Origin: Cloeon dipterum
Lineage: Eukaryota > Arthropoda > Insecta > Ephemeroptera > Baetidae
Reading direction: 5' to 3'
Length of the DNA stretch: 64,000 nt
NCBI RefSeq assembly: GCF_949628265.1
Contig: NC_088790.1
Span: forward strand, 8,064,545 to 8,128,544
Shown: piece by piece, positions 1 through 64,000 of the stretch
Layout of the letters: each line of letters begins with the position of its first letter
Position numbering within the stretch: the stretch's first letter is position 1
Position numbers and translations under genes: made by a program
The notes under the pieces: generated by a model
Told to the model about the DNA's origin: nothing
Database searches by the model: none
What the model saw: the letters and a program-made list of their open reading frames with translations, nothing else

Positions 1-217
1 AATGATGAGCAAGAATATAATAATTGTTTTTAAAAGTTACTCGATGTGTGTTTCATTTTTACTCGAAACCTAATGAAACAGTTAATTTTTTGAGAGGTTC
101 GTGAATATTCATTGGCATTTTTTATTGGGACACCACTAAAAGCTTACAATAAGTAGAATTCAAGTAGATGGCGCAATTAAATTAATTGGAATTGATAATA
201 AAGAGGTGATAATAAAT

Positions 218-760
218 TTAAACCTTGTCAATATAAGCCTGGCACTCCTTCAGCAACTCTTGCATGTCTGCAAAATTCGCACTCTTGCAGGCGTCATCAA
301 TTTGCAGCCAGTCAAACGCCTTGTGCTCATGGGACAGTATCACAGGTGTGTCAGGGTTTACTAACTCGGCAAGGAAGTAGACAGACACTTTCGGCTTGCC
401 TTTGACTTCGTACTAGAAATTAAAATAACTGTCAAAGACTTATTACTACAAAACATTATCAAATGTTTTACTCTCAAGCTTTTGGTGAAGTCAGTAAGTT
501 TGAGGTCCTTAAAGTCGATGCCAGCTTCTTCTTTAGTTTCCCTTTTTGCTGTTTCCATGTTATCCTCGCCCTCTTCAACATGTCCTGGATAATAAAAAAA
601 TGGTTATTTTTTCACACTGATATCTTTAAAAGTTGATAGCCAAAATACCTTTAGGAGGTGTCCAGTGGAAAGGTTCATAAGAGGCCTGCATTAGCAGGTA
701 TTGAATTTGGTTTGACAGTCTTCTGAAAATGACAAAGCCGGCTGCACGAATTTCACCCAT
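218..760 (-). CDS. NUDT2: Ap4A hydrolase, NUDT2-like Nudix protein
   Basis: Three coding exons on the minus strand (760-649, 584-472, 412-218) join in phase to a complete 139-residue protein. The family asymmetrically hydrolyses diadenosine tetraphosphate to ATP and AMP in the cytoplasm or nucleus. The Nudix box is perfect at residues 38-60: G38, then E44, then R52-E53 and E56-E57 followed by AGI, the GX5EX7REUXEEXGU pattern that binds metal and pyrophosphate. It is preceded by the substrate-side motif HWTPPKGH, typical of Ap4A hydrolases. Length matches human NUDT2 (147). The motif KPKVSVYFLAEL and a later LSHEHKAFDWL also align with that family. The ATG at 760 is the first in the exon and lies nine bases after a splice acceptor, so a 5' UTR intron is likely. 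It is divergent from REEP5. Confidence 0.93.
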
Positions 761-1162
761 TTGAATCTGGAAAAATAGAAATAATCGATTGATGAGCAAT
801 AAAATAATGAAATTCAGGCGACATTAAATACCTTACTCGCGTATCAGCACTGAATTTCAACTCGTATTGCTTCAAATTAGCTAATTAGATAAGAAATAAT
901 ACAAAGTGGTGCAATTTTAAATAGGGCCGAGGAGCACAAGAGGGGCGTGGTCTTTGTTTGGTTCGCAGTTCATTTGTTTCGTTCCTTCCTTCCACCAACC
1001 GAAAACTCGAAAAGCAGCAACCTTGAGCCTTGAGCTTTTCTTCGAGGTAAGTCTCTCTTCGACTCATTTAAACGCATCTACTAACTAATTATAGACTCGC
1101 TTAACGATCGGACTCAACTTTCTCGTTTGCATTTAGATCGACACGCATCCAAAAGCTGCAAT
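761..1162. promoter_or_regulatory. Divergent promoter/5' UTR region between NUDT2 and REEP5
   Basis: About 400 bp separate the two start codons, which point away from each other. Both genes appear to have non-coding first exons here. An acceptor lies just before the NUDT2 ATG, and another (ending catttag, near 1137) lies before the REEP5 ATG. The shared core promoter is therefore inferred to lie around 880-1080. No TATA box is obvious. Confidence 0.5.
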
Positions 1163-3465
<2,303 letters not shown>

Positions 3466-4168
3466 AAAAGACAAACTCGCCTCAACAATCGCACGAATTT
3501 TTATCTTTAAATTTCCCTTTTATCATATTCAATTAGCCAATGATCTCTATCCACATCCACAAAGACATGATGTTGTTATGTTTTAAATTAATGCTAAAAA
3601 TACGCCTTATATCGCTTTATACAAAATATTCTTTGCCGTGCCACTGTCCTTTAATAAATCATGTTTGTCTTTACCGTTGATTTCTTGATGTTTTTTTCTA
3701 CAATTTTCGAAATAGCATTCCCCACAAAAGTGTGTTAGTGTTTCAGTCGAAAAGAGGCTAAAAGTTTTTAATTTTGTGCAATATTTGCGTTTAAAGTTAT
3801 GCAAGTTGTTTCCTTTTTTGTGTAGAGCAAAAACAACATTTTCTTGACTTAATATATAATGAATAGCTGCGGAAACTCTATTTTATGGCAGTGTTTATTG
3901 CCAACAAATCGATTCATTCTCTCCCTCAAAATAAATTAAATTTTAACTAAAAGGATTGACAATTAATGCTAAGCCAACAATTTATCGTTGGAATTCAAAA
4001 GATGGGCATGGCTATTTTAAATGAGACTCCGTTAGCACAGAGACAAGGGGGCTCAACATAAAAGCCGAATTTCACGCTGCCCCGCATTTTCGGTTCTCAT
4101 GTTTCAAGGCAGCAGAGCGTTATATTTTCAGAGTACTCTTGTTTCTTGCCCAGACCAGACGCATCAAA
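3466..4168. other. Intergenic: REEP5 3' UTR and upstream region of the BTB gene
   Basis: This stretch holds the REEP5 3' UTR, with an AATAAA at 3653-3658 about 190 bases past the stop, and the presumed promoter and 5' UTR of the BTB gene. I see no coding region or RNA gene. Confidence 0.6.
3653..3658 (+). other. Poly(A) signal of REEP5
   Basis: An AATAAA hexamer lies 188 bases after the REEP5 stop codon. It is the first strong hexamer in the 3' flank. Assignment is by position only. Confidence 0.5.
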
Positions 4169-5943
4169 ATGTTCAAAAATCTCTTTAGTTTTGTGGAAAA
4201 TGGTACAATCAAGCCAAAATTTTTCAAATTTTCCATTTCAAACCAGAGAGCAACCGAGATGGTGGAGAAAAAAATCACTGCTCTTTCCGAAGGCTTGCAC
4301 ACTGATTGTTCTTTCCTTGTTGGACCTGAAGATTCGACTGCACAAGTATAGTTTCTGAATTTTTATTTTTATATTTAACATCTTTTAATTCCTTAAGGTT
4401 TTGCATGCATACCAGTGTGATTTGAAACTGGGAAGTGAAGTTTTCGATGCAATGCTGAGAAACTCTTTATCGGAATCAAAAAACCTGATCAGGATAAAGC
4501 ACCACGAGAGCCGCATTTTTGAAATGCTCTTACAGTAATTAAAATAATTAAATTTGGAAATTTAAAATTTATTCGGGCTATTTTTTGTTAGGTATATCCA
4601 CGTACATTGCCTGCAAAACGACCTCGAAACTTTGGAAGATATGATATCACTAAGTTTAGCCGCAGATGAATACCTCGTGGAGCCGCTGCTCAAGCTGTGT
4701 GTACACGCAGTAAAAAAAGTGTTGAGTCCAGACAATGTCTGGCTTGTGCTCAACTCTTTGAACCACCGTCCTGAGTTTGCTGCCAAATGTGTAGAGGTAA
4801 TTGATTATTGAAAAAAAATTGTATTTACTTGAATATGATCTAAAAGATTTTAGCCACGCACACAATGGCTTGCTTGAAACACCCTTCCTTTGTGAGCGCT
4901 TCCACAGAGAGCCTTTTATTATTACTAAAACTAAAACGTCTGAATATCAATTCAGAATTGGATCTGGTAAATGCGTGCGTTCGATGGAGCCAAAGGTGAT
5001 ATAATATAGTCCTAATTATTTAAATAGTATTAAATTAAAATTTTTAATTTCTCAGCTCTCCAAAAAACCACATTAGGTCAATTTTGCCGCATCTCAGACT
5101 GCTGAATTTGCAACTGGATGAAATATCATGTGTGTCGAAATTTTTGAACTGCAAAGAGAAAGCAGGCTTGGCCCATGCAATTGTTTTCAAGGATAAAAGC
5201 CTGATGCCAAGCACCCTTTGCTGCATTTCCTGGGTGCGGCAAATTTATAAGCACATCCCTGCACTGGCGAAAAGCGAGGGCATAATAGAAATCATTCCCA
5301 AAGAATTGCTTTCTATCGCTCTGAGGAATCAACTTAAGTATGAGCTGACTGCTGAGATGTCGGATTACAGACAGAGAAATGTCATCAGCTTTACTGCTGC
5401 AAAAAACATGTTCGTTACGTCTTTAAAAATCCTCAGCCGAATTAACAAAGCAGACAGGTACTTTATTTGACAAATTAAATGTGGTAATTAAAATATATTA
5501 TTATCATTTTTATTAACAACAGTGTACTCTATGAATATCAAGAATATCTCCAGATTTCATCGGAACGAAGGCTACCGGGCTCGAATAAGTCGAGTATCAT
5601 ATCTTCCGAGCACATCCAAGAGCCACCAAACTCACCGCAGACGTTTCTCTATTCATTTAAGGAGCCGATCTACCTACCAGAAGGAACAAATTTCTGGCTA
5701 CATTTAAACTATGGTCCTGGTTCAATATACACGAATTTTTTCACGAAAGGAGCTCTTAGTGCAAGTATGCCACGAAACCGAAATTTAAAATGCAGAGAAG
5801 GCGAAAATATTGCGGTCAGAACTTTCTGCGTCAAGCATAATTATTTCGCTGAGGGGAACAAATTCTCTGAGGGCAAATGGGAGGAGGTCGTGTCTGATAA
5901 AAAATTCTGTATTGTTACTAGCTTGAAATGCAAGTTTTTCTAA
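4169..5943 (+). CDS. BTB/POZ-BACK domain protein
   Basis: Six coding exons (4169-4345, 4398-4534, 4592-4796, 4847-4995, 5056-5457, 5523-5943) close in phase to 496 residues. The N-terminal third is a BTB/POZ fold: DCSFLVG, the V-LHAYQCDL strand-helix, SEVFDAML, and later MISLSLAADEYLVEPLLKLC. It is followed by a BACK domain (KCVEILATHTMACLKHP, then LNINSELDLVNACVRW). Such proteins usually act as Cullin-3 substrate adaptors or cytoplasmic scaffolds. The acceptor at 4846 was chosen over the later one at 4854 because only it keeps the BACK frame open. The C-terminal 150 residues resemble a degenerate PHR-type beta domain (FKEPIYLPEGTNFWLHLNYG), as in the BTBD2/3/6 family, but this is weak. No close named orthologue is recognised. 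Confidence 0.85.
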
Positions 5944-6044
5944 ACTACTTGCTTCATATTTATGGAACATCACAATTTCAAGTGTATTTTTTAATTTCAA
6001 ATACTTATAGTAGTTGCTCTCTTTTATTTAATTAAATGCAAGTA

Positions 6045-6050
6045 AATAAA
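6045..6050 (+). other. Poly(A) signal of the BTB gene
   Basis: An AATAAA hexamer lies about 100 bases after the BTB gene stop codon. Assignment is by position. Confidence 0.5.
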
Positions 6051-6634
6051 TTTACATGCTTTCATCAATGCAAGCTTAACTGACTTCCAATAAGACTTAA
6101 CCGCAGCAACAAAAAGGCGACAAAAATATTAGATAGGGTAATGAACGGGTGTAATAATTATTATTATTAGACACAGTTTTGAAAATTAAACCTAAAATAC
6201 AACCTAAATGCAAGTATATTACACAGAACATGGGATTAAATGTTTGAAAATTACTGTAAAATATAATATTTGAATTGATGGAATTGATCAAATAAAAGTC
6301 AATATTATATCCATAGAAAAACTCTATAATTATTAAGAATCTGCAATATAAATTGATAACTTGAGCAAATTTAAATTAAAGGTTTCTTAACAAAATTTAT
6401 TTGTAACATTCGGTAAAGTTTGATCTGTTTTCTGTAAATTATGCAGTTGAACAGTGCGGGTTTCATGCCTACTATGTAAAACTCAAGCCCTCGTGCTCAT
6501 CGCGCTAAGAATTGAATAAAAACGAGATTTGATTGGCAGCAATGGATAGAGCAGCTTGCTGAACCAAGGGGGCGCGGTTGTGTTTTCTTCATTCTTCATT
6601 CTCTTCCCGTCCGTGTTGCTGTGTAGGTACAGTG

Positions 6635-6640
6635 CACGTG
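6635..6640. promoter_or_regulatory. CACGTG E-box upstream of RRP12
   Basis: A perfect CACGTG palindrome sits about 120 bases before the RRP12 start codon. In animals, Myc/Max binds this element near the start sites of ribosome-biogenesis genes, so its place here fits the job of the downstream gene. A single hexamer can occur by chance. Confidence 0.45.
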
Positions 6641-6758
6641 TCTTGACTACGGCCAGACTACGGCTGCTGGTTGATTGATTTTGATTATCCTGATTATGAC
6701 ATTGAGTCTGCAGCGTTGATTACCGCTAGCATAATTACAATTTCTGCAGTATCTCACC

Positions 6759-9700
6759 ATGAAGCGTCCCAGAGTGAAAACCAATACGAAAGGAAAACGC
6801 TGGATCAAAGGACAAAGTTGCGTGTCCAACCCTGAAGCGAACAAGTTTCGAAAAGCCGCTAAGGAACGCTATCTGCCGCTGCAACCGGGTGGTACGTTTA
6901 TTTATAGGTCCATTCGAGTTTACTTAAATTATTCCCCTGATGCAGCTTAATTATTTTATTATTCAAATTAGCTATATTATATGCGATAAGCATACAGATG
7001 CGGCTACGTAATTTGTCTCAACATAATGTTATGATCGATTATCTTTTTATCCATTTAATGATTTGCTTTTAATGTATTGTGAAACAACGCAGTTCTCATG
7101 TATGGAACGTTTTTTATTGGATTTTTTAATTCGGTGTTAAACGTTCTTTATGTGATTGGTTGTTATATATTTTTAGTATAGATTTTAGCCACTGATCCAA
7201 ATAATTTCAGTTTCAGAGCCAGTCCCGGTTCGCGAAGGACTGAGCAACCCTCCTGGCTGGAGAGGACAAACGAATACCAGTGTAAAAGAAGATGGTTCCG
7301 TGGTATCAGGATCATTTAATATGTCCAGCAAGACTTTTGCCAGCGATTGGAGCGAATGTTCCAACAAATCATTTGATAAGTAAGAGCGAAAAATTATGCA
7401 TTGCAAAAAACCCAATAAAAATTGTTCTACAGTTTCATGCGAGGTTTCGAACCAACAAACCCTCTACACGTAGAAATGCTTGCTGCTATTTCAGGAGTCA
7501 CTGAGTATCTTCAATCAAAGGCTGGCGCTGTTGAATCAAACGATGAATATTTTTTGTGCTTGGTAATGCATTCTCTCATTTTTTATTGTTCAAGACTAAT
7601 CTTGATTCGGTTGTACAGATGGCCGCCCTTGATAAATGCAGTGAGGAATCAAATTACGCCGCTGTGCTCGCTCTCTTGGCACTTCTGATCAAGAAAGTGT
7701 CACCAAATATCCTGAGAGTCAGATTCACTGAATTTTCTATGACCTTTGGGGATATTTTCGTTAAATTTCAGGATAAAGGAAATGCAGTGATTCTCAAATC
7801 TGTAAGTTAGAACAAATCTGTAAAGCGGTGCTAATAGAATTATTTATTTAGTTACTCATTTGCCTGAGCACCATGTTGAAGGTGCAAGACGTCGCTGCTT
7901 GGAAAGCACCGAGCACTACTTACCTCTTGAATGTCATCATTTCATTTGGTGCTAGTGTGCTGCCAAAGGTAAAACTAAACAAAAGCTCTGCATGCATTAA
8001 CGACAATATGTTTCCAGGTGCGAAAGGTTGCTCAACAGGTGACGGCTGAAATTCTGAAGTTCACGGAGAGCGAAAACGGAATTCACCCAGCTGCCACCGC
8101 TGCAGGCAAATTTGTGTTGGAAGAACTTATAAACAAAAAGACTCGCATGGACGAAATCTCTCCATTGCTGTACCATGTCAACCTTCTGAAACTCATCATG
8201 AACTTCTTACCGGCTCAAGAAGTGAAGAGCATCATTGAGCATTTGCTCAGTTTGACAACAGCAGGAAATGCTACGCTGACCAAGGTTACCCTGCACACCC
8301 TGCAGGTGTTCATCATGTCCAAGCCAACCTCTAAGAGTTTCCCTCCCGATTTGAACGGCAAGCTGGTCGGTGCCATGTTCAAGTTTCAGCCGTCGAGCAA
8401 AGACACCGATTTGATGCTCCTCTGGCTTTCTGTTTTGTCTGAGTCGCTCACGCATCTCATCAGGTATGACTTACTTAAAACGCCTGGTCGTGTGGACAAT
8501 CATGAGACCCGCATGTTTCAGTCGCAAGCCCCAAATTTGTTTGGGGTATGTACCGCCCTTTGTAAAGGTTTGCTCCGGCCTCTTGTGTTTGGAGAACGAC
8601 GTCACTTTGATCAGCGGCTCTGCTTTGGCGCTCAAAGTAGTTGTTCTGGAATGTCTGCTTGCAAAGGATGTCAAGCTGGACGCAGACGCCCGCAGAGCCC
8701 TCAAAGCAGCCACTCAAAGCTCTCTGGACAGCATGGAGGAGTGTCTCAAGTTCAGGCACAAGGCCACTTGGAAGTATGCTGTTCATGTTCTCCAAGCAAT
8801 ATACCAGGTAAATAATTGTTGAAATGAATTTATAATTATTACAAAATTATGCTGTATGCATAACCAAAAACACGTGATTTTAAGGAAAGTATCATAATTG
8901 TTTTAAATAAGCTATGTGATTTAAATTTAGTTTTTCTTTGTTTAGACCAAAGGTTTGCGTTGGGGGTAATGGCGTTGTGTAATAAATTCTATTTTGCAGG
9001 TGATATCCTTGGAAAATGAGGCCATGCTAAATAGAACATTAAAACTTTTGGCTGGGATCCGTCAGCAAGCGGATTATGTTGACGAAGGGGATCTTTGTAA
9101 TGAAATAGACAGGGCAGTTGGTGCCTTGGTAAAAAATCTTGGGCCTGAGTTGGTCCTATCTAAGATTCCTTTGCAGGTGAGAATCAAGATTTTCACTAAA
9201 TTCAAATTCTAAGCTAATTTTACAGATCTCTGGCAATGAAACATCCCTTGACTTTCCCTCTTCCTGGATTATTCCAGTCTTGAAAAATCACATTGAAGTG
9301 ACAACACTGGAATTTTTCCATCTTGAAATTATTCCCAAGATAAAGGCTTGCTTGTAAGCTCCATTATGAACTGCAACTAGATAGAAATTACTAAAAACGT
9401 TCGCTGTTTTTTTTAGTGAAAAGTGGAAGGAATTGGAGGAAAAAGACGTGAATGGAGCCCACATTTTCCATTTGCTTTTTGTTCAGTTGTGGTCGATTTT
9501 CCCCAGCTGCTGCACTGGTCCAACAGACTTTCAATACATCAAGGTATTAATTGCAGATTGCTCAACAGCATGGATTAAATAACTAAAATATGACCAATAG
9601 AAAATCGCTAAACTGCTAGGCAATGCTTTGAAGGAAGATGAGATTGTAATCGCTGTGATGTCTGGATTAAGGAAGCTAATCGCCATTTCACTGGAGGACA

Positions 9701-12497
9701 GCGAGAAGAAGCAGCTCCTCGGTTACTACAGCAAAAACTACTTCTTACTTCTGTGCGCAATTTACACAGACATGAGTAAGCCTGAGAACAACAGACTCGC
9801 CAGCCTGGCAACCATCACTGAATTCTTGAAGGTGATGTCTTGTTTCATTCTGTAACAAAACTTATTGAAACAATTTCTTCAGATATCTGACAGTGGAAAG
9901 CACACCATGTTCTTTGATATAGTTGTCGCTAAGTTGGACCAAAAACTCACGACCGCCATGAGCAAAGCTGCGAAAGGCCCGGAGGTGGAACAGATGTCTA
10001 AGAAACAGGCCAAGAAGAACCGCATCGTCGAAAACAACTATCAGGACGCGATTTTGCAATTACTTATAGTGCTTACTCCTTTCCAAGATGAATCCAGGCT
10101 GGCACAGATCATAAACCTTTCCTCTCACTTGGTCCTTAGTTTGGATCATTCTGAGCAAAAGAGGGCGTACAGGATAATTGAGCAAATTTGCTCTTCAGAG
10201 CATGGAGGCTGCAAGACATTCCTAGAGAAAAACATGAACAATCTGGTTGAGCTTGTTTCGGTTGCTGACACAGTTTGCAAAAATCCCGGAAGAACCGTAA
10301 GACTGAATTTATCCATACTAAATGCTTAAATTTTGTTAATCTCTTACAGGCAAGATTCAGATGCCTCATGTTGATGAGCGAGCATCTTGAACCGCAACAG
10401 GGAGCGATCATGAGCCAAATGATGACGGAAGGTCTGCTTGGTTGCAGAAATGAGAAGCCCAAATGCCGTCAAATTGCTTTCTCACTTCTTGTACAGCTCA
10501 GCAAAGTTCGACAGGTTGTTTTGACCGTTTAAATTCATAAATTAGTATCACTTATAATGTTTCCATTTTTATTATAGAGGTGGACCAAAGAAAGCGACAA
10601 TGAGGCACTTGTCAGCTCTGTGAAAGTATTGCTTAACAGTTGCCAGACAGTTTACCCTGATGACAAAGTGCTGGTGTCTGCCAGCATTTTAGCAATTTCT
10701 GCCCTCATTCATCAGCAAAAAGGTTGGTGATGGTTCCACAACCACATTTCAAGAAATTGAAAAATACAGTGGGCTCTTTCGCTTATGCTATTATGATCTC
10801 TTATAACATTGTAGATAAAGGGTGTCTTTTTATGAAGCTAATGTTTAATTTAGTCAAACGGGTCTCGCTCATTATCAGTAGTGTAAATTTTGTTTTGAGT
10901 AGATTGACGTAATCTATTAAATGCAAATCATACGCTCATAATTGATAGAAAAAATTACTTGCAAGAAACAGTGAAAATGTGGGTGTTAGTACAAAACGTT
11001 GAGGGATGATTGTAATTTGACTTTAAAACCCATTTTATATTATGTTCCAGAATCTGCATCTCCTGAAATTTTGAAGCTAGCAATGCCAGCCATGGCCACC
11101 CTTGCTGCAATTTCCATTAGGGAAGTGTCAAAGGCTGTTCTTAGTTTTTACAAGTGCGTCTTTGCGGTGTATGATACTGCCGAGTTAGCTCAATACATCA
11201 CCTCCATGGTACCAATTGAAAAAAACTTCAATTTTTCCAATTAACAGTCGCGCGACCGCTCGTTTTGTAGGTAACGACTATTTGTGACATGAGTGACAGC
11301 TGCAAGAAATACTTGCGAGTGGCGACAAAGCAGATTTTTGAACGCATCATACGCAAATTCGGCATTCAAACGCTGGAGGTTGCGGTGCCTGACGAAGATA
11401 AGGTCATGCAGAAGAGAATTAAAAATCTGAGGAAAGAGCTGGAAAGAAAAGCTAAGGCGAAAAATGTAGATGAGCCAGAGAGTGACGATGACGACGACTT
11501 GGAAGCTGCTTTCTCCATGACTAAAAAGCCTCAAACGTACACAATCCTTTATCCTAACCACCTTTCAGAAATACAAAGTCTTACGATTTCAGGATTGAGA
11601 GTGTGTTGGCAGAGTGCGACTCAGATGAGGAGTACGAGAAGATTATGGACAATTCAGCTGAAAAGAAGCCCAAAAAGCGTAAAATGATGGATACGTGGAT
11701 CCAGGAAAGTGATGATGTCATCGATTTCACTGATCCGGTTTCAATGCAGAGGATTTCTGGTAATGGGCGACTTGTCAAGGGTTTCACTCCAGATAAATAA
11801 AATAAATTTCAGCAAAGCGTCCTGGGAAACCTGTCGTTGCTCCTGCTCAAAAGGCTGAGCAGAATAGAGGCTTTAAATGTGCACCTGATGGCAGACTCAT
11901 CATTGAGGAGAGTGATGAAGAATTCAAAGCTCCTGTAATCAAGAAGAAACGGCACGATGACTACAGCGGTAATCTATTGGCACACATGTTGATTCATTTG
12001 GTATATTAAAATTTAATTTCTCTTTGTAGACGATGATCAAGACATTGACGATCTGGATGAAGCTGCTGCACCGCAAAGAGGACCTCTTGCTTCTGGATAC
12101 GTCCTGCAGAACAGCAAGGATCTGAGCCAAAGCATGGAGGATCTTACTTTGCAGAATAAATACAAGCCCGGTGGCAGTGGCATCCATCGGCCAATCCCCG
12201 GTGTTCACACGGGCTCGGAATACAAAGCAAGCAAGGCCAAGGGCGACATCAAAAAGAAAGGACGGCACGATCCGTATGCATACATCCCGCTGTCAGGAGC
12301 TCTCCTCAACAAAAGGTTTGTTTAAAAACTATATGATACATGTTTTTACTGTTTTGAGTCTTAATTTTAGGAAGCGAGCAAAGAATGCTGGGAAACTCTT
12401 AAATTTGGAGAAAGCTGCTGCCAAAGGAGTTGCTAAGGGACTGAAAGCAAAGGCAAAACAGAGGCGAAATGGCGCATCATTTAAGAAATCTATGTAG
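6759..12497 (+). CDS. RRP12: RRP12-like ribosome biogenesis HEAT-repeat protein
   Basis: Twenty coding exons (first 6759-6888, last 12371-12497) join with consistent phases to 1335 residues, in the usual RRP12 range (about 1300-1400). RRP12 is a nucleolar/nuclear karyopherin-like HEAT-repeat protein needed for export and maturation of both ribosomal subunits. Seen here: a basic start (MKRPRVKTNTKGKRWIKG), long alpha-helical repeats through most of the protein, and a middle segment with the NUC173-type pattern (exons 8018-8463 and 8522-8807). The linker is acidic (DEPESDDDDDLEAAF). The diagnostic C terminus contains NKYKPGGSGIHRPIPG, KGRHDPYAYIPLSGALLNKR and KRAKNAGKLLNLEKAA, followed by a basic tail. 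The ATG has a good context (accATGa). Introns are nearly all 45-65 nt. Confidence 0.95.
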
Positions 12498-13108
12498 CTA
12501 TGTTATCAAAATAAAATATCCATTCAATCTCCAAACATAAACTTATATGATAATAATTCATGCTGACCACATAATGCAGTGTGTGGTTAATTGATTGGGT
12601 AAAAATCTTCTTTAAAAGTTCAAAATCTTAAGGGGTGTGTAGCTTTAGATTTCATTGCATTTAATTTTGGGAACTTCTGAGAAACAACTTAAAGCGCGTA
12701 AATTAGGAATTTGATGCCCAGTAAGGAGAGTAAAATGCCAAGCAAAAGCAGGCGATAGTGGAAAGGTAACAGGTGAGCTTTACAGAACTCTGTCTCTGAG
12801 TCTGGCGAAGGATTGAGGCGAGAGACAGCTACATTATGTTTGCATTCTGTTGGCTTACTGGATTTGCTGAGATATAAGAGCCGCTGTGACTAGAACCAGT
12901 GCATATATCTGTTGCCTATCACTAGTAGCCCGTCAAGGATATATACCAATTAATCAATAACAAAAAGCAATCTAAAATCTTGTCAGCAAATTTTTTATTT
13001 TGAGTTTACTAAGAGTCACTAACAGAGTGTTGAAATCTTATAACAATGTGAGACTAAGTAAGGCTTGATACACAAAACCCAAAAGTTGTCGTTTCCACGA
13101 CTATAATT
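12498..13108. other. Convergent intergenic region between RRP12 and pasha
   Basis: The two genes end tail to tail, 611 bp apart. RRP12 has an AATAAA at 12510-12515, thirteen bases after its stop. The rest is presumably the pasha 3' UTR (read leftwards) plus spacer. No coding potential is seen. Confidence 0.6.
12510..12515 (+). other. Poly(A) signal of RRP12
   Basis: An AATAAA hexamer thirteen bases past the RRP12 stop codon implies a very short 3' UTR, facing the convergent pasha gene. Confidence 0.55.
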
Positions 13109-15866
13109 TCAAATGCTAGAAACAGCATCCTTTGACATAGAGGAGGAGGGCTGTGAAACATTTCCTGGTGGAATGAAAACTCCGATTGGTTTAATTTTGC
13201 TCTAGAGGAAGAAATATGATAAGTAGTTGCCACCAGACAAAATTAAATAACACACCTGTTTTTCGTGCAGAGCCATCATTTCCTTCCGGAGTTTCTCTAA
13301 AATCGCGTAATTTGGCGAGTTGTGTGAAGCTTCTTTCTGCAGCACCGTAATCTCTTTCTCCTCTTGTTTCTTCTCCTTCAAGCTTTTGATAGATCTAGTG
13401 CCGTAGAGCCTCAGGAGTGAGCCCCAACTTTTCACGTTGGGATGCAATTGCTGTAAGCACAAGATTTAAATTAAGTGGTTTAAGAAGCACTCAATCATAC
13501 TTTTAAAATTTCCTGTGAAGCTCGCTGCTTGCCATCTCGCTTGTTTTTGCAAGGTACTGTGGCAGTGTGCTCTCCGACACGCATGGTGTATTCGTTTTTC
13601 TGGTGCTTTGAAGTGTTGACGTCATACTCGATCTTCATATTCTCCAGCTTAATGTTCCTTTGCAAGCAAATGAGGAGGATCCCATAAGGCGATAGTTCAC
13701 ACGTTTTAGCGCACAAGTCTGGAACTCTTGGGTCCGTAATGTCGATGCTATCAAAATACTACAAAAGCAAAATCTTGAGTTAAAATGGATAAATATTAGA
13801 TGAAAATTCACATTTAGATCAGTATCATTGGAAGTGTAGCGCCCTTTACTGTCCTGCTTCATGACTTTCCTGATTTCTGGAATCATCATCTCCAGGGTTT
13901 CTTTAGCAGCTTCTGACTTGGCCTGCTTCTTGCTAGTGCCAAATCCTTGGCCATATCTTACGTCGTTAACTATCACTGTTGCAGAATATGGAGTTGCAGC
14001 GTTTTCTAAAATGAAACCATACGATGGTGTGACTCAAAAATAAAGAAAAACATTTGATGTTTCCCAGATTAATATTATTTAGGCAAAATCAACTAAAAAA
14101 AATGACAAAGAATTTCAACTGTAGAAGTAACACAGAAAAAATGAGAAAAATTGCAGCTTCAAATGAATTCCCTTTAATTGAAGAATTAGTTTCAAAATTT
14201 AAGTTTATTATGGGCTGACAGGGCAACTCTGCCCCAAATCAGCACACATCCATAAAGTAATGATACAATTATGTAGGAACAACATTTGGAAGGAAGTAAT
14301 AGCGAATCGATTAATTCCAAACTTACCCAGCTCTTTATACTCATACTCTGGCTGCTTTCTCAACGCATGCTGGACATATTCATGAAGTATGCAGACATAG
14401 CTTTTGCCGTTTGGGTTCATCACCCACTCTTTTCTTGGTCCCACAGAGCCCGCCCTGTCATCTTCATTTTCATCTAGGCGAAAAAATCACACATCAATTT
14501 ACGTCATCAATTAAAATTGAATATCAATACTTGGATTGTAGAGTGGAAAAGTAATCAGATTCGTGCCCTCTGGCAAAGTAGACCTTGTTAGCTGTTTCTG
14601 AGCTCTCTCCATTTTTGAGAATCGGCGGCGCGAAATCCAAGAGCTGCCACAAAAATTGATTACATTATTTTATTACAATTAACAAGTAGTATAACTAGAC
14701 TCACTTGAATCTCTTGACTTTGATTGTTTTGAATTCAAATCTAGATTTGCAGTAGTTTTGAAGTTCTGTTGAGGTGACTGTATTGCTCTCAATATTTTCC
14801 TTCACGGTTTCAACCCGTACTTTTGGAAGATCAGCTTCTAAAATTCCATTATAAAATATGCTAACTCTTTAATTATCAAAAAACTCACGACCAGTTGCAG
14901 GCGCGTTTGAATCGTTGTCTGTTTGCTTAACCTCCTTTGGCTTGGTCTCTCTTTCCTGAATTTTAGCATAGTGCAAGCAAGGAATTGCGTTGAGAGGAAT
15001 GTTGTGCTTCTGCAATATTAATAATGTTTTCATGGCAATAGAAATTTCCGAAATTTCATATAAAATATATAAATTAAATTTTAAAGGGTGCAGTTGTTGG
15101 TTTTAAATTTTTTTGATTGATTGGGTCTTATTTAAGATGGTTACCCTGACACTGCCTGTGCCCAGTGCGTAAGGGCGCGCCATGGTGCACACTCTAGTTT
15201 TCCTGTGTAAATATACAGGCATGCCGCACTCGTGCGTGATTTTAATCCAGCCCTCTGGCAAAACATCAAAGTGATTGTGGTCCTTTTCTGTTAAATAATT
15301 AGTGAAATCAGTCAAAAGTCCTTGAAGAGAATATTCTGGGTTTACCATTCAAAACAATTTTCTCCTTTTCAACTACGTCTTCGTCGTTCTTCTCCATTTC
15401 AGCTTTCTTCGCCTTAATCTTTTCGGCAGTCACGCCTTGAAAAAATTTTGAATTACAATTCAGCTAAACATTATGTTTATGTCATCGCAAGACAACCTTC
15501 TTCCAGCATATTGTGGATTTCATCCACGGGCACATCAGACTCTTCAGATGATTCATCAAATGACATTTGATTGGAATCTCCGTCATCATCAGGAGACACC
15601 CTTTCAGCTTGTTCTTCGGCATTGAAGTAATGGTACTCGTCCAGAATATCAAATGATAAGAATTCAGCCGGCACTGGCGTGTCTCCGTTCCTAGACTCGC
15701 CCTCCTCCACTTCCGGCGGCTGCGGCGGCAGCTCTTCCTCATCAGGAGGTGGCGGAACAAATTCCTCTGGTGGTGGAGGTGGGGCTTCAGCATGGATAAA
15801 TGGGCACTTAGCGGGACTTTCCAGCTCCCCATCAGAGGAAGATCCGCTTTCAAAAGTCCTCTTCAT
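13109..15866 (-). CDS. pasha: Pasha/DGCR8, Microprocessor RNA-binding subunit
   Basis: Eleven coding exons read leftwards (15866-15497, 15435-15346, 15287-15145, 15009-14889, 14837-14705, 14643-14531, 14473-14327, 14005-13812, 13758-13501, 13450-13256, 13150-13109) give 601 residues. DGCR8 binds primary microRNA hairpins in the nucleus and positions Drosha. The order is: an acidic, proline-rich N terminus; a WW-like dimerisation/heme region ([20 protein letters not shown], about residues 160-195); the heme-ligand motif IPCLHY with Cys212; dsRBD1 from about 337 ([17 protein letters not shown]); dsRBD2 from about 438; and the Drosha-binding tail. The last exon is only 42 nt. It was chosen because its acceptor (tttcacag) and phase 0 give a short tail [14 protein letters not shown] 58-nt intron (15345-15288) was preferred to a 25-nt alternative. 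Confidence 0.95.
15690..15800 (-). repeat. Proline/glutamate low-complexity coding tract in pasha
   Basis: Within exon 1 of pasha the codons run through repeated Pro and Glu ([23 protein letters not shown]). On the plus strand this appears as GGAGGTGG-rich low-complexity DNA. It is coding rather than a free-standing satellite. Confidence 0.7.
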
Positions 15867-17585
15867 AATTTAAAACTGAAATAAAATTTTGAAAGTTTCA
15901 CATAATGATATTTAATGGAAAACTGCGACTTTTTAAGGAATTTTCACAAATTTCCAAACGAGTATGAATACTAAGAAACCATGTTACATTTAAATTTTTC
16001 ATAATTTTTAAAAGAAATTCAAGTACTGGTTGTGGTCAGCAATAGGACCCTTTTAACAAACATCCACAAATTTTTGGAAACAAAACATAGGACGAAATTC
16101 GGTGGCTGCGCTTGTGTAGCAATGGCTAGAGAGATTGTGGAGACCGAGGAGTTGCGTTATATCAATTAGCAGACCTCCAGACAAAGAGAGGGCAGTTCAA
16201 TAAATAATGAATAAACCCCCTTCCTATTCGTCTGAAAAATATGCTAATTATATATTCATTGGCTGGTACGCAAAGCTGCTGCACTAAAGGGCTGGAGTCC
16301 TTTAAGGAAATTGTTGGCCTAAAACATGCGAGTTTGGCAATACTTGACTTTAAGATAATGTAACGCTCTCAAAAGGGCGCGATAAAGAACCGTGTGATGG
16401 TGGTAGACAATTTAAAAGAGGACAATAATAATTGATGGAACATATGTACACAAATCAACAAATCGTAGATAAACTAAAGAATTTTTGAATTTGTGGTGGC
16501 TGCACGCCGAATTAAGATCCAACCCAACGTCCTCTGCAGTTGTTGTATGATAATATATCATAGATAGAAAAGGATTCCAAGTTTCCCTAGCCCTCAAAGA
16601 AAGCAGAATACTCAGAGCAGAAGATTGATGGCAGCGGCGGCAGCAGCAAGGGACAAAACAAAACAAAATTTAGCGTGATGTAGCGGTGCTAAAAATTATC
16701 AACAGCAGAAACTAGCTGACACCAACAGGGTGCTAGTGTTTCGAAAATCTATTTCTCAAATCACAGGGGGCGTGACCTGGGCGTGATCGATCACTGGTTA
16801 TGCTTTTTCTCAATGTTGCCAACACAACTTAATTTTTTTAGTCAGTTATTACTGGTTATTACTAACGAGACAAATTGATTTTGTTGGTACTGTTTACTAA
16901 AGCTCCTAAACCCTCCACCCTCACTGGGACTGCTTCACAAGTCAGACCACTCAGACCAGCACTACAAAATTTCCAAAGCCGAAAATCAAAGTGTCGCTTT
17001 CACTTAAAAACTATTTAATTTCATAAAAGAGGTTCGTATAAAAATTTATTATTTGATAATATGTAATTATAGAAAATTTCCATTTAATGGTCTCGTAGGG
17101 GTTTTAAATCAAATTTGCTCATTATAATTTGTAAATACATAGAAATACATAATATAGAGATTGATTCATTTGACAGTTTTCGGCGCCGAGTTACAGTTTT
17201 CTCCACCCCTACTTTAACATAGGATTCTCATAAGAACTGGCGAGATGTGTAATCCGGCAGAAACTTTAACTTTACCATATAATAGGGATGGCTGATGGCT
17301 CTTTTCCGATATCGTACCTATGTTTAATTAATTAGGTGCGAACAGAGGCTGGAGGCCTCGGCAGACACACTATTTTTAGGCAATTTTCATAACAATCCAG
17401 AAATAATAAATAGAATATTGCAAATTTTTATCTGTAGCCCATAACAAATTGGGTGCACGTGCAAAATCAGGGGCTGCAGAGTATTCTCTTATATTTCGTA
17501 CCAAATTTAGGTGCACTCATCAACTTATTGTAAGGTGTGATTATTAGTTATAGATATTCAATAATTGGATTTATTTTACAGAAAA
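15867..17585. other. Intergenic: divergent upstream regions of pasha and the TOM5-like gene
   Basis: This is 1.7 kb between two divergent start codons. A splice acceptor (ttttacag) ends four bases before the TOM5-like ATG, so that gene has a 5' UTR intron, and its first exon probably lies around 16900-17040. Only short spurious reading frames occur. No RNA gene is recognised. Confidence 0.5.
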
Positions 17586-17808
17586 ATGTTTGGAGCTCCT
17601 TCTAAAGCGCAGGCTATTCAAGGGAAGCCTGATGCCAGCAGAGATGAGAGCAAAGAAGCCATTAATGCCCTCATAGCCAATCTCATCACGTTTGGAGTTC
17701 TTGTTGGAATGATCCGAACTGGTAAAAATATTGTTAATATTTAATGTCTTTTACTAATTTATTATTTAAAAAATTCCAGTTCCTTTTGCCATCAAGCAAT
17801 TCAGCTAA
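17586..17808 (+). CDS. TOMM5: TOM5-like mitochondrial import receptor subunit (microprotein)
   Basis: Two exons (17586-17721 and 17780-17808, phase 1) encode a 54-residue protein. A polar N terminus (about 20 residues, SKAQAIQGKPDASRDESKEA) is followed by one hydrophobic segment (INALIANLITFGVLVGMI) and the ending RTVPFAIKQFS. The layout matches human TOM5 (51 residues): a charged head, a single tail-anchoring helix, and a closing arginine-x-x-P-F-x-x-K motif. TOM5 is a small structural subunit of the outer-membrane TOM complex. The call rests on length, topology and the C-terminal motif, so it is less secure than the larger genes. An acceptor four bases before the ATG supports this start. 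It converges on CTU1, with 171 bp between stop codons. Confidence 0.75.
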
Positions 17809-17979
17809 AATATTGAATAAGAAAACCACAATGATTGTAATTTAAGAGGTTATTCATGTTTAATTAAAAATATTTAAAATACATACTGTTTATGAAGGAT
17901 TTTCTTTTCAGTTCTAAATTCCAATTGATTTTGAGATATAAATGATCAAAATATTTTCACGGTGTGAATAAATGTCCAT

Positions 17980-19009
17980 TCATGTACTCCTAATTTTATG
18001 TGACTTTTTGCTGACGCCCTGTTTGGCCTTGCCCTCATTGAGACTGAGGAGTAGGGTGCACGCCTGGCACAGCTCTTGACTGGAAACGTGGCCACAACTG
18101 GAGCAAGTTCCCTGCTGCGGCGTCTTGATTCCTGTTTGAAACACCAAATTTTCCCCAGAGTGGATAATGTCCATGATCACAGACGGTCTAATTCGCTCAA
18201 GTTCTTTGAGGAAATTCCTTGCGTGACCCCTATACGCGTTTGGGGCGTAAACACATTCCGTCGAGAAATACTTGAGTTTCCTGAAGTAGGCGTACATGAC
18301 AATTTCCTTCTCGTAACAAAACTTGAGTGGCTTGACCCTGGGCAGAGCACCATCCGACGACGTAATTGCCGCACAGCAACGTCCCAAACGGGCGACGTCA
18401 CCCCTCATTATGTTCATCAGGACAGTCTCAGCAATATCGTCCGCGTTGTGTCCAGTAGCGATGCACGAGGCCCCCATCATCACGGCCCCTCTCTCTAATG
18501 CCTGCCGTCTGAAGACGCCGCAGAAGGTGCAGTTATTCTTCTTGCCCACTTCTTCTACCACCCGGTCCATTGTCCAGCCGTATAAATTCTGTAAATTTAT
18601 TTTTTAATGAAATTTAATAATTAAGACAAATTAACAAAATCAGCCTGACCTGATAGGATAATATTTTAAGGGGTAATTGGTAGTCGTTTTTATTCTCCTT
18701 GACGGTGTTCAGACTGTCGTCTCTGTAGCCTGTGATGCCCTCGTCGATGGACAGCAACATGAGATTCAGTTTGTAGTCGTATTTGTCGTTGAGGAACTTC
18801 ATGACGTATGCCAGCACTGTCGAGTCTTTGCCGCCGGACGCGCCGATGGCCACCAGCTGTCTCGGGTAGAACAACTTGCCACTCGTGATGGTGTGGTGTA
18901 CCTCGGTTTCAAAGGCATCGAAAAAGCACTCCTTACAGAGAGACGTTCCTGTCTTCGGACGGCGCAGGATGGCCTTCCTACCGCAGTTGGTGGTGCAGGA
19001 CACTGGCAT
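17980..19009 (-). CDS. CTU1: Cytoplasmic tRNA 2-thiolation protein 1 (CTU1/NCS6)
   Basis: Two exons (19009-18650, 18588-17980) give 322 residues. With CTU2, CTU1 adds the 2-thio group to U34 of cytosolic Lys, Glu and Gln tRNAs, using sulfur delivered by URM1. Seen: an N-terminal zinc-binding set (Cys5, Cys9, Cys25, Cys28), the PP-loop ATP-pyrophosphatase motif SGGKDS at 58-63, VDEGI-like [10 protein letters not shown], the catalytic [23 protein letters not shown], the [14 protein letters not shown] signature, and a C-terminal CSSCG...CQAC zinc pair. The start was set at MPVSC, as in other CTU1 proteins. The frame stays open upstream to 19066 with hydrophobic residues unlike the family. It is divergent from SDF2. 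Confidence 0.95.
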
Positions 19010-19277
19010 GATTGCTTGTGAGAAAATTACAAGCCGAGCGTGGGATATAATCAGAAATTTATGCAAGTTCTTCTACAGGAAAACATTGAATGTTTGAGCA
19101 CATGTGAGGAGATTTCGAATTTTGGACTCGCCAACAGCTGACGGAGCAGAGAGGATGCTGGTCGTTCATTGGCCTTTGCTTTTCGCTCTAGCCAATCGCA
19201 GCATTCAGCGTGGCCGGCCTGGCTGAATGTTGATCAAAACACAGGACAGCACACAGTCTGGAAATTCGTGAACAAAG
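19010..19277. promoter_or_regulatory. Divergent CTU1/SDF2 promoter with two CCAAT boxes
   Basis: Only 268 bp separate the two start codons. The region contains an inverted CCAAT box (ATTGG, 19168-19172) and a direct one (CCAAT, 19192-19196), 19 bp apart. This is a typical NF-Y arrangement for bidirectional promoters. The direct box is followed after nine bases by CAGCG (19206-19210). That partly resembles an ER-stress response element (CCAAT-N9-CCACG), but the match is imperfect. Confidence 0.5.
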
Positions 19278-20402
19278 ATGACGTACACCAATTCGATTTT
19301 CTTCCTCTCCCTCAGCTTCCTTCTATTCCTCGGTCAAATCGAAGGTATCTATTTTAATAAACATTATCTTATTGTAAGTTTAAAAGCGATTTAGCCAGAG
19401 ACTTTTTACTAACAAGTAAAATAAACGGCATGAAACTCATGCCTATATTTTCATTTCCACCCACTAATGATTGCAAATTTTTGGTTACAGCGAAAAGAAC
19501 ACAGTTTGTGACTTGCGGATCAGTTATTAAGCTATTGAATACAGACTACAAAGTAAGGACAAACTTATTTAATCACCTGAATAAGTGCTTGCGTATTAAA
19601 ATGGTTTAATAATATATGACGCAGGTTCGATTACACTCGCACGACGTGAAATATGGATCAGGGAGTGGACAACAGTCTGTCACTGGTACTGAAATTCAGG
19701 AAGACGTGAACTCTCACTGGGTCATCAAGTCTGCAACAGGAAAATTCTGCAAACGAGGGTAGGAATGCTAATTTTCTTAGGGTTGCGAAGAAAATTTCCA
19801 ATTAAATAATTTCCACCGCCAAATTTTTCTAGTTTGTTATATAATTCCGCGAATGTTTCATTTCAGTGAACCAATTGCGTGTGGCGCTGTGATTCGGCTG
19901 GAGCACTTGGCGACGAAGAAGAATCTCCACTCTCATCATTTCCCATCTCCACTTTCTGGAAACCAAGAAATATCGGCGTATGGAGATAATGGTGATCACG
20001 TTATCTAGGAAATAATCTGCGGTATTAAATTAATGTTTTTCCTCAGCTGGTGAAGGAGACACGGGTGATCACTGGACCGTGGTATGCAAGGGCGACAGCT
20101 GGCTGAGAGATGACTCAGTCTTGCTCAAACACATTGACACTGACATGTAAGCTTAAATATTTTTTTTCGCATATGGTTGAAAATCAGATTTATAAGTGCC
20201 TAGACAACTATCATAAAATAATCGCGGTTTTAGGTTTCTTTCGGTGACAGGGCGGACATATGGACGACCCATTAATGGCCAGTTGGAAGTGGTTGGTGTG
20301 TCTTCGCCATCAAGTAGCCACTGGCAGGCAGCCGAAGGCCTCTTCATCCATCCAAGTGACTTCAACGCTAAAGCGCAAAGCTACATTCACACCGAACTCT
20401 AA
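19278..20402 (+). CDS. SDF2: SDF2-like ER MIR-domain protein
   Basis: Six exons (19278-19344, 19491-19552, 19625-19758, 19867-19991, 20047-20146, 20234-20402) give 218 residues, matching the 211-221 of human SDF2/SDF2L1. SDF2 works with ERdj3 and BiP in ER protein folding. There is a clear signal peptide (FFLSLSFLLFLGQ, residues 1-22). Three MIR repeats follow, with VTCGSVIKLLNT, RLHSHDVKYGSGSGQQSVTG, NLHSHHFPSPLSGNQEISAY and LSVTGRTYGRPI. The C terminus is HTEL, an H/KDEL-type retrieval signal like the HAEL or HDEL of relatives, which argues for ER lumen residence. The ATG is the only start that includes the full signal peptide. Confidence 0.95.
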
Positions 20403-21661
20403 ATCAACCAAAGTTTACACAGTATGAATGGACCCTCTATTGTTTTTGTGTCTCCAGTAACTTATTCCGAGTTTGGTGAATCCCACAAAACGGCAACCTT
20501 TTTAAGTCACAGATGCTTCAAGGGTAAAATGCGTGAGAACTTTGCACCAGATTTACAAAAAAAAAAAAATGTTGGATTGCGTGTGCTGTTGCAAATAATT
20601 TCAATTCATGTGATAACTTGCTATAAATTTTTTTTTTGGATGAGTTGGGTGAAATGACAAAGCTGACACAGAATTTAGTTGAATGTGAACCACTTCAAAT
20701 TCCTTTATTATTTTAAGGACAAATGGATACAGTTTTCCAGCTTGAGAACAATTAAAAATGCAATGTAACACAATCCACCTGTTTTCAATTTTGTGCTACG
20801 CTATCAGAGTCCTGCGCATACATTTATCTGATCTAATGAAAATTAAGTCACCAGAAAAGGCAGATTAGCGTTTTTAGAATGTGATGATATTCATTACAGT
20901 GGTTTAGATCTCACATCTTAAGTAAGTCATAACAAAGGCTCGGGCACCAATTATTATTTAATAGTGGAGTCAAATTAATGGTGCAACTCATTTAAATTGG
21001 CTCTCAGTCAAAAAGATATTAATATCACTGGGCACAAATTCGCTTTGTCCCTTGAAGAAGCCAAAAATATCCTCAGCGGCATTATCATTTGATCGCAATG
21101 CTTAGCAAACTAGAATATCTTATCCCATAATAAGGTAACGTACGGAGTGGATTCATGATGGAGATGATTAAAAAACGTTAATATGAACCTAATGTCAATG
21201 GAGCTAAAAATCTTGGAACCTGATTTATCGGATATAGTCGGGAATACAATGCGAAATTTAGAATTAGTCCTTAAACGAAATGGAAATTTTCTAACGTAAA
21301 AATTATTTGTAATATTAACTAGGGAGACATTTAGAGTTAAATTAAATTTGCAAACTTGTCGCTTTTTTCTTTTTCAAATAATTTCCATTTCGTTCAGAAC
21401 TCAAGAATCTGTAATCTTCAGACGGCACAAAAACCTTGTCAGAAACCACTCGGGTGCAAATCACGGTCTATCACTGCGTTAGCAACAGTCTCACTTCTTT
21501 GTCAGGGCAACGTCTCGTTTCCGCTATCACATGTTATGTGTCCAGTTCCTCACGCAATTGATCAGGTGAACGAAAAAGTAAATAACGAAAATCCTGGCAA
21601 AATAAAACTGTTTGATGAACCTGTTGTCTGATGCACAACCGCGATCGGAACTTAATCGACA
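20403..21661. other. Convergent intergenic region between SDF2 and SLC18B1-like
   Basis: The 1.26-kb region presumably holds both 3' UTRs. It includes a run of thirteen A near 20556-20568. No coding sequence, RNA gene or mobile element is recognised. Confidence 0.5.
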
Positions 21662-24600
21662 TCACACCTCAATGGCGCCGGTCGCCGTCAGCGCGACCGT
21701 CTTCATGATTTGGGACGGCCCCATGCCCGGCGGCGCCGCCATCACCCCGTTGCTGTCAAAGCTGCCGTAGCCGTTGTGCTGGAACTGCGAAATCCGCTCA
21801 GTCAGCAGCGCGTTGTCTTCGTTGGTGGCTGCCACGTTGTCCTCGCTGGCCTGCCGCTCCTCGTCCTCCTCTTCTTCCTCCTCGTCCTCCTCCTCCAGAA
21901 TGTCCTTCTTCACGGGCTTGACCGGCTGGCCGTGCACGGAGAAGAAGACAAGCACGAGCAGCGCCACCGCGAAGGTCACCCCGGCCATCAGGGTGGCGCA
22001 CGTGGGGAAGCCGTACCACTCGAGCACGAGGCCGCCCAGCGACGGACCGATCACCTCGCCCAGCGAGTACATGCCCGACCACACGCCGGCCACGATGCTG
22101 TACGTCGGCAGGTCGTCCGAGCAGCCGCCCGCCACCGCAGCGTCCAGCACCGCCTGGTATGTCGGCAGCAGGGTCAGCGCCGCCGCCATGCCCAGGATTG
22201 CCAGCGACGCCAGAGTCAGCCACAGCGAGCTGGGGGAAAGTCATTACGATATTGCTGTTAATTGCACACGGTCGCTTTTATAAGCCCTATATAAACCCCA
22301 ATTGCTGAGTGGATTAAAATTTCATGTTTATGCTATGCAGGGGTCCGGGAAATATTTGATTATAAGGCTCCGCATACCATGAGACCAAAATTAGGGTCGA
22401 TCTTGGGAAATTTCTGTTTTTATCATCCAATAGTAGTTTAAAACACAAGATGAAATTTGCGCAATTTGAAAAAAGAGTGAAAAATTAAATGAACTTTCTG
22501 AAAAGCAAAAGAAAATAGGAAATTAAGATTTTAAAGGATAAGTAAAATTGCCAGACAATTAATTTTTAAGAAATGAACAATGAATAATTCAAATTCAAGC
22601 CAGTCAAATTTTTTCCTTCAAATCTTTATTGTGCAGAACAGTTTTTTTTAAAAAAATTAAGCCTAAATTTATTTCAAAATATCACTCACCCTGGAAGGAA
22701 TGGAATCAGCGGCGAAGGTCCGATTGTGAGAAGTCCAAATGTGCAGAGCACAAGTCCGAAGCACATCATGAACCAGTGCGAGCCAATTTTGGAGGCCAGG
22801 AGTCCCCAGAGCGGACTCGCAGCAGCGTACACACCCGACGAGAGCAGGAAAACCAGGCCGACTTGCTGCGGCGTCAGATTGTACTGCCAAACGTTAAAAG
22901 TGATATTAATTTTCATTGTTATTGCCAACAGTGTTATCTTAGAAATATACAATGTCAACTTTCGCGTTTTTAAATTAAATAATCTACTTTATTTGGGATG
23001 AATTTGACTTCTAAATTAATAAATGTTCAACAAGGCTAACTCTATTTTCTTTAAATTCTTAACGTATAGTTTTTAGTATGTATTATTTCCACAATTAAAA
23101 TGTGAATTTATATTAATTTATAGTTAATGTATTTTTATCTACAAAATTCAAGTTGGAATAATGCTTTACATGGCTTCATATTTATAACATTAAACTGAGA
23201 CAATTAATTTAGAGAATAAAATTGAAAGTCAACAAGGGATCCAAACCTGACGCAAATGTGGCTCAAGGGTCGGGTCGAGAAGGCCCCAGTTTGCTGCCGA
23301 GACGATGACAACCAGTCCGATGACAACCACCGAAGGCACCCGCAGCACTTCCAGAATCGAGCCTGCTTTCTGACGTGGTTCATTCGCTGAGACAATAAAT
23401 TTTGTGTGTAAAAGTTCCTGTTTGTTTGGAGACTTCAAATCCTACCTTCAGCTGCCGGAAGGAGATAAATGTTGATAGGCACGAAAAAGACCATCACAAT
23501 TCCAAGAGTATAGAAGGGAAGTCCAAAACCACCAACCTAAAAAGGTTTTAATTTTATTTATACACATCTTTCTGTTAGGTTAGGTTATCAAGTTATTTCA
23601 ATGAATTAATTGAAAATAAAATTTAAAAAATCGGCAGCTACAGCAAATATAATTTTTAGGAATGCCTTAAATGAAGATAATACAAGCTATACAAGCTCCT
23701 GTTTGAAATTAAACCTGTCCATAATTTGGGTATTAATATTAATAAATACAAAAATCATTCATATATAGCTATGAAATTTGAATTAGATTATCTTTTGTTC
23801 AGTAAGCTTATTTAAACCTACGGCTATCCAGCCAAAAAATCGAAGACAAAAAAATACCACTATTTTTTACTTTTGTTTTCTCAAAAAGGATTTTAAATAA
23901 TAAATTTCCCTCCCCACAAAGCGCCTTTCGTAAACAATAAATTAATTTTAATATAGGTGGCAAGGCATGTAAGCTTGAAACATAATAAAGTTTAAAATAT
24001 TGTTTACCGAGTAGAGGACACCTCCGAGTGCCGGTCCGACACTCATTCCGAGCCCGACAAACGTCTCTAAGATGCCCATGACAGATCCGATGTTGTCCGG
24101 GAAGATGTCGGCGACGAAAGTGTAGCTGGCGGTGGAGTAGGCTGCGGCGCCGAGGGCTTCGGTGCCGCGCAGCAAGAAGCTGTACGTGACGAAAGTGGTC
24201 ATGTCGTTGATCCTGTCCATCAGTCTGCCGGAAAGCGTCCACATTTAACAATTATTACACACCTCTCGCTAATGCCAAGCTCTCTTGCCTTATTACCCAA
24301 AAATTATACTGCAGCCTCCGGCGAGGAACATACCCGACATGAACATGAACTTGGCGCCCACCAGCGGAAGCTGAAATCAAATGGCATTAGTACATTTGAA
24401 TGATTAAACTTTCGTCATTTCTCACAATTTTGCCAAACAGCGGCGAAGACACGAACATCACAAAAGCGTAGAAGCTAAAAACCAGGCCGGATACCGTTGC
24501 GTTCACTCCTTTGGCTGAAGCCTGGAACAAATCAGTTGCGAAAAACTCATTAATGAAATATAATTTTATTTTGCTATTGAATTTCACCGTCACATTTGCT

Positions 24601-27600
24601 CAAACTTTCCTGTCTTACTTTTTTAATAATCAAAGCAACTGCAATTTGAAATTATTTCTTGACCCAAGCAGAGCTCCTTTTAAGTCACTCTGTTGGAATT
24701 AATAGAGAAAAACACTTTGTGTGATACATAGGTTTTGTTGCACATCGCTAACATGGTAAATTACATTCGCTATAAATTGCACATATACAAGAAGGCACAG
24801 CCTCCCAGAAATGTTTCTCAGATTTAAATAACATTTCGAAATTTTATAAATAATGCACGCATTGTTGCACAATTTTTAATAAATTATTCTTTTGGCTCGT
24901 TGTGTCCAAACAATGCGTCTCGATTTGCATTTCAACGAGCTCCCCGTGAGGCGATTGTGCGGCCAACAACCCGCAGCACTTATACAGCCGTCAGAAAATT
25001 AATTCAGGATTGATCGCCAAGAAGGGGATACATTAATTAGTTGAGTGACACGGCGGAGTTAACATGCAAGATCATGTGGCCTCCTCTCTTCTCTTCTCTT
25101 GGCGTACTCTGCGAGGAAAGATAAACAATGCATGATATATTTCTTGCACTGCTCTTGTGTGTTGTCTTTTCATTCTCGCAGCGAAAATTTCAACACAAAT
25201 GTAGGGTTACGGAGGAAAATAAATCGCTGCGAGCGTGACAGATAGTTGCAATTAGCCGTGAGATAAGACGGATAAATATTTGTTTACAGTGCGCGCATCG
25301 CAGTGAATCTACTTTTTAATTGAACATTTTTCCACGAGCTGATATGAGTTGGTTCGTGCAAAATACACGCCCTGCGGTAGCGAACGGTCGTCGCCGGCAC
25401 CGCATTGCACGGCGGGCTTCTATAAATACGTGGTGCCGATGCAACTAAATGCAAGCAAGACTCGGTCAGTGTGCAGCGAGCTCGCGGACGAAGAAGCGCA
25501 TTACCGGCCTTGGCCCACTTCATTTCCTAATCAAAGTACTCTCATGCAGAAGGGCTTCTTTTCTTCTTCACTTAACGCCAAATATTTGCTATTACACGCC
25601 GCCAGATGACAAGAAAAATGACACAATTGATAGAGGAGCGAAAAGGCCGCAGAACTCTGCGGGTTGGTTTGGAGGCGCGATTTTACGAAATGCCCAAAAC
25701 GAGCATGGTCCTTGTTGAAAAATTAATTTGGGTTAATAGACGATTTTTGGACAGCCATTAAAAATATCATGTTTGTTAGAGATGTGCCATTTTAGATTTT
25801 TTTAAAGAATAAAATCGTTGTCTGAGCTTAAAATCAAATGTTAGGAAAAGCAATATTTACAAAAGAGTGATAATTTTTAAAAATAAATTAAAGATTTTAA
25901 GACCTTAAATTTTTTAATCCAAAATTTGCAGGAACAGAAAAAGACAAGATTTTTTAAGTCATCAATTCATTTGTGCAAGTTTAACTGACTTTGCAGCTAG
26001 CTGAGCTTCGTTAAAAGTTTACAATATGCACAGGAAATCACGACTTATGAAGTATTCACGAGACGCGCCTGCCACGACTTCCACATTTTAATTTTAAAAA
26101 CAAAACTGTATTGCTCAAGTGTAATCTAACGGCCGTGTTCATTGTGGTATTCTTATAATGCTTTTTAAAATATTTAAACTATGATTGAAATACTGTCAAT
26201 TGGTGTGAAGCAACTAATAATTTTTAAACGTGTTTGTTATAGACTTTTGTTGTTTAAAAATATGTCTGTTGCACGATTTCAAGCCCACAAATTTTGTAAT
26301 AGCATTGTGGTATTGTCTCAAATCTTGTCCCCCCCCCCAAACAAAACAAATGATTTCAGTTATTCAAACTTCAATCCTTGAATTTTGTCTCTCAATTTTT
26401 TAGTTAAGTTTATTAGGATCAATGCTTGAGATTTGGCCATCAAATTTTATATAGTGAGTGGATTTAGAAGCATCATAAAATTTTTACTTGAAAACCAATT
26501 TGTTTTACTGTAAAATACTATTTTATGTTATACGAATTAAAAAAGGAAAAGTAATTTAATTTATATATTGAAACAACACATTTACGAAATCTGAATTTTA
26601 AGATGAAGTAAAAATCTGCTGGCAATATTATGCAACGGTTATATTTTTTAATTTTAGAGCAAAATTACCTCTTTTGGGTAGAACGGCGCCATGATGGACA
26701 TGGAGCAGAAGCTGACAAAGTCCACAAGTGCGAGGGAGGCGAACACGAGCTTTTGCTTGCGGTCGAAGTTGCTGAAGCCGGGCGCCTTGGGCGTCAGGTG
26801 CGTCCTCAGCAGGCGCTGGCTTATCCTGCGGCCCGACGGCGGCGTCCGCTGCCGCCGCGTATGCTGCTGCCGATGTAACGGCGCCGGCACCGAGTGGCTC
26901 CGCACGTGCGGCGTCCCGTTCGGCCGGAAGAAGACGCGCTTGCCACCTCCATTCTGCCGACGGCTGCAACCAGAAAAACACACCGAGAGTTGAGTTATGC
27001 AACCAGTTTGACAACTGAGTCGGGCGGGTTGCCTGGGACCCAACCACCAGGGACTCTTACCAGGGACTCTTACCAGGGACAGTGTAAAAATTGGATGTTG
27101 CGAAAATTTTGTTCAATTTGTGCGCTTCCCACAACGCAAACTCGAGTCACCAGGGGATTTTTATTTAAATTCAATTGTGATAGCGAGATACGTGGCTCAG
27201 AAATGCTTAAAATTGAATTTTAAGGGCAGGTTTAGTGTCACCATGCTGATTTCTTTGCCCTGTGACAAATAATGTATATAGTTTTCTTTACTTCACAGAA
27301 AAAGTTTAAAATTTAGTTACAAAGTAGTAACCTTTATTATTTATTATGGTTATGCAGGGCTATTTTGCCCCATACATTGTCATATCCAGACAAAATAAAT
27401 TCAGTTTGTACATAATTGTTTAAAAGAGAGGTGGTACAATATTTCTTGAAAAAAAATTACTTCCTTTCACGGAGGAAATTGCAGGCGAGTAAAATAATCT
27501 TAACTTTCACACTAGATGCGCAGTCATATTGCTCTACACTTAGCTATTGCAGAGATACAAAAGTGAAAAAAGCACGATTGGGAAGAATTGTATATTTATT

Positions 27601-28953
27601 TCTCAGAATATCCAAATGTCTCCATGATAATTTTGTCTTGTTGAAGATAAAAGCTACTTCCAAAACCTCAAAGTTTTTTTTAACAAGAAATAAGAAAGTC
27701 TAAATTTAACTGCGAAATTATCGACTCACCAAAACCAGTAATTTTCATGATTCTGTAAATGAATTATTTCTTGACAAAATCAGTGAAATTCTTGTCAACG
27801 CGTCGAGTTCTAAGCCGTTTCTTGTTAGTATAATGATTAAATAACTGCACATACGCTTTCTGCTGATTAAGTCATGAACCAAACTTGTCCACATTGATAA
27901 CGTTTTTGGCAGTGCAAAACATGCAGGTGATTATTTTTCTTCAAATGAAAAAATATGTTGGTACTCCGGCTCCGCTTCTCGAGAGCTTTTTAGATTGAAT
28001 ATTAATGGAGTTCAGGATGCACGCGTCTGAGGATGTGCAAGGCAGGGGTTATAAATTATTGATTAAAATAATCAATAGCGATTCGCTCAGAGAAAGAAGA
28101 AGCAAGGTGCAATTTTACTCAAGATTGTTGCCTTGAAGAAACAAAAATGGCTATTAAACGTTTTAAATACTCTCGGTGGAAAACTTTGGCCTACTATGAA
28201 TTTTGATTATGAGTACACGAAAGGTTATATTACAGATCAATAGACGAGCGAGTGCACTCCTGTGATTTTGGCGGTGCTGCGGGCGCAAGGCAGAGAGAAA
28301 GAGCACTAAATTTTATCGTTGGTGTGTGCCGCAGCCAAAAAGGGCAAGAGAGGGAGGCGCGGTGGAAATTTGCATTATTTTAAATTCCGTCCACCATCGG
28401 AGATAACAAGATGAATAATTTTCTATAGGTCATCTGGGAACAATTAAAACAACTGATTTATTGAGCAAGCAGAAAGCAGAAGCAGTTTGAAGACCATAAG
28501 TGGTCGTAATAATTTATCGAACAGTAGACACCACCATTTGTTTTATTATCACTCTCCTCTCTATATGCGTGCCGACTTGCATTGTTTGCATAACTCAAAG
28601 ACAATGAGAAACACGGCGTCAGTGGCACATCTCCTGGCAAATATCCAATTCACAATAAAAATCCATACTATATCGGTTGATTTTCTTCAAACGCCTGCAC
28701 AATCACGCAGAAAGAAGCAACAGCAGGCCAAAAAGCAAAAAAGAAAAAAGACCAAATCGATTGGAACTCACCTTGTCGTTCCGGCGTCGATCACGCTGAT
28801 GGAGCGGCTCCGCCTGGCGCCGCCGCTTCCGTCAACCAAGACCTGCTGGTCGTCGTCATCGTTGTCGTCGTCGTCGTCGTCGTGATCGTCGTCATTGTCT
28901 GAGGCCATCAGGGTCACTGCGATGTTGACGTGGTGCTCGTCGGCTCGGTCCAT
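21662..28953 (-). CDS. SLC18B1: SLC18B1-like MFS transporter (probable vesicular polyamine transporter)
   Basis: Nine coding exons read leftwards (28953-28772, 26963-26669, 24521-24426, 24370-24297, 24224-24008, 23536-23446, 23386-23247, 22883-22690, 22229-21662) give 618 residues. SLC18B1 loads polyamines or monoamines into vesicles by proton exchange. Seen: TM1 (LVFASLALVDFVSFCSMS) followed by APFYPKEA, then ATVSGLVFSFYAFVMFVSSP, the antiporter motif GLGMSVGPALGG, and its second-half equivalent GEVIGPSLGG after DDLPTYSIVAGVWSGMYSL. It is longer than the 456-residue human protein because of an Asp-rich, basic N-terminal tail (about 120 residues) and a Glu-rich C-terminal tail. The start at MDRADEHH is a choice; upstream in-frame starts exist. 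The first two coding introns are 1.8 and 2.1 kb. Confidence 0.88.
21855..21905 (-). repeat. Glu/Asp codon repeat in the SLC18B1-like C-terminal tail
   Basis: Tandem CTC/CTT/GTC triplets on the plus strand encode an uninterrupted acidic run (ILEEEDEEEEEEDEE) just after the last membrane segment. It is a coding trinucleotide repeat that is likely to vary in length between individuals. Confidence 0.7.
25249..25530. promoter_or_regulatory. Candidate internal promoter: GC-rich island with TATA box in SLC18B1 intron
   Basis: Within a 2.1-kb AT-rich intron, about 280 bp are GC-rich. They contain TATAAATA at 25421-25428 (which also reads as TATTTATA on the other strand) and an initiator-like TCAGT at 25466-25470. 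It could be an alternative start for the transporter or an unrelated transcript. The TATA-to-initiator spacing (about 47 bp) is longer than normal, so the call is tentative. Confidence 0.3.
27047..27080. repeat. 13-bp tandem repeat, 2.6 copies
   Basis: The unit ccagggactctta occurs twice and is followed by the partial copy ccagggac. It lies in the first coding intron of the SLC18B1-like gene, just outside exon 2. Confidence 0.8.
28855..28895 (-). repeat. Asp codon (GTC/GAC) repeat in SLC18B1-like exon 1
   Basis: Repeated gtc triplets on the plus strand encode a near-continuous aspartate run (DNDDDHDDDDDDNDDDD) in the cytosolic N-terminal tail of the transporter. Confidence 0.7.
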
Positions 28954-31900
28954 GCTCGCACTCGCGACGACTAACTCGGCTGCACTGCGCGCGATGCACT
29001 CTGCCTGCACTCCGCCGACCGGCCTCCGTGCATGTGTGTGCAATTGCGACTCTATTTCGAGTCGCCGAGACAGCAAAACACTCACTCGGGGCCAGCCTCT
29101 GGCAGCAAGAGGAAAGAGAAATAGAGGGCGGGCGGGTGGGCGGAGGCGCCGGCGCCCGCAGTGCCACCCCTCACGTCAATGGGGTGGCGGGCGCGCCCAG
29201 CAGTCACTTCTGCGATCGGCACATGGCCTGCGTGACTCGCGCGCACACACACAGTATACAGACGTGCGTGAACTGCATTGAAAGGGAAATAACCACCCTC
29301 ACTGACAGCAATGCGGGGGTTGATGTCCGATTGGGGAAAATCCGACAGGAAATTTTGCTCTTGGAACGTGAATGACCATTTTCGCTTACGGAGAAAGAAA
29401 ATTAATAATTGCGAGACCTTTCCAGGCAAATAGCATAACTTGTATGAGTAAGAAAGTATTGATCTGTCTTTTAATCATTGTTTTACTTTAGAGGCCTTAA
29501 ATTATATAGTCTTTATAAATGTGCTACAAATTAATTGTTTGTGGACAGGCTATTTCAGAGTTTAATATGAACCTACAAAATATTTTTAACGTACTAAAAA
29601 TGAATTTGTTAAATTGAAATTTGATATAATGTAACCCTAACCTGTTTTCAAAATATATAAAATTACTGTTTTTTCTTAAATAAATAGTTATAGTATTATC
29701 AATTTATTACAATTTCAAAAAATAATTTGAAATTGTTAATTATAATTTAAACTTTCTTACCAGGAATAATTGGCAATTAGGGCTCAAATCTTGCAAACTG
29801 TTTTGAACAACCGCTCTATTCAAGGTCATCTGCAGACCGCTGCACCATAAATTATGTCAGAAAGTAATTTAAATTATTTTAAAATACTGCTGATTAGGCC
29901 GCGGAGTCAAAATAGCTGTTGGCCTGCACTAAAGCGAGCGTGATTATTTTCTTTTTCAAAATTTCCAGTTTTAACGTTAATTCAGATTAAAAAAAAGAAA
30001 ACGTTAGTTGCTATGTCGAACGGGTGTGAGACCAGTTAAAATCCACCCTGAAAGAAAAAAGACTTCCTCCAGCATAAATGTTTTTTTTTTAATTTTGTAT
30101 TAGATGTGTAATGTTGGTAAAATTTCAAGCTCTCGCCGTTTAGGGATTTTAACTTTTTAGACTTCCAACAAAATAAATAAAGTTATCTACTTCAAGCAAA
30201 ATTTTAAACTATTTTAATAAATTCGAGTAGATTTGATAGTTGACATTAAAATATATCCTTCAAATTTGTGTCACAGCAAGAGTTCATCGCCACCTTCTTG
30301 CTCTATTATTATACCTTATACCGCGTTTAATTTTGAAAGGACAAATTTTTTTCTTCAATAATTTTAAGGGGAGATTTTAGAAATGAAGAGCACATTATGG
30401 CCAAAACATTTTTTATTATTTTGATATATAATCATCATAATAAGGTGATCCATGTGTGTATAGATTTTGTTGTTTTGTATAATGCGGTGACTGATGACGG
30501 TGAGTGTGTGTAGTAAATGTTTGTCAAGAGCCGTTTTTACTGCGAGATTATCACTTGTGTGTGAGTGAGAGAATTACGGCCAGCATTGCTTGCTTTCTTT
30601 TTAAACGTCCTTTCAATATAATATTTTTTCATCTCCATCAATTTTTCCACACACCGTACATGCTTTCATTCTGCAATTAATCTGCCATAATAATATAGTG
30701 TACTGTCTTCTCTGTATTTTGTATATGCGATACACACGTGCGCTTTTTGGTTTCTTAGACAGCAGCTTTTCAAAAGCTGCGCGATACAAGATTGGAATAG
30801 CAACTGTAACGAAGAAAAAATTAAGAAAACCGCGTCGGCAGTATGTACACACGTTTATTGTGCCATGTAAAAACACACGCACTCGTCGCCGAACAAGCAG
30901 ATGGACCGTGCAATTACAATTTATCTTCAATCCCGGCAACACGATCGGTCAGCAGCTTTCCAACAACAATCTCGTACTCTGATGAACCAATTAAAGCATT
31001 GTCCTTACATCGAATTTTTCACAAATCAATTTTGCTTCCTCTTATTTAACGCCTAGTACAATTTTCAAATCCACAAAAAGAGGAAGTGACCAGATAAAAG
31101 CGTGATTGCGACATTGTGAAACTTAATTGGATATAATATAGTATAACGCTATAATAATGCAACGTAGCTACAAACGCATACCTTGTTAGTAAACAAAATA
31201 TTGATGAAGATTGATTAATGAATGTTTTTTAGCAACAAAATCCCAACGTAAGATAATCATATATAATGGTAGGTTTAAAACCAAAGAGTAACAATAAAAA
31301 GAGTACAAAAATACGTACAACACTGCCTTAAAATGGAAATACATCATTGGTTTCCTACGCTCAGGGTGACAATTAATGAGTAATTTTTCTTTCGGTTGCG
31401 CATACTTAAACATCGAGAGAATTCAGATCTGTAGTGAGAATATCAAAAAGTGTCCATTTTAAAATTTCATCCATCTATGTGAGAGGCACCCTGGTATATT
31501 TTTAGAGAAGAAAACTAAGCGAAAAACTAAACTCTGAATTATCCTGCCAAACGCTTCATGAGTGCCATTAAACATCTTCCGGGTGCATATTATTTTCAAT
31601 TTAAATGTAAGTGGATAACGCAGCTGCACAAATGTTTCTGGTGATCAAAATGCATCCTTTTTGTAACAATAACTTTTGACAATTTTGTTAGTTGAACACA
31701 TCGGCTCAGGTTGCGAGGCCTACATCTATTCATTTTTACGTTACACCACATTGTTTGGTAACTCTTGTAATTGGTCTAAAGAAAATCATTGTGCTTCCAA
31801 CAGAAAAATGGGGCGTCGAATGCCAAAGACGGAACGAGAGAAACTAAAACTGCATTATTTCCAAGCTACTTTTCCCCTTCCATCTTTGCTGTAACTTTAG

Positions 31901-32157
31901 TTTGGAATTTCGAATGCATGGCGTTCAAGGCAGGTACCTCAAGTTTAACAAAACAACTCAACAACAGTTGGCTTGATTGAATGCACCACAAAAATAAAAT
32001 TAAAACGCAATGAGAGAAAACGCTGGAGGGCTTCAATCCATTTTCTTTTGTTTGCTTGTAATATTTTAAATCCAGATCATCGTCTTCCGATCTGAGGTTT
32101 GATGTGAAATAAGCATGTGTTGGTAGATGATTCTTGTACGAGAAGCGCCTTCGCTGC
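28954..32157. other. Intergenic: SLC18B1-like promoter side and flotillin-2 3' flank
   Basis: The first 300 bp (28954-29290) are GC-rich and CpG-rich and likely carry the promoter and 5' UTR of the transporter. The remaining 2.8 kb is AT-rich and should include the flotillin-2 3' UTR. Short open frames around 30600-31050 on both strands have no recognisable protein character. No RNA gene was identified. Confidence 0.5.
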
Positions 32158-35100
32158 TTACTTGGCGCCGGGCAGTTTGCTTAGGACCTGAAAAAAGTGT
32201 TATTATTTCATGATACTGTTTTGGTAAAATTTAAAATCTCCGTGAATCCTCTACCCTACAAACATTTATAAATGCGTCAAATTATTTATTTGCAATTTTT
32301 TATTTTATCTAAAAGCTATTTCCGAACGATCTACATATTTAGATGGGTGTATGACATTTAAAAGTTACGTTTGTGACCTGTTAATCCTTGAACAAAATGC
32401 GATAATAATCAAAGTTTGGAGCAAAACCTCAGCTTCCTCTTTTTTTAGATTTCGCATATATCGAATTTGTAGATTTTCGGAATTAGATGGCTATATTTTA
32501 ACTTGATTGATTTTTTTTCCATTTAAGATAAATGTTTAATCTGGTTACAATCATCTTGTTACACTAATTCGACTCTTTTTAAAGTATCAGTTAATGGAAA
32601 ATTTTAATTCAGCATGATTCTTGAGCACCAAAAGGGTAAATAATTGAAATTTTTTGATGAAACCATTTGATATTGCAAATAAATTCTTTTTAAGACCGAA
32701 TGACGTTAAAGCACTGAGACTTGATAAGCATAAAATCAAGTAAAAAGTCTTAAACTGTCTAAATTTTTGGCATATCTTATCTTTTTGATCAGTTTATATC
32801 TTTTGAGGTGGGTGACCCCCTGATAGTAAACAAATCGTGAAAACTCCATGTCCCATTCTTCATAATATGACCAAGTATATAGCTTAATGATTAAGACAAG
32901 ACATCAGCTTTAAAATGCTTTTTTAAAAAAGTTCAACAAACCAACCATTCAATATCTTTTTTAAAATCAAGAATACCGTCAGTTTTTTTTCAATACCTAT
33001 AAAAAGTTGTGATTTGATTAAAACGTGTCTTAAAACAAACTACAAAATCGAAATATCCTTTCTGGAAATACCTTTGAAATGTCCACTCCGGTGAGTGCAT
33101 GCAGGGCAGGCGGTATTTGTCCAGCCAACCTCGCGATCTCTGCCGTGCCAGTGTTTTCGCCACTCAAAAGCACAATCTCCTCCGTCTTGGCCAGCGGTGC
33201 AGAAACCTCAGCAGCGATCTGGAAGAGGGACAAGCGTGAGTAGAGCTGCAGGATATAATCGAACATCTTACCTTTGGCAGTGCTTCAAGTACGAGGGACA
33301 TGATGGCGGCCTCTCCGTACTGCTTGTACACGGCCGCCTTCATCCTCATCCTCTCGGCCTCGGCCTTGCCCACCGCCTCAATGGCGTAGGCCTCGGCGGA
33401 GCCCAGCTTTTTGATTTTCTCAGCTTCCGCTTGGGCAGAGGCAACGGTTTGCGTTCTGTAGGGAAATATTGGATATTAGCGCTCATCGTAAATTCATTAG
33501 GTAACAATGACAAAAGAGAGGAACTGTTTCATATATGCACAGGGTTAAACAAATCAAAATGGGAAACTTTGGTAATCTTTCATTTTTTTTTAAATGATGA
33601 ATCCTCTAAAATTCATTATTGGAAGACAACACGCATCCTTACTTTTATATAATAAGGAAATTAGTGTAGTATTTTTTAAGTTTAAAATAAGCAGATACCA
33701 TAATCGTTTTTGCAAATTTAAAATAGCCATATTTGTTAGAAAAAAATATTGTTAAAGAGTTGCAAGCTTCCCTTTAAGACAATCTACAAAAATTGTAGAT
33801 CTCCCTGTGCACAGAAATGACTTCAAGGATTCAACAAAATTTATTTCCTTATTTTCAGTTACGTTTATTGTTTGGGTAAGAGCCTCGCTAATTGTTAAGT
33901 AAAGAAAGAGTCATGAACCTTTTGCCCTCGGCGATCATTTGGACGCGGTAGCTTTCGGCCTCGGCGGGGAGACGCACTGTCGACGACAGCTCCCTCTCCT
34001 TGCGCTGCACCTCCTGCTGCTCCACCTCGATCTGCTTGCGTCTCTCCACCACCTCGATTTGGATTTCTTCGTTTCGGATTCGCTGCCTGATTTTGGCCGC
34101 CTGCAACTCGTAGGCCAGCTGCGCCTCTGCTTTCTGGAAGAGAAGGGGGAGTTTGTCAGAGTGGAGATCGATTTTGAAAAAGGGGGAGAAAGTGTTTGGA
34201 GATAATTAAAAATAAAACTCTTTAGGATTTCCACAATCTATATATGTGAATTATTTTTGCAGGCGTATTTGTAATTAATTTGGAAAATCAATGATTTTCA
34301 TCGCTTCTCTTAAATTTTACAAATTTTACAAAGCGAATATTTTTTAACCAATTAATTGAGATGATATTCTTACAGCCGTATTGATTTCCTTGTCAAAGTT
34401 GGCCTTCTGCAGCTTGAACATCCTCGAGTTGTCTTCGATCTTCGTGTCAGTATTGTACTTGATGTCCATCGCGGCTCTCTCGCATTCTGCCTCCTGCAAT
34501 CACGAAACGAGTGAATTCTAGTGCTTTTGAAAATCCAATAAAAACGCCGCTCGAGTCGGCAGCAATAAAAGGGAAATTTTCAGACAGGATCTCTACACTG
34601 TCTAATGATAACGTATCACGCCATAGATCATAACAATGACGACCTTTCATTGTGTGTGGCATCAAATCGATTGAGAATAAACGAGCTGCATGGATTAAAT
34701 CCGAGTTTCCATGCGTCTCTCTCAATTGCTGGGAAGCGCAGCTGCCAGAGTCTGTTTTTAAACTAGGCTGAGCGCGCCAAATGATAATCAGATATGCAAA
34801 AATTGCCGTCAAAGAGCGGCAAAACGAGCATATTCATGAGGATATAATTGGATTAGAACACTGACGTAGGAGGTTTGCAGGTAAAAATGTAGATACATTT
34901 TCTGCACTTAATTTGAATCCTTCATTTTTAGTGTATAGTATTTGAGGATGTGTATATTATGGGTTGGAAATGTTGAGGGATATATATGCTCATAAAATGG
35001 AGTCGAAAGGATATTTTTTAAAGCTTTAGCAAAAAATTAGTAAATATTGGAGATTTGGTTTAACATATTATATTTCAACAAGGCGTAACTTTAAAAAATA

Positions 35101-38100
35101 CAGAAAGGAAAAATATTAGTAAAGACTTAAACCAGATTTCCTGTAAAAACCCCATACTTTCAGATTACTTATTACAGAATCAGAAACCACAAATTCAATA
35201 TCACGCCAAACTAGAGGAAATTCTGGAATTATTGATTTTTTTAATATAAATAATTTATGATAGTATTTTTAAATGTTTCTTGAATTGTATGAATTTTTGA
35301 ATCAAAATATATTGTATTAGAGGATGTAAAATCTCATTTGGACAAACCGATGGGATTTCACCAAACAATGATTTTATTATTAAATTTGAAATGGAGACCT
35401 TTAAAATCCTGGAATATATGAATTAAAAGAAAAGTAAAGAGTGTACAAACCTTGATTCCGGCATCCCTGTTGGCCTGCGCGACTCCGATGTCTGCGTCGC
35501 GTTTGACGTTGGCCGTCTGCGCCTTTCCGAGCGAGGCCAGGTACTGCACATCGTCGTATACGTCCTTGATGGTGAAAGAGAGGATCTCAATGCCCATCCG
35601 GCCGACGTCGGGCGCCGCCACCTCCCGCACCAATGCAGCGAACTGGTCCCGGTCTTTGTACACCTCTTCCACGGTAAGAGTTCCTGCGAACGGATATCAA
35701 TATTTCGTTATTCTCTGGCTCCATCATCGATTACTTGTCTTGCTGCTCATTAATTTCTCGCAGTAGCTTCCGTCTCGCGAAATTGATTCAACAAGCGAGC
35801 TAGAGTCAAGTTATTTGGTCTTTGACCGCTGTTGATCTAAAGAAATACTGTCGCTGGCGGGTTTTTATTATTGTTACGTGTGCAACGGTGAATGTCGTAA
35901 AATGGTTTTCTTATCTTGCGATATTTTATAGAGAAAAGAAAAGGACGGCGAAAGCAATTGAATCTTTTGTACTGCGCACCAGATAAAAACTTACAACACG
36001 TGCGCTGCTTTTATTTTGCTGCGCTTCCGTTGCTCTGTTTCTCGTGTAATTATTTCTTTAGAAGGAAAAATTGAACGGGTGGCACTCTTATCAAAAATTA
36101 AATGTTCAGCACTTTCAGCAGCACGGCGTGAAAATGAAAGTAGAAAAAAACCGCAACGATAAAAGCTGTTTAATTTTCCTCTGTAAACAACCAACAAGAT
36201 GCTTGATACATTATCTGAAATTCACAGTCTCGACGCTCCTTTTCCCTGAATTGACTTTCTGATCCTTTAAAAAGCAAATATTTTACTTCAAGATAAGTTG
36301 GACGGGTAACCGAATAATACGCAACCATTATCCGCTCGCTACCTTGCTAGGGTGACGCCGAATTTATTTGAATCTAGTTACAGCTGACAGCACCAGGCAC
36401 GCATAATTTACTGGCTAGCTCTCCTTTCAAATAATAATAACAGTCGTTGTTTGTTTTTCCGTTTGAAACCTTCAAGCTAAATAGTTTTGTAACTCCCAAC
36501 TGTCGACGAGTAAAAGTTGCTTTCGAGGTTTATAATTTATTCTGCCCTCAGAAACGTCGCAATAATTAAACTGGCCCAATGTGAACTGACCAAAGTTAAA
36601 GCATTTAATTTTAACTGCAAATTAGTCCAAGATCTCAGTTAATTTTATTTTGCTGGCTGCCGCAGAAAATAAATAAAATGAGAAAACCAGCTTCACGAGG
36701 AAATTTTAAGGCAATCGAAATTTCCTGTCTCAGACAAAGGAAAAATTTCTAAAATAGAAAAATTGAGTTTTTGATGTTGTGAGAACACAAACAAGAATTA
36801 TGACCAAAGAATAACGAAAAAAGGAAATACCCAGGTATACAAATATATCTAAATATGAGGCAACGATATGTTAAAACGCGCGCTATATAAAGAAGGCCTA
36901 AATTAAGTTGAGTAAAGATGAACCTTAATGAAAAATGCTTAGTTTTCTGTGTTTTTCTTTCTTCCTTTTTAAAATGCATTGATTTTCCGGTTAACAATTT
37001 ATCTTTGCAACCTGAAAAAATAGAAAGCGCAAAGCAACAGTAAGCATTTCTAATATATCTAAATAGCACCAAATTCCTCGAAACTTAACCAGCTTCCGTG
37101 TTTGATGTCGATTATTGTCGTGTCGCTTTAAAAAACGGTGCATGTCTAGCTTGTGAGAGAAATTCTCCTTTTGGCGAAAGCGAAATGAATAACAATTTTC
37201 AGAAGGCAGACAGAGCTCACCACTTAAAAACCATTGATATATTTCAGTTGATTTTCTTGGAAAATTATGCGGCAACCTGATAAAACTCTAGCTTAGTTTT
37301 AGTTTGATGAGTTTTTTTTAAAGATGAGTTTTAACCAGTTTGAAAAGGGCCGTTCAATAGTAACAAACTTTTCCCCTGTAAACATCAAACTGCGAAAAAT
37401 TATTGTTGTTCTTTTATGAACCAAATGATCACTACCCTTAAGGAAAAAAAGGAAATTAACCTAGGCAGCGTTTTTTTTTATTTCGCTGCAAATTTGGTTT
37501 GCTTTAGAGAGAACTGTATTTTGTCTTTCAGAACAGGACGTTTCCCAGTGTTGAAATACCTTGACATGAGGCATACTCCATTGAATAGGTCTCGTAAAGA
37601 GGAATCTAAATCAGTCAAAAACATTTTCAAGCACTTTAAATATTAAAATAAATCGATTTTTTTAAATTTTTATTTGCACCTTGATCCACTTTTGACTATT
37701 GCACTTTGTAGAAACGAACATAAATAAAAAATAAAAAAAACTACTGCTTACTGAAACCAAAGAGTGCACATTATTTTTTTGCTACCGCTCCACTGCTAAA
37801 CATCCTTCATAGTAAAATTAATTGATCTGAGGCTAAAATATGAAAAAATAGCTAAAAATTGTTTAACTGTCAGATTAAAAATACAACTACATATTTTATC
37901 ATGCATGATTTTAAAAGAAAAAATTTAATAGAGACAGAAATCTCCAATCTAGGTTTCTTGCTGTTTGATTGTGGTAATTTGCAAAAGATCCTCAGGTGCT
38001 ACTCACTTTTTGACCACAAAGACCGTAAATGCAATCGTGATTCCCAGGCTGACGGCTTCCAAATTGGCCAACATTTCGAAGAGAAGGGCGACAGAGTGTG

Positions 38101-41100
38101 TGGTGCTTGAGGGGGCGAGCGCGCGGATTAAACCTCGACGAGGAGCGAGCAGCGAGCGACTGCCGAGCGCGAGAGTGAGTGAGTGACTTACTCAAGAAGA
38201 ATATCAGCGCGCGGCACTCTCGCGGCTCGGCGCTTGTTTGGACTATTGATTATGGAAAAACTACAAGAGTGCACTCGCTCGCTCGCCTGCTCGCTCGGAC
38301 TGGGCATTTATGCAAAGAAAGAAAGAAAGGAAGGAAGGAAGTCGCGGGCTGGTTGTGTCCACGGGATGGGGCTTCTGTACAGACCGAGAGTGGCCGCGCT
38401 CGAGGCGGAGTGCGCTTTTAGCCGCGATCTGACTCTCAGCGGCGCAGAAAAACGTGCTTCCTGAGCATTTTCATCGTATTAAGAGCCCTTTGCTAAAAAA
38501 CAAAGCGGAAAAAATCGATATGAGACCCACATTGTGATATGGAGCAGTGACGAGTAATTGATCATCGGATGCTCGTGCGCGCGAGTGTGTGACGTCACTT
38601 AATTAGCAACTGTGTGTAATGCCATTGCCAGCCTTGGATCGAGCGAACGGAGCTTGCGTTTATGTAAATGTACGCGAGCTATCTATCAGAGTGCAATAGT
38701 ACAACCGACGGATTCGACATTGGAAACTTGTCCGCTGGAAGTGCAATTCCTATTCCTGCACCATTAATATCAATGGTGCTACGCGCGGATCGTGATTATT
38801 ATCATTTCCGCAGTTTGTACGCCAGAGGGGGATGATAGCAAGATTAATTCTAAATTTAGCCTCTAATTTGAGAGGAAACTCACTCTGAATCCCGTCCAAA
38901 GTGACATGAAACCCAGTGTCAGTGATAATTTTCAACACAAAATTTTAATTGGATTGACCCAAATCAACTAACTGTATTAATATTTTTTTTAAATATTATC
39001 CCAGAAAATTTAAAGGTTAATCTGAGAAAAAGAAAAAATGGAAAAAAGGGGACCACATTATTTTAAGATTGAGTCTAAGTCTTTCTAATAGAAAAATTTC
39101 TTGTCATTACAGGAAAAATTCAATCACCTGTTGCTTATTTCCAAATGTCTTATTTTTAAAACCTGTTCTTCCAGATTTAACATTTAAATCAAGGTGTATA
39201 TTTTTTCGGCATTAATATTAATAATAAGATAAAATTAATAATTACAAATTGTAGATTGAAACTTTCCACATCTATACTTTAATTTGGTTTAAAACTTAGA
39301 TTCACAAATGAGGAATATTAACAGAAGTATCCTTTTTGACTGGGAAGCAGTAACGACTTTTAAATGAGGCACAGTAATTTTCCTGCCAGTTATATCATGA
39401 CGTAAGAAATCTCAAAAATAGATGGACTTAAGAATATTTCTAACAAAAGGACAGTGTCCTAAGTGGGGCGATTTATTTTTACTCGTCACTTAATTGTTCT
39501 CTTTTTTATTGCATTCAGCATCTAAGTGGTGTCAATCGATTTCTCCGGACGGCGAAGCATTATCCTCTGCAGATCGCCGAAGTAATGATTTTATTAAGCT
39601 GATAAGGCCTGAGGGGATGAAATAACTGCAGTCCTCAACGATATTGTGTGAATATAATTGTCAATGTATTATTTCCCATCAAAAATAAATGAACGTGGAA
39701 AAAATTTATTTCAAAGCATATTCCTTAAAATTCTTTTGTTTCTTTTAAAAGCGTTGATAAGAAATAGCCTTATAATTTCTGTTGAATATGCCTGTGATGG
39801 CTGTGATTTCTTATCTGGTTACCCAATAAAAATATTGTGCGCACCTTTATTCACACGCATCCATCATCCCTGGATTACTGTTGGTGTTGCTTAAAAGGTT
39901 TATCATGTATCGACGCACGGATTGATAGAATTATAATCACAATGGCTTTATTGTGCGTGTATTGATACGCGGCTGTCACAATATTGTCCGAACTCAATTA
40001 GAGCAACGAATTGGAGCAAGTTACACGCTTAATTCGACTTGTTGTGTGTATTATAGCGACAATAATTGCACCTTGTCGATCGGCGGCGTGTAATAAGGCG
40101 TTCGCTCTTGACCGAGGCCCACTTTTGGCGTGTGAGCCTCAAAATAGACCGCAGCGGAGAAACTCTGGTGGCGCGCGCCGCTGCGGTTGACGATAAAAAT
40201 GCAATTACTCAGGTAATATGCAGTGCATCAAAGCGACAAACACGAGAGAGAATATTATTGCATTTCCACGTATGGCGTTAGAGGGTCGTTGCCAGGCCTT
40301 TATTTTGGATACCACCGCGGTAAAAGCGTCTTTCGCGACTGCCGTGGCGTAAGAAATGGCAATATTGGATTCTTCTACCGCGTTTCGGCGCACTTTACAG
40401 AACCGAGATTGGAGAACGAGTTGCAAAACGATTCTGCAGTCGATAAAGTGTTCGTTTTAACTCCAGCAAAATTGATTATCATCGATTTTCTGTACAAACA
40501 CGAAAGTTGCCCGTCTTCGTAAACTTTATCTAATTTAAAGTCGCGGAGCATCCAATTTGCAAGACGCGGTGATGCGGATTGCATAACCTACATTCTCTCC
40601 TTTGACATCATGCCGTGCACATTTTGTTTCCCATAACTAAACTATTTGAGTAAACTTTATCCACTTACCCAAGATGGCTCTGAGGTGGCCTTCCAGGGTT
40701 TGCAGGACGGTCATTTTCACCTCTTTGACCGACTTGCCCAGGAACTGCTCGGACGCCGTCTGCAGGAGCTCCTCAGCCTTCATGATTTTGCACTGGGCCA
40801 CACCGGTCACCGTCAACGGCACACCCTGCGCGGTCTCCACTTGCTCGCACATCGGGTTCAGCGTCATCACCTGCGGAAAAATCACAATCAGTGCCGAAAT
40901 TGACATTTTCAAGTTGAGCTAGTTGCTGATGAGTAGTCTGAATTAAAAAAAAGTTATAAAATGATTTTTTAGCATTTGGTTTGGTGTTTAAGACAGTAGA
41001 CCTTATTTTTGTGCAGTCCATTAAATTTTATTCACCAGTTGAGCACGAATCAAGCAATTTGTAAACTTGAAATCGTCGAATACCACCAACATCACCGAAA

Positions 41101-41591
41101 ACCATCTATATCGCCTTTGAATGCATCCTATACACAACATAAACCTCGCCAAAACGGTCTATATTGCCGGTGAATTTTTAATATTACTGATACTGTTTTT
41201 CAGATTCAGATTGTATTTTATTTTTGTTTAAGTCGATATTTACATTTGTGACTTATTAAAAACACGTCATAAATTTGTGAATAGTTGTTGATATTTGCTA
41301 AGTAACTTTTGAACCTTTTGGGTTTTAAAGGAGAAAAGAAGTTAAATTTCGAATTCCAAAACTCTTTTTCGATTAAGATGTACAATTAACAAAAAATAGG
41401 CCTATAAAATGTATTGGAATTGGAATTTAGTCGAATTTGTTCAATAAATTTTGTGTTTAACTCAAACTAAATACAAAGGAAAAATGAAGCATATACCTCC
41501 AAAGAGAGCCTTTGGACGTCTGTGACAAGCCACCAGGCCCAGGCCCAGCCTCCGACGATGGTCGACTTCTTCGTGGAGCCACAGCATCCTC
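32158..41591 (-). CDS. Flo2: Flotillin-2 (first coding exon not in view)
   Basis: Eight phase-consistent coding exons read leftwards: 41591-41497, 40870-40669, 35683-35451, 34493-34374, 34133-33919, 33455-33272, 33218-33072 and 32187-32158. Flotillin-2 is a palmitoylated scaffold on the inner face of plasma-membrane microdomains. It acts in endocytosis and in Wnt and Hedgehog spreading. The first seen exon holds GGCCGSTKKSTIVGGWAWAW, as in fly Flo2. The SPFH/PHB domain follows (VMTLNPMCEQVETAQGVPLT, REVAAPDVGRMGIEILSFTI), then the long Glu-Ala coiled-coil flotillin repeats (KAEAERMRMKAAVYKQYGE), and the end VLSKLPGAK. The canonical N-terminal exon (MGN-HTVGPNEA type, ending phase 1) is absent between 41592 and 64000. 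The record is therefore 5'-partial. Confidence 0.95.
38010..38074 (-). other. Candidate alternative first exon in the flotillin-2 intron
   Basis: Immediately downstream (minus-strand sense) of a GC-rich island, an ATG at 38074 opens a frame beginning MLANLEAVSLG and running through the hydrophobic stretch ITIAFTVFVV to Lys-Lys. It then meets a strong splice donor (AA|GTGAGT), with an in-frame stop just beyond. The exon ends in phase 2. That does not fit the next flotillin-2 exon (35683, which needs phase 1) but does fit the exon starting at 33455. It may be an alternative flotillin-2 start or part of another gene. Confidence 0.35.
38085..38460. promoter_or_regulatory. GC-rich island, candidate internal promoter
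   Basis: In an AT-rich intron this stretch is rich in CG dinucleotides and GAGCG/CTCGCT-type motifs. On the minus strand it lies directly before the candidate start exon at 38074. The composition suggests a promoter. No TATA box is evident. Confidence 0.4.
38315..38341. repeat. Purine tetranucleotide microsatellite
   Basis: About three gaaa units run into three ggaa units, an imperfect tetranucleotide microsatellite within the GC-rich island. Confidence 0.75.
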
Positions 41592-44500
41592 CTGTAACAC
41601 GAAGATAAGAAAAACGTCAAAAAACTTTTCCATAAAAATCCGATACAATCAGAGGACGGTCAGGTCTGTTGCCATTCTTAGCGAATTTCGAGACGTGCTC
41701 TCCTGCATGCGTCCGAGACGAAAGCAGGAAAAGCCGTGTGACACGTCGGTAAGCCGCGCGCCGCATTGAAATGCAAAAGGAAGAAGACGTTGCAACGGCG
41801 AAAGAAAGAGTGCATACACAATCTGCTGTGTCCTGAATTTGAAGATGGCCTATGTGACTGATATCGCGTCTCTTTCTCTCTCCCGCGAGCACACTCCGGC
41901 TCCTCTTTCTTTTGTGCTGACCTTCTTGAGGTTGCATGTAATAATAACTACATTCTTGGAGGGTAACGCCCTCTGCCCGTAAAACATCATTTTTTTGCGC
42001 CAGCAAAAACAGCGGCATACTTAGCGGAGCCGTTTGATCGAATTTTAAGACTGGAGGGATGTCTGATGAATGGGAAAGAAAAAATATAGCATTACAGGAA
42101 ATTTTTAAATTAAGAAAAGAATGAAGATTCATTGAGTCAAAAAGGTTTAGCTAAGAGTTTAAAAATAAGTTAAAATAAGTTTCAAAAAATTCTTAGCTAT
42201 ACTACCCCTTGAATAGGGGATAAAAATGGCAACAAGTTTTTGTACAGTTTTTGCAGGCAATTTTGACAATAAAAATTTTCAAGTTAATATAATCGAAGAG
42301 AATCGTGTGATTTGAATATATATGTAACTAATTTCAGTTTTCGATGTAAAAAATAAGTTTAAAATTTAGCACAAGAGAGCATAGATTTTAATGTTTAAAT
42401 AATTATTTCCAGGCTAAACATTTCATGAGAACAATTTTTGACTGCTTTTGAGAAAAATGAAACAACTATAATTAAGGACATTTTTTAGTCTAATGATTAA
42501 TCGCTATTAAGACAGATTTCTCTCGGCGGTGACAATTAGAAATCAGTGTCCTCCCGGAATCCGCTCGAGATTTCCCGCGCACCACATCCAAAGTCCTCCT
42601 CCGCAATCGAGAAGCGTCCCCTTTAAAAACCCGGGGGGTCGTGGAAGATTAACATGCACACTCGAAAGGCAGCGGAATGAAGAAACTTTGAAGAGAATAA
42701 CGAGCCGCCGCGCTGTCTTGTGTGCATACATTCGTGTTTTTTTTTTCTTTTATTTTCATTCATCAGCGAGGTTTCGAGTGTGTGTTCGGCGGGCTGGCCA
42801 ACGTGCGGCACAGAATGGAACAAGCTCCGCGGTCGCCTGCCTCTCCTGCCGAGGACTCACACCGTTACCTCTGCGAACCCGTTATCTGGCGCGGGCTTCC
42901 TCAGCTGGTAGGCCAGCAGTGCCACTCGAGCCTTGTATCTCAACGCAGCAGCCGCCGCCGCAAAGTGCAAATCCACCGCTGACTCACCTGCCGACGTGTG
43001 AAATACCGAAATTCGACTACGCCGGACCTGTTGTTCGCTGTCTGAGCCTGGTGAGTCGGCCGAAAGAGTTTTCGGAGATGAATTTATAAAGGAAGGGACG
43101 GCGATTTGCAAATCAATGAGTAATAATTGCCGGCTGGCTAAAAAGGATGATTGTCCCTACTGACGTCATTCGGGGAATTTGAATAGTCGAATTATTCAGC
43201 AGTCCTTTAGTGTTTACTTTCTTCTCAAACGGATACGCATTACATTCAAATCTTAAATAAAAAAATCGGTGTTGACTGTGTTTAATAGGCTTTAAATATT
43301 TAATTTTGAAATGGAACAATCCAAATCCTTTTAAAGGTGGACATTAATTTATTCTAAGATTTAACAAATTCCTAGCACTCCACTTAAGGAATGATCCGCT
43401 GCCGGCGAAGGATTCCCAACGGAAAACACACGATATACGCTGTAAAAACGTTGCTGCTAAGCGAACTCTGGGAATTAAGTTACAAATCCAGTTGTGTCTG
43501 CGTTTTGCACGACTTGCGCAATGTGTGTCACTTGGCACGAAAGGGTGCTTTGAACGATCCCACGTGGTCGCGATGATAATTAACGGAACTCATCCAGCCG
43601 CGCCGAGCCACTGCGTACGTGAATGAGGTATTAAACGCGTCGCGAAATAATCGCAAGTCACTCGCCGAAACGGAGAAATGTCAATATTAGCACCCTCTTG
43701 AAGCGCCGTTAATGTGCATGTTGGCAAACTTCTCAACGGTGAATGGCATCATCCGCTCCCGGGATTTTTGGGACGGAAAATTGGCCGCGGGCGCGCTAGG
43801 TTCAAGGGACGAGGAGCGTTGCCAATAAAGTTTCACCTTCTTGTCACTGATCGCTTTCAATTTCGCTTTGCTGACGAAACTGTTTTTCTGCCAAATTTAA
43901 TCTCCGTGCCGCAAGGTAAAATCTCAATTGAACATTTTCATATTTCATTTGCATAGTAAATATAAATGAAACGGGACTCCACCTCGATTTTTGATTGCAT
44001 AATTCCAGATTAACACCTAGCTAGGCGTGTTCACAATACCTAGCTACCCTTGGTCCAAATTCAGGATTAAATTAAAATTTCTAATCCGCCCCACTGACAT
44101 TGACAAGCAAAACAATGTACACACAATTATTAACACGCAAATCAAACATTTCGCTGGAATAATATGTCGTATTGAGCGGGAAAGAGGAAACAGAAATTGG
44201 TCGTTGCGTCACGAACCGTGACAATTTTGAATCGATATATCACATACGTGTGGCTGTACTTGCGACCAATGCATTAAAATCCGAGCACGTTCGCGCCTTT
44301 TCTGAATACAAATTTGGAGAGTGTAGTGGCGGGGATTGTCTTTCACCCTGGGTGAAATCTAGGCGCACTCAGGTCCCAAAGCGCCGACTGTCAGTTTGCC
44401 AGTTGCTTGCAGCGCATCACGGACAAAACACTAAGCCACTCGCAACTTTTTTTATCTCCTGCCATCAGGTATTATACAAGCAGAGTTTTTAGCATTGCAC

Positions 44501-44990
44501 TATAATACTGATTTTCTCAGATATCTAGTCTATTTCCGACTGTCATTTTTATAGTTAATTATTGAAACGCTCATGATGCAAAATCATTATTTTAATTAGC
44601 ATAATATTTCAAAACTTAAGTTATCTTTTGCTATCTTTGCCCTGCTGAGCCATGCGATTTTCTTGTTTGTCTTCCTCGATTTTGTGGCATTTATATATTT
44701 AAATAACGACATTTTATTTAAAAAAATCTAAATCGATGAGAATTTGTCATTCTTACATCACTGCAATTATTTGCGATTGCGCCCGAGCACATAAGCGTCC
44801 CTAATCAATTTCTCTTTTCCTTTTGGCACACCGTCCGATTGCTTTCCAATAGCCATTCCGATATCGCACACTTCACTTTCTCCTAATCAATTTTCGCATC
44901 TCGCCCTGCTTCCCGTTGCGTGCTCGAAATCGAGAATGTCATTCATTAATTGTGATCCGCATTTCGCAGACTGTGATGCTGTGAGATCCG
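41592..44990. other. Region between the last visible Flo2 exon and the first GMC gene
   Basis: This is 3.4 kb with no recognisable coding exon on either strand. A GC-rich stretch at 42540-43060 has long chance frames (up to 186 codons) of arginine- and serine-rich composition and no family resemblance. A short perfect palindrome (TTTCACCC-T-GGGTGAAA) is at 44341-44357. A splice acceptor at 44968-44969, 21 bases before the first GMC ATG, indicates a 5' UTR intron for that gene. Confidence 0.5.
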
Positions 44991-47900
44991 ATGGCGACCG
45001 CCGCAGCTGCAGCCGCCCTGCCCGCCCTTCTGTCGGGCGCCACGTCCGCGGTGACCACGGCTGGCCTGTGGTTCACACCCCTGCTCGTGGCCACCCTCGC
45101 CTATTACCACTACGACCTCATCGATCCCGAGTCGAGACCCATCGACGTCGAGGTTGTCAAACCGATTTATGACTTCATCGTGGTCGGCGCTGGCTCGGCC
45201 GGCGCCGTCGTCGCCAACAGGTGGGTCTAACATCCGCTGCAGGAAAATGTTTAAATGATTCGCGAGAGTGATTTTTTAACCTGGCAATCTCCGTTTAGCG
45301 TTTAGAACATATTATTTGCATTTCTTTGAGCTCAAATTAATCACAGTTTTGCATTCAACCGAATGACAAGACAAAAAACATTGAAAATTTTTAATTAATG
45401 GAAGTGGGTCTTCTAGCCAAAAACATGAAATTTCACTTCAAAATATTTAGAAACTAGACAAAAAATTAATATAATCAGGAGTGAAAGGATGGTCAAATCA
45501 AAGTAATGGAATTAAATATTTAAAATCAATAATTTTATTTTATTGATTTTATTTATGCATCGACTTTTACAAAAAAAAAACAGATTTTATGTTTTAAAAT
45601 AGGTCATTTACTTTTAAATGTTTAAGTAAATATATATTTTTTGTTTTTCTCCTAAATAACTTCCTAGAAATGATTGAAATTTATCTATTATTTTTTCATG
45701 CTGATCAGTGTCTTTTAAGTGATTCAGATACTTCGTAATTAAAACTAAATTATTTTAAATCTTTGTTGTGTGTAATTAAACCGAACTCTCAAATACGAGA
45801 GCAAGGTTTCTAATTTTTTATTCAATTTTTTTAGATTATCTGAAATTAATGACTGGCAAGTGCTACTGTTGGAGGCCGGGGGTGACGAGACAGAGATTTC
45901 GGATGTGCCGGTGCTTGCCGCATACCTGCAGCTAAGCCAGCTGGACTGGAAGTACAAGACGGAGCCGCAGCCAAACGCGTGCCTCGGCATGAAGAACCAG
46001 CGGTGCAACTGGCCCAGAGGCAAGGTGCTCGGCGGCTCGTCGGTGCTCAACTACATGCTCTACGTCAGGGGCAATCGGTACGACTACGACTCGTGGCGCG
46101 ACCTGGGCAACCCTGGCTGGGGCTACGACGACGTGCTGTACTACTTCAAGAAGTCTGAGGACAACCGCAATCCGTACCTGGCCAGGTCCAAATACCACTC
46201 GACCGGTGGCTACTTGACTGTGGAGGAAGCGCCCTGGCGCACGCCTCTCGCTACCGCCTTCGTGCAGGCCGGCGTCGAGATGGGATACGAAAACCGCGAC
46301 ATCAACGGCGAGTACCAGTCCGGATTCATGCTCGCCCAGGGCACCACCCGCAGGGGCGCCCGCTGCTCCACGGCCAAGGCCTTCCTCAGGCCCGCCAGAC
46401 TCAGGAAGAACCTCGACATAGCCATGCACGCTCAGGTGAGGTTTAACGGGAAACGTATATTGTTGAAAAGATGAATATTTTCTTTCTTAGAAATAATTTA
46501 GTCAGATTTTATAATCTAATTTTTAAACGTATCAGGCGACGCGCGTTCTTATCGACCCAAAGACGAAGCACGCTTATGGAGTGGAGTTCTTCCGCAACGG
46601 AAAGATGCACGTGGTGCGCGCCAAGAAGGAGGTGATCGTGTCCGGCGGCTCGGTCAACTCGCCGCAGCTGCTGATGCTGTCTGGCATCGGGCCTGCACAG
46701 GAGCTGATTAAGCACAAGATCCCGGTGGTCCAGGACCTGCCCGTCGGTGAGAACATGCAGGACCACGTGGGCCTGGGCGGCTTCACCTTCCTGATCAACC
46801 AGGAGGTCTCGCTGGTGCAGTCGCGCTACGAGAACGTGCCCGCCGTGCTGCAGTACGCCATGCTTGGCACCGGCCCGCTCACCGTCATGGGCGGCGTCGA
46901 GGGGCTCGCATTCATCAACACCAAGTACGCCAACAAGACCATCGACTTCCCCGACATTGAGTTCCATTTCATTTCCGGCTCGACCAATTCGGATGGAGGA
47001 AGGCAAATCCGCAAGGCGCACGGCATCACTGATGAGCTTTACGAAAAGGTGAGTTTGGCGTGTTTGACACGAGTCTTGAATCTTAAAACAACTTTTTGAA
47101 AAATAATTCAAGTTGTAAAGCAAAAGTCAATTAATTCGAATACTCGAATACTGCGTTTATTTTTTTACGTTTGATTGTCCTTTTTAGGGAAAGCATTTAA
47201 AGCGGCATGATCCATTTTGAGAAATGAAAATCAAATAGCTAAAAATCTTTAATTTTTTTTTTATCAATTAACTAGTATTCTGACTTGAGTATATTTTTCT
47301 TTGTGTAACTTTACTCATTTTTCTTATACCTTAATTTTCACGTTTTTCATTTATTTCTATAAAATATTGAAGTTCAGTTTTCTCTAGAATTTTAATGCTT
47401 CCTATTTTAACTTTAAATTGAGTGCATAGTTCAGAAATATGTGTTCATGTGAAAAATTTGAAACCACGATTTTCATGATATGAACTCCACGTTTTGCTCA
47501 TTGAATTTCAGGTGTACCGTCCAATCGACAACAGGGACGTGTGGTCGGTGCTGCCGGTATTGCTGCGGCCGCGATCGCGCGGTGTGATCAAGCTGCGGTC
47601 GCGCAACCCGTTCGACTACCCGCTCATCTACCCCAACTACCTGAGCGACCCGTTCGACCTGGCGACGCTGGTCGAGGGCGTCAAGTTCGGGCTGGCGATG
47701 AGCAAGACCAAGTCATTCCAGCGCTTCGGCAGCAAGCTGCATCAGATTCCGTTCCCGCAGTGCGTCAAGTCGACGCAGTTGTGGACGGACGAGTACTGGG
47801 CGTGCATGGTGCGCCACTACTCGGTAACCATCTACCACCCGGTGGCCACGTGCACTATGGGCCCTGCGTACGACAAGAAGGCCGTCGTCGACCCCGAGCT

Positions 47901-48042
47901 GCGGGTGCACGGCGTCACCGGGCTCAGGGTGATCGACGCCTCCATCATCCCCCTGCTGGTCAGCGGAAACACCAACGCGCCCGTCATCATGGTGGCAGAG
48001 AAGGGCTCCGACCTCATTAAGAAGACGTGGAATCGTCTCTGA
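44991..48042 (+). CDS. GMC oxidoreductase 1 (glucose dehydrogenase-like, FAD)
   Basis: Four coding exons (44991-45220, 45835-46435, 46536-47048, 47512-48042) give 624 residues. GMC enzymes oxidise sugars, alcohols or steroids using FAD. In insects they act in immunity, cuticle and ecdysteroid metabolism, but I cannot name the substrate here. The N terminus is Ala-rich with a membrane or signal segment ([16 protein letters not shown]). The FAD-binding GAGSAG is at 66-71, followed by LLLEAGGDE, the GMC signature 1 region [19 protein letters not shown], and signature 2 [20 protein letters not shown]. The catalytic His557 sits in [10 protein letters not shown], a departure from the usual GTCKMG. 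The end is [17 protein letters not shown]. Exons are strikingly GC-rich at third positions compared with the introns. It is the most 5' member of the array. Confidence 0.93.
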
Positions 48043-48594
48043 TTTCTGCGCTCTCTCCCTCACACCTCTACTGTTCTCATCCATTCCGACATAAAGACTG
48101 ATTCGTTTTATCGCGCATGAGTGGCTGACTACGAGTGAGTTGATAATATTTTATATAATGCAACACGTGGACTTGAAACCTACTATACATTATCATAAAA
48201 AGGGCTGGGAATTTTAAGCGGTGTAATATTGGAAATAACGACGACTTTCTTAGACCTTTTTGGGCTGGGGAGATAAAATAGTCAACTAAGCTGTATTGAA
48301 TTCCCAACCCTCGTTATAAATTTATACAGCATTTTAACGATTAAAGCAGAAGTTTGTACTTGTAAATAAAAACACGCTTTTTAATAAGACTGTTTAGAGT
48401 TTCATTTCTGCGCCTGTCTGCAGTTTATATTGTAGTATTAGTAAACTTTCAATGCTTTGTTTGCTTTCGTTCCGCGCAATAGAGGAAGCTAGTCGTGAAC
48501 TTGGCAATGGCGATAAATGCGACGAAATTTCAAAAGCACGGCTTCCAGATTCATTTGATATCAGGAATAGTCAGCAACAAGGGTTTTTTCGAGA
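48043..48594. other. Spacer between GMC1 and GMC2
   Basis: This holds the 3' UTR of GMC1, with a candidate AATAAA at 48365-48370, and the promoter and 5' UTR of GMC2. A frame from 48452 runs into GMC2 out of phase and is considered untranslated. Confidence 0.5.
48365..48370 (+). other. Candidate poly(A) signal of GMC1
   Basis: An AATAAA hexamer lies about 320 bases after the GMC1 stop and before the GMC2 start. Assignment is by position only. Confidence 0.4.
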
Positions 48595-51573
48595 ATGGAC
48601 TGCACCAACGTTTACAGGCGCAGTTTCCTGGTTTTTCACCGGCTGCTCAACACCTACTTGTCCGGTAAAAAGTGGATGGTATTCTTCTTCGTGGCCATAG
48701 TGAAGTACAGGCCCGATCTGTTCGCCATTCACGACCGGCCACGAGACACAACCATCTTTAAGAGTAATTACGACTTTGTCATCGTCGGCGGCGGCTCCGC
48801 GGGCTGCGTATTGGCAAACAGGCTGTCTGAGAACCCTGAGTGGCAGGTACTGCTGCTGGAGGCCGGAGGACCCGAGCCGACCCTCTCGGAAATCCCTGCC
48901 CTCGCGACCGCTCTGCAATATACCTGGTACGACTGGAAGTACCATCCTGAGCACACTGGCGACGCGTGCTTGGCTTACAAGGGTGAGAGGTAAAAGCAGA
49001 ATTAATCTAATAATTTAATTAGAAGCATTTTTAAATTTGCTAGTTATTAAAAAAGAGTTTGGGTTAAATTCGAACGGTGATTAAATTAAATTGAAAAATG
49101 TATCTAATTGAAATCATTTTTAAAATAGCTTTTTTTAAATATAATTAAAAAATAATTAACATAATTTGACAACACTTTAATTTGTTTTCAGATGTCGGTG
49201 GCCTCGTGGAAAGGGTCTGGGCGGCAGTTCCGTCCTGAACGCCATGCTCTACATAAGAGGCAACCGGCGCGACTACGACCTTTGGGCAGCCCAGGGCAAC
49301 CCTGGCTGGAGCTACGACGAGGTGCTACCCTACTTCCTCAAGTCGGAGGACATGCGGATCCACCGGTACAAAGACTCGCCTTTCCACAGGTCGGGAGGAG
49401 AGCTGACCATCGAACACTTTCGCTACCAGACGCCAATCGTGCCTGATTTGCTCGAAGCTGCCGTTGAGATGGGCTTCCCAATCAGGGACTGCAACGGTGC
49501 CAGGCAAACCGGCTTCACTAAGTCACACTGCACCCTGAGAAATGGTGTCAGGTGCAGTGCGGCCAAGGCATTTTTGAGGTTTCAAAACACTTCATTTAAA
49601 TCTATTTGTATAATTTAAAGTGATAAATTTTAGCTAGGCAGTGCTTTATATATTATTATTATTGTAAATTTGATGCACTTGTAAAAGTCTGAATTAACAT
49701 TTTCACTCCTCTATATTGCACCCTTTTGTTCTATATTACATTTTTTGTTAAGAAATTAAACACATTTCTTACATATAAAATTCCTATAAAATTTAAAATT
49801 GCCAAAATACCTTTATCTTTACAAAGGTATCAAATAAATTTTCCTCATTTTACAGACCAGCGCGGAACCGACCGAATTTTCACGTGAGCATGTTCTCGCA
49901 CGTGGAGAAAATAATCATGGAAAAACGTAGTGAGGGCACGGTGGCACGGGGTGTGGTTTTCAACAAAAGAGGCGTGCGGCACACGGTGTACGCTAACAAA
50001 GAGGTGATCATCTCAGCCGGCTCCATCAACACGCCTCAAATTCTGATGCTCTCGGGCATTGGCCCACGCGGGCACCTTCACTCGCTCGGGATAAAAGAGT
50101 TCAATGACCTGCCGGGGGTTGGGCAGAACCTGCAAGACCACGTGTCGACCGGCGGCAATCTCTTTCTGGTCGACAACCCCGTGACCTTTGTGATGCCCCG
50201 GCTCATCACTTACAAGGCGGTGGAGAGGTTTATTAAGCGGAACAGTGGCCCGTTGTGCACGTTTGCAGGTTCATAATTTATTTTTTTTGTTATGCAGATC
50301 TAGTTTAATGAACCAAATATAACGTATGATTTTATTCTTATACAGATGTATTTTCTGCGGTTAAATTTTAGATGACCTATTAAAATTTCAGGCTCTATAA
50401 AGTTTTTTCTAAGTCCTGCACTAATATAATTTGTGAAGCTGTAGTTTTGGTTCGGTAAAGCAAAAAGGTTTCTGCACATTCCAAATTTAAAAAATTTGTT
50501 TAATTATTGTATTTTAATTATTTTTTATTTTAAACCGTAGGCGCTGAAGTGATGGCATTCATAGACCTGAGGAAATCCGAACGGGCTATGAATGGAACCG
50601 AAATCGACGACGACTGGCCCAACATTCAGCTACTGATTGGCGGCTTCGGCGACAACGTTGACGGCGGCACATTGGGCATGAGGGCCAACGGCCTCTCATT
50701 CGATTACTACTCGGAAGTGTACGAGAAGGTGCTGTACAACGACGCCTTTGGCATCCACACCGTGCTCCTGAGGCCTTACAGCAAGGGCAACATCACGCTA
50801 AGGAGCGCCGACCCCTACGAACACCCTGTTATCCAGCACGGATACTTTACGGACCGAAGAGACGTGGAAACGCTCATTGCAGCCGCCAGGTATAATTAGA
50901 GACGTTGAGTAATATGAAAATAATTCATGGGCTCTTATAAAAGCTATAATTTTTGGGCCGTCAGCATTTCACTTTTAATGAAAAAAGAGTATCAAACGCC
51001 AGAGGCGCACCGTGATACGATTCAAACTATTACTCAATGGTGCTGCACCTATAAGACCGAGTGTTTAATTTTACTTAATATAATCTAAATTAAATTTTTG
51101 TAAAAAATTTTATTTTAGAACCATATGATACTGCACATTGGTAAATCTTTAAAAACCCTCAGGCACAATTTGTTTTAATCACTTCTAATTATTCTTCTTT
51201 TCTATCTTAATTCCTCAGGTTTGTGATGAAATACGCGACGCAGACGGCGGCGCTACGTCGGCACGGCGCGCGCTACAATCCGCACGTGTACCCGCGGTGC
51301 GGCGTTTTGGGTGTCAACTCGGACGCGTTTTGGGAGTGCGTGATCCGGCACTACAGCCAGACTATCTACCACCCGACATGCACCGCCAAGATGGGCCCGC
51401 TGACCGACCCGATGGCCGTGGTTGACCACGAGCTGCGTGTCCACGGTGTCGAGAAACTTAGGGTGATCGACGCCTCCATCATGCCCAACATCGTGTCGGG
51501 AAACACGAACGCACCTGTCATCATGATCGCAGAAAAGGGTGCCGATATGATCAAAGACTTTTGGAGTAAGTAA
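48595..51573 (+). CDS. GMC oxidoreductase 2 (glucose dehydrogenase-like, FAD)
   Basis: Five coding exons (48595-48989, 49192-49578, 49856-50268, 50541-50889, 51219-51573) give 632 residues. The N terminus has a possible membrane anchor ([14 protein letters not shown]) and lacks the cysteine pattern of the later members. Seen: the FAD motif [43 protein letters not shown] (signature 1), and [20 protein letters not shown] (signature 2). The catalytic His566 is in [10 protein letters not shown], and the ending is [18 protein letters not shown]. Intron positions differ from GMC1: here the first intron falls before CRWPRG, while in GMC1 it falls inside the FAD motif region (VVANR). The two genes are therefore not a recent duplicate pair. 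Substrate is unknown. Confidence 0.93.
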
Positions 51574-53270
51574 CTGGCAAGAACGCGAGTGGATGGAGAA
51601 TGTTAGAATGGTTTAGTAAGCAATGGTTTTAAGCATTAATAATAAGCAAAAATATGATTCAATTACAATTAGATAATAGTGATGCAATAATCTGACCACG
51701 ATTATTAAGAAGATCCTTTATGAATTACGCTTTTTATTGTTTGTGGTATAGTTATTAATGTTTAGACAATATTCAATCTGAAATAATTCTAATTTTAGTG
51801 CACAATTTTTAAAAATTTGTGAATGTATAATATTATGTAGTCAAGAAAAATCATGAACGGTTGGAAAATTATCTAATAACCAATGCTCATTAGCTACAAA
51901 TAATTATTTTGTAGCAAATATCTATTTGTAATTATCATGTAAGACAAAAATATTGAAATAAATTAAAAAGATTAAAAAAACGGTTATTTCTTTTTTTGTC
52001 AATATACATGTACTTGCAACATAAAATAAACATATAAACTCTCCTCCTGCAGCACAAAAATATGGATGGTGCCAGTTTCTCTTGCCATTTGCAAAAAGCA
52101 GGGATGCGTTTTAACTCGAAAACAGCAACCCCTCATCACTTGAATTGCTCATTCGAGCCAGCGGATGCGGGGTGGCGTTGAAAAAGAGAGTGCGGCGATC
52201 CATCCCGCAAATCGTGGACGGAATTGTTTTCAATGAGCACCCCTTATGCACTACCTGTCAGTGGTGTGAAAAGAGGGAAAATCAAAGAGCGCGTTTCCAC
52301 AGTTCCAAACCACCGAGATGGAAAATTTTCTTCTCTGAATTTATTTTCCTAAGGTCTCAGGTGTCTTTTCAGCTAAGTGATTCAGCGAAAATGTGGTTGG
52401 ACGTTGAGGTTGGAAAAATACTTCTGCGGTTCAGATAAGGCCACACCATATTTTTTTTCGAGCAATGCTTTTGGCCTTGGCTGGTGTATACAATTGTGAC
52501 TGAAGCGCGTTGAGGATTGCAGGTGCAAGCGAGTTTTTGCGACATTAATAACTGCCGCCAAATGTAAAATCGGTAAAATCAAAATATAACAAGGTTTTCG
52601 TCAAGGAACCAACCATTTGTAATATCCATTAATTTCTTAACGAAAATGCTTAAGAAATAACTATTGACTTTTTTACCATATGGAGATAAAACCAAACAAC
52701 TGATTTTCTTATCTTGATAGATAATAAGATCGATCAAAACTACCTCTAATAATAGAATTTACTTAGGTTTCTCTTAAAATTAAAATAAGTAAAAGCTAGA
52801 AAAATAATAAGGAAAAACAAAGCTCATCTACAGACTGGAGTGCATGAAAGAAGTTGACCTTCACGTATCTGTGGAATTCAAGTGGTATCATACAAAATAA
52901 TCGTACGGGGGAAGGAGTGGGTATGAATTTCGCAGCAGGCATCAACGGACTCAGTCTGCAAACAAGATTGCTCGGCACAGAAGATTGATAAGAGGACACG
53001 TCTGCGTTCACTAGCCAGCAAGTACTTAAATATTCTTCTAAAATTACACATTTATAATGAAACAGCATTGTTTTCATTTTAAATAAAACAGTTGCAAGAC
53101 ATAAATCACATTAATGCTCATGATTTTATCCAATGAGATCAGAGAAAAACAAGCTACTTGCATTAATAACTAATAGAGCTTACAAAAATTTTTGGAGGTG
53201 TTATAAACCTTGTTTGATACATAAAATATAAGTGATTATTTTTTGTTGGGATTTTTAGCTGCCTGAAACA
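51574..53270. other. Spacer between GMC2 and GMC3, with 5' UTR intron of GMC3
   Basis: This is 1.7 kb without a recognisable gene. A splice acceptor ends at 53258, twelve bases before the GMC3 ATG. A plausible donor (AGCAA|GTACTT) is at 53024, which would give a 235-nt 5' UTR intron. The GC-richer stretch 52050-52530 has only short frames. Confidence 0.5.
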
Positions 53271-55124
53271 ATGGAGGCGGCTTCCAACTGCATTCAGCAT
53301 CCGTGCCCGTACCCAAATGCCGGCGGGGCTGCAACTGTACTTTTCGCCGGCTTGGTGAACGCTGTGCTGAACGCCCAGTGCAATTTAGGCAACCCTGCTC
53401 AATACCCAAAGGATGTCGGAGGTGCATTATTGCTTCCAGAGTACGATTTCATTGTAATCGGCGCCGGCAGTGCCGGGTCTGTGGTGGCCAGTAGGCTGAC
53501 CGAGGAGGAAAAATGGAACGTTCTTCTGCTAGAGGCTGGTGACGACCCCGGAATGACCACAGACATACCGGCCCTGGCTGCTGGACTGCAGCACGGTAGA
53601 GAAGATTGGGAGCTGTGGGCCGAGGCCGACGGTAAGACCTGTCTGGGCATGCAAGGTGGCAAGTGTTATATTCCACGCGGTAAAGCTCTGGGTGGCTCTT
53701 CATCTATAAACGCATTGCTTTACGTCAGAGGAAACAAGCACGACTACGACGACTGGGAGAGGACAGGAAATACGGGATGGGGCTATGAGGAGGTGCTCAA
53801 GTACTTTAAAAAATCAGAGGACGGCGAGGTCGAGGACGAATTCCACGCCAAAGGCGGACTGCTCAGCGCCAAAAAGTATCCGACTGAGCAGATGAAAATC
53901 ATTCCACACTTCTTCCAGGCAGCCAAGGAAATGGGCTACGAAAAGGTTGACCTGAACAGCGCCACCCCCGTGGGCTATGACAGGTTGCCGTCGACTCAAA
54001 GGAACAGTGAAAGGTTAAACACAGCGAAAGCCTTTCTAACACCCGCCAAGGACAGAGACAACTTGCACGTGTCTAAAAAATCGCATGTCGGAAAACTGCG
54101 AATTGAAAACGGCAGGGTGATTGGTGTGGAATTTGAAAAAGACGGTAATTCTCATTTTGTGAAAGCTACAAAAGAGGTGATCTTGTCCGCCGGCTCGACT
54201 AACTCGCCGCAGATTCTGATGCTCTCTGGAATCGGACCCAAGGAGCACCTTGAAGAGCTCGGAATCCAGGTTCACGCAGATCTGCCAGTCGGGAAAAATC
54301 TACAAGACCACTTCATGTACTCGGGAGTCCATCTGACACTTAAAAACTTGAACGCTAAAATCCCGGATCCACAAGCAAAAATGCGGGATGACCTGTATCA
54401 GTACCTTTTTTATCGCAGAGGAGATTTGGCCTCGTTCGGCACAGGAGATTTCACGGGCTTCATCAACACGCCTCTGAACAAGGACAAAAGCAGACCGGAC
54501 ATCGAGATCCACCACAATTTGGTGCCCGAAGACGACCAGTCTAGTATGCCGATGTGGCTGCACTCGCAGGGGTACAACAAAGAAACTTATTTGCATTTTA
54601 AGCAAGTTAACAAAAAAGGCGCCACTCTGATGCTTATTATCACGTTGCTTCGTCCAAAAAGCGTTGGCGAGATTAAACTAAAATCTGCCAACATATCTGA
54701 CCGCCCGGTCATCCACGCCAACCTCCTAAACCACGAAGATGACCTCAAGACCATGATTGAAGCCATCAAGTACGCGAAAAAGTTCGCTGAGACGCCGACC
54801 ATGAAGGCGCTCGGTACAGAATTCGAGGACGACTACAAGCCGTGTAGCAACAAGCACGAAATCGGCAGTGACGAGTATTACGAGTGTTGTTTGCGCCACA
54901 TTGGAGCCACCCTATATCACCCCGTGGGCACATGCAAAATGGGGCCCGACTCCAGCGACTCGGTCGTTGACCCTGAGCTGAAGGTTCACGGAGTCAAAGG
55001 ACTGCGAGTGGTTGACGCGTCCATCATGCCGAAAATAGTGTCGGCGAACACTAACGCGGCTGCGATTATGATTGGCGAGAGGGGGGCTGATTTTGTTAAA
55101 AAAGACTGGGCACCCTCAGAGTAA
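53271..55124 (+). CDS. GMC oxidoreductase 3 (glucose dehydrogenase-like), single coding exon
   Basis: An uninterrupted frame gives 617 residues, a full-length GMC flavoenzyme. The N-terminal region (NCIQHPCPYPNAGGAA, then [16 protein letters not shown]) has the paired cysteines and hydrophobic stretch of the Drosophila Gld-type N terminus, suggesting secretion or membrane targeting. The FAD-binding GAGSAG is at 64-69. Signature 1 is [19 protein letters not shown] and signature 2 is [18 protein letters not shown]. The catalytic His550 lies in [10 protein letters not shown] and Asn595 in [15 protein letters not shown]. The last motif differs from the family's usual SGNTNAP (Gly to Ala and Pro to Ala). 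AATAAA overlaps the stop codon (55123-55128). An acceptor twelve bases before the ATG supports the start. It is a close paralogue of GMC4. Confidence 0.95.
   Translation: MEAASNCIQHPCPYPNAGGAATVLFAGLVNAVLNAQCNLGNPAQYPKDVGGALLLPEYDFIVIGAGSAGSVVASRLTEEEKWNVLLLEAGDDPGMTTDIPALAAGLQHGREDWELWAEADGKTCLGMQGGKCYIPRGKALGGSSSINALLYVRGNKHDYDDWERTGNTGWGYEEVLKYFKKSEDGEVEDEFHAKGGLLSAKKYPTEQMKIIPHFFQAAKEMGYEKVDLNSATPVGYDRLPSTQRNSERLNTAKAFLTPAKDRDNLHVSKKSHVGKLRIENGRVIGVEFEKDGNSHFVKATKEVILSAGSTNSPQILMLSGIGPKEHLEELGIQVHADLPVGKNLQDHFMYSGVHLTLKNLNAKIPDPQAKMRDDLYQYLFYRRGDLASFGTGDFTGFINTPLNKDKSRPDIEIHHNLVPEDDQSSMPMWLHSQGYNKETYLHFKQVNKKGATLMLIITLLRPKSVGEIKLKSANISDRPVIHANLLNHEDDLKTMIEAIKYAKKFAETPTMKALGTEFEDDYKPCSNKHEIGSDEYYECCLRHIGATLYHPVGTCKMGPDSSDSVVDPELKVHGVKGLRVVDASIMPKIVSANTNAAAIMIGERGADFVKKDWAPSE
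54851..54916 (+). repeat. 66-bp block identical between GMC3 and GMC4 (copy A)
   Basis: This segment, encoding the residues just before and up to the catalytic histidine, is identical base for base to 57190-57255 in GMC4, including all third codon positions. The flanking coding sequence differs at many synonymous sites. Confidence 0.85.
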
Positions 55125-55612
55125 TAAAATAATAAATAAAGAAAAAATAACAAATAAAATCTAAAATATGTTTTTCTTTAATTATCATACCATATGATTG
55201 TTTCATGCATAAGACGATCATAATTGTACTCATCATTTACAACTAATTTTAAACGGTAAAATAACTTGTAAAAACGTAGTGTGAATATTACAAGCTGTCA
55301 TTCTTTTTATTTTTTTAAAATATGGTAATGAACTTGACCAAGCTCACCTTCGTGATTGTCACGAAATATAATTATGCAAGTGACGTCTATGAGAATGAAT
55401 AGTGTATATGAGTGGGAGTAAATAATGCATTTTTAAGGCGGAACGATTTCGCTTCTTGAGCTAGCATCACAACTCTTTTCAACAGCTTCACGAGAGGTTA
55501 GGGCTGCTTTCGTTGGTCTGCAGGTAAAAACCATGATCTTCTTTTAAATAAATTATTGTGTATAACAAATTGTGTATTCTAATTGTGACTAATTTTCCAG
55601 CTCTTAAAAGCA
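55125..55612. other. Spacer between GMC3 and GMC4, with 5' UTR intron of GMC4
   Basis: The 488 bp contain the GMC3 3' end, the presumed GMC4 promoter and a non-coding first exon ending near 55523 (CTGCAG|GTAAAA). A 77-nt intron (55524-55600) follows. The acceptor lies exactly twelve bases before the ATG, the same offset as in GMC3. Confidence 0.5.
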
Positions 55613-57505
55613 ATGGATGCTCCAACTAACTGCATCCAGCACCAATGCTCAAACCTGTACGCAGGTGGGGCTGCAACAATACTTTTCACCGGTTTCGTGA
55701 ACGCAGTACTGAACGCCCAGTGCAATTTGGGCAACCCAGCGCAGTATCCGAAGGACGTCAGTGACGCACAACTGTTATCAGAGTACGACTTCATTGTGAT
55801 TGGCGCCGGCAGTGCCGGGTCGGTGGTGGCCAGCAGACTTTCCGAAGTGGAAAAATGGAACGTGCTGCTGCTGGAAGCGGGAGACGACCCTGGGGTTCTC
55901 ACGGAAATACCAGCACTGACGTTCAGCCTGCAGCACGGCCAAGAAGATTGGGAACTGTGGGCTGAGGCCGACGGAAAATCGTGTCTGGGCATGCAGAATG
56001 GTCAGTGTTACATACCACGCGGAAAAGCTCTTGGTGGATCGTCATCGATCAACGCGCTGTTTTATGTTAGGGGCAACAAGCATGACTTTGACGACTGGGA
56101 AAAAATGGGAAACAAAGATTGGGGCTACGAGCAAGTGCTGAAATATTTTAAAAAGTCCGAGGATGGCGAGGTGGAGGACGAATTTCACGCCACTGGAGGT
56201 TTACTCAGCGTGAAACAGTATCCAGGAGAGCAGTTGGAGATAATACCTCACTTTTTCCAGGCAGCAAAGGAAATGGGCTACGAGCAGGTTGACCTGAACA
56301 GCGCCACTCCCGTGGGCTACGACAGGGTGCCATCGACACATATAAATGGCGAAAGGCTTAACACAGCGAAAGCCTTTCTCGCTCCCGCCAAGGACAGAGA
56401 AAACTTGCACGTATCCAAGAAATCACATGTTACTAAACTGCGTATCAAAAACGGCAGAGTGGTCGGCGTAGAGTTTGAAAAGGCAGGCAGCTCTTACTTT
56501 GTAGCCGCCAGTAAAGAAGTTGTTTTGTCCGCCGGTACGATCCACTCTCCGCAGATATTGATGCTTTCAGGAATCGGACCAAACAAGCATCTAAAAAATT
56601 TTGGAATTGCTGTTCACGCCGACCTGCCAGTTGGGAAAAATCTGCAAGATCACTTCATGTATCAAGGCACCCATTTAATACTGAAGAACATTAATGCTAA
56701 AATAGACTTTCAAGCCAAGCTGCGGGATGACCTGTACCAATTCCTCTTCTATCGCAGAGGCGACTTGGCATCGCTAGGAACAAGTGATTTTACGGGATTT
56801 ATTAACACGCCTTTGAATGAAAACAAAAAGAGGCCGGACATCGAGATTCACCATGTGCTGGTGCCCCAAGACTACCACGTCATGACGCCCATGTGGCTGG
56901 ACTCACAGTGGTACAATAACGAGACTTACGAGCATTTCAAACATCTTAATAAAAAAGGCCCAACTCTGATGCTCCTGGCAACGCTGCTTCGCCCAAAAAG
57001 CGTTGGCGAAATCAAACTAAGGTCTACAAATGCGTTTGATCCCCCCATTATCAACGCAAACTTCTTGGACCACGAAGACGACGTCAAAACGATGATAGAA
57101 GCCATTAAATACATGAAGAAATTCGCCGAGACGCCGGCCATGCAGACACTTGGCACGGAATTCGAGGACGACTACAAGCCGTGCAGCCGCAAGCACGAAA
57201 TCGGCAGTGACGAGTATTACGAGTGTTGTTTGCGCCACATTGGAGCCACCCTATACCACCCTGTAGGGACGTGCAAAATGGGGCCTGACCCCAAAAATTC
57301 AGTCGTCGACCCTGAGCTGAAGGTGCGCGGAATTAAAGGGCTGCGAGTGGTCGACGCGTCCATTATGCCGAAAATCGTTTCGGCCAACACTAACGCGGCT
57401 GCGATTATGATTGGCGAGAGAGGAGCTGATTTTATTAAAAAAGACTGGCTTTGCCTCAAAATAGAAGAAAATATCACAGCTGGTATGCGAGTACATTTTT
57501 TGTAA
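55613..57505 (+). CDS. GMC oxidoreductase 4 (glucose dehydrogenase-like), single coding exon
   Basis: An uninterrupted frame gives 630 residues and is clearly the nearest relative of GMC3 over its whole length. GAGSAG is at 64-69, [10 protein letters not shown] follows, signature 1 is [19 protein letters not shown], and signature 2 is [18 protein letters not shown]. The catalytic His549 lies in [10 protein letters not shown], with the same altered [15 protein letters not shown] motif. The C terminus is about 14 residues longer than in GMC3: after IKKDW it continues LCLKIEEN and ends in RVHFL, so the ancestral stop has been lost or gained. Like its neighbours it should be an FAD-dependent alcohol or sugar dehydrogenase of unknown substrate. 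Start support: acceptor twelve bases upstream, and an N terminus aligned with GMC3. Confidence 0.95.
57190..57255 (+). repeat. 66-bp block identical between GMC3 and GMC4 (copy B)
   Basis: Partner of the GMC3 block at 54851-54916. The identity begins and ends abruptly at synonymous or replacement differences. Confidence 0.85.
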
Positions 57506-58378
57506 TCTTCACTTATATCGCAGTTTTTTACGAGCTTTCAATTTTTAATCAAACATAAAGAGTGATTTTCCTAAAAAGTCTAACTATTTTATAATATTCG
57601 CTTACGTATTTGAAAATTTCGATAATTACTTGCTTAGAGTTTTAAGCCCTCGACAGTACAGCTCTAATTATTTTTTAACGTATTCCTTTTCTATTTCCAT
57701 GTATTGGCGTAATAAAAATCCTGCAAATTTTTAAAATATGTAGTTTGTCTAGTCGCTTGCAATATGAGAACAGAACTATGTATCAAAATATAAGTATTAA
57801 ATCGCAGAGAGAAAATCAATCCGACTTTTGATTTTCATTCATTAATAATTTTAATAATAATTTATTTTGATCTAAATGAATATAACCAGTGTGTCTGTTT
57901 GTTTAAAAATTCAACAAATTTTATCTCTGATATCGTCAATAACTTTCTTAAAATGCTACATCATGTTGATATAATTCTTAAGGTTACAGGTCATGAGATA
58001 TAAAACTTGTTGGTTCGAGGGGCTCTGCCATTTTATCGTTGAGGAGCGAGCGGAGAAAATCGGCACTCTGGTATATATTTCACTTATCTTAATCGCATCT
58101 TTAGCCGCAACAGTTGTTTTGAACATACATAATTTTGTATTCTAGATTTTCCCCGTCAAAATATTTGTTTAATTTAATGTAAACCAACTTTTTTCTGTTA
58201 TAGTAAGGGCAAAAGAGCCCTTTATTTTATTTGCTATTAATTAAAATCTTCGATTTTTATTGGATTTTTTTTTAAATAGTGAAATAATTCTTTCTTGGGG
58301 ATAGGTGTTCGTTACTGGAATTTTTCTATCAGAAGAAGCAACTCTGCAGAAATTGATTGGCCTTACTTTTGCAGCATA
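57506..58378. other. Spacer between GMC4 and GMC5, with candidate 5' UTR intron
   Basis: This is 873 bp of AT-rich sequence. A GC-richer segment ending at 58070 with a donor (CTCTG|GTATAT), and an acceptor (ttttgcag) ending at 58374, four bases before the GMC5 ATG, suggest a non-coding first exon and a 304-nt intron. Confidence 0.45.
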
Positions 58379-60232
58379 ATGAACCTCGAGCAAGTGGCCT
58401 CAGTTGACTTGACGTGCACGAAAGGCAACGGCACAGCAGCCGTGCTCTTTGCCACACTCCTCAGCTCTCTGATCGGCAAACAATGCAGGCTAAATAACCC
58501 CAACCAGTATCCAACAGACACCCCAGCTGACCAATTCCTGCCCGAGTACGATTTTATCGTAATTGGGGCGGGCAGCGCGGGCGCCGCCGTTGCAGGAAGG
58601 CTAAGTGAGGCGGAAAATTGGAACGTGCTGCTACTGGAGGCCGGCGACAACCCCGGTCTGACGTCCGAGGTGCCGGTGCTCTTTTTCGAATCGCAGCACA
58701 CGCAGGACGACTGGGAGTTTTGGCCCGAGGCCGATGGCAAAAGCTGCCTGGGCATGGAGGGTGGTCGGTGCTACTGGCCGCGCGGGAAGGCGCTCGGCGG
58801 CACCTCTGTGCTCAACGCCATGATCTACGTAAGGGGCAACAAACACGACTACGACAACTGGGAGCGGATGGGAAACACTGGCTGGGGCTACGAGGAGGTG
58901 CTCAAGTACTTCAAAAAGTCGGAGAACGCAGATAAGTCAGATGAATTCCACGCGAAAGGCGGCCCTCTCGAGGCCAAAGTCTACAAGAACGGCGAGCCCA
59001 AGTTAATTTCTGACTTTTTCTACGACGCAGCCAAGGAACTTGGCTACGAGAAGATCGACGTCAACTCGGCAACCCCCGTCGGATACGGCACCGCACCGTC
59101 CACGCAAAAGGACAACGTCCGATTCAACACGGCTAAAGCTTTCCTCAGCCCTGCAAAGGATAGGCGGAATTTGCACATCTCTAAAAACTCGCACGTTACG
59201 AAATTGCGTTTCGACAAGAATGAGAATAGGATAACCGGCGTGGAGTTTGTCAAAGGCGGTGAGAAACAGTACGCAAAGGCCACCAAAGAGGTCGTCTTGT
59301 CAGCTGGAGCCATCGGTTCACCACACATCCTGTTGCTATCTGGCATCGGACCGCAGCAGCATTTGAATGAGATTGGCATCGACGTCATCAAGGATGCTCC
59401 TTTTGTCGGCAAGAATCTGCAAGACCACATTCTCTTCCTGGGAAACATTTTTGCATTGACAAACGTCAACCTGAAAACTGCAGATCCCGAGCAGTTCAAG
59501 GTGGAGGAATTTTTCAAGTACCTGATGCACAGGACCGGATACTACTCGACAATAGGCACCTACGATTTCATGTCATTCATCAACACGCCTCTCAACAAGG
59601 ACAACCCCCAGCACCCTGATATTCAGATTCACCACTTGATAGTAATGGCGAAAGACCCTCTAGTATGGCCTCTGTTCCTTAAAAATCAGGGCTACAATCA
59701 GGAAACGCGTGACTACCTACAGCAGCTGAACGAAAACCACACTCTCTTCAGCCCTGTCATCACGCTGTTGCGACCAGAGAGCGCAGGAGAAGTGAAACTA
59801 AAATCATCCAACCCTATCGAAAAACCTTTGATCTTCGCCAATTACTTTTCTCACGACGACGACGTACACCGAGTAATAGAAGCCATTAAGTATCACAAAC
59901 GCTTTGCCAAAACAGAGGCAATGGCGAAACTGGGCATTAAACGTGTGGACTATCTTCCCGCGTGCGCGAAATTCGACAAGGATTCGGACGAGTACCACGA
60001 GTGCGCACTCAGGCAAATCGGATCGACTATCTACCACCCCGTAGGCACCTGCAAAATGGGAGCCGATCCACTGATGTCCGTTGTGGATCCTGAGCTCAGG
60101 GTGCATGGCATCAAGGGGCTTAGGGTGGCCGATGCCTCCATCATGCCGAAAATCGTGTCAGGAAATACCAACGCGCCGTCCATCATGATAGGAGAGAGGG
60201 CCGCCGATTTTATTAAGAAGGCTTGGCTGTAG
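58379..60232 (+). CDS. GMC oxidoreductase 5 (glucose dehydrogenase-like), single coding exon
   Basis: The ATG at 58379 (MNLEQVASVDLTCTKG) gives 617 residues in one exon, the same length as GMC3. The frame is open further left but has no ATG there, and a splice acceptor ends four bases before this ATG, so the start is secure. Seen: the hydrophobic N-terminal segment AAVLFATLLSSLIGKQC, GAGSAG at 63-68, LLLEAGDNPG, signature 1 RGKALGGTSVLNAMIYVRG, and signature 2 SAGAIGSPHILLLSGIGP. The catalytic His553 is in [10 protein letters not shown] and Asn598 is in the canonical SGNTNAPSIMIGERAAD. It is more distant from GMC3 and GMC4 than they are from each other and keeps the ancestral active-site end motif. 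Substrate is unknown. Confidence 0.95.
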   Translation: MNLEQVASVDLTCTKGNGTAAVLFATLLSSLIGKQCRLNNPNQYPTDTPADQFLPEYDFIVIGAGSAGAAVAGRLSEAENWNVLLLEAGDNPGLTSEVPVLFFESQHTQDDWEFWPEADGKSCLGMEGGRCYWPRGKALGGTSVLNAMIYVRGNKHDYDNWERMGNTGWGYEEVLKYFKKSENADKSDEFHAKGGPLEAKVYKNGEPKLISDFFYDAAKELGYEKIDVNSATPVGYGTAPSTQKDNVRFNTAKAFLSPAKDRRNLHISKNSHVTKLRFDKNENRITGVEFVKGGEKQYAKATKEVVLSAGAIGSPHILLLSGIGPQQHLNEIGIDVIKDAPFVGKNLQDHILFLGNIFALTNVNLKTADPEQFKVEEFFKYLMHRTGYYSTIGTYDFMSFINTPLNKDNPQHPDIQIHHLIVMAKDPLVWPLFLKNQGYNQETRDYLQQLNENHTLFSPVITLLRPESAGEVKLKSSNPIEKPLIFANYFSHDDDVHRVIEAIKYHKRFAKTEAMAKLGIKRVDYLPACAKFDKDSDEYHECALRQIGSTIYHPVGTCKMGADPLMSVVDPELRVHGIKGLRVADASIMPKIVSGNTNAPSIMIGERAADFIKKAWL

Positions 60233-63200
60233 CATGGTAAAAAAGTGAATTGTGTTGCTTTTGTGAATGCTCATTAAATAGAAAACCAAAACGGGTGTAA
60301 ATTTTGAACAAATGATTTGTTTACTTGCATAAAAAACTGCGGACTCATTACTGTTGAGTTTTTGTGCGCACGATTCATTAGAATAATAAAATACGTATTT
60401 GCGCTCATTATATTAGAGTCAGCTGCAAACTTTCTCTGCGTGGTCGTATTGTGTGTGGAATCAGCGCCTTGAGAGGTAGGCTACACGCTCGCCCGTCAAG
60501 TAAGAGAGCAGTATAAGCACCACGGCGCAATGTTTCTAAATTCAACCGGCACCATTAGCTCAACCAACAATGAAAGGAAGGTACTTCATAAAAAATTCAT
60601 TCATTAATTGACGATAGGATATATTAATAAAAAATTAAATATTTTGGATTTGTCTCTTCAAACTAAACACTAAAAATCTTGAATTTCGGCATGTCTACAG
60701 CCAGATAAAAGTAAAAAAAGTCAAACATCCCTCTACTATTTCGTTTACAATATTTTTAGGTCTTATAAAATTGTCCATATTTGTATGGCTTTAGCAGGTA
60801 TTAATTGATTGATATATATGGTTTAACTGCCTAAAATTTGCATGTTCCGATTTTCCAATACTAACTGTTAACTAAAAAAAATTAAAATTAAATTTTGCAA
60901 GCTTAGGTCAGGTTTTTGAGTTCATTATAAGCCCAGCAACAAAATTAAATAATTAATTTATTTATGATGACTACATTTCACTTGAAAATGAACTGTCTCA
61001 ATAAACACGGGTGAAACGGCAAGGAACGTGATGCTTTTGAAACTGAGTCATAATAACAAACCACATTATGCAAAATGAGAATTCCCGAGCAGCAACTTTC
61101 GTTCCGATGAGTGACACGAATTGTAGCATATTGCACCTCCATTTATGCATGCAATGCAACTGACTGACTCTTTCACTCGGCCGCTGATCTCGCAACACAC
61201 GTGCAATTGCACCGGCAGGGAAATGCATTTCTCCTGCCTGCACGCTGCAACAGGTGAGAGAAATGGCTTTACAAAGTGCTCAATTGGATAACAACGAGAC
61301 GAAACTGCGCTCTTTACGTGATCCAAGCACGTAGACCATCTCTGAAGAAACACTTGCAAAAGAGCTTCTTTCTCTCTTCGGGCTGCAGAAAAAAGAGAGA
61401 AAGAGAAAAAAGATCAGCTTCCAATATTTGCTAGCGAGCAGGAAAGGCGTGACAATTGTCGGCACGCCGACAGCACTCTCTGTGCTTTTAACACCACGTG
61501 CATATTATTAGAATAATTCATGGGAGCGCCTCTGCCTAGAAACACTTATCCAGATAAATCAAAGCGTGCCACGATTGTATTGAATTAACCGACAAACAGG
61601 ACGGAGAAAAGTGAAACTTTGATTTGTTTATCTGCCTACCATATCGTTCAAGTTAAATAATTCAGGGCGGATTCATCCGTTTTAAGGCAAACATTTCGAC
61701 GACGATTCGTCACTCGCGTTTAAATAAAGAGGAATTTCCTAGCAAGTGGAATGCGATTAGTAACATTAACTTTCTACCAGCTGGCAAGACGCGGATTAAT
61801 TATGGGCAAGGAACAAACATCTGTCAGAGGACAAAAAATTAGATGCTCAACCTTTGCATGAATTGGAGAATAGAGATCGTAAAAAATTGCGGCCGCAAAA
61901 AAATTAATACTCAAGAAGCTGCAGAATCATCTTTGTTAGCTCATGTTGATTTTGTGATTTCAAAAGAATAAATTGTTGTTTGATAAGATTTTTATGCAGA
62001 TTGGAACCTAAATGACTGGTTAAAAGCGAGATATAACCTATGGAGAAAGGACATAACATAAAAATATCGTAAATCGATTACTGTTTGTCCTGAGAGATCT
62101 CCTTCACAGTAATCGTATCGACTGATGATTATAGCAAGTATTCATCTATTTAAAATACTAATTGTGATTAGAATGAGGATTAAATATTTAGAAAAAAGTC
62201 CTGAAATTTTAACTTCATTTTAAAAAAAAAATCTTTAAAAAATATCTGCCATGCATAAAAAATCCCACATTGTTGACATAGGCAACAATCAATTTGATTT
62301 CTCAACAGCGCGAGCAATTTTCTCACACCATAAACGTTTGCTATTTTGCATCGGCCATAAATCGAAAGAGAGGCCGCGAGGTACCACGCAATTGTCACTG
62401 CGGTAATAGCATTTGACTGCGTGAATGAATCTCGCGTCGAGAGAGTTTCCTTTATCGTCGATAAAAATGCCATTCGGACACTCCTATGCTTCAGCGCGGG
62501 CCTCACGCGGGCAATCGGTCGTTTGTTTTGCGCCCAGCGGAGAAATTCATTTTCCGATGCGAAAGTTTCTGCTAGCGGCCCCCGGCCGGCGTTTGTTCGT
62601 TCAATTTATTCGCGATTCGATCAGCGAAGGCTAAGCAAAGAAACGTGTGTTCATCCATTGTTCCGAGTGCAAAATGAGACCGGCCTTTGATTGGAATTAG
62701 AACAAAATTTCGCTGATTAATTGTGCGCCAACACGCATTGCAAATAATGCAGTGGACAGATTTCTAAACCAGAAATGAATAAGAAGCGGAAGAAAATTGT
62801 GACAATTGTGATTTGTGTATGGCTAAAAGTGCCACCGGGCAATCAGAACGAGACAAAAAATATGAATGTTAAGGAGTGAAAAAAATTTAATTTAAGATTT
62901 TGAAATTTTAATAGAAATCAGAGAAGGGGTAAAAAGAAAAGAGAAAATTAGTTATTGCATTTTAATTAAATGATTTCTTCCTAGACTAGAAGTACAAGAT
63001 TTTTTCCAAAAAAAGGCTCATAATATTTTTAGTAAAAATAATCTTGATTAATATTTGTTTTCAGTCAATTTAATATGTTCTATTATTGTATTTCGCTGAG
63101 GGCCGTTTCATTCTCACGAATAGATCAAGAGTTTACTTAGGAATTTGTGTGTCAACAAGCAGCAATCCAGAAATCCGAGACCATTCAATATTCCCTGTTA

Positions 63201-64000
63201 AAAGAGGGCCGTTTAAACGCATGTTTGTGGAGGCGACTGTCGGCTTTGACAAAGGATTACGTTTGACCCGTTTGACTGAGGGTTTTGGATTGGAAAGTAG
63301 AACCCACGCGTGCATGAGAGGACTGCACTGTTTTCCAGGAGACAAAAAGATGCATTTTCGCCATAGGCACGAAAAAACTTTGTCAGAAAAACGACATAGT
63401 GGGAGGCCGAGGACGAAAGTAAGAGTCGGAGCAATTAAGTGCTGTGCATCTCCATCGGAAAGCTGAAAAGTGCATCTCATCATTCACGTAATCGACGCTG
63501 AAAGTGAAAACTGCGAGCGTAATTGTTGCGCTGAGCGATGACTTTTTGCTCTGAGGAATTCTGAAATGCATTGTTGTTGCATTGCAGCACGTGAGCGACT
63601 ATTTTTTCTATCTCCCTGACGCATGTTGTCGACGTTTTCAATACATAATATTGTACAAAGAAACCGAGACGGCGGCTTGCAACACTTTCCGGCTGGACAT
63701 TTCATTAGAGCCGCGAGAGACCTGGTGCACGTAGGCACGCAGCAGCTGCTAAATACCTTTGCACTCGAGATTGGTTAAATTCGCACTTGACGGATTTCAT
63801 TCAAGATGCATTGGCACGCCGATTGGCGCAATAATCGCACTTCCTGATCGTTTGTGTTGTGCTTTAGATATTATTGCAACAACTTTCCAATGTTAGATCC
63901 ACTTGTTAAAAGGCGTTAAATATTCTTCCAGAGAAAATCGATTGTGGTTTTGAGTTTATTATCCCTGGTTGAAGCTTTATATTTGAAAGTGAAATGTGAG
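60233..64000. other. Distal 3.8 kb without recognised genes
   Basis: Apart from the GMC5 3' UTR at its left edge, I see only short chance frames. Moderately GC-rich patches (61060-61500, 62400-62660, 63080-63480) alternate with AT-rich DNA. No GMC motif, flotillin-2 N-terminal exon or RNA gene was found. It may be intronic or regulatory DNA of flotillin-2. Confidence 0.5.
61367..61404. repeat. Perfect 12-bp inverted repeat (pyrimidine/purine hairpin)
   Basis: TCTTTCTCTCTT (61367-61378) is followed after a 14-nt loop by its exact reverse complement AAGAGAGAAAGA (61393-61404). The arms are all-pyrimidine and all-purine. Function is unknown. Confidence 0.7.

Follow-up and report, generated by a model that had tools for sequence, protein, structure and literature searches.

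The question raised by this locus is whether the membrane-raft gene flotillin-2 (Flo-2), the first visible coding exon of which begins mid-codon, resumes on the far side of the five GMC oxidoreductase genes lying upstream of it on the opposite strand, in which case these genes would be nested within one of its introns. In the window analysed, a stretch of 64,000 bases, the most probable answer (probability of about 0.93) is that the end of the conserved insect Flo-2/GMC nest adjoining the Flo-2 body is present, with exon 1 located beyond position 64000. The Flo-2/GMC arrangement itself is already known and has been described in several insects.

Flotillin-2 gene body and its incomplete start

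Eight coding exons of Flo-2 were identified on the minus strand, from 41591 to 32979, and their joined translation, 404 residues long, ends in a stop codon. All seven junctions are of the GT-AG type; the junctions of Flo-2, like those of the GMC genes, were placed manually from the sequence and then verified by translation.

41592-64000, minus strand: large Flo-2 intron, the part within the window, with the acceptor at its left end and no exon 1 found inside
41497-41591, minus strand: Flo-2 exon 2, first visible coding exon, residues 17 on, phase-1 start, aligned to 9l3g_a
40669-40870, minus strand: Flo-2 exon 3, GT-AG junctions
35451-35683, minus strand: Flo-2 exon 4, joined and translated model
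34374-34493, minus strand: Flo-2 exon 5, joined and translated model
33919-34133, minus strand: Flo-2 exon 6, joined and translated model
33272-33455, minus strand: Flo-2 exon 7, joined and translated model
33072-33218, minus strand: Flo-2 exon 8, joined and translated model
32979-32996, minus strand: Flo-2 exon 9, last coding exon, with the stop codon, joined and translated model

The product resembles Flotillin-2 rather than Flotillin-1: the best match among solved structures was a Flotillin-2 (PDB chain 9l3g_a, 474 bits, compared with 286.7 bits for the best Flotillin-1) for a query lacking exon 5, exon 9 and the final part of exon 8. Chain 9l3g_a is taken here to be the mammalian protein. 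Pfam detected Band_7 (73 bits, over the cut-off) and a Flot match of 23.1 bits, under the cut-off of 27. Searches of the protein against collections of genome contigs and viral contigs returned 48 and 12 pattern matches, respectively, and no relatives by tblastn.

Exon 2 is bounded by an acceptor (TTACAG followed by GA) and a donor (GAG followed by GTATAT), starting in phase 1 with GA completing a Gly codon, and its first residue is the alignment partner of residue 17 of 9l3g_a. The phase and the alignment together indicate that the visible gene lacks the first 16 residues plus one base. Upstream of exon 2, a stop is reached in frame before any ATG, so that a simple extension of the exon is impossible. 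These observations confirm the proposal of the earlier note that the exon at 41591-41497 begins mid-codon and needs an upstream partner. The intron preceding it measures at least 22,409 bases, and the seven introns within the Flo-2 body range from 53 to 4985 bases.

Between exons 3 and 4, a short ATG frame was also observed on the minus strand (38074-38007), encoding the membrane-anchor-like MLANLEAVSLGITIAFTVFVVK and followed by a GTGAGT donor in phase 2; the region beside it (38080-38450) is CpG-rich, with 58% GC compared with 40.5% for the window. As its phase mismatches the exon 4 acceptor, which needs one base, the frame may open a different transcript as its first exon, or may have arisen by chance. 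Pieces of neighbouring genes in the window include an RRP12-like HEAT piece on the plus strand (7979-8812; Pfam 21.2 bits, under the cut-off of 27) and, on the minus strand, a double-stranded RNA binding motif (13638-14033), a zinc-ribbon PP-loop protein, presumably CTU1-like (17983-18603), and a piece of a major facilitator transporter (21665-22240). The ORFs at 15480-15869 and 26657-27112, both outside the large intron, had no Pfam match; a tRNA scan of the window gave no hit, nor did Rfam at gathering scores.

The GMC oxidoreductase array

Five GMC genes were found between 44991 and 60232, all of them on the plus strand, antisense to Flo-2, and with GMC_oxred_N and GMC_oxred_C well over the Pfam cut-offs in each protein. 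Their number and strand are those given by the earlier note, and its boundary at 44990 fits the position of the first GMC start codon (44991), which lies 3,399 bases from exon 2, the latter being to its left on the minus strand.

44991-48042, plus strand: GMC1, exons 44991-45220, 45835-46435, 46536-47048 and 47512-48042; 624 aa; GMC_oxred_N 6e-55, GMC_oxred_C 1.7e-38
48595-51573, plus strand: GMC2, exons 48595-48989, 49192-49578, 49856-50268, 50541-50889 and 51219-51573; 632 aa; GMC_oxred_N 2.6e-51, GMC_oxred_C 6.8e-37
53271-55124, plus strand: GMC3, intronless, 617 aa, 80.8% identical to GMC4
55613-57505, plus strand: GMC4, intronless, 630 aa
58379-60232, plus strand: GMC5, intronless, 617 aa

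The five proteins split into two identity groups, GMC1/GMC2 (46.0%) and GMC3/4/5 (57.3-80.8% mutually), with 39.2-41.5% between groups. Seven families of direct repeats of at least 60 bases were detected in the interval, all falling on coding regions of GMC paralogues, and GMC1-5 form a tandemly duplicated array. When compared with solved sequences, GMC5 had 62 distinct matches at E up to 1e-10, the best being alcohol oxidase 8rpf_A (9e-84). The three introns of GMC1 and the four of GMC2 occupy seven distinct alignment positions, none of them common, and beside this pair stand the three neighbouring intronless genes (53271-60232). The latter could be the result of intron loss, or of a retrocopy followed by tandem duplication.

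The array extends toward the right end of the window, where no additional GMC piece was found to the right of 60274 with GMC3, GMC4 and GMC5 as queries (E up to 1); pieces on the minus strand, with E of 0.25 and 0.63, were dismissed as chance. Of the ten stop-to-stop ORFs reaching 100 aa or more in 41592-44990 and 60236-64000, eight were run through Pfam, and none of the eight matched; the two left out overlap the first GMC1 exon, and the ORFs between GMC genes also fell outside this run. To the left of GMC1, the Flo-2 intron holds two GC-rich stretches, at 42540-43050 (55% GC, CpG observed/expected 1.16) and 43380-43860 (50% GC, CpG observed/expected 1.43), which could hold promoters. The ORF at 42511-43086 had no Pfam match.

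Search for the first coding exon

Exact searches of the minus strand of 41592-64000 in three frames for GPNEA, MGN, MGN.H, TVGPN, HTVG, VGPN and NEAL[IV] gave no match, in line with the absence of GPNEA reported previously from inspection by eye; the N-terminal motif was also searched with mismatches on both strands. The sole GPNEA match with one mismatch on the minus strand of the interval, VPNEA (54442-54428), is antisense in GMC3. In a BLOSUM62 scan of the same strand and interval with the 17-residue Flo-2 N-terminus, the best score was 20 (6/17 identical), compared with self-scores of 88 and 93 for the two N-termini used as queries and 82 for one aligned with the other. The scan was controlled by running 28 segments of the solved Flotillin-2, each 17 residues long, against the Flo-2 exons: 21 were recovered exactly (scores 47-86), and the remaining seven, all crossing splice junctions, scored 29-62. 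Every control exceeded its own best background in the GMC interval, with the lowest control (29) under the highest background (31). An unbroken exon 1 in 41592-64000 should thus have been detected, and its presence there was rejected by the motif search, the scan and the short patterns. An exon 1 split by a further intron could drop to the background of the scan and escape it, since the weakest control lies under the top background score, but the short patterns argue against it.

The strongest rival is an alternative Flo-2 first exon with a different N-terminus inside 41592-64000, most plausibly in 41592-44990, which would leave the GMC genes merely upstream in a head-to-head arrangement. Alternative Flo-2 transcripts occur in Drosophila (PMC3578937), an unusual phase-1 exon is possible on sequence alone, and the stretch at 42540-43050 offers a possible promoter. 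However, the minus strand of the interval showed no N-terminal match, the stop upstream of exon 2 precedes any in-frame ATG, and of the six structures with an ATG, 15 codons and one base before a correctly placed GT, that is, of canonical length, none begins with Met-Gly. In the four insects studied in PMC1891103, the canonical exon is also found beyond the cluster, on its far side, and an extra promoter would leave the nesting of the canonical Flo-2 form intact. This explanation is considered very improbable. The earlier note had named an N-terminal coding exon in 41592-44990 as the finding that would speak against nesting, and the search of that stretch found none.

Slightly less probable still is a misassembled window or a rearranged locus with exon 1 elsewhere or lost, for which the view confined to 64 kb and the cluster of Cnaphalocrocis medinalis, reported as not nested (PMC12734113), could be cited, but the order and strands match the published nest, the window has no N, and the frames of Flo-2 exons 2-9 and of all five GMC genes are open.

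Published nests and proposed arrangement

Nesting with exon 1 beyond 64000, which is the preferred reading, can be compared with the arrangement described by Iida et al. (2007; PMC1891103), which consists of a GMC array antisense in a homologous Flo-2 intron of four insects, among them D. melanogaster, A. gambiae and A. mellifera. In these insects, the 16-residue Flo-2 exon is located 3' of the GMC cluster, at the far side. The same text gives 10-12 GMC genes per species, a D. melanogaster intron exceeding 83.2 kb, and an order from the 5' end of alpha, gamma and beta copies, then delta, epsilon, zeta and theta, with one fly beta gene between alpha and gamma. The present locus resembles that nest as described there in its tandem duplications, all five genes having a single orientation (plus), as almost all genes of that nest do, in the antisense position of the array, in the Flo-2 body adjoining the array 5' end, and in the Flo-2 split after residue 16. 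It differs in showing five genes and 22.4 kb of intron, and in its three adjacent intronless copies. No 16-residue exon was seen 3' of the array within 41592-64000, as expected if it is located further right. By analogy with the published order, GMC1 and GMC2 and, after them, the three similar copies would correspond to a putative alpha gene, a putative gamma gene and a putative beta expansion.

The honeybee nest (PMC1847477) is likewise a single large Flo-2 intron (90 kb) with antisense GMC genes, both intron-bearing and intronless (three of the ten apparently intronless); the whole ten-gene array is present there, whereas one end of the array is present here. Silkworm is cited as having the nested arrangement in a 2025 article (PMC12734113), which in the moth C. 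medinalis reports a 12-gene GMC cluster on the same chromosome as Flotillin-2 and not found within it. Nesting is thus not universal as reported, and our guess is that an overlooked 16-residue exon could lie behind that observation. The insect TipE cluster (PMC3240667), which its authors themselves compare with the GMC nest, is another conserved insect family with nested genes, but its genes and host are unrelated to Flo-2 and GMC. The agreement of strands, order, phase, 16-residue gap and GMC identity with the published nest supports the nesting proposed in the earlier note as very probably right, and its mention of an insect GMC cluster within a Flo-2 intron is borne out by PMC1891103 and PMC1847477.

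Under the nested arrangement, Flo-2 would be transcribed from right to left, with its promoter and the 16-residue first coding exon beyond 64000, the transcript being spliced to 41591 across an intron longer than 22 kb; further GMC genes would lie in between. The five GMC flavoenzyme genes, each of which has start and stop codons of its own, would be transcribed from left to right within this intron, most likely each from its own promoter, while Flo-2 transcription, starting beyond the array, would run through it on the other strand, so that both strands of the locus would be transcribed. The array would have grown by tandem duplication. The nest would most likely have been kept since a break in the intron would destroy Flo-2 and since the array may share control elements. 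Both ideas were put forward in the 2006-2007 papers. The options set out in PMC1891103 and, for the honeybee, PMC1847477 are the same, namely an accidental insertion without a way out or linked control, and in both papers the choice between genes trapped and genes held by shared control is left open.

Among the matches listed in a literature search of titles and abstract starts, which covered few subscription journals, no nest was described outside Holometabola. It is possible, though doubtful, that the nest predates the species of its description, this locus then representing an insect or other arthropod lineage outside Holometabola in which three intronless copies arose in a local burst close to the Flo-2 body; the insect origin of the window is itself judged from the arrangement. 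A single window does not settle the mechanism, while an additional genome with the same Flo-2 split helps to date the nest.
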